A stretch of DNA of 64,000 nucleotides from Sulfuricurvum sp. (GTDB lineage Bacteria; Campylobacterota; Campylobacteria; Campylobacterales; Sulfurimonadaceae), in assembly GCA_028710885.1 (NCBI GenBank), contig JAQTTG010000002.1:315308-379307 (forward strand), in the 5' to 3' direction. Under the pieces are notes generated by a model that did not search any database, was not told the DNA's origin, and worked only from the letters and a program-made list of their open reading frames with translations. Of the stretch, positions 1 through 64,000 are shown piece after piece; position 1 is the first letter of the stretch, and each line of letters starts with the position of its first letter. A program made the translations under genes and the position numbers.

Positions 1-1
1 A

Positions 2-598
2 GCTACTTCCTATGACACCGATACAATGGCTATCGAATCTCTCACTCATCAAACAGCGCAATGGCTCAAATTTGCCGAAGAACATACTAATCTCCATCTC
101 GAAATCCGTACTAAAAGTGCGAATATCAAAGCCTTGAAAAAAATTGCCCCCAACGAACGGGTAACTCTGGCATGGACACTATCACCTCAACATATCATCG
201 ACAAATATGAGCATGCCACTCCAACTTTACAACAGCGATTAAAAGCTATCCAAGAAGCAATAGCATTCGGATGGAAAGTTCGTATTTGCATTGATCCTGT
301 AATCTATACAGAAGATTTTGATGTACTTTATCCGCCACTAATAGAATCACTCTTTTCTATAATTACTCCAGAGAGTATCGAGCAACTCACATTAGGAAGT
401 TTTCGCCTCAGCCAATCACATCTGCGCTCTCTGAAAAAACTTCGCCGAAGTGATATCGCATTTTATCCCTACACCGTGCGCGATGAAATGGCAACCTATC
501 CAGAACCAATCGAATCGTATATTTTAAAATCTCTTTTACCAAAAGCACTCCAATATTTACCACGAGAAAGGATTCGAACATGGCAACGGCAATCGTAA
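2..598 (+). CDS. Spore photoproduct lyase-like radical SAM protein, C-terminal part
   Basis: The gene runs in from before the window. The frame is open from base 2 and reads ATSYDTDTMAIESLTH before the first internal Met at base 26, so that Met is not the true start. A TS.YDTD segment followed by a helical stretch and EIRTKS resembles the C-terminal half of the spore photoproduct lyase (SPL/SplB) family, radical SAM enzymes that in spore formers repair UV thymine dimers. Non-sporulating Campylobacterota carry homologues of unknown role. The radical SAM cysteine motif would lie upstream and cannot be checked. The 3' end overlaps the start of the following SDR gene by 19 bases, so the two are probably co-transcribed and translationally coupled. 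Family assignment is moderately sure; substrate is unknown. Confidence 0.7.
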   Translation, partial: ATSYDTDTMAIESLTHQTAQWLKFAEEHTNLHLEIRTKSANIKALKKIAPNERVTLAWTLSPQHIIDKYEHATPTLQQRLKAIQEAIAFGWKVRICIDPVIYTEDFDVLYPPLIESLFSIITPESIEQLTLGSFRLSQSHLRSLKKLRRSDIAFYPYTVRDEMATYPEPIESYILKSLLPKALQYLPRERIRTWQRQS

Positions 599-1269
599 GC
601 GGAAGTAGCAGTGGAATCGGAGAAGCAATAACCCTAATGCTTCTAAACAACGGATATCATGTCGTGGGAATCAGCCGAACCAAAGGCGCAATAGAGCATA
701 AAAACTTTAAACATATCGCTTGCGATTTAAGCAATGAAAAAGCTATTGAAGCAATTAAAACACAACTGTTATCCATCACAGATATAAAACTACTCATAAA
801 CTCAGCCGGATTTGGACGCTTTGAACCCCATGAAGAGCTGGCTCCTGAGCTTATTACTCGTATGATTGCGCTCAATATGAGCGCACCTATATTACTAACA
901 AATATGTTATTGCGCTCCATCAAAGCATCTAGCGGAACTATCATCAATATCACCTCTATCGAAGCAACGCGCAGCTCAAAATTTTCTGCCCTCTACAGTG
1001 CAACAAAAGCAGGATTAAGAGCTTTCGGACAGAGTCTGTTTGAAGAAGTTCGAAATAGCGGTATCGGAGTCGTAACCATCAATCCGGATATGACCGATAC
1101 CCCATTTTTTGACCAATTGCGATTTGGAGTCGGGGAAAGTGATGATACAAAATTATTTGCTTCCGATATCGCTGAAGCTATACACAACCTTCTAACGATG
1201 CGTGATGGACTCAGCATTACAGAGCTTACTATTCGACCAAAACGCTTTGCCATTACCAAAAAAAGATAA
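580..1269 (+). CDS. Short-chain dehydrogenase/reductase (SDR)
   Basis: This 229-residue protein is a classical SDR oxidoreductase. It shows the NAD(P)-binding glycine motif SGSSSGIGEA at residues 7-16, the NSAG motif near 74-77, a catalytic Ser in INITSIEA, and the active-site Y-x3-K as YSATK near residue 138. The length is typical of classical SDRs. The start ATG lies inside the end of the upstream SPL-like gene, which suggests coupled translation. The substrate cannot be read from sequence. The gene ends about 95 bases before fliD, which has its own promoter, so a role in motility is not implied. Confidence 0.85.
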   Translation: MATAIVSGSSSGIGEAITLMLLNNGYHVVGISRTKGAIEHKNFKHIACDLSNEKAIEAIKTQLLSITDIKLLINSAGFGRFEPHEELAPELITRMIALNMSAPILLTNMLLRSIKASSGTIINITSIEATRSSKFSALYSATKAGLRAFGQSLFEEVRNSGIGVVTINPDMTDTPFFDQLRFGVGESDDTKLFASDIAEAIHNLLTMRDGLSITELTIRPKRFAITKKR

Positions 1270-1302
1270 CGGAACTTTTTTTGCTTATCAAAAAATATCA
1301 AC

Positions 1303-1329
1303 TAAACTTTTGACCCTTTCGGTCGATAT
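1303..1329 (+). promoter_or_regulatory. Sigma28 (FliA) promoter of fliD
   Basis: TAAA at 1303-1306, a 15-base spacer, then GTCGATAT at 1322-1329. This matches the sigma28 consensus (TAAA-N15-GCCGATAA and its CGATAT variants) with the correct spacing, 36 bases before the fliD ATG. Late flagellar genes such as fliD are known sigma28 targets in this group. An overlapping AT-rich sigma70-like -10 just downstream cannot be excluded. Confidence 0.8.
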
Positions 1330-1364
1330 TGTTTATACTATATTAAAGGGTAAAAGGATTTACC

Positions 1365-2756
1365 ATGTCCATAAGCTCACTTGGCGCAGGTTCTGGGGTA
1401 CTTACGCAGACTGTTATTGATCAACTAAAAGCAGCTGATACCAAGTCGATCATCACGCCAATCGACAATAAAATAACATTGGAAAAACAAAAAGGGCAAG
1501 CTCTAAATTTATTGGGGAGTCTTTTAACGACATTTCAAACCAGTGTCGGTGCCCTAAATGATCCAACACTTTATCAAAAGCGAACCGTTTCTGGAAATAC
1601 AGCTTCTGTCAGTGTTACGGCGAACCCTGGTGTTAATATCCAGTCGTTTTCAATTACTAACACACAATTAGCGCTTAACAATGTTCAGGAATCAGGGTCA
1701 TTTAGTTCCGATACAGCAACCGTTTCATCGGGAGCAGGTACTATGAGCATTACATCGGGAGGTATTGCTTATAATATTGGATACACTGCAACTACAACCC
1801 TAAGTGATCTTGCTGCTTCGATCAATTCTGCTGCCGGAACAAGTGTAAAAGCATCGGTATTGCAAGTTGGGGCAACCGATTACCGGCTCGTCCTCAATTC
1901 GGTGAAAACCGGGGCTGGACAAACCGTTAGCGTATCAGATTCGACGAGTGGAACCCTAAACAATCAATTATTTGATGCAACTACAAAGACTTCCAGTATG
2001 CAAGATATCCAAACCGCGCGTGATGCATCACTAACCTATAATGGAATTACCGTAACCCGCAGTACCAATAACATCACTGATATCGCTAGCGGTGTGACTA
2101 TTAATCTCTTACAAGATGCCGGAAGTGCTAATATCGCAATTACCCAAGATGTACAGTCAGTCAGTGATGCTATGAGTAGTTTTGTCCAAAACTATAATAC
2201 CCTCACTTCTCAACTCTCCAGTATGACCAGTTCTGATACAACCACCGGTTCAATCGGTGTTTTCAGCGGAGACAGTTCAATTAACTCAATCACACGTCAA
2301 ATCAATCAGATGGTAACCTCTGTCAGCAGTAAGGGATATTCATTACCTCAATTTGGAATTGATCTCTCTCAAACCGGTGTTATGAGTTTTACGGATGCAA
2401 CATTCAAAGCAAAATTCACCGCTGATCCAACAGCCTCAGAAGCATTTTTAAGTACTACCACTTCCATTAACACTGCTGGAAATGCAGTAACATCAGACGG
2501 TGTTTTTACTTCACTGAATACTCTGATGAACACGTACACCAGCGGCACCGGATTAATGAGTATTTTAAATACAGGAAATACAACCAATATTACCAATTTA
2601 ACTACTAATCGAACGAATTCTCAAGCTCTTTTAGACGCACGATATGCCGCAATGGCAGCCCGATTTATTCAATACGATACCATTATGTCTCACTTGACTC
2701 AATCCTTTTCAGCACTTTCATCTCAAATTAGTGCGTACAGCTACGGTAAAGGATAA
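1365..2756 (+). CDS. fliD: Flagellar hook-associated protein 2 (filament cap)
   Basis: FliD forms the pentameric cap at the filament tip and directs flagellin folding after export. The 463-residue protein begins with the characteristic N-terminal SLGAGSGVLTQTVIDQL segment (FliD_N), has a Ser/Thr-rich central region, and ends with a helical C-terminal domain (FliD_C) with a TSQLSSM-type segment and a final LTQSFSALSSQISAYS. The ATG at 1365 follows AAAGGATTT as ribosome-binding site, and a sigma28 promoter lies just upstream. It is shorter than many Campylobacter FliD proteins (about 640 residues), so the outer domains are reduced. It sits directly before the pse operon, linking filament assembly with filament glycosylation. 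Confidence 0.95.
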   Translation: MSISSLGAGSGVLTQTVIDQLKAADTKSIITPIDNKITLEKQKGQALNLLGSLLTTFQTSVGALNDPTLYQKRTVSGNTASVSVTANPGVNIQSFSITNTQLALNNVQESGSFSSDTATVSSGAGTMSITSGGIAYNIGYTATTTLSDLAASINSAAGTSVKASVLQVGATDYRLVLNSVKTGAGQTVSVSDSTSGTLNNQLFDATTKTSSMQDIQTARDASLTYNGITVTRSTNNITDIASGVTINLLQDAGSANIAITQDVQSVSDAMSSFVQNYNTLTSQLSSMTSSDTTTGSIGVFSGDSSINSITRQINQMVTSVSSKGYSLPQFGIDLSQTGVMSFTDATFKAKFTADPTASEAFLSTTTSINTAGNAVTSDGVFTSLNTLMNTYTSGTGLMSILNTGNTTNITNLTTNRTNSQALLDARYAAMAARFIQYDTIMSHLTQSFSALSSQISAYSYGKG

Positions 2757-2771
2757 TTTTTTTGGTATTAA

Positions 2772-3818
<1,047 letters not shown>

Positions 3819-3820
3819 CC

Positions 3821-4948
3821 ATGATCCCTTATTCCACTCAGTTGATCGAAGAGGATGATATTGCAGCTGTCGTCGAGATTCTCAAAAGTTCTCATCTCAC
3901 ACAGGGGGCTAAAGTCGAAGAATTTGAAAACGAACTCGCTCACTATGTAAGTGGAAAACACTGTATTGTTTTTAATTCAGCAACTTCGGCGCTGCATGCG
4001 GCATACGATGTATGCGGTATCGGAGAGGGTGATGAAATCATCACAACTCCGATCAGTTTTGTCGCAACTTCCAATATGGCTATAGCAGTAGGAGCAAAAC
4101 CGATCTTTTGCGATATCAAGATGGATGGTAATATCGATGAAAGTCTCATCGAGGCACTCATAACACCGCGTACCAAAGCGATTGTCCCTGTAGATTTTGC
4201 CGGGAAACCAGTCGAAATCCGTACCATCAATGCCATAGCTAAAAAACACGGATTAGCAGTAATCGAAGATGCATCGCATGCGCTTGGAAGTGATATTGAA
4301 GGGGGGAAAATCGGTTCGTTCGCCGATATGACAATTTTTAGTTTTCATGCCATCAAACCGATCACAACAGGAGAAGGTGGAGCTATTGTCACCGATAATG
4401 ATGAGTATGCCCGTAAACTACGGCTATTTCGTTCACACGGCATGATAAAAAAACAGCTTTGGAATTCCGATATGGTAAGTTTGGGATATAACTTTCGCCT
4501 TACCGAATTCGCCGCCGCATTAGGGCTATCACAATTGCATAAGCTGGATCGTTTTATCAATATTCGAGAAACAATTGCTCGCTATTACGATGAACGCTTT
4601 GAAGGGCACAAGCTTTTTTCAACAATCACAATACCTAAATCCGAGCAAAGCGCACGCCATCTCTATCCACTGTTACTAAATCCCGAACTTCATTGCGTTA
4701 AAGAAGAAATCTTTAACGAGCTCCAAGAAAAAAATCTTGGAGTACAGGTCCACTACAAACCTATCTATCAAAACAGCTTTTATAAAGAACGATACGGCGA
4801 AATGCGTCTTAGCACAACAGAGCTTTTTTACCGTGCAGAACTCTCTATTCCCTGCCATCAAAAAATGTCGTTAGACGATGCCCATACTGTAGCCGATACG
4901 GTATTGGAAGTTATAGATAAATATGCCTATAGAGGATGCAGTTTTTAA
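3821..4948 (+). CDS. pseC: UDP-4-amino-4,6-dideoxy-N-acetyl-beta-L-altrosamine transaminase
   Basis: This PLP-dependent DegT/DnrJ/EryC1-family aminotransferase carries out the second step of CMP-pseudaminic acid synthesis, transferring an amino group from glutamate to C4 of the PseB product. The protein is 375 residues, the usual length. It shows FNSATSALHAAY in the cofactor region, EDASHALGS with the PLP-binding aspartate, and SFHAIKPITTGEGG carrying the Schiff-base lysine at residue 179. It starts two bases after pseB and its stop overlaps the pseF start (TAATG). Contrast it with the ColD-like relative at 14429-15589, where the lysine is replaced by histidine. Confidence 0.94.
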   Translation: MIPYSTQLIEEDDIAAVVEILKSSHLTQGAKVEEFENELAHYVSGKHCIVFNSATSALHAAYDVCGIGEGDEIITTPISFVATSNMAIAVGAKPIFCDIKMDGNIDESLIEALITPRTKAIVPVDFAGKPVEIRTINAIAKKHGLAVIEDASHALGSDIEGGKIGSFADMTIFSFHAIKPITTGEGGAIVTDNDEYARKLRLFRSHGMIKKQLWNSDMVSLGYNFRLTEFAAALGLSQLHKLDRFINIRETIARYYDERFEGHKLFSTITIPKSEQSARHLYPLLLNPELHCVKEEIFNELQEKNLGVQVHYKPIYQNSFYKERYGEMRLSTTELFYRAELSIPCHQKMSLDDAHTVADTVLEVIDKYAYRGCSF

Positions 4949-5637
4949 TGCGTATCGCCATCATACCTGCGCGTGGAGGAAGCAAACGGATACCGCGTAA
5001 AAACATCAAATCGTTTTGTGGTAAACCGATCATCGCTTACAGTATCGAAGCGGCGCAACAATCTGCACTATTTGATCGTATCATCATCAGTACCGACGAT
5101 GAAGAGATTGCCAATGTGGCATGCAGCTATGGCGCTGAAATTCCTTTTATCCGTCCACAAGAGCTGAGTGACGATTACACCGCCACCATCCCTGTTATTG
5201 CCCATGCAATTCAAACATTACAAGCACAAGGCGATGTCATCGATGCAGCATGCTGTATCTATGCCACAGCACCGTTTATCCATGCAGAGAATATTCGTGA
5301 TGCCTATAACGCCCTTATAACTCATAACAAACAGTACGCTTTTCCTGTTACGACGTTCCCGTTCCCGATTCAGCGTGCGATGAAACGTAATGAACAGGGG
5401 AATATTGAAATGTTTTACCCCGAACACTTTGCAACACGCAGCCAAGACCTCGAAGAGGCGTATCACGATGTAGGTCAATTTTACTGGGGAACACGTGAAG
5501 CATGGTTGGACAAGAGAGCAATTTTCTCCGATGCGGCGACAACCATTGTTTTGCCGCGCCATCTAGTACAGGATATCGATACTCATGAAGACTGGTTCAG
5601 GGCAGAATTAATGTATCAAGCATTGTTTTCACTATGA
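4948..5637 (+). CDS. pseF: Pseudaminic acid cytidylyltransferase
   Basis: PseF activates pseudaminic acid with CTP to CMP-pseudaminic acid, the donor used by flagellin glycosyltransferases. After the start it reads MRIAIIPARGGSKRIPRKN, the diagnostic nucleotide-binding motif of CMP-nonulosonate synthetases, and also contains RPQELSDD and a DIDTHEDW segment near the C-terminus. The ATG at 4948 overlaps the pseC stop as TAATG; an upstream in-frame ATG at 4936 lies inside pseC and would add four residues before the conserved start, so it is less likely. The product is about 229 residues, as expected for the family. Confidence 0.94.
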   Translation: MRIAIIPARGGSKRIPRKNIKSFCGKPIIAYSIEAAQQSALFDRIIISTDDEEIANVACSYGAEIPFIRPQELSDDYTATIPVIAHAIQTLQAQGDVIDAACCIYATAPFIHAENIRDAYNALITHNKQYAFPVTTFPFPIQRAMKRNEQGNIEMFYPEHFATRSQDLEEAYHDVGQFYWGTREAWLDKRAIFSDAATTIVLPRHLVQDIDTHEDWFRAELMYQALFSL

Positions 5638-6503
5638 ATCTATTGATACGTTCCGACTCTTCTAGCTTCATCGGGCTTGGTCACATTATGCGTGACCTTG
5701 TATTGGCTGGACAATATCCTCATGCAACTATCAGCTTTGCCTGTCGTGATTTAGTTGGAAATATCAATGACCGTATCCCTTATTCTGTCCATATTCTGAT
5801 GACTGATGATCCACAAGAACTTATCAGTCTCATCCAAATTCAAAAAATAGATAGAGTTATCTTCGACCACTATGGTATCGATCACCGTGTCGAAAAAACC
5901 GTCAAAGAGTCCACTGATATTACAGTGATCTCTTTGGATGATACCTATCAAAAACATCACTGCGATATACTCATCAATCCAAATCTGTATGCAGACCCAT
6001 CCAAGTATAAAGATCTGCTGCCACCTCATGCCATGATTCGCTGCGGAAAAGAGTTTTTACTCATACGTGACGAGTTTTATCAGGCTAAACGAACACCGAA
6101 AAAAAAGACAAATGCGATTTTTATCGCAATGGGTGGCAGTGACCCGCTCAACCTCTCTATGGAAATTCTCTATTCCCTGCCTAGTGATCGAGTACTCCAT
6201 CTCGTAACCACCTCATCTAACCCTCATCTCGATGTTTTAAAAGAGTATGAACGAACCCATCAAAACCTTCAACTCCATATTAATGCCTCCAATATCGCCC
6301 AACTCATGAATGAAAGTGCATTAGCGATCATTACACCAAGTTCTATCGCTCATGAAGTCATATTTATGGAACTCCCGTTTATCGCCATCCAAAGTGCGAA
6401 TAACCAATGTGAATTTGTAGCGTATATGGAACGCGAGGGGATGAATGTGATGAAAAAATTTGAAAAACAGACTTTTGAAAATTTACTCAAAGCTTCCCTA
6501 TGA
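5634..6503 (+). CDS. pseG: UDP-2,4-diacetamido-2,4,6-trideoxy-beta-L-altropyranose hydrolase
   Basis: PseG removes UDP from the nucleotide sugar to give 2,4-diacetamido-2,4,6-trideoxy-L-altrose, the substrate of PseI. It has the GT-B-like fold of MurG. The N-terminus RSDSSSFIGLGHIMRDL contains His17, matching the catalytic His of characterised PseG proteins, and IFIAMGGSDPLNL is the family's mid-protein glycine motif. At 289 residues it is normal length. The start overlaps the pseF stop by four bases and its own stop overlaps pseH (ATGA), showing tight coupling in the operon. Confidence 0.93.
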   Translation: MNLLIRSDSSSFIGLGHIMRDLVLAGQYPHATISFACRDLVGNINDRIPYSVHILMTDDPQELISLIQIQKIDRVIFDHYGIDHRVEKTVKESTDITVISLDDTYQKHHCDILINPNLYADPSKYKDLLPPHAMIRCGKEFLLIRDEFYQAKRTPKKKTNAIFIAMGGSDPLNLSMEILYSLPSDRVLHLVTTSSNPHLDVLKEYERTHQNLQLHINASNIAQLMNESALAIITPSSIAHEVIFMELPFIAIQSANNQCEFVAYMEREGMNVMKKFEKQTFENLLKASL

Positions 6504-6985
6504 TTGAACTCAAAAATTTTGTCGATTTGAATGCAGAAGAGCGTAAAATGGTACTCACTTGGCGCAATCACGATAGCATTCGAACTCATATGTATACGGA
6601 TGAACCAATCGGCGAAAAAGAACATGAAACGTTTATCAATTCACTCTCTGGGCGTAACAACAAGCAGTACTTTGTTGTCTATAAAAATCATGCACCTATC
6701 GGTGTTATCGATCTGACAGAAATTACTTCTGAGAGTGCTTCTTTAGGTCTTTACGCCAATCCCTTTTCAGATCGTAAGGGAATCGGACGGATTATTCTCC
6801 GTGCACTCATCCGATATGCTTTTGAAACATTTCATCTCTCAACACTCCATCTGGAATGTTTCGAAGAGAATGAAAAAGCTCAAGCTTTATACAAAAAGTT
6901 CGATTTTAAAGAAATAAAACGGATGATCAGATATGAGCGTCCAATCATCTGCATGGAGTTGAACCGTGAACATAGCGCATCATAA
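6500..6985 (+). CDS. pseH: UDP-4-amino-4,6-dideoxy-L-AltNAc N-acetyltransferase
   Basis: This 161-residue GNAT-family acetyltransferase acetylates the C4 amino group made by PseC, using acetyl-CoA. It shows a GNAT core: TWRNHDSIRTHM near the N-terminus, SLGLYANPFSDRKGIGRIILRAL as the acetyl-CoA pyrophosphate-binding loop (R/Q-x2-G-x-G/A variant), and ECFEENEKAQALYKKFDF in the last strand and helix. Start and stop overlap the neighbours (ATGA with pseG; about 20 bases with pseI). The call rests on fold plus its place between pseG and pseI. Confidence 0.92.
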   Translation: MIELKNFVDLNAEERKMVLTWRNHDSIRTHMYTDEPIGEKEHETFINSLSGRNNKQYFVVYKNHAPIGVIDLTEITSESASLGLYANPFSDRKGIGRIILRALIRYAFETFHLSTLHLECFEENEKAQALYKKFDFKEIKRMIRYERPIICMELNREHSAS

Positions 6986-8000
6986 TCTAAACGAAAAAGT
7001 TTTCATCATCGCCGAACTCTCTGCTAACCATAACGGCTCACTCGAAACAGCGTTAAAAACAATTTCAGCGATGAAAGAATCAGGTGCAGACGCGATCAAA
7101 CTCCAAACCTATACCCCCGATACAATCACACTCGATTGCGACAGTGAGATGTTTACTATTTCACAGGGAACACAGTGGGATAAACGAAAATTTCATGACC
7201 TCTATGCCGAGGCAATGACACCGTGGGAATGGCACGAGCAGCTGTTTAACCATGCCAAAAGTCTAGGGATGGTAGCTTTTTCCTCTCCCTTTGATCCAAG
7301 TGCTGTTGATTTTCTCGAATCGCTCGATGTTCCGGCGTATAAAATCGCCAGTTTCGAGATCACAGATATTCCCCTCATCGAATACACCGCCGCAAAAGGA
7401 AAGCCAATCATTATCTCAACCGGTATTGCCACACTCAGCGATATCGAAGAGGCACTTGAAGCTTGCAGACGGGTTGGAAACACCGATATAATTCTTCTAA
7501 AATGCACCTCTGCCTATCCGGCAGCACTCGAAGAGATGAATCTCCTCACCATCAGTAATATGTCTGAACGATTCGATGTAACAGTAGGATTGAGCGATCA
7601 CACTATGAGCCTAAGCGCACCAGTAGCCGCTGTTGCCCTCGGAGCACGAGTTATCGAAAAACATTTTATTCTCAATCGTGGAATGGGAGGAGCAGACAGC
7701 ACTTTTAGTTTAGAACCGCATGAATTTAAAGCGATGGTCGATGCGGTACGCGATACCGAAAAGCTGTTAGGGAAAGTGACCTATGACCTCTCCGCTAAAA
7801 GCCTCAAATCACGCGAATTTTCCCGAAGTTTATTTGTTACGGAAAATATCAAAGCAGGTGATGTATTGTCAATGAAAAACATCCGTTCCATCCGACCTGG
7901 ATTCGGGCTTCCACCAAAATATTTAAAAGAAATTCTCGGTAAAAAAGCAAAAACTACTTTACCGCTTGGAAAACCTCTAGAGTGGTCCGATATCGAATAG
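6966..8000 (+). CDS. pseI: Pseudaminic acid synthase
   Basis: PseI condenses phosphoenolpyruvate with the 6-deoxy-AltdiNAc sugar to form pseudaminic acid, the nine-carbon nonulosonate. The protein has an NeuB-type TIM barrel (IIAELSANHNGS near residue 15, KLQTYTPDTIT near 47, GLSDHTM and VIEKHFILNR further on) followed by a C-terminal SAF/antifreeze-like domain (SRSLFVTENIKAGDV and GFGLPPKY). GTG at 6966 inside the pseH end is the likely start. At 344 residues it is of normal length. This is the last gene of the plus-strand operon; 20 bases later the convergent minus-strand island ends. Confidence 0.95.
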   Translation: MNIAHHNLNEKVFIIAELSANHNGSLETALKTISAMKESGADAIKLQTYTPDTITLDCDSEMFTISQGTQWDKRKFHDLYAEAMTPWEWHEQLFNHAKSLGMVAFSSPFDPSAVDFLESLDVPAYKIASFEITDIPLIEYTAAKGKPIIISTGIATLSDIEEALEACRRVGNTDIILLKCTSAYPAALEEMNLLTISNMSERFDVTVGLSDHTMSLSAPVAAVALGARVIEKHFILNRGMGGADSTFSLEPHEFKAMVDAVRDTEKLLGKVTYDLSAKSLKSREFSRSLFVTENIKAGDVLSMKNIRSIRPGFGLPPKYLKEILGKKAKTTLPLGKPLEWSDIE

Positions 8001-8020
8001 ATGCTTTTTAAGCACAAATA

Positions 8021-9079
8021 TTATTTAATAATTTCATCTGCCAGCAAAGATAGGTTCAGATTCATCGTGGAAAAAAGCTTATCTGCCTCAGTTTTTTTCC
8101 CTATATTTTCAATACTGAGTTCTACCAATTCTTCAACGGTATCAGCTTTGTTCATAAGCCCTTCATCAATTAAAAGTTTGTCATAATGGCTGATAAAAGA
8201 TCGTGTCGATATCGTTGGAATTCCAAAATAGCACGCTTCCGAATTCAAGGTTCCCCCTCCACCAATAAATAAATCAGCGTATGCCAACAAATGTTGTACA
8301 ATAATTTTTTCTTGCAACACCGTAACAAAAGGTAAAAGTTCTTGTAATGGTTCTGGTTCATATCTTGGAATTGCAATAAAATTTACATCCATTTTATCAT
8401 TCAAGATTTTCAACCCGTCATATAAAATCGGATATTTTTTCATAACATAACTGGCTTTATATTCCTCTTCTCTAATAATAACAACCGGTTTGGACAAATC
8501 CAAATTATATTTTAAAAGCATCTTCTCAAAATATTTTCTATCCGGTTCAAAATCTGCAAGCCAAATCAACGGGTCTAAAAAATTGTATTGGACAATTTGT
8601 TCTTCTTCCAAACTGAATCGTTCAAATATTTTTGAAGGAACCATATAAGGACGAAAAGCTTTGGTGGATAGCGGAAGTGTCAATCTAGCTTGTGGAAGAG
8701 CTTTTTTAAAATCTGAACCGCAATCTGAGAGCGGAATATCGTAAAAATTATAGATAGGTATTCCCAAACCAAAGGCTACACGATTAGCATCGACTGAACA
8801 CAGACAAACCAACTTTTCCACATTTTTATCTTTGATAAATTCCATCAGAGCAAATTGTCGATCAATACTCGCTTTTAATTTATCTTCGAGCATTGCCCCG
8901 CCAAATTCGCCAACCGTATGAAAAGCGATATCGTGCAATCTTAACAGCTCCACGATTTCACTGTAGCCAGCACCTTCACGCGCGGTTACAAATACCTCTT
9001 GACCTTTGATTTCAAGCATTTTGATGATATTTTTAAAAAACATTACCGATTTAGGGGTAACCAAGTCAAACCATAGCAT
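8021..9079 (-). CDS. DUF354 family protein, GT-B/epimerase-like
   Basis: This 352-residue protein matches the DUF354 family, which shares the GT-B fold with UDP-GlcNAc 2-epimerases and MurG but has no firmly established reaction. Seen in it: WFDLVTPKSVMFF at the N-terminus, a FHTVGEFGG loop near residue 56, VVIIREEEYKASY in the middle, and ADLFIGGGGTLNSEACYFG followed by PTIST near residues 268-290, which resembles the donor-nucleotide-binding loop of GT-B enzymes. It is the last gene of the minus-strand run, four bases after the radical SAM gene. DUF354 members are often found in surface polysaccharide clusters, which fits here, but donor and product are unknown. Confidence 0.75.
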   Translation of the reverse strand: MLWFDLVTPKSVMFFKNIIKMLEIKGQEVFVTAREGAGYSEIVELLRLHDIAFHTVGEFGGAMLEDKLKASIDRQFALMEFIKDKNVEKLVCLCSVDANRVAFGLGIPIYNFYDIPLSDCGSDFKKALPQARLTLPLSTKAFRPYMVPSKIFERFSLEEEQIVQYNFLDPLIWLADFEPDRKYFEKMLLKYNLDLSKPVVIIREEEYKASYVMKKYPILYDGLKILNDKMDVNFIAIPRYEPEPLQELLPFVTVLQEKIIVQHLLAYADLFIGGGGTLNSEACYFGIPTISTRSFISHYDKLLIDEGLMNKADTVEELVELSIENIGKKTEADKLFSTMNLNLSLLADEIIK

Positions 9080-9083
9080 CGTA

Positions 9084-10187
9084 TTAAATTATCCCTTTGG
9101 CTTTATAGTCATCATACCACCACGGGCGCAAAGGTATGATGTCCGTTTCACTGAACATAAATCCATATTTACCCCCATCATAATTCATCATACCAACTGC
9201 TTTTACATTCGGTTCTATCAATTCGCATTTGTTGGCACAAGTATAAAGACAATCTTTTTGACAGACTTTGTTCTCAATCGCATCTAAAACACCTTTTGCC
9301 TGCATACTTTCAAGCGCTGCATCAAAACCACCTGATTCTCTGATGTTTCCTACATTGAGATACGGAAGCCAAAGGAGGCACGGATATAAATTTCCATAAG
9401 GATCAATATCAATATTTTTGGAGCCCATATAACAGTTAAAATCGATGTTTTCACCATCAAATACCGCTTTTTGCAACAAATATTTACTGGCATATCGACC
9501 TTTATCATAATTAATAGCTCTTAATTGTCTGTCTATCTCTGCCAACTCGGCTTCGGTATAGATAAAATCATTTTCACTTAGTTCAGCTTGAGTTACATTG
9601 TCTTTTTTGTTTCGATATCGCTCAGGGTTATATCTCCCATATCCAATATAAAGCCCTACCCCCATCTCTTTTGAAAAATTGTATATCCACTCGATCAAAT
9701 GGTAATTTTCTTTGTAAATCGTAAATTGAAATCTAAGCAAAACACCCGGAATTTTTTTGAGTCTTTCTACCGTCTCTATCGATTTTTTAAATCCGTCTTT
9801 GTGTAATCGTATTTTAGAGTTTGTCTCTTCATCTCCATCCAAAGATATATCGAGACGATAAAGGGGAGATTTCTGTAAAACATATTTAGCTATCTCTTCA
9901 TGTTTGTCTGGAAACCATCCAGTAATAGGAGAATCAATGATAACATCAGGATGATATTTTTGGAGACTGTCAACGACTCTAAGATACGTTGGTGAAAGAT
10001 GTGGCTCACCACCGGTCAAATGTACTTTTTTGAGATCCAAATATTTTGAACTAAAAACACTGTCGAGTTCTTCGCTTGTTAACTCTTCTTTTTGACGATT
10101 GGGAAGTTCCCACATCGAACAATATCGGCAAGGTCCGGGACAAAATTCGCTGACCGTATACGAAATATCTTCTATTTTAAAATCCAT
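9084..10187 (-). CDS. Radical SAM protein with SPASM-like C-terminus
   Basis: This 367-residue radical SAM enzyme has the 4Fe-4S motif C16-x3-C20-x2-C23 (CPGPCRYC), then HLTGGEPHLSP as the SAM-binding GGE motif. The C-terminus is rich in cysteines (CYMGSKNIDIDPYGNLYPC, then CQKDCLYTCANKC), as in SPASM/twitch domains that bind auxiliary iron-sulfur clusters. Such enzymes modify peptides or small molecules; within a glycan island an action on a sugar nucleotide or carrier is possible but not shown. An AAGGTG ribosome-binding site precedes the ATG. It is followed closely by the DUF354 gene and preceded after 15 bases by a second radical SAM gene. Confidence 0.82.
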   Translation of the reverse strand: MDFKIEDISYTVSEFCPGPCRYCSMWELPNRQKEELTSEELDSVFSSKYLDLKKVHLTGGEPHLSPTYLRVVDSLQKYHPDVIIDSPITGWFPDKHEEIAKYVLQKSPLYRLDISLDGDEETNSKIRLHKDGFKKSIETVERLKKIPGVLLRFQFTIYKENYHLIEWIYNFSKEMGVGLYIGYGRYNPERYRNKKDNVTQAELSENDFIYTEAELAEIDRQLRAINYDKGRYASKYLLQKAVFDGENIDFNCYMGSKNIDIDPYGNLYPCLLWLPYLNVGNIRESGGFDAALESMQAKGVLDAIENKVCQKDCLYTCANKCELIEPNVKAVGMMNYDGGKYGFMFSETDIIPLRPWWYDDYKAKGII

Positions 10188-10202
10188 CGTTTAACACCTT
10201 AT

Positions 10203-11663
10203 TTACTCTAATATTTGTCTTTTTAACTTATTTTTTGTAATTTGTTCAATGTGTTCTCGTACACCCATACTAAATTTTGATTCAATCATATCGAGATACA
10301 AAGGATTCTCAAAATATTTATGAAATGCATCATCTCTATATCGAACAATATCTTTTGCACTTAAATACTTCGTTGGAAGAGGGAGCATAGCGTAACCGTG
10401 TTGTGAATAATCTTTCCACTCTTTTGGCAACTCCCAATTCTCTTTGATCGCCATCGTGTAAAGCGCTGATCCCGGATACGCCATCGCGCAATAAAAATTT
10501 GAAAACTCACAATTTAATTCGATTGCCATTTCCAATGTCTCTTGCATCGTTTCGATCGTATCATCAGGCAAACCAAAAATGTAATTGCCAATCACTCGAA
10601 TATCAACATCTTGTATCTGTCGAACGACCCTCTCAATATCTTTGACCCGCATTTTTTTAGATGCACCGTCTCTCACATCCTGATTTGCAGACTCAATCCC
10701 CAATGCCAACCAATTAACCCCTGCTTTTTTCATTATCGCAAGGGTCTCTTCTTTTATTGTATCAACTCTGGCATAGCACCATATATTCAAATCAAGCTCT
10801 TTTTCGATAATCAAATCCATTATTCTCATATAATGGCGCTCATCTAAAACGAACATCTCATCCACGAATTTGATATTTTTAACCCCATACTTGGAATTAA
10901 GTAATTCCAATTCTTCAACAACGCGTTCAGGAGTTCTGTATCGGATACCAGATTTCCCAAAAGGGGCATTGATACAACAAAACGTACACGAATAAGGGCA
11001 TCCAAGACTGGTATAAATAGCGGCATAGGGCATACGATTATTGATATCATCAAAGCAGTGCCAGTTATGGGCTCTGTATTTATCCATCGGAAGCAAATCC
11101 CATGCTGCTATCGGTAATACTTCATCTAGATTTTTGGCAAGCGGTGAGCGAGACGTGTGAACGACCACGTCCCTCTCCCATCTCCAGATACCGGGAACAG
11201 ACGCTATCTCTCGGAACCCTTTTAAAGATTCTAAAAGGGCAAAGAGCGGCTCTTGTTCTTCCCCCTCTATGACAAAATCAACCGCTTCTTCCCGCAGCGT
11301 TCGCTCTGGTAAAGCAGAAGGATGCAGACCGCCAATAACGACTTTTTCAATACCGATATTTTTTAGTTCTGCACAAATCCTGCCGGAAATACTCATATTC
11401 TGCGTACTTGCGGAGGGCTGATTTCCATATACAATAACACAAGCCAACAATGGGTTTAATGCGCGTGCTTTTTGAGCAGTTTCCAGCGGTGTAATATTCT
11501 CAGCCTGTGCGTCTATGATCGCAACACTGAACCCTTTATTTCGCAGATACGCAGCAAAAGATGCTGTCAAAAAAGGAGGTTCTATGGCAGAGATGTCGGC
11601 ACCGAGATCCTGATAAATCTGTTTGCGATCACCGGGATTGATAAATACGATATCAATCATCAT
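10203..11663 (-). CDS. B12-binding domain radical SAM protein
   Basis: This 486-residue protein has an N-terminal cobalamin-binding domain (residues about 1-150, with AYLRNKGFSVAIIDAQ and VVIGGLHPSALPE) followed by a radical SAM core with C222-x3-C226-x2-C229 (GCPYSCTFC). This architecture is that of BchE/P-methyltransferase-type class B radical SAM enzymes, which methylate unactivated carbons or rearrange rings using methylcobalamin and SAM. Later motifs KFVDEMFVLD and WLALGIESANQD fit the barrel. ATG at 11663 or the next ATG at 11660 can serve as start. The 5' end overlaps the stop of the transketolase C-terminal subunit gene, so it belongs to the same transcript. The substrate is unknown. 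Confidence 0.87.
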   Translation of the reverse strand: MMIDIVFINPGDRKQIYQDLGADISAIEPPFLTASFAAYLRNKGFSVAIIDAQAENITPLETAQKARALNPLLACVIVYGNQPSASTQNMSISGRICAELKNIGIEKVVIGGLHPSALPERTLREEAVDFVIEGEEQEPLFALLESLKGFREIASVPGIWRWERDVVVHTSRSPLAKNLDEVLPIAAWDLLPMDKYRAHNWHCFDDINNRMPYAAIYTSLGCPYSCTFCCINAPFGKSGIRYRTPERVVEELELLNSKYGVKNIKFVDEMFVLDERHYMRIMDLIIEKELDLNIWCYARVDTIKEETLAIMKKAGVNWLALGIESANQDVRDGASKKMRVKDIERVVRQIQDVDIRVIGNYIFGLPDDTIETMQETLEMAIELNCEFSNFYCAMAYPGSALYTMAIKENWELPKEWKDYSQHGYAMLPLPTKYLSAKDIVRYRDDAFHKYFENPLYLDMIESKFSMGVREHIEQITKNKLKRQILE

Positions 11664-12606
11664 GTCCCTTTAATGCACGGATAATATTTTGGAGTCCCAT
11701 ATCAAAATGCTCGTGCAAAGAGTCTCTCGAACCTATCTCAAAGCTGTATTTTCCATGCATCGCCAACGGAGTATAAAACTTTGAAAGTTTTATTGTATTG
11801 ATAAAATGAAGTATCTTGCTATCCAATCCTCCGGCATTCCCTATCCCCTCTTCCAACGAAATCAATACATCATATCCGCGTAATGCTTTCTCAAGTGATT
11901 CATAATTAAATGTTGACGGTAAAAAAAGATCGATGACTCCAACATTTTTTCCAACAAGTTGAAGTTTATTCGCGTATTCTAGGGCTTTGTGGGTCATATA
12001 GCCTGTAGAAATGATAACACCGACTTCCCCCGCTTTAACAACTCTAAAACCTTGCGCAAAGTCAATCTCTTCTTGTGCCTCAATATTAAAAAGAGGTTTT
12101 GCATCAAATCGAAGATAGCGAATTCCTATCTTTAATGTCTCATTCACATAATGTTCGGCACTTGAGTAATCGCTGGGACTGAAAACAGTGATATTCGGCA
12201 ACGTCCCCATAATGGATAAATCTTCCAAACAATGGTGTGTCGGACCACTCATATCGTAACTAAACCCGGCACCCACACCGATAATATTCACACACATCGG
12301 ACGAATTTGGGAGAGAACAGACAAATTGACACGGATTTGTTCATAGCATCGCATGGTGATAAACGGAGCGATAGCGTACGCATAGACTTTGAATCCTTCT
12401 AAAGCAAGACCGGTAGCTACATTGATTAGATTTTGCTCCGCAATTCCAACATTGATAAAACGATCAGGATAAAGTTCTCTGAGTTTATCCAAAGCGGGAG
12501 AGCCAAAATCGGCTGACAGAAAGAATATCGTTTTATCTTCTTCCATTTTAGATATAAGCGTCTCGATAAATACATCTCGCATAGCTTTGGGTTTAATTGC
12601 GTTCAT
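11653..12606 (-). CDS. Split transketolase, C-terminal subunit
   Basis: This 317-residue protein is the pyrimidine-binding plus C-terminal half of a transketolase/DXP-synthase-like enzyme (Transket_pyr then Transketolase_C). It has DKLRELYPDRFINVGIAEQN, where the glutamate before QN normally activates thiamine diphosphate, and later TGYMTHKALEYA and SLEEGIGNAGG. The ATG at 12606 with GGGGGA before it is preferred to an in-frame TTG one codon earlier. It overlaps the stop of the N-terminal subunit gene, so the two are made together. A split pair inside a sugar island, next to a ColD-like dehydratase, argues for transfer of a two-carbon unit to a sugar nucleotide rather than pentose phosphate metabolism. 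Confidence 0.88.
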   Translation of the reverse strand: MNAIKPKAMRDVFIETLISKMEEDKTIFFLSADFGSPALDKLRELYPDRFINVGIAEQNLINVATGLALEGFKVYAYAIAPFITMRCYEQIRVNLSVLSQIRPMCVNIIGVGAGFSYDMSGPTHHCLEDLSIMGTLPNITVFSPSDYSSAEHYVNETLKIGIRYLRFDAKPLFNIEAQEEIDFAQGFRVVKAGEVGVIISTGYMTHKALEYANKLQLVGKNVGVIDLFLPSTFNYESLEKALRGYDVLISLEEGIGNAGGLDSKILHFINTIKLSKFYTPLAMHGKYSFEIGSRDSLHEHFDMGLQNIIRALKGHDD

Positions 12607-13417
12607 CAATCCCCCTTACAATCTCATCTATCTCATCCGGTTTAAGCGATAGAATATGACTGAGTGGATGAGTCTCCAAAAATGGTACCCCTTTACCTTT
12701 GATGGTTTGCGCAAAAAGAACTTTTGGTTTTGCGGTTTTCATCTCTTTGAGAGAAAGGAGACTCTTTTGAACAGCGCCAACATCATGTCCCTCTACACTA
12801 AAACATTCAAATCCAAAAGCCTCAAAACGCTTGGAAAGCGGAGAAGTATCGAGAATATTTTTCGTAAAATCGAGCATTGAAGCTTTATTATCATCTACTA
12901 TAACAATGAGGTTATCCAATCGATGATGTGCCGCAAACATAATTGCTTCCCAATTTGATCCTTCATTCAATTCCCCATCTCCGACGAGTACAAAAACAGA
13001 AGCATCAGAACCTTTCGCGCGCAATGCGACCGCCATTCCTGATGCTACACCGAGTCCATGTCCTAATGAACCGTTAATTGTTTCATAGCCCGGAATAATA
13101 GGATCAGGAATCCCACCCAAAAATGACCCCGGCTTACAAACATTTTCAAGCTCTGATTTATCGAAAAATCCCAAATCAGCCAATATGGGATACATCGAAA
13201 TCGATCCATGCCCCTTACTGATCACAAAACGGTCTCGATTTTCCCACAGCGGAATTTTTGGATCGTATTTTAAAACACCGCCATAATACAAAGCCACAAA
13301 AACTTCGATAGGTGAAAGAGATGACGCAACCCTTGTTTCAATAGCTCTTTTATGGATCAGCAAAGTCTCTTTTCTGATCTCATTAGCTTTGTTTTCAAGA
13401 AATTTTGATTTATTCAT
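12593..13417 (-). CDS. Split transketolase, N-terminal subunit
   Basis: This 274-residue protein is the thiamine-diphosphate pyrophosphate-binding half of a transketolase. It shows RFVISKGHGS near residue 65, NGSLGHGLGVASGMA near 115, and the ThDP motif that begins GDGELNEGS and closes about 26 residues later with VDDN. ATG at 13417 is favoured over a GTG one codon upstream by the GGGTAG ribosome-binding site. Its stop overlaps the C-terminal subunit. Split transketolases are known both in archaeal central metabolism and in some surface-sugar and antibiotic gene clusters; the neighbourhood supports the second type. Confidence 0.88.
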   Translation of the reverse strand: MNKSKFLENKANEIRKETLLIHKRAIETRVASSLSPIEVFVALYYGGVLKYDPKIPLWENRDRFVISKGHGSISMYPILADLGFFDKSELENVCKPGSFLGGIPDPIIPGYETINGSLGHGLGVASGMAVALRAKGSDASVFVLVGDGELNEGSNWEAIMFAAHHRLDNLIVIVDDNKASMLDFTKNILDTSPLSKRFEAFGFECFSVEGHDVGAVQKSLLSLKEMKTAKPKVLFAQTIKGKGVPFLETHPLSHILSLKPDEIDEIVRGIDERN

Positions 13418-13447
13418 CACTACCCTTACACCATATTTGTCGTTGTA

Positions 13448-14386
13448 TCAAACATTGCTGTATTTGCTGTTAGTGATTATCTTGTACCCTTTGATCAACT
13501 CTTTAATCCCCATATCCAACGAGTAAATAGGTTTGTATCCTGTTGCTTCGATTTTATCATTACTAACAATATAATCTCTTTGATCCGGATCTTTGCCGAT
13601 AGGGGCTTCCATAATCGTAAAGTTTGGGAGATGTTCTTTAATTTTTGCACACAGTTCAAGCTTGGATAAGTTGGCATCGCTCAATCCCACATTGTAAGCT
13701 TCATTTTTCATCTGCTCAAAATTATCGATCGCATGAATAAAAGCACGTGCGACATCTCGGATATGGATGTAATTTCGTTTAAAATGCCCCTCAAACACAA
13801 CAATAAAACGATCATTTACCGCTCGATACGTAAAATCATTTACCAAAAGATCCAATCGCATACGAGGAGCCATACCAAAAACCGTTGCCAGTCTGAATGT
13901 AATAGCATTACCTCTGTTCAAAACAATCTCTTCTGCTTCAACTTTGGTTTTTCCATACGTTGAAATCGGTCGAAGGGGTGTTTTTTCAGTGCAGTAAATC
14001 CCTTGTTCGCCGATGCCGTAACCACTATTAGTCGTAGGATATATAATTTTTTGCTCTTTAGACGCCAATCGGGTCAACATTTCGATAGCATCTCTGTTGG
14101 TCGTAACCGTCCCAATAGCGTCTCTGCTGCACAATGGTGCACCAACGAGCGCTGCTAGGGGAATAATAATATCAAATTTAGGCAATATAGATTTTAATAT
14201 CCCCTCATCTCTGGCATCCCCCTTGATAACCTCAAAGTTTTCATTGACACAACACTCCAAAAGACTGTTTTGCCCAAAGATAAAAGTATCCATTACAGTC
14301 ACTTTATGCCCTTGTTCAAGAAGAGCAGGCACTAATATGGAACCGAGATATCCGGCTCCTCCGGTAATCAATATCGTTAAACTCAT
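13448..14386 (-). CDS. NAD-dependent sugar epimerase/dehydratase (extended SDR)
   Basis: This 312-residue extended SDR binds NAD(P) through ITGGAGYLGS at its N-terminus and carries the active-site Y-x3-K as STYGKTK near residue 147, with TTNSGYG as the Ser/Thr region and RNYIHIRDVARA and NVGLSDAN typical of nucleotide-sugar epimerases and dehydratases. ATG at 14386 with GGAG seven bases before it is preferred over the TTG at 14398. It lies between the ColD-like and transketolase genes, so a 4,6-dehydration, epimerisation or keto-reduction of the same NDP-sugar is plausible. Exact reaction not readable. Confidence 0.85.
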   Translation of the reverse strand: MSLTILITGGAGYLGSILVPALLEQGHKVTVMDTFIFGQNSLLECCVNENFEVIKGDARDEGILKSILPKFDIIIPLAALVGAPLCSRDAIGTVTTNRDAIEMLTRLASKEQKIIYPTTNSGYGIGEQGIYCTEKTPLRPISTYGKTKVEAEEIVLNRGNAITFRLATVFGMAPRMRLDLLVNDFTYRAVNDRFIVVFEGHFKRNYIHIRDVARAFIHAIDNFEQMKNEAYNVGLSDANLSKLELCAKIKEHLPNFTIMEAPIGKDPDQRDYIVSNDKIEATGYKPIYSLDMGIKELIKGYKIITNSKYSNV

Positions 14387-14428
14387 ATTTTTCTCCAATC
14401 CTATTAAATAATCAACAAAATGCTTTTA

Positions 14429-15589
14429 CTAAAAATGTTTTAGTGTTTCATACAGATAATCAATCTCTTTTCTGATATCGTGTGGATGATTCCCGACAAA
14501 CCAGCCTCGTTCATGTGCTATGTCGGCATTTTCACGGCTATGAACACTGTAATCATAATACTGAATCACATCGTGTTTTAAAAAACACCCTCCTGTGATA
14601 ATCCGATGTCCAATAGATGCCTCTTGAAGTTTTATCAATACCTCTTTTCTCTCCAAAGCCAGTTCCGGCCGAACAATCATGGTAAAACAAAACCAAGAAC
14701 TCTCACCTAACTCTTTTTGGATAATAAATCGTTTATCCTCTTTGAAAAGTGACACGAAATGCTCTGCATTTTTACGTCGTGCTTCGATCAATGTGGGCAG
14801 TTTTTTCATCTGTTCCAATCCGATTGCACCATGCATCTCTCCGGGGCGAACATTGTATCCCGGTACGATAAATCGGTATGCTTCAAAAAAATCATCCTCT
14901 TTTTTCTCAAATATCGGGCTATCAGCGTCTTGACCTCTCGTCCATCCGTGATTTCTCATCGCTTTTAAAAGATTATAAATCTCTTTATCATCGGTTAAAA
15001 CCAATCCACCTTCCATGGTGGAGATATGATGCGAAAAGAATGTACTAAACGTATTAACAAGGCCTCTTGTACCTGTGAATCTCCCCCCTATTTTTGCCCC
15101 CATCGATTCGCAGTTGTCATCAAACAAAATAAGGTTTCGTTCCTCGCACAGCTTTTCGATCGCATCAAAATCACATGGATTTCCCAGAATGCTTACCGTT
15201 ACAATCATTCGTGTATTTGGAGTAATCGCATCTTTTAGTTTTTCAATATCATAATTAAGTGTCTCAAGATCGACATCAACAAATCGAAGTTTTAGCCCAT
15301 ACTGCTGTAATGGATGAAACGTAGTTGCCCAACTGATACATGGAACGATCACTTCATCTCCAGCTTTTAGCGGATTCTCTTTTTTATAAAACAGTGATGC
15401 TACCGCGATAAGATTTGCAGAAGAACCTGAGTTAGCCATAACCGCATATTTTTTCCCGAAATGTGCAGCAAAAGCTTCTTCAAATGCAGCTACATTTTTA
15501 CCCATAGTAAACATATCACTTTCCACAACGCGAGTGATTGCTTCACGTTCAGCATTATCCCATGTTGAACTCGCTAATTCGTATTTCAA
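14429..15589 (-). CDS. ColD/RfbH-like PLP-dependent sugar 3-dehydratase
   Basis: This 386-residue protein belongs to the DegT/DnrJ/EryC1 fold, but the Schiff-base lysine is replaced by histidine: the segment FFSHHISTMEGG places His188 where PseC in this window has Lys179. In GDP-4-keto-6-deoxy-mannose 3-dehydratase (ColD, 388 residues) and RfbH/E1, this same replacement turns the enzyme from an aminotransferase into one that removes the C3 hydroxyl of a 4-keto-6-deoxy sugar. Other motifs: ANSGSSANL in the cofactor region and DDNCESMGA with the PLP aspartate. RfbH's iron-sulfur cysteine cluster is not seen, so the ColD type is nearer. The start is TTG after AAAGGA. It follows the GHMP kinase gene by 12 bases. 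Confidence 0.85.
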   Translation of the reverse strand: MKYELASSTWDNAEREAITRVVESDMFTMGKNVAAFEEAFAAHFGKKYAVMANSGSSANLIAVASLFYKKENPLKAGDEVIVPCISWATTFHPLQQYGLKLRFVDVDLETLNYDIEKLKDAITPNTRMIVTVSILGNPCDFDAIEKLCEERNLILFDDNCESMGAKIGGRFTGTRGLVNTFSTFFSHHISTMEGGLVLTDDKEIYNLLKAMRNHGWTRGQDADSPIFEKKEDDFFEAYRFIVPGYNVRPGEMHGAIGLEQMKKLPTLIEARRKNAEHFVSLFKEDKRFIIQKELGESSWFCFTMIVRPELALERKEVLIKLQEASIGHRIITGGCFLKHDVIQYYDYSVHSRENADIAHERGWFVGNHPHDIRKEIDYLYETLKHF

Positions 15590-15601
15590 AATGCTTTTCC
15601 T

Positions 15602-16591
15602 TTAATGATTTGGTTCATATACAATGACTTCAGATCCACCGGAGTCAAATTTAAATGGGATATGCAAATACCCATGAAGCGCTTTTTTCACACTCTCTTG
15701 CTGCTCTTTAGGGACAAAGAATAACATAAACCCTCCCCCGCCTGCACCCAGCAATTTTCCGCCTAAAGCACCCGCAGATATTGCTGTATCGTACATACTA
15801 TCAATCTGAATATTACTGATTTTATCTGAAAGAGACCGCTTTAGCTTCCACGTTTCGTTCAGCATCTCACCAAATAATTTAAGATCTTTTTCAGAGGTCA
15901 ATATCTCTAGCGCATCATCAACCAAATCTTTCATAATATGAAGATTGGATTCATTGAGATGAATATTTTCAATTTGATCTCGGGCAACTTCACTGGCTAT
16001 CCGTGAAATCCCTGTAAAAAATAGCATTAATGAGCCTTCGAATTCTTCAAGTCTATTCTTAGGGAGAATAACCGGATTGACGATAATCTCACCGCTTTGT
16101 AAAAACTCGATCATATTTAGTCCGCCATACGCCGCAAACATTTGATCCTGAGAACCAACATGTTCTTGTATAAGATTTTGTTCAATATGGATTGCCGTTT
16201 TTGCCAAGACCTCTTTTGAAATCATTTTTCCTTCAAGCGCATATAAACTTTTAATCAACCCTACCGTAAAAGCAGAACTCGATCCCATACCGCTACGTGC
16301 TGGAATATCGCCGTCATGATGAATCGATATCCCATAATCGACATTAAAAAATTTCAATGTCTCCCTCACGCTTGGATGCACTATTTCGTCCAGTTCTATG
16401 ACATTTTCCTGCTTGGAATAAACGATTCTGTGTTTATGCTCAAAAAAAGGGGGAAGTCTACGGATATTAATATAGGAATATTTATTGATTCCTACCCCAA
16501 GTACCTTCCCCCCATGTTTCAGATAATATGACGGGTAATCAGTTCCGCCTCCAAAAAAAGATATTCGATGTGGTGTCTTAGATATAATCAT
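15602..16591 (-). CDS. GHMP-family sugar kinase, HddA-like
   Basis: This 329-residue cytoplasmic kinase begins SKTPHRISFFGGGTDYP, the signature of D-glycero-D-manno-heptose 7-phosphate kinase (HddA) and L-fucose kinase relatives, and has the GHMP phosphate-binding loop as PARSGMGSSSA near residue 98 and LLGAGGGGF in the C-terminal half. HddA phosphorylates C1 of heptose 7-phosphate on the route to GDP-heptose. Its 5' end overlaps the end of the HddC-like nucleotidyltransferase gene, a pairing that supports the heptose reading. GmhA and GmhB, the other enzymes of that route, are not in this window, so another sugar remains possible. Confidence 0.83.
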   Translation of the reverse strand: MIISKTPHRISFFGGGTDYPSYYLKHGGKVLGVGINKYSYINIRRLPPFFEHKHRIVYSKQENVIELDEIVHPSVRETLKFFNVDYGISIHHDGDIPARSGMGSSSAFTVGLIKSLYALEGKMISKEVLAKTAIHIEQNLIQEHVGSQDQMFAAYGGLNMIEFLQSGEIIVNPVILPKNRLEEFEGSLMLFFTGISRIASEVARDQIENIHLNESNLHIMKDLVDDALEILTSEKDLKLFGEMLNETWKLKRSLSDKISNIQIDSMYDTAISAGALGGKLLGAGGGGFMLFFVPKEQQESVKKALHGYLHIPFKFDSGGSEVIVYEPNH

Positions 16592-17273
16592 TTAACTCTT
16601 TTTTTGCTTTTTCATAATCTTCCGGTACCCCTATATCGACAAAGTAGCCATCACATAAATAGGCTGTAGGTTTTATTCTATGTAAATATTTTTCTAAAAA
16701 ATCCTTTTCGAATGAAAATCTCTCTTCATCAATGTCAAAAGTATCAAATAAATCGTTATCAATCAAATATGCTCCAGCATTGATTAATCCAAATTTTTTA
16801 AATTTTTTCTCTTCGAATGACGTAATAATCGAATCATCTACCTCAACACTGCCATACCTGTCAAAATTTTGCATAGGCTTTAATCCGAGGGTGATTTTCG
16901 AAGATTGGCTCTTATGCTTTTCATACAATTCGACCAGACTAAAATCAAAAAAAGTATCTCCGTTTAACACCAAAACCGCTTTTTCTACAGTGTACGCCAA
17001 CGCTTTTTTAATAGCACCTCCGGTGCCGAGAGGTTTCTCCTCACTGCTGTACACTATTTCCATTTCCAAAAATGAATTTTTAAAATATTCCTTGATAAAT
17101 GCTTGTTTATACCCGACAGAAATAATCACCTTTGTGACTCCCCATTTCTGTAAAAAGATCAACAAATACCATAAAAAAGGTTTGCCATTAATATCGGCCA
17201 TTGCTTTTGGAATATCTTTAATGACACTTTGTAATCGTGTTCCAAATCCTCCGGCTAATATTATTACTTCCAA
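16578..17273 (-). CDS. Sugar-1-phosphate nucleotidyltransferase, HddC-like
   Basis: This 231-residue protein begins MEVIILAGGFGTRLQSVIKD and continues PKAMADINGKPFL, the nucleotide-binding and metal-binding signature of sugar-1-phosphate nucleotidyltransferases; NGDTFFDF is the second metal site. The combination with an adjacent HddA-like kinase matches D-glycero-D-manno-heptose 1-phosphate guanylyltransferase, giving GDP-heptose, although GDP specificity cannot be proved from sequence. The 80 AT-rich bases upstream of it (17274-17353) are the widest gap within the minus-strand island between 9 and 27 kb and may hold an internal promoter. Confidence 0.8.
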   Translation of the reverse strand: MEVIILAGGFGTRLQSVIKDIPKAMADINGKPFLWYLLIFLQKWGVTKVIISVGYKQAFIKEYFKNSFLEMEIVYSSEEKPLGTGGAIKKALAYTVEKAVLVLNGDTFFDFSLVELYEKHKSQSSKITLGLKPMQNFDRYGSVEVDDSIITSFEEKKFKKFGLINAGAYLIDNDLFDTFDIDEERFSFEKDFLEKYLHRIKPTAYLCDGYFVDIGVPEDYEKAKKELNDYI

Positions 17274-17353
17274 GAAAAACCTTTATTTTTTTATTTATAG
17301 TACATTATCCAATCTCAAAGTCTCTTTGAATGAGATGATAATGGTGCTATTTT

Positions 17354-18550
17354 TTACCTTTTATCGGCAAAAATATAATTTTTCACTACCCACTCTCCAA
17401 AAGGGAGGGCGGCCGTAAATGCAGGTGAAACGGCATTTAAAACATGAATGCTGTATTCATCTGCCTCTACAACAAAATCCTGCACAAGCTCAAAGCTCTC
17501 TTTATTAAGTAACTGAGCTCGTATCCCCGGCTTGCTCCACTCTCTAAAATTGATCCCATCAAGCTGTTTGACTAATGATGCCGCCAAAGAGACAAAATAG
17601 TTTTTGTTGTATTTTTTCATCTCTTCGATCGCCAGTGTTCTGAAACCAAACGCATTCTTAATAAACAATTTTAGCTCATACCCAACAATACTCCAAAGTT
17701 CACGAAAAGAAATTCCATCCATACCTGTATAATTTTCTCTCCAAAAAGCAGGAATAGCCGTGGGTCCTATTTTGACCATACCCTCAACGGTAATCGTGTA
17801 GTGCACCCCTAAAAATGGATTCTTTAAATTGGGAACAGGATAAACATTGGTTCGGACAGGACTACTCATACCGGAATATTTGAGATATATCCCCTTGAAA
17901 GGGATAATAGTATAGTGCTTACCAAAACCAAAATCATGCGCAATTTTATCGGCATATAGTCCTGCGCAGTTAATCACCTTGTCGCTCTTTACTGCCCTGC
18001 CGCTTTTTAAAACGATCCCCTCTTCACTTTTGGAAACATACGCATCTCCAAAAATAAACTTTACCCCTAGATTTTCCAATTTTTGTTTCAATACATGACA
18101 AATCATACTCGGGTCTACTGTCGAAGTATCAGGAGAGTGGAGCGCTTTTTTATAGGTTTTAACATTTGGATCGATCAAAAATAGTTCATCTTCATCGATA
18201 ATCCTTACATCAACTCCATTTCGAATCCCTCTTAGATATAACTCTTCTATTCCTGAAAGTTCTGTTGCGTCTTTTGCGACTACGACTTTTCCGCATTTAT
18301 TAATCACGAGAGCATTTTCTTCGCAAAACACTCTCCAAGCAGCATTTCCATCACGCGTAAATCTTGCTTTTAAAGAATCTGCACTATAGTAAAATCCTGC
18401 ATGAAGGACTCCACTGTTTCTACCGCTTGAGTGCATTGCTTCTTTTAACTCTTTTTCGACAATAGTTACTTCAGCATCCGGTTCATGTGCTTTGATGGCC
18501 TTTGCTATTGATAATCCGATAACACCCGAGCCGATCACTGTATACGTCAT
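17354..18550 (-). CDS. FAD-dependent oxidoreductase, LhgO-like (DAO family)
   Basis: This 398-residue flavoprotein binds FAD through TVIGSGVIGLSIAKA at the N-terminus and has SSGRNSGVLHAGFYY near residue 45, the signature of L-2-hydroxyglutarate dehydrogenase (LhgO) within the DAO family. The central part includes VINCAGLYADKIA and PFKGIYLKYSG, also typical. LhgO oxidises L-2-hydroxyglutarate, but family members in surface-sugar clusters may act on other 2-hydroxy acids. It lies nine bases after the CgeB-like glycosyltransferase gene. A link to glutamate/2-oxoglutarate use by the neighbouring ColD-like or glutamine-dependent enzymes is conceivable but unproven. Confidence 0.8.
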   Translation of the reverse strand: MTYTVIGSGVIGLSIAKAIKAHEPDAEVTIVEKELKEAMHSSGRNSGVLHAGFYYSADSLKARFTRDGNAAWRVFCEENALVINKCGKVVVAKDATELSGIEELYLRGIRNGVDVRIIDEDELFLIDPNVKTYKKALHSPDTSTVDPSMICHVLKQKLENLGVKFIFGDAYVSKSEEGIVLKSGRAVKSDKVINCAGLYADKIAHDFGFGKHYTIIPFKGIYLKYSGMSSPVRTNVYPVPNLKNPFLGVHYTITVEGMVKIGPTAIPAFWRENYTGMDGISFRELWSIVGYELKLFIKNAFGFRTLAIEEMKKYNKNYFVSLAASLVKQLDGINFREWSKPGIRAQLLNKESFELVQDFVVEADEYSIHVLNAVSPAFTAALPFGEWVVKNYIFADKR

Positions 18551-18559
18551 TTTAACTCT

Positions 18560-20971
18560 TCACTTTATCTTGATTAATTTCCAAAATGTCAAATCCTGCT
18601 TGATCAAAAATATATGTTTTGGTTCACACACGGCTGTAATTTTTCTGTAAATATCTTCGAAATAGGTTTCAGATGCTATTGCTACCGAATCAGATACGGT
18701 GAGTAAAGAAAGAAATAGCTCACTTGAAATCACTGATCGATTTTCAAACAATGCTTCTTGCCATTTTTCACCATCATCAACATACCCTTTGATTTTGTTT
18801 TGAGCGCTTTTCCAAAAGTCCAAACGACTCAGTTCTTGAGAAGTTTCACCCAATGCATACACCCAAAGGTTTTCTTCTGAGGATGCATCATAAGGGATTA
18901 ATATATTCCCTGTTCTGATACTTAAACACTCATTTAAAGGATGCTCATCTAATACGGCCAAACTATTAAGATTACTGCCAATAAAATAATTGATTGTTTT
19001 CTCAAAATATCCATTAGCTTTGCAAAATGCCAAAGCATCACATACCCTCGGATTTTTCTCTCTCAACCAAAAGTGCAGCAAAGTGAAAAACTCTTCCTCC
19101 CCTTTTTCAATCAAGGCATGAAAGTATTGGTTGCTGTTTTTATCTCCCAATTTGATTAAATTTGTTCTGTGGTAGTAGAACTCAAACGTATCATTTTGAA
19201 GCCATTGTTGATCTAAAAAAGCAACTTTATACGGCATGGTTCGGGATAGCTCTTTTGCATATTGCTGTCCTTTTTTTAGATCTCTATTACGAAAGGCCAT
19301 ATCGCTTAAAATCGTATAAGAACCACCAAAATCAGGGTGAAGTGCTATCGATTTCAATGCTCTTTTTTCACCCTCTTCCCACTGCTTTTCATATAATGCA
19401 CACAAGCTTCCATAATAATGGACACTCGCATATACGATGCTTTTGAGCTGCTCAAATGAATTATCTGATTGTTCTTTTAAATACTTTACCAAATAATACG
19501 AATAAGCATCATAATCAAACCCTTCCGGATCAAAACTAACTGGATCTAAAACATCATCACTGCGTGGAGTGAATACCACCGTATTGTATTTTTCCAGACA
19601 ACGGTAAATTTCCTCGCCCAATAAATAGTTATTAGCAAATACTGCCATTCTAAGCACATTAAAAGTAAGCACCAATGGCAACGGTTGTGTTTGTTTTAAA
19701 AAAGAAAACAGTTCTTGCAAGTCATAAGAAATGTTTTCTTTCGAATAAAAAGCAAACTTTTTCGGCTTACGTCTAGAACGTAAAAATATTTGTTCGCAAA
19801 GCGCTCGTTTTTGAGGATTTCCTTCCGCAATATTTTCCTCGCGCAACACTAAACTCTTATGTGAAAACATATTGACTATCGCGCAGAATTTTAAAAATCG
19901 TATGGAAGAAAATGGCTTGGCGAACAGATGCTCTATTTTGTTCCGAACCTGTTTAAAATCGATCTTCAGCGCATCATAATTTTTTAGTATCTTCTCTATG
20001 ACCTCTTGAATATTATGATTATTGTAAACAAATACACCCTCATCTTCTGAAAAAAACTGTGCAATATACTCATCTTCCGGTACCAGAGCGATAGACCCTG
20101 CATACAACGCTTCTACCCCCCGAGTAGACAACAGAGGGCGTCTGGCATGAGTTATTACCGAAATTTTGGCTCGACTCAATAAAGTTAAATACGATTTTTT
20201 TGAAAAAAACTTCTCTATAATGACAATATTGGCAGAGTGCTTATACTTTACGATTTGATCCATGACCATAACTTTATCAGGCCACAGAGGATGAAAAGCG
20301 TTCCCTGTTACCAACAGATCAATATCCTTTTCATCGGATGGTTCATACGATACCGTCGATAGTACATCCCCAAGACAATACGAAAATATCTTTTTATCCG
20401 GAAAGATTTTCTTCATTTCGGCATGATCGCCCTGCCCCAAAACAATCAATGAATCAAAAGCTTTTAATTTCTCATAAGCTCCGGCAAAAATATCCCAATC
20501 GGCACTAAAAGCCATATTTAAAGTCTTATTGTGAGCGTGTAAAGGGAGATATTCCGGGCCACATGTAATAGAAAAAGCAGGATTATTGTCCGTCAGTCGA
20601 ATTTTTGCATCCGTATAATCACAATCAAAGCGGTAGAAAAATATCGGGTCAAACAGCTTTAAATCTACATCAACCCCATTTTTGATACTCTCCATTAAGG
20701 TTTTCGCGAGGTCTGAATACTCGATTTTTTCTAAAATTCTCAGCGCTTCATCATCTGCATTTAAAAACCAGTATCCTATAGCTTTATAAAATAGGAAATG
20801 CTCGTCTTGCGCATCACCTATCATTTTAATCCCTTTTTGTATATCCCCACTCAAAATATAAGCACATCCCTTTAATGGACTATCGGGAGCATTTAACATT
20901 ACATATACAAAATTTCCATCCGCAAATGCTTGCTCAAAATTGTCGTAAATAATTTCAGGAGTTCTAATCAT
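18560..20971 (-). CDS. CgeB-like GT-B glycosyltransferase with TPR-like C-terminal half
   Basis: This 803-residue cytoplasmic protein has a GT-B-like region (about residues 130-380) with DIDLLVTGNAFHPLWPDK and SVITHARRPLLSTRGVEALYAG, matching the CgeB/spore-maturation type of glycosyltransferase. The C-terminal half is helical and contains TPR-like repeats such as ALKSIALHPDFGGSYTILSD and MAFRNRDLKKGQQYAKEL. TPR segments in glycosyltransferases often bind protein acceptors. ATG at 20971 overlaps the stop of the cytidylyltransferase gene (ATGA), so it is preferred to an in-frame ATG at 21007. Donor and acceptor are unknown; direct coupling to the phosphoramidate cassette suggests it works on the same glycan. 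Confidence 0.75.
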   Translation of the reverse strand: MIRTPEIIYDNFEQAFADGNFVYVMLNAPDSPLKGCAYILSGDIQKGIKMIGDAQDEHFLFYKAIGYWFLNADDEALRILEKIEYSDLAKTLMESIKNGVDVDLKLFDPIFFYRFDCDYTDAKIRLTDNNPAFSITCGPEYLPLHAHNKTLNMAFSADWDIFAGAYEKLKAFDSLIVLGQGDHAEMKKIFPDKKIFSYCLGDVLSTVSYEPSDEKDIDLLVTGNAFHPLWPDKVMVMDQIVKYKHSANIVIIEKFFSKKSYLTLLSRAKISVITHARRPLLSTRGVEALYAGSIALVPEDEYIAQFFSEDEGVFVYNNHNIQEVIEKILKNYDALKIDFKQVRNKIEHLFAKPFSSIRFLKFCAIVNMFSHKSLVLREENIAEGNPQKRALCEQIFLRSRRKPKKFAFYSKENISYDLQELFSFLKQTQPLPLVLTFNVLRMAVFANNYLLGEEIYRCLEKYNTVVFTPRSDDVLDPVSFDPEGFDYDAYSYYLVKYLKEQSDNSFEQLKSIVYASVHYYGSLCALYEKQWEEGEKRALKSIALHPDFGGSYTILSDMAFRNRDLKKGQQYAKELSRTMPYKVAFLDQQWLQNDTFEFYYHRTNLIKLGDKNSNQYFHALIEKGEEEFFTLLHFWLREKNPRVCDALAFCKANGYFEKTINYFIGSNLNSLAVLDEHPLNECLSIRTGNILIPYDASSEENLWVYALGETSQELSRLDFWKSAQNKIKGYVDDGEKWQEALFENRSVISSELFLSLLTVSDSVAIASETYFEDIYRKITAVCEPKHIFLIKQDLTFWKLIKIK

Positions 20972-21714
20972 GGAATAAACATCTCGCTCTCCATATCTTG
21001 GATGCAATCAATTTCAATCCAGCCGCCATGAACCAACACTGCTTTAATAGGCATCAACCGATCTATAACCATTTGTAAAAAACTCGTCATATACATTTGA
21101 TCAAAATTCTTTCCATCATACATTGCATCCTTATCGAGAGAATCATAAAACCCTATGATATGAGGAAAGACCTCTTTTTTTATTTTAATTAATCCCATAT
21201 ACTGACCTTGAATATCATCATAGCTTTTCGGCTTTTTACCAAGCTCGACGATATTTCCGATATGATCTAGTTTCATCGTTTCCGCATCTGCTAAAGGATC
21301 ATCCATTCTATGCTTCCATAGTTCAAGCCACTCTAAATCCACCGATGTAGAAATAAGAGATGGTTCAAAAAGCACCTTTTGTAAGATCGAATCAGTGTAC
21401 ATAATATCCGCGTAGGAGATAATCAAGTCATCATCCATCCATTTTTTGGCGCAGAAAAAAGTGCTGACCATGTTTGTCTTTTCATACTCTTTATTTTCAA
21501 AAAAAACAATTTTTTGATCTTTGAGGTGCTCTTTTAATACATCGATTTTATAGCCCCCAACAATCGCTATGTCCTCAATTCCACAATGATGCATCGTCCC
21601 TAAAATAGTAGTGATAATCGATTTTCCTTTATACTCGACCATACATTTTGGTCTATCGTCCGTCAGAGGTCGGAGTCTGGTCCCTGCTCCTGCTGCTAAG
21701 ATGATTGCTTTCAT
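20968..21714 (-). CDS. CTP:phosphoglutamine cytidylyltransferase-like (Cj1416 type)
   Basis: This 248-residue nucleotidyltransferase starts MKAIILAAGAGTRLRPLTDD and continues PKCMVEYKGKSII, a LicC-like CTP-dependent signature; SYADIMYTD supplies the second acidic site. In C. jejuni, Cj1416 couples CTP with L-glutamine phosphate to form gamma-glutamyl-CDP-amidate on the way to the O-methyl phosphoramidate capsule modification. The same neighbours (amidotransferase, glutamine-kinase-like, kinase, methyltransferase) occur here in coupled order, which is the main ground for the specific call. ATG at 21714 is preferred over 21762 because it starts the conserved motif and GGAG lies just before it. 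Alone it could be a phosphocholine or sugar cytidylyltransferase. Confidence 0.78.
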   Translation of the reverse strand: MKAIILAAGAGTRLRPLTDDRPKCMVEYKGKSIITTILGTMHHCGIEDIAIVGGYKIDVLKEHLKDQKIVFFENKEYEKTNMVSTFFCAKKWMDDDLIISYADIMYTDSILQKVLFEPSLISTSVDLEWLELWKHRMDDPLADAETMKLDHIGNIVELGKKPKSYDDIQGQYMGLIKIKKEVFPHIIGFYDSLDKDAMYDGKNFDQMYMTSFLQMVIDRLMPIKAVLVHGGWIEIDCIQDMESEMFIP

Positions 21715-21716
21715 TG

Positions 21717-22331
21717 TTATGCTCCAAAAAAATTTCGTATAAAATCCATATCTGATTTGCAAAACGGTGTCTCTCTCTCAGGATGCCACATAATTCCGGC
21801 GATAGGCAGGGTAGTATGCTCAACCGCCTCTATTGAATCATCCGAGCTTCGGGCAGCAACACGCATCATTCCAGCTTCGCTCAGTGCATAATTATGATAA
21901 CTATTACGTTCTCCGCCGATAATACCGAATCGACTTTCACTAACAGATATCATATGTTTGCAGCGAACATGCTCCGATACTTTGTTAATTTTGCCTCCAA
22001 AAAATTCTCCTAAAAACTGCATTCCTCTGCAAATCCCTAAAATCGGTATGTTATTTGCCATTGCAAACTCTACCAACGCGCGTTCATATTCATCTCTAAT
22101 CTTATTCTCGCTCAAAGGGTTTATACAGCTTAAATCATTACCGCCACTCAGAATAATTCCCGACGGTGATAATGTTCGCAAAAAATCAATACTCGTATCC
22201 ATGTACGAAAAAACAACCAAGTTTATATGCAGCTTTTTGCTCAGTTCAAACCAATTCATATCTAAAGCCATGCGCATTTCACCGCTGCTGCTCTCTCTAT
22301 AAATTCTAGGTGTTATTACTATGGTTTTCAT
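21717..22331 (-). CDS. Class I glutamine amidotransferase-like hydrolase (Cj1417 type)
   Basis: This 204-residue protein has the class I amidotransferase fold with catalytic cysteine in ILGICRGMQFLG near residue 98 and the His-Glu pair in MWHPERETP near the C-terminus, resembling PuuD-type gamma-glutamyl hydrolases. In C. jejuni the matching enzyme Cj1417 hydrolyses gamma-glutamyl-CDP-amidate to glutamate and cytidine diphosphoramidate. ATG at 22331 overlaps the upstream stop as ATGA and has AGGGTGA before it, so it is chosen over 22346. It is followed two bases later by the cytidylyltransferase gene. The specific reaction is inferred from context. Confidence 0.8.
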   Translation of the reverse strand: MKTIVITPRIYRESSSGEMRMALDMNWFELSKKLHINLVVFSYMDTSIDFLRTLSPSGIILSGGNDLSCINPLSENKIRDEYERALVEFAMANNIPILGICRGMQFLGEFFGGKINKVSEHVRCKHMISVSESRFGIIGGERNSYHNYALSEAGMMRVAARSSDDSIEAVEHTTLPIAGIMWHPERETPFCKSDMDFIRNFFGA

Positions 22332-24658
22332 GAAATCACCCTGCATACCCTAGAAGCCGCATCAAGCTCAATAACGTTAGCTCTAGTATAGTTCGAAAAT
22401 AGTTTCTCTCCGGCACCGATAATCGCAGGAATCCCGGATTCTGCGCACCGGATAGCCATATGCGAATTAACACCGCCATAACAAGTAATAAGTCCGGCTA
22501 TCCCCTTGGTCAATAAAAAATCATACCCCGGATCAGCGTTTTCTATGCAAACAATTTTATCTTTTATGCTCTCTTTCTCATTCCAAATACTCACTTGGGC
22601 AACTACTGATTTCAATGTTATAAAGTTCGGTTCCCCCTCCTCAAGAGAGTAATGATATATATCTTCTGAAGTTACCAGCAAAGAGGGAAATTTTACGGCT
22701 TGCGTAAATACGTACTCATGCTTATTTCTTCTTATCTCTTTATCAAATAACTCTGCAACATCGGATGCCTCTACCGAAGAGTAAAGTCTCATAATCTCAC
22801 CGATAGATAGATGTGCCATGTCGGCACGACTAATACCGAGCCGTGCTCCGTATTCCTCAATATAAACTAAAACTTGGCTAAGGCTTTTGGTAAAAATCAA
22901 CTTTGCGTATTCTCTGGCCTCTATCGCTTCTCTTATGAAATTCGTTAATTCATCAAAACTTATTTCAAGATTATTTTCCAAAAGCATTGACGCAATCATC
23001 TCTTTTTGAAAAGGTTCCCATTCAAAGTCAATACTTTTACAATCATACGGTTTGCTGTTAAAGTAAGCATCAAAAGCCTCGGCATAGGTCAGAGAATTTA
23101 TATCATACGTGCCAGGTCTTAAATGTCCGTATTCTTCCAAAAAGTCATCTTTTGACATCTTTTCCTCAAACACACGCAGAAGGTCGGTACTCAACCTTTT
23201 GGAAACAGTATTGAGCGAGTATAGAAAATTTTGTTTTTGATTTACACTCAAAATACCCAAACTCACAAATGAATCCAGAAACTGTGTTGCCATAAAAGCG
23301 GCTCGTGCTATACCGGCAAACGGTAATGTACCATATCTCTTACACTCCTCTATCAGCCAATAAATCTTATCCACAAGCGATAAATGCGAATCAACGATAG
23401 CTCTATGTCTCTTTTTTAATTGTTCGACTTTTGCAATGTCTTTTTTGTACAATCCGCCATCTTGTTTAATCACATTATTAGTCAGTTGTAAAAGCGAAAA
23501 CTCTATCTGTTTGAGTTCATCCTCTCTAAAAGAATAGCCTCTTAGCTTTTGGAGTCTCGCAGGTAAATCAAGGGTATAACACGAAAATAGGATCTCAAAT
23601 TCAACCTTGTCATGAAAATGAGGTGACCCCTCCAAACTATCCAAATAATAGTCAATCAATTTGCCTGCAATCTCTTCATCCAGTCCTTTAGGGACAAAAG
23701 AGTTAAACGAAACCCTCACATCAATATACGGAACCCCTAAAAAGTCTACTAATAGAGGATGTGATCTTAGATTTCTATACCCGAAATTATCTCTCTGATA
23801 TGCCCAAACTGAATCAGTCACCAGCTCTTTATACAGAGACAATGCCAGTTTTTTGGGTCTTATCCCTATGATTTCCGCAGGATTCCAATCGGGCATAACC
23901 CCATAAATAACTCTCGAACCCAAAAGTGCCGGATGCGGTATGGATAGTTTTTTAATCTTTTTAGAAACTTTATGTAAAGCATCGCTCATATCAATGCATG
24001 ATAAATCCAATGTTGTTTTCGATGTTAGTGCTCTTACTTGTAAAAGATACAATTTGTCATTTATAAATGCAAACTCAATATCCAATGCAGGATTGTCCAA
24101 AACGCTTTCAAGCTCTTTTGCCATATGAACAAGTGCTTTTTGGTACCCCTCCTCAAGCTCAGACTCTCTATGTTTAAAACATACAAACGTTTTTAACGTA
24201 TTTTTATGCCCAGCAGTAACACCGTCCGTGCTTCCTGAGAAATCCATATTGGCTATTAAATAAGGCGCAAAGGTATCTGGGTCCGAAGTAAACAAAACAC
24301 CGCTGCAACTGACATCAGAGAGCATTGGTTGTATGAAAAATTCATTTTGAATATCTAAGTCGCCATACGAAGCTATAACACTTTGTATAGCGGATGCACA
24401 TTCAACTTTGTTTTTAGCTTCTATATTTGGAAGGCTAAGAAAACAACCTGCATGTGACGCATCAAACCCGTCCTCTTCTTTAGCACTGGAGCGTACAATC
24501 ACCTTATCAAAAGTTTCCGCTATGCTTTGGAGAATACCCTCTTGATCATTCAAAAACTCTTCTATTGAAAAACACAATTGCGGCAGTACATGACAACTCA
24601 ATAAGTGACCTTCTAATTGTGCCAATGTCTTTGCTTTTGATGCTAACTGAAGTTTCAT
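22328..24658 (-). CDS. PEP synthase-like L-glutamine kinase (Cj1418 type)
   Basis: This 776-residue protein has an N-terminal ATP-grasp domain of the PEP synthase/PPDK type (VIVRSSAKEEDGFDASHAG near residue 53, FIQPMLSDVSCSGVLFTSD near 105) and a C-terminal mobile phosphohistidine domain with CYGGVNSHMAIRC, His733 being the expected phosphorylated residue. The middle lacks the PEP/pyruvate barrel of true PEP synthase. This matches Cj1418, the L-glutamine kinase that makes L-glutamine phosphate, AMP and phosphate from ATP and glutamine as the first step of MeOPN synthesis. Its start shares TAATG with the methyltransferase stop. Confidence 0.84.
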   Translation of the reverse strand: MKLQLASKAKTLAQLEGHLLSCHVLPQLCFSIEEFLNDQEGILQSIAETFDKVIVRSSAKEEDGFDASHAGCFLSLPNIEAKNKVECASAIQSVIASYGDLDIQNEFFIQPMLSDVSCSGVLFTSDPDTFAPYLIANMDFSGSTDGVTAGHKNTLKTFVCFKHRESELEEGYQKALVHMAKELESVLDNPALDIEFAFINDKLYLLQVRALTSKTTLDLSCIDMSDALHKVSKKIKKLSIPHPALLGSRVIYGVMPDWNPAEIIGIRPKKLALSLYKELVTDSVWAYQRDNFGYRNLRSHPLLVDFLGVPYIDVRVSFNSFVPKGLDEEIAGKLIDYYLDSLEGSPHFHDKVEFEILFSCYTLDLPARLQKLRGYSFREDELKQIEFSLLQLTNNVIKQDGGLYKKDIAKVEQLKKRHRAIVDSHLSLVDKIYWLIEECKRYGTLPFAGIARAAFMATQFLDSFVSLGILSVNQKQNFLYSLNTVSKRLSTDLLRVFEEKMSKDDFLEEYGHLRPGTYDINSLTYAEAFDAYFNSKPYDCKSIDFEWEPFQKEMIASMLLENNLEISFDELTNFIREAIEAREYAKLIFTKSLSQVLVYIEEYGARLGISRADMAHLSIGEIMRLYSSVEASDVAELFDKEIRRNKHEYVFTQAVKFPSLLVTSEDIYHYSLEEGEPNFITLKSVVAQVSIWNEKESIKDKIVCIENADPGYDFLLTKGIAGLITCYGGVNSHMAIRCAESGIPAIIGAGEKLFSNYTRANVIELDAASRVCRVIS

Positions 24659-25431
24659 TATACTTTCTTAGCCGTCCAACATCGTGTTGTATATTTTATA
24701 TCAAATCGTTCAGGCATTTTTTGTCTCATCGTATTAGTTATCTTTTCAAATAATTCTTGACCCTCTTCGGTTGCCAAATCCCAATATTTATTTTTTACAC
24801 TTTGCCAAGCCAATATATAGTTTTCAAGGGTTTGATTAAAATAAAAATCCACTTCCATATAAAATATTTCATCAAATAATGCTCTGTTTTTTTCAATAAT
24901 TTCTCTTTGATCTTCTCTTCTAGTCCCTCTCTCATAATTAGGAACAAAGTTTTCGATAATATTTTCCGCTTGCTTTTGTATCGGATCATCCAAATCCCTA
25001 TGATTCCACATACAGGAAAAATATCCATCTTTTTTTAACAGCCTATTAGCCTCTTTTAATGCTCCGTCTCTATCCATCACATTAAAACTGCTCCCAAACG
25101 TAACCCAATTAAAACTGTTCTCTTTAAGTGTAGTTTCTAATCCAGTAGCTCTAATCCATTCAACTGCGGCACCTTCTGTTTTTTCTATCCCGATTTCTCT
25201 CATGCTATCATTAGGCTCAACAGCAACAACAGACAATCCTCGTTCTAAAAGCATAATTGTCAAGTTACCTGTACCCGCACCGATATCAGCTACCCTAAAA
25301 TCTTCTTTTTTATTGACTTCAACATACTCTTTTAAAACATCAATAGCTTTTGGTGCATAGTTTGGTCTGTACTCATAAAATTTTGCATGTTTTGTATAGT
25401 TCCAATGATTCTCGACTAATTCTTTCATCAT
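24658..25431 (-). CDS. SAM-dependent methyltransferase (Cj1419/Cj1420-like)
   Basis: This 257-residue class I methyltransferase has the SAM-binding motif VADIGAGTGNLTIMLLERG near residue 47 and VVAVEPNDSMREIG as motif II, with TFGSSFNVMD and a C-terminal CWTAKK. In the C. jejuni MeOPN cluster, Cj1419 and Cj1420 are the methyltransferases thought to methylate the phosphoramidate. Here a single one lies between the kinase-like gene and the glutamine-kinase-like gene, with overlapping starts and stops on both sides. Two adjacent ATGs (25431, 25428) can start it after AGGAG. Substrate inferred from context. Confidence 0.8.
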   Translation of the reverse strand: MMKELVENHWNYTKHAKFYEYRPNYAPKAIDVLKEYVEVNKKEDFRVADIGAGTGNLTIMLLERGLSVVAVEPNDSMREIGIEKTEGAAVEWIRATGLETTLKENSFNWVTFGSSFNVMDRDGALKEANRLLKKDGYFSCMWNHRDLDDPIQKQAENIIENFVPNYERGTRREDQREIIEKNRALFDEIFYMEVDFYFNQTLENYILAWQSVKNKYWDLATEEGQELFEKITNTMRQKMPERFDIKYTTRCWTAKKV

Positions 25432-25952
25432 AATTCTCCTAATAAATCTAAAATTTTTTGTACTTTTTCTTGAAGAGCATTTTGTTGCGTGTTATCTATT
25501 GTCAACTCAGAATTTTGCGGTTTATCAAACGATAAATTTACTCCAACAACATCCGTCTGTTTTCCAATAATAGCTTGAGAATATAATCCTTTTTGATCTC
25601 TTCTGATCAATTCATCAATCTCACATTCAATAAATATCTCTAAATAATTCCTCATTTCGCTTCTATTTAATTCATGTATCTCTTTGTAAAGGGACATTGT
25701 CGCGCACACGACATGTATATTTTGAGAGACTAAAAATTTACACATTCGATGTATTCTGTAAGCATTTTCCAATCTGTCTTTTGGATTATGCCCAAGATCA
25801 TTTCCGAGTATCTCTCTGAAACTGTCCCCGTCCAAAAAAACTACATTTGTATGTTTTTGCTTTAGCTTTAAATAAAGGGCATTTCCTATCGTTGTCTTAC
25901 CACTGCCAGATAGTCCAGTTATCCAAATCAGCGAACCACACACTTTTAGCAT
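25428..25952 (-). CDS. CysC-like P-loop kinase, probable CDP-phosphoramidate kinase (Cj1415 type)
   Basis: This 174-residue protein has the APS-kinase fold: Walker A WITGLSGSGKTTIG, FLDGDSFREILGNDLGHNPKDR with the acidic catalytic region, and KGLYSQAIIGK. In the part that contacts APS, true kinases have an F-x-SP-x-R-x-x-R type segment; here the segment reads ATMSLYKEIHELNR, so the APS site looks altered. In C. jejuni Cj1415, also annotated as adenylylsulfate kinase, phosphorylates the 3'-hydroxyl of cytidine diphosphoramidate. The surrounding cassette supports that role. The alternative, a real APS kinase supplying PAPS to the adjacent sulfotransferase-fold protein, remains open; no ATP sulfurylase is in the window. 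Confidence 0.75.
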   Translation of the reverse strand: MLKVCGSLIWITGLSGSGKTTIGNALYLKLKQKHTNVVFLDGDSFREILGNDLGHNPKDRLENAYRIHRMCKFLVSQNIHVVCATMSLYKEIHELNRSEMRNYLEIFIECEIDELIRRDQKGLYSQAIIGKQTDVVGVNLSFDKPQNSELTIDNTQQNALQEKVQKILDLLGEL

Positions 25953-27145
25953 GTTTCAGCCTTATCAAAAAATTGCTTTAAAGGGATACCCCATCGTCGT
26001 AAGCAAGATACTGTGGCTTGCTGTATCGAATCATCCTGTTCAAACAGTAAATTCATAGTGATAAATGTGTTTAAAACCGCTTTTGCTTCATCCGAAGATA
26101 CATCATCAAATATATTTGCAACGTAATATACCGCTTCTAAAATCATAGCGATTTTAAACGCTGTATCTTTATTCATATTTATCCGATATAAAGCATGTAT
26201 CTCTTCGTGCGTAATATCCATGCCTGATTCAAAACGATCCAGTATTTTTACAACTATTTCGTTTAATTCCTCCGGTAGCTTGTCTGTAATAATAGATCTG
26301 GAATCTGCATTAATATACGTATTCATCAACTGTAACAAACTTGCTTCATCCCCATCCAAAAGTTCAAAAGATGCTCTTCCTGCATCTGTTATACCCGCCA
26401 GTAACTCTTCCGAATAGGTTTGTTTCCATTCGTCTATTTTCCCTTTACGGGCCGTTAAAAAAGAGTTATTAGTCTCTTTTTGCATTTCATCCATTGCCCG
26501 TTTTGCATTTTCAAAACTTGAATTTCGAATAGCTTCATCGATCTCTTGATCAGTACGATCTATCTCTAAATAGTCTAAAATCTCTTTTACTGTTTTTAGC
26601 GGAGTTACTTTTGTATCTTTAAAATTTACGATTTTAACAGGCATAAATTTGCCTATCGTCATCCAAAAAAAGACAAAATATGTGAAAGTTTCAAATGGAG
26701 GCAATTGAAAAAGTCCAGGGAAATGATCCGGCCATTCATCTTGGCGTTTTAAATACACATCAAAGGTATATTGCTCTTTGTAATTTCTATAATACAAAGA
26801 ATAGATCGCATCCCGTGGATCACGAATAAACAAGATAGTTTTACGCTTTCCATAATTGATGAAGTCCAAGCGGTGTTCCCACAATACCTCCATATTTTCT
26901 TGAAAAACAAATTTCTCTTTACGATGTAAAATCGGAAGGTGCCATTTCAAATGGTTCAATGGAATTCGCCCTATAATCGACACTTCATTATCTTGACTCC
27001 AATGATCTGCGAGAAATCCGATATTGGTTGTTTTAATATTCAGTTCCAATAATGCATTTACCAGCCAAGCAACACCGCATGAAAATGGAGGAGATACAAT
27101 TTGGCAATATGTAATCTCAGGCTGATTGCAATCATTGCTCATCAT
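25946..27145 (-). CDS. Sulfotransferase-fold protein, possible phosphoramidate transferase
   Basis: This protein of about 399 residues has marks of the sulfotransferase superfamily: SPPFSCGVAWLVNALLEL near the N-terminus in the place of the 5'-phosphosulfate loop, KTILFIRDPRDAIYSLYYR as the 3'-phosphate-binding strand-loop-helix (RDPRD-x3-S), and RKGKIDEWKQTYSEE, the RKG-x3-W motif of the C-terminal side. The usual Arg/Ser/Gly/Thr residues of the first loop are changed. A further helical domain of about 130 residues follows. Start ATG at 27145 (or 27142) is preferred to a TTG at 27163. The stop overlaps the kinase start (ATGCTAA). The donor could be PAPS or, as the context suggests, a 3'-phospho-CDP-amidate. 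Confidence 0.75.
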   Translation of the reverse strand: MMSNDCNQPEITYCQIVSPPFSCGVAWLVNALLELNIKTTNIGFLADHWSQDNEVSIIGRIPLNHLKWHLPILHRKEKFVFQENMEVLWEHRLDFINYGKRKTILFIRDPRDAIYSLYYRNYKEQYTFDVYLKRQDEWPDHFPGLFQLPPFETFTYFVFFWMTIGKFMPVKIVNFKDTKVTPLKTVKEILDYLEIDRTDQEIDEAIRNSSFENAKRAMDEMQKETNNSFLTARKGKIDEWKQTYSEELLAGITDAGRASFELLDGDEASLLQLMNTYINADSRSIITDKLPEELNEIVVKILDRFESGMDITHEEIHALYRINMNKDTAFKIAMILEAVYYVANIFDDVSSDEAKAVLNTFITMNLLFEQDDSIQQATVSCLRRWGIPLKQFFDKAETC

Positions 27146-27198
27146 ATTTTCACTTATTACCAAAATGAACTCCCATCTATTCTCTTACTATATATCTA

Positions 27199-29568
27199 TT
27201 AATCTTCACTATGATCAATTTTCAACTGATCCATATGTCTTTTAGCTGCCCATTTTGCATAATCACCAAATTGGACTCCTGCATCAAAAATAGCATCACA
27301 AACCTTTTGATACCGTTCCAAACGAATATGATGATCAATATACGGATTTTCACTGTACCATAAATCCGCAGGAATCATTCTCGGATATTGGGTGTAAATT
27401 TTTTCTTTATCACCCCTAAATCGTATCCCGTAGTGTTCCGGAGCTTCATAATATGCACTTCCTGCAGCAAGCATCAACGTATTTATATTCTCCATCATAT
27501 CGATATGAGCCTTATTTTCAATGACAAATGCAATCGACTCTTCGATATCGTCATCCGTTTCGCCGGGGACACCTATAACCATATTGGTTGTTACACGAAT
27601 CCCTGCGGCATGAGCATCTCTTAGATTTTGTGTCACCGTTTTTTTCGGATACCCTTTTTTCTGAAGCCTTAGGGTATTTTTAGACCATCCGTCCACACCG
27701 AATCGTAAATGAACGAAACCACCGGCTTTTAACAGCTGAAAATATTCTAACGTGCTTTCAGGGTGAATTCGAAGTTGCCCGACAAGCCTGATTTGCAAAT
27801 CTCTTTTAATAACTTCTTTGCATATATTTCCCAATGCCGCAGGATCACCATTGAGATCACTTTCATTAAAATGAAATAAATCACACCCTTCGTTATAGAG
27901 CCATTCGAATTGGTCTGCCATATATGTTGCTGAGTTGTTACGCCAGCTAAAGCACTCCGCACAAAAAGTACATTTAGACCATCGGCATCCTCTGGAAGCT
28001 GCTATTGGCATTAATTGATAGCCATTGTAATTTCGATAGATATCCACTCCATACCATTGGTATTTTGGAAAATCAATTTCATCCAAATTCAATAATAATG
28101 GGGCAGGAGTCCACACAAAATCTTGATCGTCGTAGCGTGAAATCACTCCCGCCAAATTTTTTGGGGTTTTCCCATTTAAAATATTTTTTACGACATCGGG
28201 CATTGTCATATCGGCTTCACCTATAAAAACATAGTCATAGCACCCTTCTGCCAAAACATTCTTCGCCAATGTGTGATTTGCACAGTCATAACCACCCGCC
28301 AAAACCATAATTTCTGGCTTTAGTGCTTTTACTCTGCTCAATATCTTATTTGCCATCAGTTGATTGGTGTGATGAAGCGATATCCCAACTATTTTCGGAT
28401 TTGCCTCTATCAGCTTTTGGATTATTTCCTCTATTTCATCTCTGAAATACTCTATAAACTCCGGATTTTCCCATTCATCCGCACTTTCCATATCCCACGG
28501 GTCTTCTTTCGTCTCATACCCTTGTTTGGTATATAAACGTTCCATTCCATCCATAATACGCTTTGTGTGAAATCGATGATAAAAAATAATATCAAAATCG
28601 GCAGTTTGAGATTTGATATCCAATGTTGATAACAGATTGTGAACATACCCCAGTCCATTCGGAGCCATCGCCATGTAACGGGCAGGTAAATCAAGAAGTA
28701 AAAAATCCAAATTTTGCTCAAACGATATACTCGGGATAGCGACTGGATAAATCACATTTTGATCATAAACTTGCCACACTTTTTGCGGTAAACTTCTCCA
28801 GTTTTCATTCTCTAATATATCAAGAGTTACTGCATCTGGATACTGTTCCAACAACATTTGTATCCGTAAGAATTCGGTTTCAAGGATTAAAACCGTATTC
28901 TTTTCATCACCTGCAAAGATATCCAAAAGTTTCGACTCTAACGATTGCAAATACGATTTAAACTCTTGGTTGCCAACTACATACATGACTTTATCATTAA
29001 GTATATCTGCAAGCAGGGAAGCCAATCGGGCATCCTCATCACTTCCATCATTAGAAAACGCTTTGTGGATACAGAAACGGACACTTTTCCCTACTGGAAT
29101 ATGAAAGTCCGGATAGACGTCCTCTACCCGCTTTCTCAACGCTTTGGGTGAGAGCCCAGCCAAATCAAAATCATACAAACTTTTCAGCGTCTCAATCTTT
29201 ACGTTTTTAGCGCTTTTTTGAAGATTATTGATGAGTTTTTCGACCAAAGAGGTTTGATGTATGCACACAAAAACAGCTTCTATATCACTGGGAAGTTCTT
29301 TTAACGATATCACTTTTTTACCGTGGATTACAGTACCCCATAGCGCTTCTTTGTCATCTATTATAACTTCTATTCCATCCATAAATCCGGGTGAATAACG
29401 TAAAAAATACTTAAGTAACTGACCTGCTCCGTACAATGCTACTTTTTTATAGTTTTTTAGATGCTGTTCGATAGCTTTGATGACTATACGATCATTGCCT
29501 CTGATATCAAAAGTGAAAACACCTTCATAAACAAAAGCCAACTCTTTTTTTGTATCATTTTCTAGCAT
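27199..29568 (-). CDS. Large B12-binding radical SAM protein with N-terminal Rossmann-like domain
   Basis: This 789-residue protein has three parts: an N-terminal small Rossmann-like domain (KVALYGAGQLLKYFLRYSPG near residue 39, with VIIDDK and AVFVCIHQ) of the kind seen in sugar-modifying proteins; a cobalamin-binding domain around residues 300-490 (IVGISLHHTNQLM, EIMVLAGGYDCANHT, GCYDYVFIGEADMT); and a radical SAM core. The cluster-binding motif is C528-x4-C533-x2-C536 (GCRWSKCTFC), one residue longer than the classical C-x3-C-x2-C. GVPGETDDDIEES fits the barrel. GAGGG before the ATG sets the start, which overlaps the SDR stop. It probably catalyses a radical modification, perhaps a C-methylation, in glycan synthesis; substrate unknown. 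Confidence 0.82.
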   Translation of the reverse strand: MLENDTKKELAFVYEGVFTFDIRGNDRIVIKAIEQHLKNYKKVALYGAGQLLKYFLRYSPGFMDGIEVIIDDKEALWGTVIHGKKVISLKELPSDIEAVFVCIHQTSLVEKLINNLQKSAKNVKIETLKSLYDFDLAGLSPKALRKRVEDVYPDFHIPVGKSVRFCIHKAFSNDGSDEDARLASLLADILNDKVMYVVGNQEFKSYLQSLESKLLDIFAGDEKNTVLILETEFLRIQMLLEQYPDAVTLDILENENWRSLPQKVWQVYDQNVIYPVAIPSISFEQNLDFLLLDLPARYMAMAPNGLGYVHNLLSTLDIKSQTADFDIIFYHRFHTKRIMDGMERLYTKQGYETKEDPWDMESADEWENPEFIEYFRDEIEEIIQKLIEANPKIVGISLHHTNQLMANKILSRVKALKPEIMVLAGGYDCANHTLAKNVLAEGCYDYVFIGEADMTMPDVVKNILNGKTPKNLAGVISRYDDQDFVWTPAPLLLNLDEIDFPKYQWYGVDIYRNYNGYQLMPIAASRGCRWSKCTFCAECFSWRNNSATYMADQFEWLYNEGCDLFHFNESDLNGDPAALGNICKEVIKRDLQIRLVGQLRIHPESTLEYFQLLKAGGFVHLRFGVDGWSKNTLRLQKKGYPKKTVTQNLRDAHAAGIRVTTNMVIGVPGETDDDIEESIAFVIENKAHIDMMENINTLMLAAGSAYYEAPEHYGIRFRGDKEKIYTQYPRMIPADLWYSENPYIDHHIRLERYQKVCDAIFDAGVQFGDYAKWAAKRHMDQLKIDHSED

Positions 29569-30440
29569 AGTTCCCTCGCGAATAATGATTTTTCATACGG
29601 ATCTGCTTCTAAAAATTCCAAATGTCTTCCGTCTCTATGAAAGTATCTCCCATTCGGACCATCTTCTCCGTGAGAGAGCAATGCAAGTGTCATCGCACAA
29701 GCCGTATACGGGCTATAGGGACTTTCCGTATTCATCTCAGTTTTCGCTTCCCATGGATCTAGAATATTAAACTGTATATCAATGGTGGGATGATTTTGAG
29801 CATATTCCGCAGCCATGGAACCGCATGCTGCATTTAGGGTTGCTTTTGAAAGATTATACAGCCCGATCCCCGGTGTAAATGCCCATCCTGCCCCGGATGA
29901 AAACCATATGGACTTAGCAAAACCACTTGTCTGCATAAGGGGAAATGCTTCTTTGAGGATAAGCCAATGAGATTGTACATTAACGGACATAATGGTATTC
30001 CATTGATCTATAGTGGAATGTTCAAACCCGTTTTGATGCTCTGGTGAAATCGCCGAGCAACCGACTACCCCATCTAATTTTCCACTACGTTGAGCTATCA
30101 CAGCAATCACACTTTGAATATCTGATTCCACACTCATGTCAGCAGATATAGAATATATATTTTCGGTATTTATATTGTATTGCGATGCTTCACTAACACT
30201 TTCAGACAACTTTTCAATCCGTCTACCTACGATATATACATAGGCTCCAGCTGCTGCAAGTGACACTGAAATAGCACGCCCATATCCCGTACCGGCTCCC
30301 GTTACTAAAAATACTTTACCTTTTAGTGTTTCCCATCTGCTTTGGTAAGGCAATCCGAATCGGTGTTCTTGAAAACCTGATGGGTCACTTATTTGCACGA
30401 TCCCTTTAGTGACACTAAGCCATTTCATCGGCAATTCCAT
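29562..30440 (-). CDS. SDR-family oxidoreductase
   Basis: This 292-residue protein is a classical SDR with an N-terminal extension of about 38 residues before VFLVTGAGTGYGRAISVSL. It has YIVGRR after strand 2, SADM as the acidic loop, SIWFSSGAGWAF with the catalytic serine and YNLSKA as Y-x3-K. A C-terminal stretch ends YFHRDGRHLEF. Two ATGs (30440 and 30428) lie within the end of the upstream glycosyltransferase-like gene, and either may start it. It probably reduces or oxidises a sugar or sugar-nucleotide intermediate made by the island, but the substrate cannot be read. Confidence 0.82.
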   Translation of the reverse strand: MELPMKWLSVTKGIVQISDPSGFQEHRFGLPYQSRWETLKGKVFLVTGAGTGYGRAISVSLAAAGAYVYIVGRRIEKLSESVSEASQYNINTENIYSISADMSVESDIQSVIAVIAQRSGKLDGVVGCSAISPEHQNGFEHSTIDQWNTIMSVNVQSHWLILKEAFPLMQTSGFAKSIWFSSGAGWAFTPGIGLYNLSKATLNAACGSMAAEYAQNHPTIDIQFNILDPWEAKTEMNTESPYSPYTACAMTLALLSHGEDGPNGRYFHRDGRHLEFLEADPYEKSLFARELC

Positions 30441-31476
30441 AGCTATATTCTTCTAAAACTATTTTTTCAAGACCCCAGCTATCTGTGTTATATTTCAAAT
30501 CTCTTGCACCACTGGCCATCTCTTTTATAATGCCGGCGTATTCATCCTTTGATAACATATCTATCCCGACACTTTCAACCTGACTTTTCTCCCCACTCAT
30601 CTCAGAAGCCTTTTTAGCCAAAGCATAATATTCTTCTTTCAAAACCATCACATCATCGCCAAGAGCTGTATATAAGGCACGAAAATTTCTAAGAATATGA
30701 GTATAGACCGGTTTAAGCCATCGTGCTGGATGATCTATATGATAAAAATACTCTTTTAGTACCACCTCTTTTGCACCATGTAAATACGCCATGTAACTCA
30801 TAATCGTATCTGAATGCGTACCGATGAGATCTATCTCCGGATAACCGTTTAAATTATGCCAGACATCCCTGTGTAAAAGTTGAAAATCACCACAGTTATT
30901 GGTATGTAACGCAGGCAATCTTGTATCTTCAAAATACCCTGGATTTGTATTAAAATGAAAATCTATGATGTTGTTCTGACAAGATTCAAGCACGCTGTCT
31001 ACATCCATAGAATAAGCCGACACACATCGTGCAACATCGATTCTGCTTGTCCGATACGAAATATCTTTCTTTAGCGTTTTTTGCGCAAAAAATGCTATCA
31101 TCTCAGAGGAAAAAATAACATCTATCCCTGTGGAGAGGATAAATTCTCCTCTCGCTCTTCGGATTCCCACATTTCGAGCCACCATATTATTCATCGGTAT
31201 TTTTTCGCTTTGAGCATAGTGTATATGAATAGTGTTAGGAACTTCGATAAATCGTACAGAAACGTATTTTCTATTTTTTGTTAAATCAAAAATCTCTCGC
31301 AAACAGGGTTTATCTGGCGGAGGATTGTAATCCACCATAATGATCTCGGACTCCAGTTTATAACGTTCCAAAAGCTCTATCGTCGAATATAACGAAGTCG
31401 ACATCCGATCAAATAGATTTCCCCCATGATCGTCATTTCTGGAATACTGCACTATTGAAATATAAGGATTATTCAC
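30415..31476 (-). CDS. GT2-like (GT-A fold) glycosyltransferase
   Basis: This protein of about 353 residues resembles family 2 glycosyltransferases: ISIVQYSRNDDHGGNLFDR at the N-terminus, IIMVDYNPPPDKP as the first nucleotide-binding strand, NMVARNVGIRRARGEFILSTGIDVIF with a TGID element in place of the usual D-x-D, and LHRDVWHNLNGYPEIDLIGTHSDT as the acceptor-side loop. GTG at 31476 is chosen because it overlaps the upstream stop (GTGAATAA) and has GGAGG nine bases before it; an ORF extension to 31533 would lie within the upstream gene. The acceptor and donor are unknown. Confidence 0.75.
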   Translation of the reverse strand: MNNPYISIVQYSRNDDHGGNLFDRMSTSLYSTIELLERYKLESEIIMVDYNPPPDKPCLREIFDLTKNRKYVSVRFIEVPNTIHIHYAQSEKIPMNNMVARNVGIRRARGEFILSTGIDVIFSSEMIAFFAQKTLKKDISYRTSRIDVARCVSAYSMDVDSVLESCQNNIIDFHFNTNPGYFEDTRLPALHTNNCGDFQLLHRDVWHNLNGYPEIDLIGTHSDTIMSYMAYLHGAKEVVLKEYFYHIDHPARWLKPVYTHILRNFRALYTALGDDVMVLKEEYYALAKKASEMSGEKSQVESVGIDMLSKDEYAGIIKEMASGARDLKYNTDSWGLEKIVLEEYSYGIADEMA

Positions 31477-33478
31477 AACCGATTGCCTCCAAAAAAAGAT
31501 TACTCGAAATACGTTCAGGTGTATAATTTTCAAATACCCGCTTAACTAAACTTCTGGATTCAGGATGTTTAATAAAATAATCAACAATGCCAATGTAAGC
31601 GTCACTATTCAATGAGGCAAAAGATATCGCCTGATGAATAAAGCCTTCGTTTTCAAGCCACTCGTTATCCAGCAATTCAAACCGATAATTTACTTTTTTC
31701 AGGATCTCATCGGTTGAAACACTCACAGGGTCAGGAACTCCCTTCTCACTCTCAACATGCAATATTGCTACACTGCATCCAGCCCTTTGTGCTTCTCGGA
31801 TACTCTCTCCTCCGTGATGAGGGAATGTATCCAAATAAATATCCAACACATGTACGTATATTTTGGCATCCACAAAACCGACAAAAATAAATTTATCTCC
31901 AATCCCCAAAGCTTCAACTTTTTCTTTAATAGATTCTTCATTTCCTACACCACAGGCTAAATAAACCGTATTGGGATTGGTCTTCAAAAGTGTCGCGACA
32001 CATGTTAAATAATCCATGCTGTCAACTTTTACCAATCTCCCTATACTGCCGAGGATTACCGTATCTTTAGGGTAACCATCTTTTATCCTCTGAGCTTCTT
32101 GAATCATATCATCTTGTCGATAATCTGAGTAATCTCTCTCAACCGTGAAATGAGAAAATTGAAACTTTCCCTCTGGAACATTGCAATGGGTTATTCTTTT
32201 GTCTATGTTTTCAACATCGTATTCAAAATTTCCATGACTCCAATAAACTTGCAATGGAGCACTTCTGGTTCCAAACAAAAAGTCCAAATCACTATTTGCA
32301 GCAACAGTTCCGATTAATACATCGATATTCTCTTGAATGATATCGTTTCGAATCATCATTACTTTCTCTACCGGATTATAGTAATACCCTCGTTCATACC
32401 ACATTTTTGGAATTGCTTTAACAATTACCCCCAATCTTTGATAAGCCGCTATAATTTTTTCATCATCCAAATCTTTCTCTATCCGTCCCAGAGAGTAGAT
32501 ATACACATCAAAATTTTCTTTAAAATTTGCATTTGACATCAACATTTTTATTACACTGTATTCAATCATATGAGGAGAATTATTAACGAACCTATCGCGC
32601 ACAAAAGCAATCTTTTTTTTACTTTTTTTTACTTCGATCAGCGAGGGAAGAGACTTCCCTATTTGACTATAATGCAAACTCACCGGCTGAGTAAAGACCT
32701 GATTAAACCAAGCCATTTTTTCTTGTGTTTGAAATAAGTTACCTAAAATATCATGCGCTACTTTATAGGTTTGCATTGCTAAAGCAAGATTGTTACAGTT
32801 TAATGCTTTTAGCATAATTTTTTCAAACGGCTTTGAAAGTTCATAAAAAACACTAGAACCTATAAACCGCTCTTCCGCCCAAATTACCGTCATAATCCAT
32901 AATAATATAGAGTTTTGTGACTCCACATCATTATTAAAAAATAGCTCCTCATCTAATACCATTATGAGATGTTTTACTATCATATCAACTGGCATTAGAG
33001 ACTTTTTCAGCAAATTGGCAAATTGCTGATATGCCTCAGGATATTTATATGCTTCAAAAATATTGCTTTTTATGACATTTCCAAGATAATGACTAAATCC
33101 GCTTTCAAATTCACCGTTAAAGATTTTCAACAAAAATATTAAATTATTAAATAAAAAATATTCATATGAAGCCATCGGTATTCCTGAAAAATGCTCCTTT
33201 AAACCAATGATTTGACTCTCAAGTGCCTTATCTTTTTCACTATTTTTTAAATGATTTTCAAATACATAAAAAAATTCCAAGAGACTAAATGGAGGCAATA
33301 TCCCTTTTTCAACTACAAAAAACTTAACTCTCTCTTTAAAGACAAAAAATAACTTTTCTGTCTCCGTTGGATCGAGATTTTTTATCATATTTAATGCAGT
33401 ACCAGCACATAATTCAAATTCTCCATTGGTTACTACAGCAGAAATATCATCAATTAATTTATCAAATATTATTTTCAA
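31469..33478 (-). CDS. GT-B glycosyltransferase (GT4/GT41-like)
   Basis: This 669-residue protein has a helical N-terminal half (to about residue 290) and a GT-B C-terminal half. Seen there: KKIAFVRDRFVNNSPHMIEY, QVYWSHGNFEYDVENIDKR, TVILGSIGRLVKVDSMDY as the start of the donor domain, and YLDTFPHHGGESIREAQRAG as the nucleotide-sugar-binding loop. The helical N-terminal half plus this GT-B pattern recalls GT41 enzymes (OGT and HMW1C types), which glycosylate proteins directly, but a GT4 role is equally possible. It is the first gene of the minus-strand island and is divergent from the maf gene, separated by 198 AT-rich bases. Confidence 0.75.
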   Translation of the reverse strand: MKIIFDKLIDDISAVVTNGEFELCAGTALNMIKNLDPTETEKLFFVFKERVKFFVVEKGILPPFSLLEFFYVFENHLKNSEKDKALESQIIGLKEHFSGIPMASYEYFLFNNLIFLLKIFNGEFESGFSHYLGNVIKSNIFEAYKYPEAYQQFANLLKKSLMPVDMIVKHLIMVLDEELFFNNDVESQNSILLWIMTVIWAEERFIGSSVFYELSKPFEKIMLKALNCNNLALAMQTYKVAHDILGNLFQTQEKMAWFNQVFTQPVSLHYSQIGKSLPSLIEVKKSKKKIAFVRDRFVNNSPHMIEYSVIKMLMSNANFKENFDVYIYSLGRIEKDLDDEKIIAAYQRLGVIVKAIPKMWYERGYYYNPVEKVMMIRNDIIQENIDVLIGTVAANSDLDFLFGTRSAPLQVYWSHGNFEYDVENIDKRITHCNVPEGKFQFSHFTVERDYSDYRQDDMIQEAQRIKDGYPKDTVILGSIGRLVKVDSMDYLTCVATLLKTNPNTVYLACGVGNEESIKEKVEALGIGDKFIFVGFVDAKIYVHVLDIYLDTFPHHGGESIREAQRAGCSVAILHVESEKGVPDPVSVSTDEILKKVNYRFELLDNEWLENEGFIHQAISFASLNSDAYIGIVDYFIKHPESRSLVKRVFENYTPERISSNLFLEAIGCE

Positions 33479-33622
33479 TTTTTCTCACTTTAACATAAAC
33501 ACTAACTACAAACTTCTTTACTATTTTATCGCCTGAAGTTGAACATAAAACAAGATTACATATTTTTTAGATTCAAGAAAAATTTCACCAGAAAACGAGA
33601 CAAAAGTATTTTCATAAATTAT

Positions 33623-33655
33623 TTCACTATAATCCTATTGTCTAGTGAATATAAT
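33623..33655 (+). promoter_or_regulatory. Probable sigma70 promoter region of maf, with small inverted repeat
   Basis: Two TATAAT hexamers (33628-33633 and 33650-33655) lie 22-50 bases before the maf ATG. TTCACTA at 33623-33629 and TAGTGAA at 33643-33649 form an inverted repeat enclosing the first hexamer. No good -35 is present, which is common in Campylobacterota. No sigma28 or sigma54 site was found here, unlike at the flagellin genes. The remaining bases 33479-33622 between the divergent genes are AT-rich and hold nothing else I can name. Confidence 0.4.
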
Positions 33656-33676
33656 ATTGCCAAATAAGGAAAACAT

Positions 33677-35590
33677 ATGGAAAAAACCATATACGAAAGA
33701 AATATATCCGCCCTATTAGAAGTCAATCCTGCTCTTGCCGCCAATCTATTTGCACTCACATCAAATACAAAATTTTCTGTATATCAGGGCAAAGAACTTA
33801 TAGATATCAATATTATCGAAAATGAGACGCATCGCTTTCTTTATGAACAGCCTAGTATTGATTTGGAAAAAGCGATAAAAGAAGCAGAAACTAAATTTTC
33901 CCGATACCCCGTTCTCTTTTTTTACGGTATAGGAAATGGAATTTTTTATAAACTAATATCAGCGAATCCGGCCCATAAACATATCATTATTATTGAACCT
34001 GAAATTGAAATTCTCTATATTGCATTAAACTTTATCGATATTGCGGAAGATATTCATAAAGAACGTATTGTTTTGGAACTCTCCTCTCAAATGACCTTTG
34101 GTGAAGGGCTTTCAATAGCCTATAAAGGGGATATAAAACCTTATGTAAAACTCTATGACCTACAGATCCATTCTCCTTTTTATGACCATTATCACCGCGA
34201 TATTCAAGAGATGAATGCTATATTGATGCGCAGTTTCAAACAAATGGTAATTAATCATGGGAATGACACCAATGATGCCCTAATCGGTATCGAACAGCAT
34301 GTTTACAATTTGCCAAAAATGGTAGAAAATTTTCAAGTACAAACCCTTATATCGCAAAATAAAAATACTAATGCCGTTATCATTTCAACCGGCCCATCAC
34401 TAGCAAAACAGCTTCCGCTTTTAAAAGAATATGCTCCCTATATGACACTTATTTGTATCGATGCTTCTTTACCTATTCTACAAGAACATGGAATTGTTCC
34501 GGATGTTGTTGTTTCTATGGAAAGGGTTCAACTCACCTCTAAATTTTTTGAGAACATTTCTCCAGAAGTCAAAGAAAAAACCTACTTTGTCGTTTCATCC
34601 TTAACTCATAAACAAACTATTCTAAACCTTTCAGAGTGCAATCTGGTATTAGCTATGCGTCCATTGAGTTATATGCGCTATTTTGAAATGCCTGAATTTG
34701 GTTATATAGGGTCCGGTATGAGTGCGGCAAACCTCGGGTATCAATTAGCTTATTATATGAACCATAAAAATATCATACTAATTGGTCAGGATCTCGCTTA
34801 TTCTGATGATGGAAAGAGCCATGCAAAAGGGCATATTTTTAGTGAAACAGAAGTCAAACATCGTGAAAATGATCTAGTCGTAACAAAATACGGTGGAGAA
34901 GGGGTGATTAAAACCACAATCGTTTGGGACATGTTTCGAAACTTTTTTGAAAAAGATATCGAAGTAACAACCCATGAGGGTATGTCCACTTATAACTGTA
35001 CAGAAGGCGGTGCGCGTATTTATGGTGCAATCGAACAACCATTTTTAGATGTTCTAACAGAGATTGTTCACATGGATTCTCCAAAAATTCCTATACACAT
35101 CCAGCGTACTTCCTCTGAAGAAGTACCTGCTCTGCTTAAACATGCTTATGATAAAACACAAGAGATGATTGATTATGGATTGGAGTTTAAAGAAGAGATT
35201 GAAACCCTATTTATTGATATCGTAGGAGAGATTGAAAAATTAGAAGAGCTCAATAATAGCAACATGCTTGAGACAATTGAATACGATAAACTCATCGATC
35301 TCTCAGAACAAATTGATCGCATCAAAGAAAAAGTGGAATCAATAGAGTTTTCACAGACATTTGTCGATACGGTCCAATCGTATATTTTTCATCAAGAGCT
35401 GGATTTAGCAAAAATCGTTGTCAAAAACAGTGAAACGGATGTGGAAAAAAAAGCAAAACTCATAGAATGGATTATAGCTCATCGTTATTGGCTCTTTTCG
35501 CTTGCAGGGGGGATAGAAGCAGAATTAACAGCAATCACCAGGGGTAGACCGCCATTAATCGAAGTATGTCATCGACTTAAATTAATTTAA
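33677..35590 (+). CDS. Motility-associated factor glycosyltransferase (Maf, DUF115)
   Basis: Maf proteins transfer nonulosonic acids such as pseudaminic acid from CMP-sugar to Ser/Thr residues of flagellin in the cytoplasm, before export. This 637-residue protein has the family features: an N-terminal region with FYGIGNGIFYKL near residue 78, and the DUF115 core with NAVIISTGPSLAKQLPLLKEY near 232 and CIDASLPILQEHGIVPDVVVSMER, SGMSAANLGYQLAY and LIGQDLAYSDDGKSHA, which carry conserved sialyltransferase-like residues. The C-terminal 150 residues are helical. It is adjacent and convergent to the two flagellin genes, and the pse operon that makes the donor is in the same region. It corresponds to the PseE/Maf1 group; the exact paralogue is not clear. 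Confidence 0.93.
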   Translation: MEKTIYERNISALLEVNPALAANLFALTSNTKFSVYQGKELIDINIIENETHRFLYEQPSIDLEKAIKEAETKFSRYPVLFFYGIGNGIFYKLISANPAHKHIIIIEPEIEILYIALNFIDIAEDIHKERIVLELSSQMTFGEGLSIAYKGDIKPYVKLYDLQIHSPFYDHYHRDIQEMNAILMRSFKQMVINHGNDTNDALIGIEQHVYNLPKMVENFQVQTLISQNKNTNAVIISTGPSLAKQLPLLKEYAPYMTLICIDASLPILQEHGIVPDVVVSMERVQLTSKFFENISPEVKEKTYFVVSSLTHKQTILNLSECNLVLAMRPLSYMRYFEMPEFGYIGSGMSAANLGYQLAYYMNHKNIILIGQDLAYSDDGKSHAKGHIFSETEVKHRENDLVVTKYGGEGVIKTTIVWDMFRNFFEKDIEVTTHEGMSTYNCTEGGARIYGAIEQPFLDVLTEIVHMDSPKIPIHIQRTSSEEVPALLKHAYDKTQEMIDYGLEFKEEIETLFIDIVGEIEKLEELNNSNMLETIEYDKLIDLSEQIDRIKEKVESIEFSQTFVDTVQSYIFHQELDLAKIVVKNSETDVEKKAKLIEWIIAHRYWLFSLAGGIEAELTAITRGRPPLIEVCHRLKLI

Positions 35591-35597
35591 GTCGATG
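35570..35597. repeat. Perfect 28-base palindrome spanning the maf stop codon
   Basis: The sequence from 35570 to 35597 is its own reverse complement, two 14-base halves meeting at AAATT|AATTT. It covers the last codons and the TAA of maf. It could fold as a hairpin at the convergent ends of maf and the flagellin gene, or bind a protein dimer. There is no U-tract directly after it. Confidence 0.85.
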
Positions 35598-35599
35598 TT

Positions 35600-35619
35600 A
35601 TAACTGCCGAAGCAGCTAT
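35600..35619 (-). terminator. UUCG-loop hairpin after the second flagellin gene
   Basis: On the minus strand ATAGCTGC-TTCG-GCAGTTAT folds into an eight-pair stem (one G-U) closed by a stable C(UUCG)G tetraloop, nine bases after the flagellin stop codon. No run of U follows, so it may be an mRNA 3'-end stabiliser or a weak terminator. Together with the palindrome at 35570-35597 it fills the short convergent gap. Confidence 0.5.
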
Positions 35620-35628
35620 CTAAAACTA

Positions 35629-37104
35629 CTATTGTAATAATTTCAATACGTTTTGTTGAACAGCATTCGCTTGACTCATCGCGTATGAACCCGATTGAGA
35701 CAAGATGTTGTATTTAGAAAAGTTTGCAGACTCTGCTGCGAAGTCAACGTCACGGATATTTGACTCAGCCGCTTTAACGTTAACTTGAGTAACTGAAATA
35801 TTATTAACCGTAGAAACCAATTGGTTTTGTACTGACCCGAGGTCTGAACGTACACGGTCAAGCATTTTTTGTGCAGTTTCCGCGATACTCATAACCGCCA
35901 TTGCACCTTTAAGTGTTGTAACACCCGCAGTTTTATCTTTCGTAATGTTCTCTGTTTGTGCATTCGCATTAAAGCCCATTGCACTTGCAATATTTGCACT
36001 GATTGAACCACGAATATCGCGAAGACTTACCGTCGCTTGAGCTTCAGAACCTGCGAATCCAACACCCGCAGTAGAAATACCACGAATATCTTTACCATCA
36101 AGACGAGTTAAACTCAAACGTCCATAGTTTTGAACCGCAGCAGCAGACATACCACCGACAGTAGCTAGATTCGTACCGGAAACTTTAATACCACGTCCAT
36201 CTTGACTGGTAAGTGTCAAACGTCCACGACTGTCAACAGATGCTTCAACTCCCGTAGTCTCTTTAACCGCATTGATCGCAGCGACCAATGAACCGTCCTG
36301 GTCATTCGCTTTTACTTTTACAAGCCCGATGGTAACACCGTTGATTGCCAAACCACTGATAGTACCAGATGTGATAACTGCTGATCCGGTTGCTTGAACC
36401 GTATAAGAGGCATGTACTCCGGTTTTATCCGATGATTTGTTAATAACTTCCACCAATGCACCCAATCCGGTACCCGCACTGGTTGAAATTTTGACCGATT
36501 CAAGTTTAATATCGTTTTTACCATCAACCGCAGAAAAAGTCAATGTAGTATTGACAGATGCAGCAATAACACTCCCTGTTTCAAAACGGGTTTGACCGAT
36601 TTTATCTGAACTGGTCGCACCGATAGATGCCTTAATACTTTGGTTTGAATACGCACCGATTTGGAACTCTTTATTGGTAAATTGACCTGAAAGAAGTTGT
36701 TGTCCATTGAACGAGGTTGTTCCCGCAATGTTATCCAATTCTCCCATCAAGCGGGTAATGTCTGCTTGAAGTGCTTTACGTGAATCGGTTGTTTGACCGT
36801 CTTGTGCCGCTTGAGTCGCTTTGGTTTTAATTGTATCGAGAATTTTTAATTGCTCATCCATCGCTTTATCAGCAGTTTGGATAATACTGATACCGTCATT
36901 TGCATTTGAAATCGCTTGTCCAAGTGCAGAAGATTGTGAACGAAGAGAATCCGCAATCGCCATACCTGAAGCATCATCCGCCGCACTGTTAATACGGAGA
37001 CCTGAACTCAATTTAGAAAGTGAACCGTCCAAATTACGATTGTTCGCCAACGCATTTGTGTGTGCATTTAATGCCGCAATGTTTGTGTTAATTTTGAAAC
37101 CCAT
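35629..37104 (-). CDS. Flagellin, sigma54-type (FlaB-like copy)
   Basis: This 491-residue flagellin is a filament subunit. It has the conserved N-terminal D0/D1 domain ([35 protein letters not shown]), a central region from about 175 to 395, and the C-terminal D1/D0 domain ([19 protein letters not shown], ending QNVLKLLQ). The D1 segment around residue 90 ([15 protein letters not shown]) is of the epsilonproteobacterial type known to escape Toll-like receptor 5. AAGGATTT precedes the ATG, and a sigma54 promoter lies 53 bases upstream of it, as for flaB of Campylobacter and Helicobacter. It is nearly identical to the next copy except in short patches of the central region. Confidence 0.96.
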
Positions 37105-37156
37105 GATAAATCCTTAGGAATTTTTTTGCGTCCGTGCAATTCTAAAGATCTATTAA

Positions 37157-37172
37157 AGCAAAAAATATTCCA
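37157..37172 (-). promoter_or_regulatory. Sigma54 promoter of the FlaB-like flagellin gene
   Basis: On the minus strand TGGAATATTTTTTGCT contains the -24 GG (37171-37170) and the -12 GC (37159-37158) with exactly ten bases between, within TGG...TTGCT, agreeing with the RpoN consensus TGGCAC-N5-TTGCA/T except for the AAT after TGG. No sigma28 site was found in this intergenic region. Confidence 0.75.
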
Positions 37173-37275
37173 AATTTTACGATTAATACTTAAATATTGA
37201 TTTTTTGACATAAAATTAAAGAGGAATAGAAGTGGTAGAGAGGAGAAGTATCCGCCCAAATGGGCAGATATCAAA

Positions 37276-37299
37276 GAAAAAATGTAACCGCTATGCGGC
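37276..37299 (-). terminator. Rho-independent terminator after the FlaA-like flagellin gene
   Basis: On the minus strand GCCGC-ATA-GCGGT forms a short GC stem about 14 bases after the stop codon and is followed after TACA by a run of T. A second hairpin, GCCCATTTGGGC (37254-37265), lies further downstream. Together these separate the sigma28-driven gene from the sigma54-driven copy. Confidence 0.6.
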
Positions 37300-37312
37300 A
37301 CATCATCTGCTA

Positions 37313-38788
37313 CTATTGTAGCAAACGAAGTACATTTTGTTGAACAGCATTCGCTTGAGTCATCGCGTATGAACCCGATTGAGACAAGATGTTAAATTTA
37401 GAAAAGTTTGCAGACTCTGCTGCGAAGTCAACGTCACGGATATTTGACTCAGCCGCTTTAACGTTAACTTGAGTAACTGAAATATTATTAACCGTAGAAA
37501 CCAATTGGTTTTGTACTGACCCGAGGTCTGAACGTACACGGTCAAGCATTTTTTGTGCAGTTTCCGCGATACTCATAACCGCCATTGCACCTTTAAGTGT
37601 TGTAACACCCGCAGTTTTATCTTTGGTTTTGTTTTCAACATTCGAGTTTGCATTAAAGCCCATTGCACTTGCAACGTCTGCACTGATAGCCCCACCGACT
37701 GAACGGAGGTTAACTGTTTTTTGTGCCGCACCAGAAGAGAATCCAACACCCGCAGTAGAAATACCACGAATATCTTTACCATCAAGACGAGTTAGGCTCA
37801 AACGTCCATAGTTTTGAACCGCAGCAGCAGATAGACCACCCACTGAAGTCAAGTTTGTACCGGAAATTTTAATACCACGTCCATCCAAACTGGTAAGTGC
37901 TAAACGTCCACGACTGTCAACAGATGCTTCAATCCCTGTAGTATCTTTAACCGCATTGATCGCAGCGACCAATGAACCGTCTTTATCATTTGCCTGAACC
38001 GTTACCAATCCGATGGTAACACCGTTGATTGCCAAACCACTGATAGTACCAGATGCGATTACCGCTGATCCGGTTGCTTGAACCGTATAAGAGGCATGTA
38101 CTCCGGTTTTATCCGATGATTTGTTAATAACTTCCGCCAATGCACCCAATCCGGTACCCGCACTGGTTGAAATTTTGACCGATTCAAGTTTAATATCGTT
38201 TTTACCATCAACCGCAGAAAAAGTCAATGTTGCATTTTTAGATGCCGTAATAGTACCTGATGTTTCAAAACGGGTTTGACCGATTTTATCTGAACTGGTC
38301 GCACCAATAGATGTTTTAATACTTTGGTTTGAATACGCACCGATTTGGAACTCTTTATTGGTAAATTGACCTGAAAGAAGTTGTTGTCCATTGAATGAGG
38401 TGGTTCCCGCAATGTTATCCAATTCTCCCATCAAGCGGGTAATGTCTGCTTGAAGTGCTTTACGTGAATCGGTTGTTTGACCGTCTTGTGCCGCTTGAGT
38501 CGCTTTGGTTTTAATTGTATCGAGAATTTTTAATTGCTCATCCATCGCTTTATCAGCAGTTTGGATAATACTGATACCGTCATTTGCATTTGAAATCGCT
38601 TGTCCAAGTGCAGAAGATTGTGAACGAAGAGAATCCGCAATCGCCATACCTGAAGCATCATCCGCCGCACTGTTAATACGGAGACCTGAACTCAATTTAG
38701 AGAGTGAACCGTCCAAATTACGATTATTAGACAACGCATTTGAATGAGCATTTAATGCCGCAATGTTTGTGTTAATTTTGAAACCCAT
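37313..38788 (-). CDS. Flagellin, sigma28-type (FlaA-like copy)
   Basis: This 491-residue flagellin lies in tandem upstream of the sigma54-type copy and has the same length. It begins [21 protein letters not shown] and ends QNVLRLLQ; both D0/D1 ends are almost the same as in the other copy, while residues around 176-187, 245-310 and 345-395 differ in clusters. AAGGATTT precedes the ATG and a near-perfect sigma28 promoter is 68-94 bases upstream, so this is expected to be the main filament subunit, as FlaA is in Campylobacter. Ser/Thr residues of the central region are the likely glycosylation sites for the neighbouring Maf enzyme. Confidence 0.96.
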
Positions 38789-38855
38789 GATAAATCCTTT
38801 TATCGCAAGAGCTTTTTGCTCTTAAGTTAGTTCAGCGTCCTTGCTGTTACAGACT

Positions 38856-38882
38856 ATATCGGGACATAAAAGAAAAACTTTA
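38856..38882 (-). promoter_or_regulatory. Sigma28 promoter of the FlaA-like flagellin gene
   Basis: On the minus strand TAAA (38882-38879), a 15-base spacer, then CCCGATAT (38863-38856). This fits the sigma28 consensus at every strongly conserved base and has the right spacing. It gives a leader of roughly 60 bases before the ATG. The same layout precedes fliD at 1303-1329. Confidence 0.85.
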
Positions 38883-38944
38883 ACGATTTTGTAAAAAATT
38901 TTGTTACACTTTCGCAACTCATCCATATATATAGGATTCATTTT

Positions 38945-41164
38945 TTGAAACTCATCATTGTAGAGTCTCCGGCCAAAGCCAAGACCATTAAAAACTTTCT
39001 CACCAAAGATTACGAGGTAATCGCCTCCAAAGGGCATATTCGAGATCTCCCTAAAAACCGTTTCGGGATCAAAATTGATAACGAAAAAATCGTTGCTGAG
39101 TATCGGATCAGTGAAGACAGTACCGCTACGGTAAAACAAATCCAAGAGTTGGCAAAAAAAAGCGATGAAATCTTTATCGCGACCGATGAAGACCGTGAGG
39201 GAGAAGCTATCGGATGGCATATTGCCCATGCGATTGACAAAGATCCAGAATCTTTGCCGCGTATTGTGTTTCATGAGATTACCAAAACTGCCATCATCCA
39301 TGCACTCGAAACACCGCGTAGTATCGATATGGATCGTGTCAATGCCCAGCAGGCACGCCGGTTGCTCGATCGTATCGTAGGGTATAAACTCTCACCTCTT
39401 CTCGCCTCTAAAATCCAAAAAGGGTTGTCAGCAGGACGGGTTCAATCCTCAACGCTTAAAATTGTTGTTGATCGCGAACGTGAAATTCGAGCATTCATCC
39501 CCGAAGAGTACTGGACGATTGATACCCTGTTCAAAAAAGATATCGAAGCGACTTTAGTTAATTTTGAGAATGAAAAAATCGATAAACTCACGATCAAAAC
39601 AGGGGATAATGCTGCACGGATCGTAGATGCACTCAAAAAAGAGGCGTTTAAAGTCGGAGAGATCGAGACCAAAGAGCGTAAATCCTCTACCCCTCCGCCG
39701 TTTATGACGTCAACCCTTCAGCAAACAGCCAGTTCGCAGCTCGGATTCTCACCCAAAAAGACAATGATGGTTGCCCAAGCGCTCTATGAAGGGGTAAAAA
39801 CTCCCGAAGGTACCAGCGGGGTCATCACCTATATGCGTACCGACTCTCTCAACCTTGCAGCTGAAGCGGTTGAAGCGGCACGTGAAGTGATCTTGAACCG
39901 TTATGGAAAAGAATACTTGCCAAAAGAGGCAAAAGTTTATACGAAAAAGTCCAAAGGAGCCCAAGAGGCGCATGAAGCGATCCGCCCCACCATGCTCGCT
40001 TTTACCCCTGAAGTAGCGGCAACCTATCTTAAACCAGATGAGATCAAACTCTACCGTCTCATTTACAACCGTTTTTTAGCCTGTCAAATGAACGATGCGC
40101 GATTTGAACAACAAAGCATTACCTTCGAAAGCCCAAAAGCACAATTCCGTGCGACAGGACGCAAACTCTTGTTTGATGGTTTTTACCGTGTGACCGGAAG
40201 CGATGATAAAGACAAATTGCTCCCTTCACTCAGAACAGGTGATGCGATTGATATCCAAACCATCACCCCTGAGCAACACTTTACCGAACCTCCGGCACGA
40301 TATTCCGAAGCGAGTCTCATCAAAAAACTCGAAAGCGAAGGGATCGGTCGTCCATCAACGTATGCGCCGACTATCAGCACCCTGCAAGCACGTAATTACA
40401 TCGAAATAGAGAAACGAGCCATCCAGCCAACCGAAATTGCATTTACCGTAACCGAGATGCTTGAAAATAATTTCGAAGAAATTGTCGATGCTTCCTTTAC
40501 TGCAACGATGGAAGAGACACTTGATGAGATCAGTGATGAAGGGAAATCTTGGCATAAGATCCTTCTTGATTTTTATTATCCGTTTATCGAAAAAATCGAA
40601 GCCGGAAAAACCAATATCGTCAGTCTTAAGATGGCAAAACCGCTCGGACGCAACTGTCCGCAATGTGGAAGCGAACTCTTACTTCGCTCAGGACGCTTCG
40701 GAGAATTTATCGCATGCAGCGGCTTTCCAAAATGCAAATATACCGAACAAACCGAAGAGAACCAAAAAGAAAATCCTGCAACTCCTGATGAAGTAAGTGA
40801 AGAGATATGCGATAAATGTGGCAGTGCCATGGTAGTCAAAAATGGTCGTAACGGGAAATTTTTGGCATGCAGCGGTTATCCGAAATGTAAAAATACGAAA
40901 ACGCTTAATCAAGAAACTAAATTTTCCGAAGTTCCATGTCCGGATTGCGGCGGAAAACTGTTATGGCGTCAATCACGTCGTGGGGCTTTTTGGGGATGTG
41001 AACACTATCCAAAATGTAAATTTATCTCCAAATTTGAGCCGAGTGATAAAAAATGTGAAATCGAAGGATGCGGCGGTGCATTAGCACCGCGCACGTATCG
41101 CAATAAAGAAGTATATGAATGTGTCAAGTGTAAAGACCGTACACCAAGAGAGGAAGGTGCGTGA
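38945..41164 (+). CDS. topA: DNA topoisomerase I (type IA)
   Basis: Topoisomerase I relaxes negative supercoils by single-strand passage. The 739-residue protein starts with a Toprim domain (KLIIVESPAKAKTIKNFL, then ATDEDREGEAIGWH with the metal-binding acids), has the active-site tyrosine in GVITYMRTDSL near residue 297, and ends with four cysteine-rich zinc-ribbon units (CPQCGSELL, CDKCGSAMV, CPDCGGKLL, then CEIEGCGGALAP). The start is TTG at 38945 with AGGA about 9 bases before it; it begins the conserved Toprim strand, and no upstream ATG in frame fits. Its stop overlaps the next gene's start by four bases. Confidence 0.96.
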   Translation: MKLIIVESPAKAKTIKNFLTKDYEVIASKGHIRDLPKNRFGIKIDNEKIVAEYRISEDSTATVKQIQELAKKSDEIFIATDEDREGEAIGWHIAHAIDKDPESLPRIVFHEITKTAIIHALETPRSIDMDRVNAQQARRLLDRIVGYKLSPLLASKIQKGLSAGRVQSSTLKIVVDREREIRAFIPEEYWTIDTLFKKDIEATLVNFENEKIDKLTIKTGDNAARIVDALKKEAFKVGEIETKERKSSTPPPFMTSTLQQTASSQLGFSPKKTMMVAQALYEGVKTPEGTSGVITYMRTDSLNLAAEAVEAAREVILNRYGKEYLPKEAKVYTKKSKGAQEAHEAIRPTMLAFTPEVAATYLKPDEIKLYRLIYNRFLACQMNDARFEQQSITFESPKAQFRATGRKLLFDGFYRVTGSDDKDKLLPSLRTGDAIDIQTITPEQHFTEPPARYSEASLIKKLESEGIGRPSTYAPTISTLQARNYIEIEKRAIQPTEIAFTVTEMLENNFEEIVDASFTATMEETLDEISDEGKSWHKILLDFYYPFIEKIEAGKTNIVSLKMAKPLGRNCPQCGSELLLRSGRFGEFIACSGFPKCKYTEQTEENQKENPATPDEVSEEICDKCGSAMVVKNGRNGKFLACSGYPKCKNTKTLNQETKFSEVPCPDCGGKLLWRQSRRGAFWGCEHYPKCKFISKFEPSDKKCEIEGCGGALAPRTYRNKEVYECVKCKDRTPREEGA

Positions 41165-41676
41165 AAATTGGTCTTTTGTCTGATACGCACTCTAAAAAAG
41201 GGCGTTCACAAAAGGTAATAGACCATTTGGTTTCACATGGAGCAGAGTTTTTAATCCATGCCGGAGACATCGTCAAACCTGAGATACTCGATCAGCTCAA
41301 AAACAGCGGGTTACGCTATGTCGCTGTTTATGGAAATAATGATGCCACTTTGATTGAGTATCATACAAAATACAATCTTGTCCAAGAACCGCACTATTTT
41401 AAGCTCGGCGGAGTTAATTTTAAACTGATGCATTTACCGTTTTACATGAATGCTGATGCTGAAGTGATCATTTTCGGTCACACACATGTATTTGAGTGTG
41501 ATTTTAAAAATCGTACCCTCTTTCTCAACCCTGGGGAAGTATGCGCACGAGACAAACCGTTTTCAAGCTGTGCTATGCTGGAAACGACTGACACCAACCT
41601 CATTGTCACCCATTATTCTCGTGCAGTCGGGAGTGACGTATTCGAGGAACGACACTATTCGTTTGAAAGGTCTTAA
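41161..41676 (+). CDS. YfcE/MJ0936-family metallophosphoesterase
   Basis: This 171-residue protein is a calcineurin-like phosphodiesterase of the YfcE group. It shows the metal-binding motifs GLLSDTHSKKG at the start, HAGDIVKP, VYGNNDA and IFGHTHVFE, ending with FLNPGE. Members hydrolyse phosphodiesters in vitro; the natural substrate is unknown. The GTG start overlaps the topA stop (GTGA) and it ends one base before bioB, so topA, this gene and bioB form one run. Confidence 0.9.
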   Translation: MKIGLLSDTHSKKGRSQKVIDHLVSHGAEFLIHAGDIVKPEILDQLKNSGLRYVAVYGNNDATLIEYHTKYNLVQEPHYFKLGGVNFKLMHLPFYMNADAEVIIFGHTHVFECDFKNRTLFLNPGEVCARDKPFSSCAMLETTDTNLIVTHYSRAVGSDVFEERHYSFERS

Positions 41677-41677
41677 T

Positions 41678-42529
41678 ATGACTCAAAAAATCTTTTTGTG
41701 CTCCATCTGCAATATCAACAGCGGTACCTGTAATGAAGATTGTAAGTTCTGCTCCCAAAGTGTCAAATACAAAGCGGATATCGAACGGTATAAACAAAAG
41801 CCGATGGAACAAATTTTAGAAGAAGCACGCCGACTCGAAGCATTGGGGGCATTGGGCTTTTGTCTTGTGACGGCACAAAAAGGGTTGGATGACAAAACTC
41901 TCGAATTCGTATGCAATGTCGCTTCTACCCTCAAACGTGAAGTTCCGCGCTTACGTCTTATCGCGTGTAACGGTACAGCGTCACTGGAACAATTACACGA
42001 ACTAAAACGTGCGGGAGTAAGTGCCTACAATCATAATCTCGAAACCAGCCGTGCCTTTTACAGCCAAGTCTGCACGACTCATCCGTGGGATGAACGCTAT
42101 GAAACCTGTGAAAATGTTAATGCTTCAGGACTCAAACTCATCAGTGGTGGGATCTTCGGAATGGGTGAGACTCAGGACGATCGTATCAGTATGTTAGAGT
42201 CTTTAAAAGAGCTCAATCCAATCTCCGTTCCTCTCAATTTTTATCATCATAATCCGGCATTGCCGCTCAACCCCAATCCGCTTACGATTGATGAGTCGTT
42301 AAAACTGATCTCACTTGCACGGGAAATTTTAGATAAAGCAGATCGTATTATGATTGCCGGAGGACGAGAAATTACGTTTAAAGAACGACAGCATGAGATT
42401 TTTAAAGCGGGAGCAAACAGTATCGTCATAGGTAACTATCTCACCACTGCCGGACGCGAAGCCCATACGGATCTAGAAATGCTTAAAGAGTTAGGATTTA
42501 AAATTGCTACTTCACCTGAAGATAAGTAA
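41678..42529 (+). CDS. bioB: Biotin synthase
   Basis: BioB is the radical SAM enzyme that inserts sulfur into dethiobiotin to complete biotin. The 283-residue protein has the cluster motif C-x3-C-x2-C as CNEDCKFC near residue 17, an internal YNHNLET motif, and the cysteine/arginine-containing regions for the auxiliary 2Fe-2S cluster (LIACNGT; GGREIT). It is shorter than the E. coli enzyme, as usual for Campylobacterota. ATG at 41678 is the start: the frame is open upstream to 41486 but that part lies within the preceding gene, and AAAGG precedes this ATG. Confidence 0.94.
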   Translation: MTQKIFLCSICNINSGTCNEDCKFCSQSVKYKADIERYKQKPMEQILEEARRLEALGALGFCLVTAQKGLDDKTLEFVCNVASTLKREVPRLRLIACNGTASLEQLHELKRAGVSAYNHNLETSRAFYSQVCTTHPWDERYETCENVNASGLKLISGGIFGMGETQDDRISMLESLKELNPISVPLNFYHHNPALPLNPNPLTIDESLKLISLAREILDKADRIMIAGGREITFKERQHEIFKAGANSIVIGNYLTTAGREAHTDLEMLKELGFKIATSPEDK

Positions 42530-42563
42530 GTTATAATAACATAAAAGGGAGAGGAGGTAATCC

Positions 42564-42920
42564 GTGTCACAGTCGGTATTATTAACCATCGCCCGACAGT
42601 CCATTCAAGAGGTACTGCAAGCTGAGCGATCCATAGATAGGGAAAAGCTGCTTGAAGAATACCCCATTCTTTCCGAACCGATGATGACAGAAATTACCCT
42701 CTATTTAAATAATGAAATTCGAGGAAATGCAAAAAGTAGTACGCTCAGCCGCTCACTGCTCGAAGATATCATCCATAATGCAAAAATAGCCGCTTTTCAG
42801 GATGAAAACTTTAATCCCTTAGTCACATCAGAATACCTTTATACTACGATTGAGCTCACACTCTTCAGTGCAGATGGGCCACTCAGTCACAAAAGTAGCC
42901 CTATTTTGAAAGACCAATAA
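42564..42920 (+). CDS. Short AMMECR1-like protein
   Basis: This 118-residue protein has not a firm function. LLTIARQSIQEVL at the start and IRGNAKSS...LLEDIIHNAKIAAFQDENFNPLVTSEY followed by IELTLFS follow the order of the AMMECR1 domain (helix, then RG, then L-ED-x-NA-x-AAF-D-RF-PL, then a beta strand). The usual LRGCIG motif with its cysteine is replaced by IRGNAK and the C-terminal third of the domain is absent, so it may be a reduced or decayed member. GTG start follows GGAGG. It converges with the next gene and overlaps it by 20 bases. Confidence 0.6.
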   Translation: MSQSVLLTIARQSIQEVLQAERSIDREKLLEEYPILSEPMMTEITLYLNNEIRGNAKSSTLSRSLLEDIIHNAKIAAFQDENFNPLVTSEYLYTTIELTLFSADGPLSHKSSPILKDQ

Positions 42921-43854
42921 TATAATTGGCAATCGCGAAGCCGTGATTTAACCCCAGAGCAATTGAACCGCCTGATTCTTGGGTAATATCTCCGGCTACA
43001 AATAATCCTGAAACATTGGTTTGATAGTTCTCATCATGAACCGGCTTACCGTCCTCCTCCTGAATTCCGCTGCTTTGCAAAAATCCGCTCGGCGTTGTTC
43101 CTCCGATCGCATAAACAAGCCGATCGAATAATTCAAAAGCACCATCACTAAAGAGTACTTTTACTTTTCCGCTTTCACTCTCTAGTTCTACAATTTCAGT
43201 ATTTAAAAGAGGTCGCACTTTTCCCGCCTCAACAACCCGCGTAATATCAGCTTGATTTGTCGGATTTGCACGGCGAAACGTCCCTCGACGATAACAAATA
43301 CTCACTTCATTTTTTTCGCACAAATCAACAGCATACTCTATCGCTGAATCACCACCGCCAACTACCATAATTTTTTCATCTGTTCCACATGCATCCAAAG
43401 TAAAGTGTACTTGATTTTTTATTGAAGGGGGAATTTTATAATCAGGTTTATTCGGTTTTCCCATCCGACCAATGGTAACTACAACATACTTAGCCAAAAT
43501 ACTGCCGCCGGCAATAAAAACTTCAAACCCATCCTCAATTTTCACTATTTTTTGGACTTCAGTATGTGTTTTTAGCTCTAATACTTCATTATCCAACAAT
43601 TGGTCAAAAAAATCAAGAGTACTCTCCTTGGTTCCATCCATAAAATAGATAGTTCCATCTAACTCAACTTTTTGACCCTTCCAATCTTTATCAACGCGCT
43701 TATTGTCTTTATAAAACTTTCGGATGGTTGCATTGTGATTTTCATCTTTTTCGAGTAATACAATATCCCGCATTCCCAGTACATAACTCTCAATCGCTGT
43801 TGCTATTCCGGCAGGTCCCGCACCAATAATTGCTAATTGATATAGATGTCCCAT
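42901..43854 (-). CDS. FAD/NAD(P)-binding oxidoreductase, thioredoxin reductase-like
   Basis: This 317-residue flavoprotein binds FAD through AIIGAGPAGIATAIES at the N-terminus and NAD(P)H through IMVVGGGDSAIEYAVDL near residue 160; GLFVAGDITQESGGSIALG is the second FAD-contacting motif. The redox-active CxxC of thioredoxin reductase is missing, as in ferredoxin/flavodoxin-NADP reductases and YpdA-type proteins, so those are better candidates. Related single-gene proteins are common in Campylobacterota. Substrate not readable. Confidence 0.85.
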   Translation of the reverse strand: MGHLYQLAIIGAGPAGIATAIESYVLGMRDIVLLEKDENHNATIRKFYKDNKRVDKDWKGQKVELDGTIYFMDGTKESTLDFFDQLLDNEVLELKTHTEVQKIVKIEDGFEVFIAGGSILAKYVVVTIGRMGKPNKPDYKIPPSIKNQVHFTLDACGTDEKIMVVGGGDSAIEYAVDLCEKNEVSICYRRGTFRRANPTNQADITRVVEAGKVRPLLNTEIVELESESGKVKVLFSDGAFELFDRLVYAIGGTTPSGFLQSSGIQEEDGKPVHDENYQTNVSGLFVAGDITQESGGSIALGLNHGFAIANYIIGLSK

Positions 43855-44021
43855 CCAAACTCCTCGTAACTTTCTAATTCCTATACTCTAACACAAAGAG
43901 GGATAATATTCGATTGATCTCATTTAACTTTGTATAACCACGTCATTCTTTGTCACCATTGCGACTCGAAAAAGCTTTTGCTAGCACCCCAATAGAACGC
44001 TTTTACAACTAACCTCTAACT

Positions 44022-44059
44022 TTGACAACAATTTAATCACAATTGCATGATAATATTGT
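44022..44059 (+). promoter_or_regulatory. Possible promoter of the OmpA-like gene
   Basis: TTGACA at 44022-44027 is followed by an AT-rich stretch with GATAAT (44049-44054) and TATTGT (44054-44059), at spacing longer than ideal. AAGGAG at 44080-44085 is the ribosome-binding site for the ATG at 44092. The rest of the 237-base intergenic region (43855-44091) shows no other feature. Confidence 0.4.
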
Positions 44060-44091
44060 ATTCAAACATATAAAGTCGCAAGGAGACTCAA

Positions 44092-45246
44092 ATGAAAAAA
44101 CTAGCCTTTTCAGCACTACTCGCTGCTACATTGCTCGGTGCAACTGATTATAATTATGAAATCAGCCCAATGGTGGGTTATGTATTTCCAAATAGTGCTC
44201 AAGACCTAAAAAATCATGCTGCATATGGCGCAGAAATGCAATTTAACAATGTTGATACACTTTTAAAGCCTGAACTATCTGTTCTGTTTAGCAATGCCGA
44301 TTATAAACCAGCACCTGGTAGTGTTGATATCTTCCGATCTGCACTTAATGGTGTATATGATTTGAAAACAAGCAATAATATTACCCCGTTTGTTAAAGCT
44401 GGTCTTGGATACGAAACGATGAGTAATCACCAATATAACAATCACAACAGTGTATTTGCTGATGCAGGAGCTGGGGTAAAAGTTGGTCTTTCCGATCAAA
44501 TCGCATTAAAATTGGAAGCTATTGAAATGTTAAAATTTAACCATTTTAATTGGGATAATAACTTATTGCTCATGGCTGGTCTAGATTTCGCATTTGGCGA
44601 AAAAGCTCAACCAGTTGCTCCAGCTGCAACTCCAATTGCAGCCCCTGTTGTTGCTGCTGTAGTTGCGGCACCGGTTGTTGCAGCTGTAGTCGCGCCAACA
44701 CCTGCACCAAAACCTGTTATTGCTGCACCAAAAGACAGTGATAAAGATGGTGTATTTGATGATAAAGATCAATGCCCTAATAGCCCAGCAGGTTTTGTTG
44801 TTGATGCAAAAGGGTGTAATATCGATAGCGATAAAGACGGCGTACTTGATCCGGCCGACAAATGTCCTAATACTCCAGCAGGATTCAAAGTAGACATGGA
44901 CGGTTGTCCTTTAAGTGCAACTCTTCACCTTAATTTTGCAACCAATTCAAATGCAGTTGATGCAGAAGGCACTGCTAAAGTAGCTGCGTTCGCTTCTTTC
45001 TTAAAAGATAGCCCAGCATATAAAGCAAGTATCGTTGGTCACACAGATAGCACTGCATCAGATGCATACAACCAAAAACTCTCAGAAAAACGTGCAGAAG
45101 CCGTTAAATCAATGCTTACAAAAGATGGCGTTGATGCTGAGCGTTTAAGCTCAAGCGGAAAAGGTGAAAGTATGCCTATCGCAACCAATAACACAAAAGA
45201 AGGTCGTGCTGAAAATCGCCGTATTGAAGTTCAACTTACTAAATAA
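44092..45246 (+). CDS. OmpA-family outer membrane protein with TSP3-like calcium-binding repeats
   Basis: This 384-residue protein has a signal peptide (MKKLAFSALLAATLLGA), an eight-strand beta-barrel region to about residue 170, an Ala/Pro/Val-rich linker at 172-212, two thrombospondin type 3 repeats (DSDKDGVFDDKDQCP and DSDKDGVLDPADKCP), and an OmpA-C domain (279-384; IVGHTDSTASDAYN and GRAENRRIEV) that binds peptidoglycan. This is the layout of OprF and CadF-type porins. Strong ribosome-binding site and GA-rich codon use suggest high expression. It likely stabilises the envelope and forms a pore. Confidence 0.92.
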   Translation: MKKLAFSALLAATLLGATDYNYEISPMVGYVFPNSAQDLKNHAAYGAEMQFNNVDTLLKPELSVLFSNADYKPAPGSVDIFRSALNGVYDLKTSNNITPFVKAGLGYETMSNHQYNNHNSVFADAGAGVKVGLSDQIALKLEAIEMLKFNHFNWDNNLLLMAGLDFAFGEKAQPVAPAATPIAAPVVAAVVAAPVVAAVVAPTPAPKPVIAAPKDSDKDGVFDDKDQCPNSPAGFVVDAKGCNIDSDKDGVLDPADKCPNTPAGFKVDMDGCPLSATLHLNFATNSNAVDAEGTAKVAAFASFLKDSPAYKASIVGHTDSTASDAYNQKLSEKRAEAVKSMLTKDGVDAERLSSSGKGESMPIATNNTKEGRAENRRIEVQLTK

Positions 45247-45265
45247 GTAAAACTTTTTCTTCTCT

Positions 45266-45287
45266 TATTCCCACGACTGTGGGAATA
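45266..45287 (+). terminator. Hairpin after the OmpA-like gene
   Basis: TATTCCCAC-GACT-GTGGGAATA gives a perfect nine-pair stem with a four-base loop, 20 bases after the stop and just before the end of msrA, which converges. No U-tract follows on either strand, so it is a terminator or 3'-end stabiliser of either or both genes. Confidence 0.55.
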
Positions 45288-45296
45288 TAAACTCTC

Positions 45297-45830
45297 CTAA
45301 TTTTTCACCTTATCCCCGAATTTCTTTATAAATTTTTCTAGCTTAGGTGCAATTACCGCATGACAATACCCTTGTGTAGGATGCTCGTTGTAATACTCTT
45401 GATGATAAGCTTCTGCCTCATAAAATTCCGATGCCGGTGAAAGTTCGGTTACGATTGGATCATCCCATTGTGTTTGGGTTTTTTTGATTGAAATAATAGC
45501 TTCTTCTTTCTGCTGATCATTATAATAATAGATCACGGAACGATACTGTGTCCCTTTATCCGCACCTTGCGCATTAAGTGTTGTCGGATTATGAATCACC
45601 CAAAAGATATCAAGAATCTCTAAATAACTAATAATTGCAGGATCATAGGTAATCTCTACAACCTCAGCATGTCCGGTAGCACCAGTACATACTTGCTCGT
45701 ATGAAGGGTTTTTACGCGCACCTCCTGCATAACCGCTTTTAGCACTGCACACACCTACAACTCGATTGTACACTGCCTCTATACACCAAAAGCATCCACC
45801 GCCTAAAAGAGCTTTTTCAACGCATCCCAT
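45297..45830 (-). CDS. msrA: Peptide methionine sulfoxide reductase A
   Basis: MsrA reduces methionine-S-sulfoxide in proteins, using thioredoxin. The 177-residue protein has the catalytic GGGCFWC near the N-terminus (MGCVEKALLGGGCFWC), a Y-A-G-G segment, GHAEVVEITYDP, AQGADKGTQYRSV, and EAYHQEYY near the C-terminus. ATG at 45830 is chosen over 45893 because AGGAG is correctly spaced before it and it leaves the usual short leader before the catalytic motif. Confidence 0.94.
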   Translation of the reverse strand: MGCVEKALLGGGCFWCIEAVYNRVVGVCSAKSGYAGGARKNPSYEQVCTGATGHAEVVEITYDPAIISYLEILDIFWVIHNPTTLNAQGADKGTQYRSVIYYYNDQQKEEAIISIKKTQTQWDDPIVTELSPASEFYEAEAYHQEYYNEHPTQGYCHAVIAPKLEKFIKKFGDKVKN

Positions 45831-45981
45831 AGCATCTCCTATTTTTGGCAGATTATCGGCTCTCTTAACTGTTTGGATGATTAGCAGTTGCATCTAATAT
45901 CGTTATTTTATCAAGCTCGTTATCATTCAGTAACTATTCGCCAGTACAATTATGTTTATAAATTCACACAAGGAGAAGTCT

Positions 45982-46062
45982 ATGGAAAAGATAACACCAT
46001 TTGAAAAAATGATGATTAAAAAACTACGTCAATCAAAACGTGCCAGCTGGATGGTCGATTAA
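45982..46062 (+). CDS. Small basic protein of 26 residues, unknown
   Basis: The frame encodes MEKITPFEKMMIKK, then LRQSKRASWMVD, 26 residues, preceded by AAGGAGAAGTCT, a strong ribosome-binding site with good spacing. The peptide is basic (eight Lys/Arg) and probably one amphipathic helix. It lies alone in the 379-base stretch between msrA and the SQR-like gene. I do not recognise the family. The rest of that stretch holds AT-rich sequence, a T9 run at 46091-46099 that may end this transcript, and the promoter of the next gene. Confidence 0.55.
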   Translation: MEKITPFEKMMIKKLRQSKRASWMVD

Positions 46063-46131
46063 TTCTGTTTTGCTCGCAAGGGCAATATGCTTTTTTTTTA
46101 CAACTGCTAACATTTTACTCTTTCTCCACTA

Positions 46132-46161
46132 TTGACTTTGATTACTGCAATAACGTATAAT
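46132..46161 (+). promoter_or_regulatory. Sigma70 promoter of the SQR-like gene
   Basis: TTGACT at 46132-46137, an 18-base spacer, and TATAAT at 46156-46161, 49 bases before the ATG at 46210. This is a good match to the vegetative consensus. Confidence 0.6.
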
Positions 46162-46209
46162 CCACAATTATAGATATAACTAGTTTATCTTATTTTTAAG
46201 GTCACTACA

Positions 46210-47379
46210 ATGAAAAAAATCAGTATTATTGGCGGAGGAATCGCAGGGATTGAAGCAGCCATTTTTTGTCGTAAAGAGGGTTTCGAAGTCGAACTTATCA
46301 GTGAACGTGATTATCTTTTTATCTACCCCATTTCTATCTGGATCCCCGTTTCTACTTTATCCTTTCAAGAAGCGACTCTCTCTCTATCTGCACTGGCCAA
46401 AAAACATAACTTTTCAGTGATACTCAATAAAGTCATCGCCATCAACGCTGTGGAAAAAAACATAACCCTAGAAAATGGTGAAATACGTCATACTGAACAC
46501 CTCATCATTGCAACAGGAAGCGGAAAAATGAAACATCCCGGACTTGAGCATACCCTAAGCATTTGTGGTGAGCCATCTCAATCACTTGCACTAAAAACTA
46601 AAATAGATGCACTGATTGCCAAAGGAAGCGGAAAAATTGCTTTTGGCTTTGGCGGGAATCCCAATGATACGAGTGCTGTGCGTGGAGGGCCCGGATTTGA
46701 ACTCTTTTTTAACGTACATCATAAACTCAAAAAACTCGGTATACGGGAACACTTTGAGATGACATTTTTTGCCCCAATGCCACAACCCGGGGCTCGTATG
46801 GGTGAAAAAGCTTTGAGCATGATGGAAACAATGTTTAATGCAAACCATCTACAAACACGATACGGAAAAAAAATTAAACTCTTTGAAAATGACAAAATTA
46901 TTTTTGAAGACGACTCAATATTAGAAAGCGATTTAATCATGTTTATTCCCGCAGGTCACGGAAGTGATCTTATAGGATCAAGCGATCTTCCCACGAATAA
47001 AGGAGGATTTATTCGAATCGATTCAACCTGCCAAATCGATGGAATCGACTCATGGTATGCCATTGGTGATTCAGCCGCCATTGAAGGGCCGGAATGGAGA
47101 GCGAAACAAGGGCATATTGCCGAAATGATGGCACGTATTACCGCGCATAATCTCGCAATCGATTATTTAGGTAAAAATGGAGATAAACAAACCTATCATG
47201 AGCATCTGAATATTTTATGCGTTATGGACATGGGAAACGGTGCCGGATTCGTCTATAGGGATGATACTAAAGCATTAATGCTTCCAATGCCAATAGTCGG
47301 ACATTGGATGAAGCAACTCTGGGGGCATTACTACAAACACTCAAAACTAGGACATATCCCAAGACTACCTGGACTATAA
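46210..47379 (+). CDS. Sulfide:quinone oxidoreductase-like flavoprotein
   Basis: This 389-residue protein belongs to the SQR/flavocytochrome c sulfide dehydrogenase/NDH-2 family. It binds FAD through SIIGGGIAGIEAAIF and has IIATGSGKMKHPG, YAIGDSAAIEGPEWRAKQGHIAEMMA and LCVMDMGNGAGFVY near the C-terminus. Cysteines occur at residues 20, 119, 274 and 337. Cys119 and Cys337 match two of the three catalytic SQR cysteines in position; the middle one, usually in a SC-F-G-P context, is absent: the corresponding segment reads SAVRGGPGFEL. It could oxidise sulfide by a variant mechanism or use another electron donor. An own promoter precedes it. Confidence 0.8.
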   Translation: MKKISIIGGGIAGIEAAIFCRKEGFEVELISERDYLFIYPISIWIPVSTLSFQEATLSLSALAKKHNFSVILNKVIAINAVEKNITLENGEIRHTEHLIIATGSGKMKHPGLEHTLSICGEPSQSLALKTKIDALIAKGSGKIAFGFGGNPNDTSAVRGGPGFELFFNVHHKLKKLGIREHFEMTFFAPMPQPGARMGEKALSMMETMFNANHLQTRYGKKIKLFENDKIIFEDDSILESDLIMFIPAGHGSDLIGSSDLPTNKGGFIRIDSTCQIDGIDSWYAIGDSAAIEGPEWRAKQGHIAEMMARITAHNLAIDYLGKNGDKQTYHEHLNILCVMDMGNGAGFVYRDDTKALMLPMPIVGHWMKQLWGHYYKHSKLGHIPRLPGL

Positions 47380-47486
47380 TAATTTTTTACATTCATTTAT
47401 GTTCTTTTTGCCCTTCGTTAACATCGCTACGTCATACTGTCGAATGTGCACCTCATAGTGAGGTAGTAATAACCAAGGAGTCTCAC

Positions 47487-47729
47487 ATGATTCGTCCCAT
47501 CATCCTCTCAATCTTAAGTTGTGCCTATCTATCGGCATCAACACCAGTATCTATCGCAATGACATCAGACCTGAATCTCTCGTCCAATCAACTAAAGCAA
47601 CTCCAACAAATAGATGAAACCGTTGCGCAGGTGAAACGTCACTCATATGTAAAACAAATCGAAGTACTCACTCCCCAACAGAGAAAAATCTTCTTTTCTC
47701 ATCACAAACCTCTCTATGAAAATGACTAA
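47487..47729 (+). CDS. Small periplasmic Spy/CpxP-like protein
   Basis: This 80-residue protein begins with a hydrophobic signal peptide (MIRPIILSILSCAYLSAS) and the mature part contains SSNQLKQLQQIDETVAQVK and VLTPQQRKIFF, like the LTxxQ motif of Spy/CpxP/ZraP periplasmic chaperones, though much shorter. ATG at 47487 is set by AAGGAG seven bases before it; the frame is open further upstream within the preceding gene. It lies three bases before a response regulator gene, as CpxP-like proteins often accompany the two-component system that controls them. Confidence 0.65.
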   Translation: MIRPIILSILSCAYLSASTPVSIAMTSDLNLSSNQLKQLQQIDETVAQVKRHSYVKQIEVLTPQQRKIFFSHHKPLYEND

Positions 47730-47732
47730 CTA

Positions 47733-48398
47733 ATGTTACAAGCGCTCATGGTCGAAGACGACCCGGACATCACAACATTACTTGTTAATTATCTCAAAAA
47801 CTACGGTATTGCTATCAATGCCGTTTCTACACCCTCCGCTGGATTAAATCTGTTGGATAACGACCATTTTGATCTAATTATTTTAGATTTGACACTTCCC
47901 CAAATGGATGGTTTAGATCTTTGCAAAGCAATCCGAAAAAAAACCGATATTCCAATCCTCATTTCGAGTGCTCGCAGTGATATCAACGATAAAGTAATCG
48001 GTCTCGAATACGGAGCTGATGATTATCTCCCAAAACCGTATGAACCTCGTGAACTTATCGCACGAATCAAAAGTGTCTTACGGCGCTATCGTCCAACATT
48101 GGAGAAGAAAAACAAACTTTTTACATTAAATGAAAATGAACAAACGATTTTTTATAGTGGAACATCTTTATCGCTTACACGCGCAGAATACGAAATTTTA
48201 TCCCTATTTATACTCCATCCCAATCAAACACTCAGTCGTGACTTTCTCTCTAATAACTCTGAAGCAATCTCATGGGAAAGCTCTGCACGTACGATCGATG
48301 TTATCATCAGTCGTTTACGTCAAAAAATCGAAAAAGATCCAAAAAATCCCCGATTTATCCATTCGGTTCGGGGAAGTGGATATCGGTTTTCAGGATAG
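47733..48398 (+). CDS. OmpR-family response regulator
   Basis: This 221-residue protein has a receiver domain (LMVEDDPDITTLL, then IILDLTLPQMDG with the phosphorylated Asp, SSARSD and YLPKPYEP with the conserved Lys) and a C-terminal winged-helix DNA-binding domain (LTRAEYEILSLFI, SARTIDVIISRLRQKIEKDP, VRGSGYRF). It resembles ArsR/CpxR-type regulators. It is followed three bases later by its sensor kinase and preceded by the Spy-like gene, which it may control. Confidence 0.92.
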   Translation: MLQALMVEDDPDITTLLVNYLKNYGIAINAVSTPSAGLNLLDNDHFDLIILDLTLPQMDGLDLCKAIRKKTDIPILISSARSDINDKVIGLEYGADDYLPKPYEPRELIARIKSVLRRYRPTLEKKNKLFTLNENEQTIFYSGTSLSLTRAEYEILSLFILHPNQTLSRDFLSNNSEAISWESSARTIDVIISRLRQKIEKDPKNPRFIHSVRGSGYRFSG

Positions 48399-48401
48399 AA
48401 A

Positions 48402-49658
48402 ATGACTCAAAGTATCTTTCTGAGAATCACCCTTTTCTTTCTTGTTACTTTTATCGGCATGGGAATAGGGTTTTATACGATTCACCAAAATCTCCTTCAA
48501 GAACATCAACATCACTTGGAGACAGAAGCAGGAAATCTACTCTTAAATTTGCGGAAAAGCATCTCTCTCTCGCCTGTTTTACGACAATCATTTTTGAAAT
48601 CACAAGGATACAGTATTGCCGAACCCCATCCTGATCTTATAGATACTCTCCAAAATGCTCTTGTTACAGTTCCTGCAAGTTATCCTGAAGAGATCAAAGA
48701 TTCACTCAAAGAAGGGCGAATACGAATTTTAAAAGATGAAAATCACTTGTATGTTTATTTAACAAAAGCAACCCCGCCATTGTTGGTTTTTAAAACAGGT
48801 GCTGCAAAAGAATCCTTCATCCCTGAGATTCTTTTTATTGCTTTACTGATTGCTTTTATACTCTTCTATTTGTTGATTATTAAAACTCTATTTCCACTTA
48901 AGATACTGATTCATTCCATCACCACATATGGTAAAGAAGGGATCTATACCCCCATCAAAAGTACAAAAAAAGATGAAATAGCACTTGTAGCACATGCATT
49001 AGACAATGCCATGCATAAAAACCAAACACTCCTCGAAGCTCGCAGACTTTTTTTACGCAATATTATGCATGAGCTAAAAACACCCATCACTGTCGGAAAG
49101 CTCTCACTCCCTTTTCTAAAAAAAGGGGAAGAAAAATCGATTTTAGAACGCGCATTTTTACGCATGGAACATTTGATAGCAGAGCTGGTACGAGTTGAAC
49201 AAATCACATCGGGAGCATTAGCCCCCAATTTACAGACCTGCAATCCTGAAACATTAATAATCAAAGCAAAAGAGCTGTTATTTCTCGGAGAAGAATCGAT
49301 CGAAGCACGCTATGATGGCCATTCAATTTATGCTGATTGTGAAGTTTTTGTAACTGTTTTTAAAAATTTGATTGATAATGCCATTAAATACAGTACAGAA
49401 TCAAAAGTTCGTATTGTACAAGAGCACACTTCGATGCGCTTTTACAATCGAGGAGAACCATGGCCCTCTGGATGTACACTCGAGTGTATTAGTGAACCTT
49501 TTTTCCATCATAATGAAAATCCTCACAGTTTCGGCTTAGGACTCTATATCGTCAAATCGATTATAGATGCTCATAATTTTACACTACGCTATCGATACGA
49601 ATCAGATGAACACTGTTTTGAGATTGATTGTTTTAATCCCCTCATACCGATCGATTAA
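48402..49658 (+). CDS. Sensor histidine kinase, ArsS/CpxA-like
   Basis: This 418-residue membrane kinase has a first transmembrane segment at about 8-25, a periplasmic sensing region of about 120 residues, a second segment at about 145-165 (ILFIALLIAFILFYLLIIK), a HAMP-like linker, the H-box IMHELKTPITVG with the phosphorylated His, and a HATPase domain (FKNLIDNAIKYS, FGLGLYIVKSIID). Its Campylobacterota relatives include the acid-responsive ArsS kinase. Partner of the adjacent response regulator; the signal is unknown. Its end overlaps by 17 bases the end of the convergent kinase gene. Confidence 0.9.
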   Translation: MTQSIFLRITLFFLVTFIGMGIGFYTIHQNLLQEHQHHLETEAGNLLLNLRKSISLSPVLRQSFLKSQGYSIAEPHPDLIDTLQNALVTVPASYPEEIKDSLKEGRIRILKDENHLYVYLTKATPPLLVFKTGAAKESFIPEILFIALLIAFILFYLLIIKTLFPLKILIHSITTYGKEGIYTPIKSTKKDEIALVAHALDNAMHKNQTLLEARRLFLRNIMHELKTPITVGKLSLPFLKKGEEKSILERAFLRMEHLIAELVRVEQITSGALAPNLQTCNPETLIIKAKELLFLGEESIEARYDGHSIYADCEVFVTVFKNLIDNAIKYSTESKVRIVQEHTSMRFYNRGEPWPSGCTLECISEPFFHHNENPHSFGLGLYIVKSIIDAHNFTLRYRYESDEHCFEIDCFNPLIPID

Positions 49659-52179
49659 GACGTATTTCAAAACATGCACCTTTAGAAGTATTATGCACAC
49701 TTAGTTTTCCTAAAAAGTGTTTTTCAATAATCATCTTAGCCATGTAAAGACCAATACCAGTCCCTTGAGACTCAAATTTGGTTGTAAAATAAGGGTCAAA
49801 AATTTTATCAATTATATCTTTTGGAATCCCGCCACCCGTATCTTCAACTGCTATGGTGCAAAAACGCTCATCACTATAACATCGGATTTGTATTTGACGT
49901 GCTTCTCCTCGATGCTGCTCAATCGCTTCACGTGCATTATTAACCAAATTAATCAAAACCTGCTTGAGCTCATTTGGATAGACCATTACTTCTAAGCTAC
50001 TATCTATTTCACGTTCAATTATAATCTTTTTACGAACTAACAAAGGACCAAGCAATGCTTCTACATCATTAACTAAACCATTAATATTGACCGAAACTTG
50101 ACTCCGATCTTGTTTAAAAAAATTCCTGAAATCATCAATAGTCTGAGACATATATTCAATCTGTGCTTCAACAATCTCAATAACTTTACTTGTCTCGTCT
50201 GATCCTCCAAACGAACAACTCAAATTTAGTCGTGTCATAGATAAACCTAAAATATTGAGCGGTTGACGCCATTGATGAGCAATGGACTCAAGCATTGAAC
50301 CGATCTCTGCCATCTTCGCCTGCTGCATAAGCAATTTTTCTTGTGCACGGTTTTTTTCAACCGCTTTTTCAATCTCTTCTTGAAGTCGCTGATTAAACAT
50401 TTGCAATTCATCTGTACGCTGACGAACCAAAATATCCAAACGGCGATTTTTATAGGCAATAAAAATGAAAATTGTGACGATAATTACTGCAGACCAAAAA
50501 ATAATTCGATAATCAACCGCTTTTTTTTGTTCCAGAACCAACCATTGCCCGTGAATCTGTTGATACTCTAGCGGAGTGACCGATGCAAGAACTTTATCAG
50601 AGATCGTCGCCAACATCTTCCAATCATCTCTAAATGCAAAAGAAAGTTCATACTGAAACGGTGTTTCTCCAACCACTTTAAGATGCTTAAGATCATATCG
50701 TTCAATCAGGTAACTCACAACATTGAGCCCTTCTACGCATGCATAAGCCTCTCCAGAAACCACTTTTTTCAATGCATCTAATGAGGTATCAACCATTACA
50801 GGGATGATTTTCGGGTAATGCTGTCGTATAAACTCCTCGCTCGCATATGATCGCACTACAGCGACTTTCTTACCCGAAAGATCACTTAAATCATTGACAT
50901 ACCCCACATCAGAATCTGCTACAATGACCATCGATTGCTTCATATAAGGTCGACTAAAAACCAAATCCCTCTGCTTTTGATCAGTAATCGCAGCACATGC
51001 AAGCATATCAATGTCTTTACGTTCAATCGCACGTAATGTATCACTCCAATTTTTTCGACTGTAATCAATTTCAAAATGGATACCTAAGCGTTTTTCGAGT
51101 AGTTTGAGGTACGAGGCACTGATACCAAAATGTTTCCCTTTTTCATCTACTGATTCGATAGGAGGCCAATTATGATCGATACCCACACGAACAATTTGGT
51201 GAGAGGTTAACCACTCTTTTTCTTCATCTGTTAAATGAAGCGTTCCATGTTTATAAATCATCGGATCAAACGAAGGAATAGATCGCACAACACCCATAAG
51301 GCGATATCCTTGTGCAATCATTTCAAGGCGCATCGGATCAATAGAGCCAAAACTCACGTTTGGGCGAAATGCAAGTTCCTTAAGTACGCGCCCTTCGTAT
51401 ATAAGAGCTTCAAGTGATTTATGTTGTGGATTGTAATTATCATAAATGAGCTTGGCTGTCTCTTCAATATGATCAAAAGCCCAAAGCCATCCTCGAATCG
51501 AAGCATCATAAAATGCATCTGCTCTTTTAGGATGTTGCGATATCTCATCTTTTGTTGTAAATAGTAAATCACTGTAAAAATCAAATCCATACTCTTTTGG
51601 ATGGATAGCATACGTCTCAATACCAGCTTTTTGAAGGATGAATGGCTCATTGGATAAATAGGAGACCATAGCATCTGTTTCATTACGCTCAAGAGACATA
51701 GGGTTGTACGAGTGGGCTTGTAGTTTTAGATCCTTGGTACCTAATCCAGCACTTCGCAACATTGCTTGCATCTCTGCATCATCAATTGTGTCATCAGTGA
51801 GCATAACGCGCTTATTTTTCAAATCTTTCGCACTTCGGATATTTGCATCTTTACGAGTCAACAACATCATAGGTGAGGATTGAAAAATCGCTGCCATTAA
51901 AACAATTGGAGATCCATTCACATAATCAACAATTAGCGATGAACGTCCCACTCCATATTGCGCAGTTTTGGCAACTGTAACTGCTTTAAGCGAATTAGCT
52001 CTATTTTGTGCATCTAAAATGGTTACATCCAACCCGGAATCAGCGTAATACCCTTTATCTTTCGCAACATAATATCCGGCAAACTGAAATTGATTCAGCC
52101 ACGGAAGCTGTAGTGTCACAGATTCATTGGACCATCCAAGGGTAATAAAAAAGAGTAATAAAAGGATCAGCTTTTTCAT
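49642..52179 (-). CDS. Hybrid sensor histidine kinase with NMT1-like and SBP_bac_3 periplasmic domains
   Basis: After a signal peptide (MKKLILLLLFFITLGWS) this 845-residue protein has an NMT1/THI5-like substrate-binding domain (about 20-290; PWLNQFQFAGYYVAKDKGYY), then a family 3 amino-acid-type binding domain (about 325-545; VRVGIDHNWPPIE, DMLACAAITDQKQRDLVFS), one transmembrane segment near 557-575, a coiled coil, an H-box of the HQWRQPLNILGLSM type and a HATPase domain (NLVNNAREAI, TGGGIPKDI, GTGIGLYMAKMI). Both binding modules are predicted periplasmic. ATG at 52179 begins the signal peptide; a TTG at 52197 is an alternative, and neither has a clear ribosome-binding site. The cognate regulator may be elsewhere. 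Confidence 0.88.
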   Translation of the reverse strand: MKKLILLLLFFITLGWSNESVTLQLPWLNQFQFAGYYVAKDKGYYADSGLDVTILDAQNRANSLKAVTVAKTAQYGVGRSSLIVDYVNGSPIVLMAAIFQSSPMMLLTRKDANIRSAKDLKNKRVMLTDDTIDDAEMQAMLRSAGLGTKDLKLQAHSYNPMSLERNETDAMVSYLSNEPFILQKAGIETYAIHPKEYGFDFYSDLLFTTKDEISQHPKRADAFYDASIRGWLWAFDHIEETAKLIYDNYNPQHKSLEALIYEGRVLKELAFRPNVSFGSIDPMRLEMIAQGYRLMGVVRSIPSFDPMIYKHGTLHLTDEEKEWLTSHQIVRVGIDHNWPPIESVDEKGKHFGISASYLKLLEKRLGIHFEIDYSRKNWSDTLRAIERKDIDMLACAAITDQKQRDLVFSRPYMKQSMVIVADSDVGYVNDLSDLSGKKVAVVRSYASEEFIRQHYPKIIPVMVDTSLDALKKVVSGEAYACVEGLNVVSYLIERYDLKHLKVVGETPFQYELSFAFRDDWKMLATISDKVLASVTPLEYQQIHGQWLVLEQKKAVDYRIIFWSAVIIVTIFIFIAYKNRRLDILVRQRTDELQMFNQRLQEEIEKAVEKNRAQEKLLMQQAKMAEIGSMLESIAHQWRQPLNILGLSMTRLNLSCSFGGSDETSKVIEIVEAQIEYMSQTIDDFRNFFKQDRSQVSVNINGLVNDVEALLGPLLVRKKIIIEREIDSSLEVMVYPNELKQVLINLVNNAREAIEQHRGEARQIQIRCYSDERFCTIAVEDTGGGIPKDIIDKIFDPYFTTKFESQGTGIGLYMAKMIIEKHFLGKLSVHNTSKGACFEIRLNRSV

Positions 52180-52280
52180 GCCTAAGAGTGTATCCAAAGA
52201 ATTATATTTTCATACTTAGAACCCTTTAGGCTACACTTCGATAAAATCCTACTCTATTTTTATTGCATAAGGTATTTGCT

Positions 52281-55200
52281 ATGTCGGTTAAAAACACGAT
52301 TCTTGAAACCATTTCCCGCCGTCCCCTCATTATTGACGGTGCTATGGGGACTCAGCTTCAAGAGCGTGCCGATAAAATTCCCGATAGTGCTTGGGAAGGG
52401 TTAGAGGGGTGTAATGAACTCCTCAACGTCACCTGCCCCGAAGTAATGAGTGATATTTTTCACGCCTACCTCACTGCGGGAGCCGATCTCATCACCACCA
52501 ACACGTTCGGCTCATTTAGCTGGGTACTCGATGAATACGGGATCGCGAATCGTGCCTATGAGCTCTCTAAAGCGGGCGCGGCGGTGTGTAAAGCCGAATG
52601 CGACAAATTCACAACCGCTGAGCATCCCCGATATGTCCTCGGCTCCATCGGACCGGGAACCAAACTCCCCTCTTTGGGACACATCCACTACGATGAGATG
52701 TTTGCGGGCTATTTGGAGTGTGCGCTAGGTCTTATCGACGGCGGATGCGATATTTTCCTCCTAGAGACCTGCCAAGACCCGCTCCAGATCAAAGCGGCGC
52801 TCCATGCCTGCGAAGCGGCCAATACAGAACGTCACACAAAACTTCCGATCATGGTCTCAGTCACCATCGAGTTGGCGGGAAGTATGCTGATCGGTACCGA
52901 TGCATCTACTATTGCCACAATTTTGGAGCCTTTCGACATTCTCAGCCTCGGATTCAACTGCGGTACGGGACCGGAGCAATACGCCAAACACGTCCGTACC
53001 CTCTCCGAAGTGTGGGAAAAACCTATCTCAGTTCACGCCAATGCGGGACTCCCTCAAAACCGAGGCGGATTTTCGTATTATCCGATGGGACCCGATGAGT
53101 TTGCCCAGCTTCAATGCGATTTTCTCCATTACGACGGGGTGAGTTTCCTCGGTGGATGCTGCGGTACAACCCCTCAACATATCCGCGCACTGGTCAACAA
53201 AGTCACCTCGATCGCCCCTAAAAAACCGAGCGGAGAGATGAAGCCTTCTATCGCGTCACTCTTCAACACGGTGGAACTGATCCAACAACCCTCACCGCTG
53301 TTGATCGGAGAGCGTTCCAACTCGACGGGGTCGAAAGCATTTCGGGAACTCATCATCGCGAGCGATTACGAAGGAACCCTCAGTGTAGGTCAAGCCCAAG
53401 TACGCGACGGCGCACACTGTCTCGATGTCAATGTCGAGTTTGCGGGGCGTGATGGTGCAGTCGATATGGCGCACGTCATGAGACTCTACAACCAAAAAAT
53501 CCCACTTCCTCTCATGCCCGATGCAACACGGGTCAACACGATGGAAGAAGCTCTCAAATGCATTGGCGGCAAACCGATCATCAACTCGGTCAACCTCGAA
53601 GACGGCGAAGAGCGACTCGATGCCATCTGTTCCCTCGCCAAAAAATTCGGAACCGCCCTCGTGTGTCTCGTGATCGATGAAAAAGGGATGGCAAAAACAA
53701 CAGCGGATAAAATGCGGATTGCGGATCGGATTTACGATCTGTGCGTCAACCGCCACCACATTGATCCGCGCAATCTGATGTTCGATATGCTCACCTTTAC
53801 GGTGGGAAGCGGTGATGTGGAATACCGCGACGCGGCAATCCAAACACTCGAAGCGATCCGTCAGCTGCATGAGAAATATCCGAATGTCGGCTCGACACTG
53901 GGACTCTCCAATATCTCTTTCGGGCTTAGCATGAATGCCCGTGTCTATCTCAACAGCGTCTTTTTGCACCACTGTATTGAGGCGGGGATGACCTCGGTTA
54001 TCATCAATGTCAAACATATCGTACCGCTTGCCAAAATGTCCGAAGAAGATCGCGCTATTTGTGAGGAGCTCCTCTTTAGCCCGGATGATCAGTCCCTCTT
54101 TAAATTCATCGAACACTTTAGTGATAAAACCATTGATAACAGTAAAAATGATGAAGCGTATGAGGCGATGAGTGATGAAGAAAAAATCGCGAAACTCCTC
54201 CTCGATGGGGACAAAGAACGGATGATTCCGTTGGTCGAAAAAGCCCGTAGCACCATTGATCCTGACCGTATCGTTAATGAAATCCTCATCGATGCGATGA
54301 AAGTGGTCGGGGAGCTTTTCGGGTCAGGAAAAATGCAGCTTCCGTTTGTATTGCAGAGTGCCGAGACGATGAAAACGACCGTCGATTATCTCAACCCTTA
54401 TCTCTCCAAACAGGAAAAAGATACCGATACCACCCTCGTAATCGGCACCGTCAAAGGGGATGTTCACGACGTCGGAAAAAATCTTGTCGACATTATCCTC
54501 TCCAACAACGGGTTCAAGGTGATCAACATCGGAATCAAAACCGAACTCGAAGAGTACCTTGATGTCATGAAAGATCAGGAGATCCATGCGATCGGGATGA
54601 GCGGACTGCTCGTCAAATCGACCCAAGTGATGAAAGACAACTTAGAGATCATGGCTTCCCGTGGGATCACCACCCCCGTACTCCTCGGCGGTGCGGCGCT
54701 CACCCGCAGTTTCGTGGATGACTTCTGCCGACCGATCTACGGCGGGGCGATCTTTTACTGCCGAGACGCGTTTGACGGTGTCATTGCGATGAGCCGTATT
54801 GAAAAATACAATGCCGATCCAAGCGTGGGTCTCGATACCCGTCTGGGTGGGGATATGATTGAAAAGGCTCCAAAAGAGGTGATTGACGTTATCATCCCTC
54901 CGTTTCACGCTCTTAAAATGCCCTCCCGTGAGGTCAAAATCCCAACCCCTCCGTTTTGGGGACGACGAGTATTGCGCGCCGAGCAGCTCGATTTTGAGAT
55001 GGTGTGCAGCTGGATTAACAAGCGCAGTCTTTTCAAAATGCATTGGGGTTACAAACGTGCCGGTATGCCGGTCGAAGAGTATAAAAAGCTTTTAGAGAGC
55101 AAAGTCTACCCTGCATACGAGCGGATTAAAAACGAGATTGTGAAACGGGGATTGTTCGACCCGACCGTTATTTACGGATACTACCCCGTCCGAAGCAATG

Positions 55201-55781
55201 ACCAGGAACTCCTCATTTTTGATGAGAGCTACGGATGGAATATCGATGAGAATGCCAATCGCGAAAGCTTAGAAAATGTCATCGGTAATGCCAAATACGT
55301 TTTTGAGTTTCCACGGATGCGCAAAGCGCCACATAGAGCACTCAGTGATTTTTTCACCCACACGCGCGATGATGTATTGCCGCTAACATGTGTTAGTGTC
55401 GGGGACAAATTTAGCGAGTTTGAGAAAGAGTTGTACGCCTCCAACCAATATCTCGAATACAATTTAGTGCATGGATTCGGGGTAGAACTCGCCGAAGCGT
55501 TAGCCGAAGTGGCGCATAAACAAATTCGACTTGATCTAAACATCGCCAGTGAAGATGAGGGATTTAGTTTGCGCGATGTCCGCCTCAATCGCTATGCAGG
55601 TGCACGATACAGTTTCGGCTACCCTGCGTGTCCTGATTTGGAACCGAGCCGAATCATTTTTGATCTGCTCCGTCCTGAAGAGTTTGGAATCACCCTCTCG
55701 GAAACGTATCAAATCCATCCGGAACAAAGTACCACTGCGTTAGTCGTGCATCATAAAGAAGCGACGTATTACAATATCTAA
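52281..55781 (+). CDS. metH: Cobalamin-dependent methionine synthase
   Basis: MetH moves a methyl group from methyltetrahydrofolate via cobalamin to homocysteine. The 1166-residue protein shows all modules in order: homocysteine-binding barrel with zinc cysteines (GFNCGTGPE near 225 and GGCCGTTP near 292), pterin-binding domain (ERSNSTGSKAFREL), cobalamin cap and binding domain with GDVHDVGKN near residue 727, and the reactivation domain at the C-terminus (DVRLNRYAGARYSFGYPACPD). ATG at 52281 after AAGG is chosen over TTG at 52263. Codon use is GC-richer than in the island. No riboswitch was seen in the short leader. Confidence 0.96.
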   Translation: MSVKNTILETISRRPLIIDGAMGTQLQERADKIPDSAWEGLEGCNELLNVTCPEVMSDIFHAYLTAGADLITTNTFGSFSWVLDEYGIANRAYELSKAGAAVCKAECDKFTTAEHPRYVLGSIGPGTKLPSLGHIHYDEMFAGYLECALGLIDGGCDIFLLETCQDPLQIKAALHACEAANTERHTKLPIMVSVTIELAGSMLIGTDASTIATILEPFDILSLGFNCGTGPEQYAKHVRTLSEVWEKPISVHANAGLPQNRGGFSYYPMGPDEFAQLQCDFLHYDGVSFLGGCCGTTPQHIRALVNKVTSIAPKKPSGEMKPSIASLFNTVELIQQPSPLLIGERSNSTGSKAFRELIIASDYEGTLSVGQAQVRDGAHCLDVNVEFAGRDGAVDMAHVMRLYNQKIPLPLMPDATRVNTMEEALKCIGGKPIINSVNLEDGEERLDAICSLAKKFGTALVCLVIDEKGMAKTTADKMRIADRIYDLCVNRHHIDPRNLMFDMLTFTVGSGDVEYRDAAIQTLEAIRQLHEKYPNVGSTLGLSNISFGLSMNARVYLNSVFLHHCIEAGMTSVIINVKHIVPLAKMSEEDRAICEELLFSPDDQSLFKFIEHFSDKTIDNSKNDEAYEAMSDEEKIAKLLLDGDKERMIPLVEKARSTIDPDRIVNEILIDAMKVVGELFGSGKMQLPFVLQSAETMKTTVDYLNPYLSKQEKDTDTTLVIGTVKGDVHDVGKNLVDIILSNNGFKVINIGIKTELEEYLDVMKDQEIHAIGMSGLLVKSTQVMKDNLEIMASRGITTPVLLGGAALTRSFVDDFCRPIYGGAIFYCRDAFDGVIAMSRIEKYNADPSVGLDTRLGGDMIEKAPKEVIDVIIPPFHALKMPSREVKIPTPPFWGRRVLRAEQLDFEMVCSWINKRSLFKMHWGYKRAGMPVEEYKKLLESKVYPAYERIKNEIVKRGLFDPTVIYGYYPVRSNDQELLIFDESYGWNIDENANRESLENVIGNAKYVFEFPRMRKAPHRALSDFFTHTRDDVLPLTCVSVGDKFSEFEKELYASNQYLEYNLVHGFGVELAEALAEVAHKQIRLDLNIASEDEGFSLRDVRLNRYAGARYSFGYPACPDLEPSRIIFDLLRPEEFGITLSETYQIHPEQSTTALVVHHKEATYYNI

Positions 55782-55808
55782 ATATTTCTCTCATCAAGAG
55801 GAATATTT
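55780..55808 (+). terminator. Hairpin after metH
   Basis: AAATATTTCTCT-CATCA-AGAGGAATATTT folds into a twelve-pair stem (one U-G) with a five-base loop, beginning at the metH stop codon. The 3' arm ends with TTT but a longer U-tract is absent. It probably ends the metH transcript before the next promoter. Confidence 0.55.
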
Positions 55809-55833
55809 ACCAAAAGCCCTTCTTTTACGTTTA

Positions 55834-55842
55834 TGCTATAAT
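55834..55842 (+). promoter_or_regulatory. Extended -10 promoter of the response regulator gene
   Basis: TGC-TATAAT (TATAAT at 55837-55842) is an extended -10 element. The start codon of the next gene is at 55850, so transcription would begin at or next to the ATG. No ribosome-binding site is present between, consistent with a leaderless or near-leaderless mRNA. Confidence 0.55.
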
Positions 55843-55849
55843 TAACACA

Positions 55850-56587
55850 ATGATAAATCAAAACCATATTATAGAACAGACCAGACGCTTATCACTCCTC
55901 TTTGTCGAAGACAGTGAACCATTACGAACACGCATGGTCAGTGTTTTGGAAGATTACTTTTATCTCGTGGACAGTGCTGTTGATGGAGAAGATGGTCTTG
56001 AAAAATATAATGCTTTTTATAATACCAAACAAAAATATTATGATTTAGTACTCTCTGATATTCGGATGCCTCGAATGAACGGTGTTGAACTTGTCACTAA
56101 ACTTCGCGCTATACACAGTGAACAACCTATAATTATTCTATCAGCGCATACGGAAACAGATTATTTGCTTTCGCTCATTAACATCGGAGTAGCTCAATTC
56201 ATCACGAAACCAGTGCAATACCCAGAAATGTTTGACACTCTCTATAAAGTATGTTCTAAAATCAATGCCCCTATCGTTCTACCAATAGAAGATGAAGGTA
56301 AAATTTCTCTAACAAATACACACTTTTGGGAGAATGATAAAAAACTTCTTTTTGAAGGAAAAGAGATCGTAGCATTGACAAAATATGAAATTCTTTTAAT
56401 GGAATTGCTAATAAAAAAATTTGAGCAGGTATGCAGTACGGATGAGATATTGAGCCACTTTTATCTCAATAATATTGATGTAAGCTCAGATAATCTACGC
56501 GGTATGATGATGCGTTTACGGAAAAAATTGCCTGATAAAACGCTAACAAGTATCTATGGAATGGGCTACCGACTATCCGCTGTATAG
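55850..56587 (+). CDS. Response regulator with winged-helix output domain
   Basis: This 245-residue protein has a receiver domain (LLFVEDSEPLRTRM, DLVLSDIRMPRMNGVEL with the phosphorylated Asp, ILSAHTETDYL, FITKPVQYPEM) and a C-terminal OmpR/PhoB-type winged helix (LTKYEILLMELLIKKF, DNLRGMMMRLRKKL, IYGMGYRL). No kinase is adjacent on the same strand; the sensor kinase at 49642-52179 is the nearest orphan. ATG at 55850 lies directly after a -10 hexamer with no Shine-Dalgarno sequence. The DNA target is unknown. Confidence 0.9.
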   Translation: MINQNHIIEQTRRLSLLFVEDSEPLRTRMVSVLEDYFYLVDSAVDGEDGLEKYNAFYNTKQKYYDLVLSDIRMPRMNGVELVTKLRAIHSEQPIIILSAHTETDYLLSLINIGVAQFITKPVQYPEMFDTLYKVCSKINAPIVLPIEDEGKISLTNTHFWENDKKLLFEGKEIVALTKYEILLMELLIKKFEQVCSTDEILSHFYLNNIDVSSDNLRGMMMRLRKKLPDKTLTSIYGMGYRLSAV

Positions 56588-56597
56588 AAAATTTAGT

Positions 56598-57767
56598 TTA
56601 TTCCTTCCACACCTTCTCTATCCATTCTCCCATCTTCGCCTCATAGCCGCTGTTTTTAAATTCAACGAATTTCAGCGGTTTGGAAAGATACTGTTGATCC
56701 ACCCATCCCCCAAAGTCATGCGGGTACAAATACCCTTTGTGCTGTTGACGCAGATGTTCCGGTATATCAAGAATCACACCGTTTTTCACCGCACTTTGCG
56801 CCGCATTGATTGCATTGTACGCCGTATTCGATTTTGGTGACGCGCACAGATAGATCACCGCTTGTGCGAGAATGATCCGCGATTCTGGATAACCGATTTG
56901 CTTGACACTCGTCATCGTCGAGGTCGCGAGGATGAGCGCTTGCGGGTTGGCATTCCCCACATCTTCACTGGCTAAAATAACAAGACGGCGCGCGATAAAT
57001 TCGGGTGGTTCTCCCCCCTCGATAAGCCGTGCGAGATAATAGATCGCCGCATCGGGATTTGAGCCTCGGATGCTTTTGATGAGGGCAGAGGCGAGATCAT
57101 AATGGACTCCCGCTTCGGAACTTCCCAGAGACTGCGCCGCAGGGCGGAGCGATTTAAGGAGTGCTAGTGTGATCGGTTTGTTCAGTGCCGTAGAGACTTC
57201 GAGAAGTTTGAGCATCGCTCTCGCATCCCCTCCCGAACTCCCGATGAGATATTCGCGAGCTTCCTCATCCATATCAACGGATGTTTTCTCTAACAAATCA
57301 GATAACGCTTCGTAACCGATGGAATGCAGTTCAAACAAAAGTGATCGTGACCGCATCGCTGCTGTCAGGCTGAAATAGGGATTTTCAGTCGATGCACCGA
57401 TCACTAACACACTGTTTTTTTCCATAACGGGGAGTAACACCTCTTGCTGGTTCTTGGCGAGGCGATGCACCTCATCGATAAAGAGCAGCGGTTTGGTAAG
57501 GGAACCTTCATACTGATCAAAAATCTTACGCAAATTTTCGATTTTGAGAGAGGTAGCGTTAAATTCATAAAAAGGGAGTCCCATAACTTCGGCAATGATC
57601 CGAGCTAACGTCGTTTTACCGCAACCGGGAGGACCGTAAAAAAAAGAGTGGGTAAGAGTACCGCTCTCACACAAAGAGCGAAGGGGAGAATCGGGTGAAC
57701 AAAGGTGGCTCTGACCTACCACATCGTCAAATTTTTTGGGACGAAGCAGATAGGTAAAGTCCGCCAT
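56598..57767 (-). CDS. rarA: Replication-associated recombination protein A (AAA+ ATPase)
   Basis: RarA (MgsA) acts at stalled replication forks. The 389-residue protein has the clamp-loader-like AAA+ core: DDVVGQSHL at the N-terminus, Walker A FYGPPGCGKTTLARI near residue 44, Walker B LLFIDEVHRL, sensor 1 GASTENPYFSL and sensor 2 SGGDARAMLKLLE, followed by a C-terminal tetramerisation part with SEDVGNANPQAL and GYLYPHDFGGWV. It begins three bases after the YjbQ gene stop in the same direction. Confidence 0.93.
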   Translation of the reverse strand: MADFTYLLRPKKFDDVVGQSHLCSPDSPLRSLCESGTLTHSFFYGPPGCGKTTLARIIAEVMGLPFYEFNATSLKIENLRKIFDQYEGSLTKPLLFIDEVHRLAKNQQEVLLPVMEKNSVLVIGASTENPYFSLTAAMRSRSLLFELHSIGYEALSDLLEKTSVDMDEEAREYLIGSSGGDARAMLKLLEVSTALNKPITLALLKSLRPAAQSLGSSEAGVHYDLASALIKSIRGSNPDAAIYYLARLIEGGEPPEFIARRLVILASEDVGNANPQALILATSTMTSVKQIGYPESRIILAQAVIYLCASPKSNTAYNAINAAQSAVKNGVILDIPEHLRQQHKGYLYPHDFGGWVDQQYLSKPLKFVEFKNSGYEAKMGEWIEKVWKE

Positions 57768-57769
57768 TT

Positions 57770-58168
57770 TTAGCCTGCAATAACTTTGATGATTACTTCA
57801 CGCTCTTGACGAGGGCCGTCAAATTCTCCGAAGAAAACTCCTTGCCATTTACCGAACATCGGACGTCCATCAAGTACTGGAATGCTTACCGATGCTCCCA
57901 TACGAGATGATTTGAGATGGGCTGCCGCATTGTCTCCAACATGTGAATATTTAACATCGCTTGGGATAACGGTCGAGAGCGCAGCTAACAAATCACGGCG
58001 AAGATTTTGATCGGCATTTTCAAACAAAAAAACGCTTCCTGTTGTGTGCGGCGTAAATACAACACAGATCCCCTCTTTTATACCTGATTTAATCACGGCC
58101 TCTTTGACTTCGGCGCTGATGTCCATTAACTGTGTTTTATGGCTGGTCGGGAATTTAAGTGTTTTCAT
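57770..58168 (-). CDS. YjbQ-family protein (UPF0047)
   Basis: This 132-residue protein matches the YjbQ/UPF0047 family: GICVVFTPHTTGSVFLFENAD, YSHVGDNAAAHLKSS, MGASVSIPVLDG and WQGVFFGEFDGPRQ are the conserved blocks with metal-binding His and Glu. Members have weak thiamine phosphate synthase activity in E. coli; the true role is uncertain. It overlaps the start-side neighbour rluB-like gene by four bases. Confidence 0.9.
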   Translation of the reverse strand: MKTLKFPTSHKTQLMDISAEVKEAVIKSGIKEGICVVFTPHTTGSVFLFENADQNLRRDLLAALSTVIPSDVKYSHVGDNAAAHLKSSRMGASVSIPVLDGRPMFGKWQGVFFGEFDGPRQEREVIIKVIAG

Positions 58169-59109
58169 TTTTTATAGTCACCTTTTGTAGATTTTTTTTC
58201 GGGTTTGTATTTGTTGGTTCCGAACGGCTCATTCGAGGGTTTGGATTTTGCTTTGGGTTTATCTTTCGAAGGACTTTTGGGTTTGTACTCCGGTTTTCCT
58301 TCTGCTCTTGGCGCTTTTTTTTCACTCTTTTGTTTTTGCTTTTCCGCTTTTTCTACGGCATCCAAAAACTCTCTTAAATTTGAATACTCACTTCGTTCCA
58401 AGAACCGTACTTTTCCGCTCGGGAGATTATTGAGCTCGATCCCGCCGAAACTGAGCCGTTTAAGATCCACGATTTCAGCGCCGAAATGGGCAAAAAATCG
58501 GCGAAGCTCACGATTTTGCCCCTCTCCGATCGCTACTTTTAAAATCGAGTAGTCCCCTTGGTCTTTTTGAACCTGATAGGCATAAAAGGGAGCAAAACTC
58601 ATCGGTCCTGCATCAGCATACTCATGCGCACCGGCGCTCGCATCTTCGAGTTCCAACCCCTCTCCCATGGCAATCTTCATCCCCTCACTGACGGGACCTT
58701 TGATCTTTATTTTATAAACCCGTTCCATCTTAGAGGTCATAAGTGCGGTCGCGACACGGGAGGCATCGGTGAGGAGTAACAACCCCTCTGAGGCAAAATC
58801 GAGCCGCCCTACAGGTATATAGTGACGATACTGTTTTGCCAAAGAGTCATAAATCGTTTTACGCCCTTGGGGATCTTTTTTTGTTACCAACTCGCCGCGT
58901 GGTTTGTTATAGACGATCACGGTAAATTGGTCAGTCGGGGTGATTTTATTCCCGCTGATCATAACGTTGGCATGCCGCTCATCGACCTGAGTCGCGGGGT
59001 TGGTTTCGATCTCGCCGTCGATTCGGACATAGCCGTCCAAAATTGCCTGATCGGCTTCGCGGCGTGAGTAGGTCGAATAGTGGGCGATATATTTGTTTAA
59101 ACGCATCAT
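58165..59109 (-). CDS. RsuA/RluB-family 23S/16S rRNA pseudouridine synthase
   Basis: This 314-residue protein begins with an S4 RNA-binding domain (MRLNKYIAHYSTYSRREADQAI) followed by the pseudouridine synthase domain with the catalytic Asp in GRLDFASEGLLLLT and GQNRELRRFFAHFG near the end. The last 60 residues are a Lys/Pro/Ser-rich tail, as in many RluB proteins, probably for RNA binding. RluB modifies U2605 of 23S rRNA in E. coli; the exact site here is not proved. The start ATG overlaps the kpsF stop (ATGATG). Confidence 0.88.
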   Translation of the reverse strand: MMRLNKYIAHYSTYSRREADQAILDGYVRIDGEIETNPATQVDERHANVMISGNKITPTDQFTVIVYNKPRGELVTKKDPQGRKTIYDSLAKQYRHYIPVGRLDFASEGLLLLTDASRVATALMTSKMERVYKIKIKGPVSEGMKIAMGEGLELEDASAGAHEYADAGPMSFAPFYAYQVQKDQGDYSILKVAIGEGQNRELRRFFAHFGAEIVDLKRLSFGGIELNNLPSGKVRFLERSEYSNLREFLDAVEKAEKQKQKSEKKAPRAEGKPEYKPKSPSKDKPKAKSKPSNEPFGTNKYKPEKKSTKGDYKK

Positions 59110-60074
59110 GAGATACCTGCTTCCACGAGTGTATGAAGATGCAGTGCACCTTGGATAAGGCCGTTAGTGTCGGTCACTACCAGCAACTGGATTTTTTTCG
59201 ATTCTATCAATACCAACGCGTCACTCGCCAACATCGTCGCATCATCGAGTACGAGAGGATTTTTCGTCGCGAACTCTTTGGCGGATGCATCGAGCGAAAA
59301 TGTCTCGCTCAGCAATGCACGACGGATGTCGCCGTCACTGAGAAGTCCTGAGAGTTTTCCCTCTCCATTGGTCAGCATCACCGTTCCCAAACGCCCTTCA
59401 CTGAGTGTCAAAATCGCCTCTTTAAGCGGCGTGTTTTCGTCCACAATCGGAAGATCATTGGTACGCATCAAATCGGACACTTTGACAAACAGCCGTTTGC
59501 CCAAAGCACCGCCGGGGTGAAACGAGGCAAAATCCTCTTTTTGAAAATTGCGTGCCTTCATCAGACACACCGCGAGGGCATCCCCCATCGCCAAGGTCAA
59601 TGTCGTCGAAGAGGTAGGTGCAATGTCAAGCGGACACGCTTCTTGGGTCACGTTGATATTAATCACCTCATCGCTGTAACGCCCGAGTGTTGATGATGCG
59701 TTTCGGGTCATCCCGATGAGGGGAATATCAAAGCGTTTGATATGGGGGAGGATGGAGCTGAGTTCAGGGCTTTCGCCGCTGTAGCTGATCGCGAGTACCG
59801 CATCCTCTTTGCCGATCATCCCCAAATCTCCGTGCAACGCTTCGGTCGGATGGAGAAAGAAACTCGGGGTCCCCGTCGAGGCAAACGTCGCGGCGATCTT
59901 AGCCCCGATCAGCCCCGATTTACCCACTCCGGTAATGACAAGTTTCCCTTTGCACGCTAAAATGATTTTAACCGCACGCTCTATCTCAGCTCCAAGCTTT
60001 TCAGAGCCTTCTTTGAGCGCTTGCGCTTCAATTTCAAGTGTGTTTTTGGCTATTGCGATATAATCGTTGTTCAT
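59106..60074 (-). CDS. kdsD: Arabinose-5-phosphate isomerase
   Basis: KdsD/KpsF makes arabinose 5-phosphate from ribulose 5-phosphate, the first step to Kdo for lipopolysaccharide. The 322-residue protein has the SIS sugar-isomerase domain (VITGVGKSGLIGAKIAATFASTGTPS, HGDLGMIG, SYSGESPEL, and the SST element ITQ-type ending PTSSTTL) and two C-terminal CBS domains (from residue about 205; LSDGDIRRAL). Normal length. Head-to-head with nnrD, 32 bases apart, so the promoters overlap. Confidence 0.93.
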   Translation of the reverse strand: MNNDYIAIAKNTLEIEAQALKEGSEKLGAEIERAVKIILACKGKLVITGVGKSGLIGAKIAATFASTGTPSFFLHPTEALHGDLGMIGKEDAVLAISYSGESPELSSILPHIKRFDIPLIGMTRNASSTLGRYSDEVININVTQEACPLDIAPTSSTTLTLAMGDALAVCLMKARNFQKEDFASFHPGGALGKRLFVKVSDLMRTNDLPIVDENTPLKEAILTLSEGRLGTVMLTNGEGKLSGLLSDGDIRRALLSETFSLDASAKEFATKNPLVLDDATMLASDALVLIESKKIQLLVVTDTNGLIQGALHLHTLVEAGIS

Positions 60075-60106
60075 AAATACAATTATAGCCGAAATGGACT
60101 TTATCC

Positions 60107-61426
60107 ATGCAAAATCTTTACCGAGAAGTCACTACATTAGATCATCGTGCTGTCGAAAAGTTTGCCCTCACTGAGCCAATCATGATGGAACATGCCGCTT
60201 CCTCCATCGCTGATTATATTGTTCACCATTTTCCGATGGATTCTTCGGTATTAATTGTCTGCGGAAAAGGGAACAACGGTGCAGATGGTCGGATACTCGC
60301 ACGGCAGCTTGAGGGAGAGTATCGCGTCTCAATGGCGTATCAATCCAACACCCATTATGATGTTATTGTCGATGCCCTCTTTGGTAGTGGACTGAATCGT
60401 CCGCTCGATTCTGCAACCCGCGAACTGATACAAAGCCTCAACCAAACCAAAGCGTTCAAAATAGCCTGCGATGTCCCCAGCGGTTTGTTCGAGGATGGAA
60501 ACGTTGATCTTCAAACCTTCAAAGCCGATCTTACCATAACGATGGGCGCCCTCAAACGAAGCCTCTTTAGTGACGCTGCCAAAGAGGTCGTCGGGGAAAT
60601 CCTCGTTGCCAATTTGGGTGTTTCACGCTCACGTTATGAAATACCCTCTTCATGGCAGTTGCTCGATCCCTCTGATCTCTCGTTACCGCTTCGCTCGAAC
60701 GTTTCTACCCACAAAGGAACGTATGGTCATCTGGCGGTACTTTGCGGGGAAAAGATCGGTGCGTCCGTAATCGCAGGCTCTGCCGCACTCCGTTTCGGCA
60801 CAGGCTTAGTGAGCCTCATCAGCAACGAAAATGTTGCCATCCCTTATGAGCTGATGCAAAGCCATTCCATCCCCTCGAATGCAACCGCCATTGCCTTAGG
60901 GATGGGTCTTGGTGTAGAGTTTTGTGACGATGAGCTAACACACCTGTTAGACAATGACCTCCCGCTGGTTTTGGATGCCGATATTTTTGCCCATCCGATG
61001 TTTTTGAGACTTCTAAAGCGCTACACCATCGTCCTCACTCCGCATCCCAAAGAGTTCACCCAAATTTTACGCGTCACGGGGATAGCAGACATAGATGTGA
61101 GCGAATTACAAAACAACCGTTACGGCTATGCCGAGCAGTTTTGCGCCGCCTACCCTAACGCCGTGTTACTCCTCAAAGGCGCCAACGTTATCATTGGCAA
61201 GGATGTGGAGTTTTACATCAATCCTCACGGAACCGTCGCGCTTGCCAAGGGTGGAAGCGGTGACGTGCTGGGCGGTTTAATCGGCTCACTCCTCGCACAA
61301 GGATATTCACCGCTTGAATCAGCCATTCAAGGCTCGCTTGCCCATACTCTCGCGGCACGCGATTTTGATAAAAACAACTATGCCCTCACCCCATTTGATC
61401 TGATTGAGAGAATTACCACTTTATGA
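60107..61426 (+). CDS. nnrD: Bifunctional NAD(P)H-hydrate repair enzyme
   Basis: This enzyme repairs hydrated NAD(P)H: an N-terminal epimerase domain (NnrE; VCGKGNNGADGRILARQL, DALFGSGLNRPL, CDVPSGLF) and a C-terminal ADP-dependent dehydratase domain (NnrD; HKGTYGHLAVLCG, VLTPHPKEFTQIL, GTVALAKGGSGDVLGGLIGSLLAQG). At 439 residues the protein is slightly shorter than E. coli YjeF, as typical of Campylobacterota. Its stop overlaps the purN start (ATGA). Confidence 0.93.
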   Translation: MQNLYREVTTLDHRAVEKFALTEPIMMEHAASSIADYIVHHFPMDSSVLIVCGKGNNGADGRILARQLEGEYRVSMAYQSNTHYDVIVDALFGSGLNRPLDSATRELIQSLNQTKAFKIACDVPSGLFEDGNVDLQTFKADLTITMGALKRSLFSDAAKEVVGEILVANLGVSRSRYEIPSSWQLLDPSDLSLPLRSNVSTHKGTYGHLAVLCGEKIGASVIAGSAALRFGTGLVSLISNENVAIPYELMQSHSIPSNATAIALGMGLGVEFCDDELTHLLDNDLPLVLDADIFAHPMFLRLLKRYTIVLTPHPKEFTQILRVTGIADIDVSELQNNRYGYAEQFCAAYPNAVLLLKGANVIIGKDVEFYINPHGTVALAKGGSGDVLGGLIGSLLAQGYSPLESAIQGSLAHTLAARDFDKNNYALTPFDLIERITTL

Positions 61427-61977
61427 AAAAAATCGTTGCCCTATTTAGCGGCGAGGGGACAAACCTCGCCAACCTCATCGAAAAAATCCATCTCAAACAC
61501 GGTGCGCTCGTCTGCGCTATCACCAATAACCCCGATGCAGGGGGAATTGCCAAAGCACGCGCCGCACATATACCTGTGGAAATTTTAGATCATCGTGAGT
61601 ATGATAGCCGCGAAGGCTACGATGCCGCATTGGTGGAGATGATTCGTGAATATACTCCCGATCTCGTCGTACTGTGCGGTTTTATGCGAATACTTACTCC
61701 CGTTTTTACCTCGAATATTCACTCTATCAACCTCCATCCCTCACTTCTCCCCGCTTTCAAAGGCGCAAGGGCAATTGAACGGAGTTATGAGAGCGAAGAG
61801 AATATCTGCGGTGTAACCGTCCATTGGGTCAGCGAAGATCTGGATGCCGGTGAGATAATCTTGCAAAAAAGTTTTACTAAAAATTCTTCTGATACTTTAG
61901 AAGAATTTTCGGCTAAAATTCGCGAAATTGAGCATGAAATTTTACCCCTAAGCGTGATTAAAATTTTAAAGGACTAA
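61423..61977 (+). CDS. purN: Phosphoribosylglycinamide formyltransferase
   Basis: PurN transfers the formyl group from 10-formyltetrahydrofolate in purine synthesis. The 184-residue protein shows [13 protein letters not shown] (phosphate-binding, GxGTN), the catalytic region CGFMRILTP...[14 protein letters not shown] with Asn and His, and [20 protein letters not shown] with the active Asp. Normal length. It overlaps nnrD by four bases and ends two bases before thiG. Confidence 0.94.
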
Positions 61978-61979
61978 AT

Positions 61980-62756
61980 ATGCATACATTACAAATCGGT
62001 AAATATACCCTCGGCAGCCGCCTCATCGTCGGAAGCGGGAAATACGACTCGTTTGAAATGACCAAAGCGGCAACCCTTGCCAGTGGATCGGAACTTATCA
62101 CCGTAGCGGTTCGCCGTCTCAACATCACTAACCCAAACGAGCCGAATCTTCGCGATATCTTTGCAAACACAAATGTCAAATTCCTCCCCAACTCGGCAGG
62201 ATGCACCACAGCTGAAGAGGCGATCACCCTCTTTCGTCTCACCCGCGAAGCGACGGGAATCGATCTCATCAAACTCGAAGTGATCGGTGACACCCAAAAA
62301 ACACTCTACCCCGATGTACTGGAAACGATCAAAGCGTGTGAAGTGTTAGCGCGCGATGGCTTTACGATCATGGCATACACCTCGGATGATCCGATCATGG
62401 CACGCCGTCTCGAAGATGCGGGAGCGCACGCGATCATGCCTCTCGCCGCCCCTATCGGATCAGGTCTTGGGGTTCAAAACCGCTATAACATCGTGTTTGT
62501 ACGCGAAGCGGTAAAAGTACCGATTATCGTCGATGCGGGGATCGGATGTGCCAGTGATGCGGCGTTAGCAATGGAGTTAGGAGCGGATGGAGTTTTAACG
62601 AATACCGCGATAGCACAGGCTCAAAATCCGATGTTAATGGCAGAAGCAATGAAAAACGCGGTGATCGCAGGAAGACTCAGTTATTTAGCGGGTCGTATAC
62701 CAAAACGTCCGTATGCGACAGCAAGTTCACCCGTGGACGGCATGATACAATTTTGA
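61980..62756 (+). CDS. thiG: Thiazole synthase
   Basis: ThiG forms the thiazole ring of thiamine from deoxyxylulose phosphate, dehydroglycine and ThiS thiocarboxylate. The 258-residue TIM-barrel protein has [10 protein letters not shown] at the N-terminus, [23 protein letters not shown] with the Schiff-base Lys, [41 protein letters not shown] for the phosphate. It is the last gene of the nnrD-purN-thiG run. No ThiS or ThiH is visible nearby. Confidence 0.95.
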
Positions 62757-62825
62757 TTTTATACGCCTACGGAGCAAAGCCCCGCTAGGCTACGCTAACG
62801 CTGAGTTTACTTCAGCAGTAGGCTC

Positions 62826-62844
62826 AAAATCGCTTGCGATTTTT
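62826..62844 (+). terminator. Hairpin with T-run after thiG
   Basis: AAAATCGC-TT-GCGATTTTT is an inverted repeat with an A-run before and T-run after, 70 bases downstream of the thiG stop. This is the arrangement of a bidirectional rho-independent terminator for thiG and, from the other side, the MFS gene, though the stem is short in GC. Confidence 0.6.
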
Positions 62845-62862
62845 AATCTCACATACTAATCC

Positions 62863-62972
62863 CCGTGATCCAATACCTAGAGCCGTTCCGAAGGCAGTAG
62901 TGCCGAGAGGAACGCGCGTTCTTGGATCACGGTATGATCTTTTGGTACTTTTCTGACTAAACAGAAAAGTAC
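62863..62972. repeat. Nested palindromic intergenic element
   Basis: Three nested inverted repeats share one axis: CCGTGATCCAA (62863-62873) with TTGGATCACGG (62922-62932), inside it CGTTCC (62884-62889) with GGAACG (62909-62914), and at the tip GGCA-GTAG-TGCC (62893-62904). A second perfect repeat follows, GTACTTTTCTG (62945-62955) with CAGAAAAGTAC (62962-62972), ending one base before the MFS stop codon. The form is that of REP/MITE-like dispersed palindromes at convergent gene ends; other copies were not seen in this window. Confidence 0.7.
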
Positions 62973-62973
62973 A

Positions 62974-64000
62974 TTAAGCTTCAATATAATCCAAATCTTT
63001 ATGAAACGTATCGTGCGTCAATGCAAGAGCAATAAGCGCCAACGTAAATGAAACCGCCCCGACAATAGCTCCCGCACTCAATACTCCGACACTCCCTTTT
63101 AAAAGTATAAATGAAGAGGTGATCGGTACCACGGCACCGCGAACAAAATTAGGAACCGTTGTCGCCACAGTAGCACGGATATTGGTTCCGAACTGCTCCG
63201 CCGCCATTGTGATAAAGAGCGCCCAATAGCCACAAAATACACCCATCACAAACACTGCAATGTAAAATTGCTCGGCACTTGCACCCTGAAGGGTATAGTA
63301 ATACAGTACACTTGCGAGGGAAAAAGCCATAAAAAGAGAAAATGCTTTCTTTCGGCTTTTCATGATTTGAGACAAATAACCACTTCCCATATCACCGAAT
63401 GCCAAACCGATATAACAATACATCAGCGCTTTTCCTGCAGTAACATCCCCGCTAATCGCCAATGCTTTGGCAAACTCAGGAGAAAACATCACCAAAATAC
63501 CGACAACGTACCAAAGAGGGATACCGATCGCGATAGCCTTGATGTATTTTGTGAACAATCTTTTATGGGTAAAGAGGGCAAAGAAATCGCCACGTTTAAC
63601 ATCATCGCTCACATTATGTTCAAACATTTTCGATTCAGAGACTCTAAAACGCAAGACTAGGAGTAAAAAGCCCAAAACTGCCCCAAAAATATAGGCATTT
63701 CGCCACGCAAAATGTTCCGCGACCAAATCAGCGGCAACCACCCCCAAAACTCCGAAGCTGGCAATCGTCATAATTCCATACCCTCGGAGATTTTTTGGAA
63801 GAATTTCTGCCACCAGCGTCACTCCTGCTCCCAATTCACCGGCCAAACCGATACCGGCAATAAATCTAAGCGCCGCATATTGTTCGACATTTGTTACAAA
63901 CGCATTAAGCAAATTGGCCAACGAATAAAGAATAATGGAAGCGAATAGTACGGATAATCGTCCTCGCTTATCTCCCAATACCCCCCATAAAATTCCGCCG
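62974..64000 (-). CDS. MFS transporter, partial (start beyond window)
   Basis: The frame is open to the window edge, reading GGILWGVLGDKRGRLSV before the first internal start-like codon, so the N-terminus lies outside. That segment is MFS motif A (G-x3-D-x-x-G-R) between helices 2 and 3; the visible 342 residues hold about ten transmembrane helices, with RFIAGIGLAGELGAGVTLVAE as the helix 4 signature of the sugar/metabolite:H+ symporter group and a cytoplasmic loop after FRVSESKMFEHN. It lies in the inner membrane. Substrate unknown; the closest groups carry organic acids or sugars. Confidence 0.88.
   Translation of the reverse strand, partial: GGILWGVLGDKRGRLSVLFASIILYSLANLLNAFVTNVEQYAALRFIAGIGLAGELGAGVTLVAEILPKNLRGYGIMTIASFGVLGVVAADLVAEHFAWRNAYIFGAVLGFLLLVLRFRVSESKMFEHNVSDDVKRGDFFALFTHKRLFTKYIKAIAIGIPLWYVVGILVMFSPEFAKALAISGDVTAGKALMYCYIGLAFGDMGSGYLSQIMKSRKKAFSLFMAFSLASVLYYYTLQGASAEQFYIAVFVMGVFCGYWALFITMAAEQFGTNIRATVATTVPNFVRGAVVPITSSFILLKGSVGVLSAGAIVGAVSFTLALIALALTHDTFHKDLDYIEA

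Follow-up and report, generated by a model that had tools for sequence, protein, structure and literature searches.

Do radical SAM (rSAM) enzymes take part in making flagellar glycans, and on what would they act? The question is raised by a 64,000-nt stretch of a Sulfuricurvum sp. genome (contig JAQTTG010000002.1; hereafter the window), in which two adjacent rSAM genes lie within a glycan island. Our search of the literature, restricted to open-licence papers, yielded no example of flagellin glycosylation that includes a radical SAM step.

Gene run and its setting

A sequence-only reading of the window had described two rSAM genes closing a glycan operon, coupled to transketolase genes. Both open reading frames are real: the products (Table 1) carry the expected Pfam domains, keep the CX3CX2C core cysteines throughout their families, and are conserved in other genera or phyla at 70–89% identity for the SPASM-type protein and 46–68% for the B12-binding protein. 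They are genes 19 and 20 in a run of 21 minus-strand genes, from 33478 to 8021, which is likely to form one transcription unit, since all 20 junctions fall between -65 and +80 nt. The link to transketolase stands, with an 11-nt overlap between TK_C and the B12-rSAM gene; the SPASM gene is spaced 15 nt from the B12-rSAM gene, but the last gene of the run is that of a DUF354 protein, separated from SPASM by a 4-nt gap. The run is bordered by flagellin genes and a Maf-like gene at one end and by FliD with PseB-C-F-G-H-I, the genes for pseudaminic acid, at the other; these names come from reading the translations, and those in relatives from matching to the window. Judging by genome location alone, a flagellar glycan would be the target of the rSAM enzymes.

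Several features of the island are observations in their own right. Two very similar flagellin genes stand in tandem next to it (35629-37104 and 37313-38788). The phosphoramidate (MeOPN) genes form a complete set of the kind seen at the capsule loci of C. jejuni, although the window has it within a flagellin and pseudaminic acid island; such a set also adjoins DUF354 in two other loci (L071, L078) and the B12-rSAM gene on Azospirillum plasmids (L093, L108, L110). A sulfotransferase-family gene accompanies it both in the window (25946-27163) and in A. lipoferum (L108, 7234-8328), with 43% identity over 231 residues. The best profile of the third rSAM protein of the run is that of RiPP C-methyltransferases (TIGR03975, 135 bits, under the cut-off).

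Table 1. Genes of the run discussed in the text, in window coordinates
Feature	Position	Strand	Evidence
DUF354 protein, possible GT-B-type sugar enzyme; last gene of the run	8021..9079	-	Pfam DUF354 5.9e-41
Radical SAM protein with incomplete SPASM domain, 367 aa	9084..10187	-	Pfam Radical_SAM 2.4e-10, SPASM 5.6e-5
B12-binding radical SAM protein (B12-rSAM), 486 aa	10203..11663	-	Pfam B12-binding 1e-16, Radical_SAM 1.5e-22
TK_C, split transketolase, C-terminal half	11653..12609	-	Pfam Transket_pyr 4.1e-24, Transketolase_C 5.4e-10
TK_N, split transketolase, N-terminal ThDP-binding half	12593..13420	-	Pfam Transketolase_N 7.7e-37
Cj1427-type GDP-heptose C4-dehydrogenase	13448..14398	-	PDB 6vo6/6vo8, 407 bits over 311 residues
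ColD-type pyridoxamine-phosphate 3-dehydratase, His replacing the PLP Lys (FSTFFSHHISTMEGG)	14429..15589	-	PDB 2gms/3gr9, 453 bits
HddA-like heptose-phosphate kinase, GHMP family	15602..16591	-	profile matches; PDB 3k85, 4usm
HddC-like heptose-1-phosphate nucleotidyltransferase	16578..17273	-	NCBIfam HddC 268 bits, cut-off 300
L-2-hydroxyglutarate oxidase LhgO	17354..18550	-	NCBIfam NF008726 322.9 bits, over cut-off 299
Glycosyltransferase-like protein, 815 aa	18560..21007	-	weak Pfam Glyco_trans_1_2
Phosphoramidate (MeOPN) set: cytidylyltransferase, gamma-glutamyl-CDP-amidate hydrolase-like, glutamine-kinase-like, methyltransferase, APS-kinase-like	20968..25952	-	
Third radical SAM protein of the run, B12-binding, 789 aa	27199..29568	-	Pfam Radical_SAM 1.2e-14, B12-binding 9.1e-8

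The B12-binding enzyme and the heptose cassette

Both the predicted B12-binding domain and the rSAM core of the B12-rSAM protein exceed the Pfam cut-offs, and the cysteines C222, C226 and C229 are invariant in the family. Orthologs at 60–68% identity were found in three other genomes of a sample of 397 Campylobacterota genomes, and a plasmid search added four at about 47–52%, from Azospirillum and Solidesulfovibrio magneticus. The eight proteins group in a single clade (support 100/100), apart from more distant relatives at ~23–34% identity. In two other flagellar glycan islands, which also hold SPASM and DUF354 genes, a B12-rSAM of ~860 aa carries a fused family-2-glycosyltransferase-like N-terminus (L036, 6483-9077; L037, 5258-7840).

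Every one of the eight orthologs, in genomes or plasmid clusters of three phyla (Campylobacterota, Azospirillum, Solidesulfovibrio), is accompanied by HddA, an HddC-like protein, a Cj1427-like dehydrogenase, a 3-dehydratase with His for Lys and a split ThDP enzyme. Across the carriers the cassette HddA is 50–71% identical and the Cj1427-like dehydrogenase 60–78%. The ColD-like DegT-family enzyme of the window has the His of ColD 3-dehydratases at the PLP-Lys position (motif SHHIST), and it is found at 58–73% in all cassettes other than that of S. magneticus, where a 26% relative keeps the His in AHIIST (alignment by eye). The split ThDP enzyme is of transketolase type in Campylobacterota and A. 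argentinense, and pairs a PDH-E1alpha with a transketolase-C type protein in A. lipoferum, A. ramasamyi and S. magneticus. Genes for GmhA or GmhB turn up repeatedly among the cassettes, LhgO is also present within the S. magneticus cluster, and weak relatives of the 815-aa glycosyltransferase-like protein adjoin the B12-rSAM genes in all three Azospirillum. The window has the C. jejuni-type activation set together with a C4-dehydrogenase that matches 6vo6, the structure of Cj1427; HddA and HddC score under the NCBIfam equivalog cut-offs, so their substrate specificity is putative. A gmhA over its cut-off lies elsewhere in the genome.

All four B12-rSAM carriers among the 397 genomes belong to the eight with a close TK_N (p 7e-8, ignoring phylogeny, at a threshold of at least 55% identity set after the hits had been seen). 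HddA at 68% or more and C4-dehydrogenase at 74% or more were found only in B12-rSAM carriers among the 11 genomes tested. In one carrier (G284) the main cassette and the B12-rSAM gene lie apart, the latter next to another, more distant TK pair, and in another (G040) it lies on a separate short contig, so that the link there is one of co-occurrence. The p values, here and below, treat genomes as independent though they are related by ancestry; recurrence across several phyla is the stronger argument. A role of the B12-rSAM protein in sugar biosynthesis through a radical step, as the sequence-only reading had suggested for both enzymes, is thus well supported by gene context, and the protein is probably a dedicated tailoring enzyme of the GDP-heptose pathway.

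A candidate pathway

Taken together, the cassette genes suggest a pathway to GDP-3-deoxy-4-keto-heptose, to which a two-carbon branch would then be added; we infer the reactions, their order, the branch and the attachment to flagellin from gene content, conservation, motifs and family matches. HddA and HddC would provide GDP-D-glycero-manno-heptose, the Cj1427-type enzyme would oxidise C4 with 2-oxoglutarate, LhgO would recycle the by-product L-2-hydroxyglutarate, and the ColD-type enzyme would remove the C3 hydroxyl. In vitro, Cj1427 dehydrogenates GDP-manno-heptose at C4 by a ping-pong mechanism in which 2-oxoglutarate is converted to L-2-hydroxyglutarate, and together with a PLP C3-dehydratase it yields GDP-3-deoxy-4-keto-heptose (PMC10680097). 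The same by-product from the Cj1427-type enzyme would explain the LhgO gene in the operon. The split transketolase would next place a two-carbon unit on the C4 ketone. Yersiniose and similar branched sugars are made on this principle, with a ThDP enzyme following a 3-dehydratase. We propose the branch from function and not from orthology, because three clusters have a PDH-E1-type ThDP pair in place of transketolase. The B12-rSAM enzyme most likely acts by a radical step on the GDP-heptose or on the two-carbon branch: after or just before branching, a 5'-deoxyadenosyl radical would change one or the other, with C-methylation or an HpnJ- or AprD4-like rearrangement or diol dehydration as candidate reactions. 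Recognition of the C4-dehydrogenase led us to abandon an alternative role for the B12-rSAM as a substitute for a 4,6-dehydratase.

The cassette could instead act on a hexose derived from GDP-mannose, giving a yersiniose- or colitose-like branched sugar, while the heptose genes serve a different residue. In E. coli the substrate of ColD is the hexose GDP-4-keto-6-deoxymannose, and a true gmd (595 bits) is present elsewhere in the genome of the window, which makes such a hexose route possible; the strength of the ColD match and the Fcl-like genes of several cassettes point the same way. We nevertheless consider it unlikely, as all cassettes include a Cj1427-type C4-dehydrogenase and so need no 4,6-dehydratase, Gmd-type motifs are absent from the neighbourhood of every B12-rSAM cassette, and GmhA/GmhB genes recur in the cassettes.

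The SPASM protein and DUF354

The SPASM domain of the second enzyme exceeds its Pfam cut-off (23.8 bits versus 21.5). The canonical auxiliary-cluster cysteines of SPASM proteins number seven; this protein has an incomplete set, with C252, C270, C309, C313 and C317 in nearly all homologs and C321 in close orthologs only. Six close orthologs (70–89% identity; L021-L024, G371, G283) are directly followed by DUF354, and for relatives at ~40% in G058, G056, G040 and G180 it lies no more than a few genes away, in three cases with an AsnB-like gene between. At a threshold of at least 36% identity, set after the hits were seen, all six carrier genomes have the SPASM–DUF354 combination in pseudaminic acid islands (p 5e-5, ignoring phylogeny); a 30% relative with no DUF354 hit (G428) was left out of this count. 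DUF354 itself occurs in 78 of the 397 Campylobacterota genomes; in the examined cases without SPASM it is mostly found with AsnB-like and methyltransferase genes or the phosphoramidate set, and the plasmid search found none. By its distribution, the SPASM protein is thus a putative accessory to DUF354, and the two would act as a separate add-on on a glycan sugar in pseudaminic acid islands. A radical sugar step by the SPASM enzyme is plausible.

DUF354 weakly matches the profile of the UDP-GlcNAc 2-epimerase type (31%, E 5e-4); it was also compared with PseG, with no usable profile relation (1%). In L021, L022 and L037 the gene immediately before SPASM is of the UXS type (motifs ACPASP and RACYDEGKR), and in L023 such a gene is close by. 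This suggested that the window protein might belong to a UDP-xylose route, an idea rejected because its genome lacks UXS (best 29%). Four islands (L033, L034, L035, L038) each hold a pair of divergent SPASM paralogs, in tandem or nearly so, 36–41% identical to the window protein.

That a peptide, for example flagellin or the precursor of a RiPP, is the substrate of the SPASM protein or of both enzymes is quite improbable. Among solved structures, the SPASM protein does come closest in sequence profile to peptide maturases (SkfB, 1.4e-9; 5wgg, 9e-6), and in fold searches with its AF2 model (pLDDT 64) BlsE, PqqE and SkfB are tied (Z 17.0-17.9), leaving sugar and peptide enzymes indistinguishable. 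Against this, no NCBIfam peptide-maturase cut-off is reached (51 bits versus 650), and 8021-16578 contains no precursor-like ORF for either enzyme between its large genes: there is no intergenic small ORF, and the conserved small ORFs among those listed all overlap large genes. Homologs down to 24–30% identity lie in polysaccharide clusters, and the pattern that would have spoken against the earlier reading, with most family members next to peptide precursors and away from sugar genes, was not seen: all orthologs of the two proteins with readable surroundings are in glycan clusters.

Also improbable is the functional pair tied to transketolase that the adjacency, with 15 nt between the genes of one run, had suggested, with both enzymes acting in turn on the same sugar: a B12-type partner does recur in the L036 and L037 runs as the glycosyltransferase fusion (26% identity), but the partners segregate, SPASM with DUF354 and B12-rSAM with HddA, C4-dehydrogenase and ThDP enzyme, no close HddA or Cj1427-type gene being found in the four SPASM genomes tested (G371, G283, G058, G180) and no SPASM gene near the B12-rSAM in L043, L045 and L093-L096.

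Implications and comparison with known systems

Taken furthest, the B12-rSAM would remodel a nucleotide-activated heptose that a split ThDP enzyme also branches with two carbons, giving an undescribed surface sugar of at least nine carbons from a chromosomal or plasmid cassette spread over three phyla, a proposal that we hold to be quite possible though short of probable. If this is true, nucleotide-heptose biosynthesis would gain both radical chemistry and carbon branching, the L-2-hydroxyglutarate oxidase in a glycan operon would have an explanation, and a natural source would be predicted for GDP-3-deoxy-4-keto-heptose, which was obtained by mixing C. jejuni enzymes of different serotypes (PMC10680097).

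The C. jejuni GDP-heptose pathways (Cj1427, HS:5 C3-dehydratase, HddA/HddC; PMC10680097) share with the cassette the activation genes, a homologous C4-dehydrogenase, a PLP/PMP 3-dehydratase and 2-oxoglutarate as oxidant. They serve a capsule, whereas the cassette lies in a flagellar island; the words radical, branched and transketolase are absent from the main text of that paper, while the cassette has a B12-rSAM and a split transketolase. HpnJ, a B12-rSAM said to contract the ring when the cyclitol ether of hopanoids is formed (PMC8590665), gives the best NCBIfam profile for the window protein (TIGR03471, residues 49-460) and has a sugar-like ring as substrate; the match reaches 165 bits against a cut-off of 577.6, and no hopanoid genes were recognised nearby. 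The closest solved sequence is that of AprD4, the radical SAM diol-dehydratase of apramycin (PDB 6fd2, 2e-18), whose substrate is an aminosugar; the similarity lies mainly over the rSAM core, with 93.6 bits against 500 for the AprD4 profile NF033070. A single-sequence AF2 model of the B12-rSAM, made without an alignment (pLDDT 44.6), was not used. For the SPASM protein, BlsE, DesII and BtrN, rSAM enzymes acting on sugars and cyclitols, mark the fold range of the model (Z 17.9, 15.6 and 14.2); at 12–14% identity, and with peptide maturases scoring equally, this implies no function. In yersiniose (YerE) and trioxacarcin-type branching, a ThDP enzyme puts two carbons on a deoxy 4-ketosugar, the step that we propose for the cassette; here, by contrast, the ThDP enzyme is of the transketolase or PDH-E1 type, its context is that of a GDP-heptose, and a B12-rSAM accompanies it.
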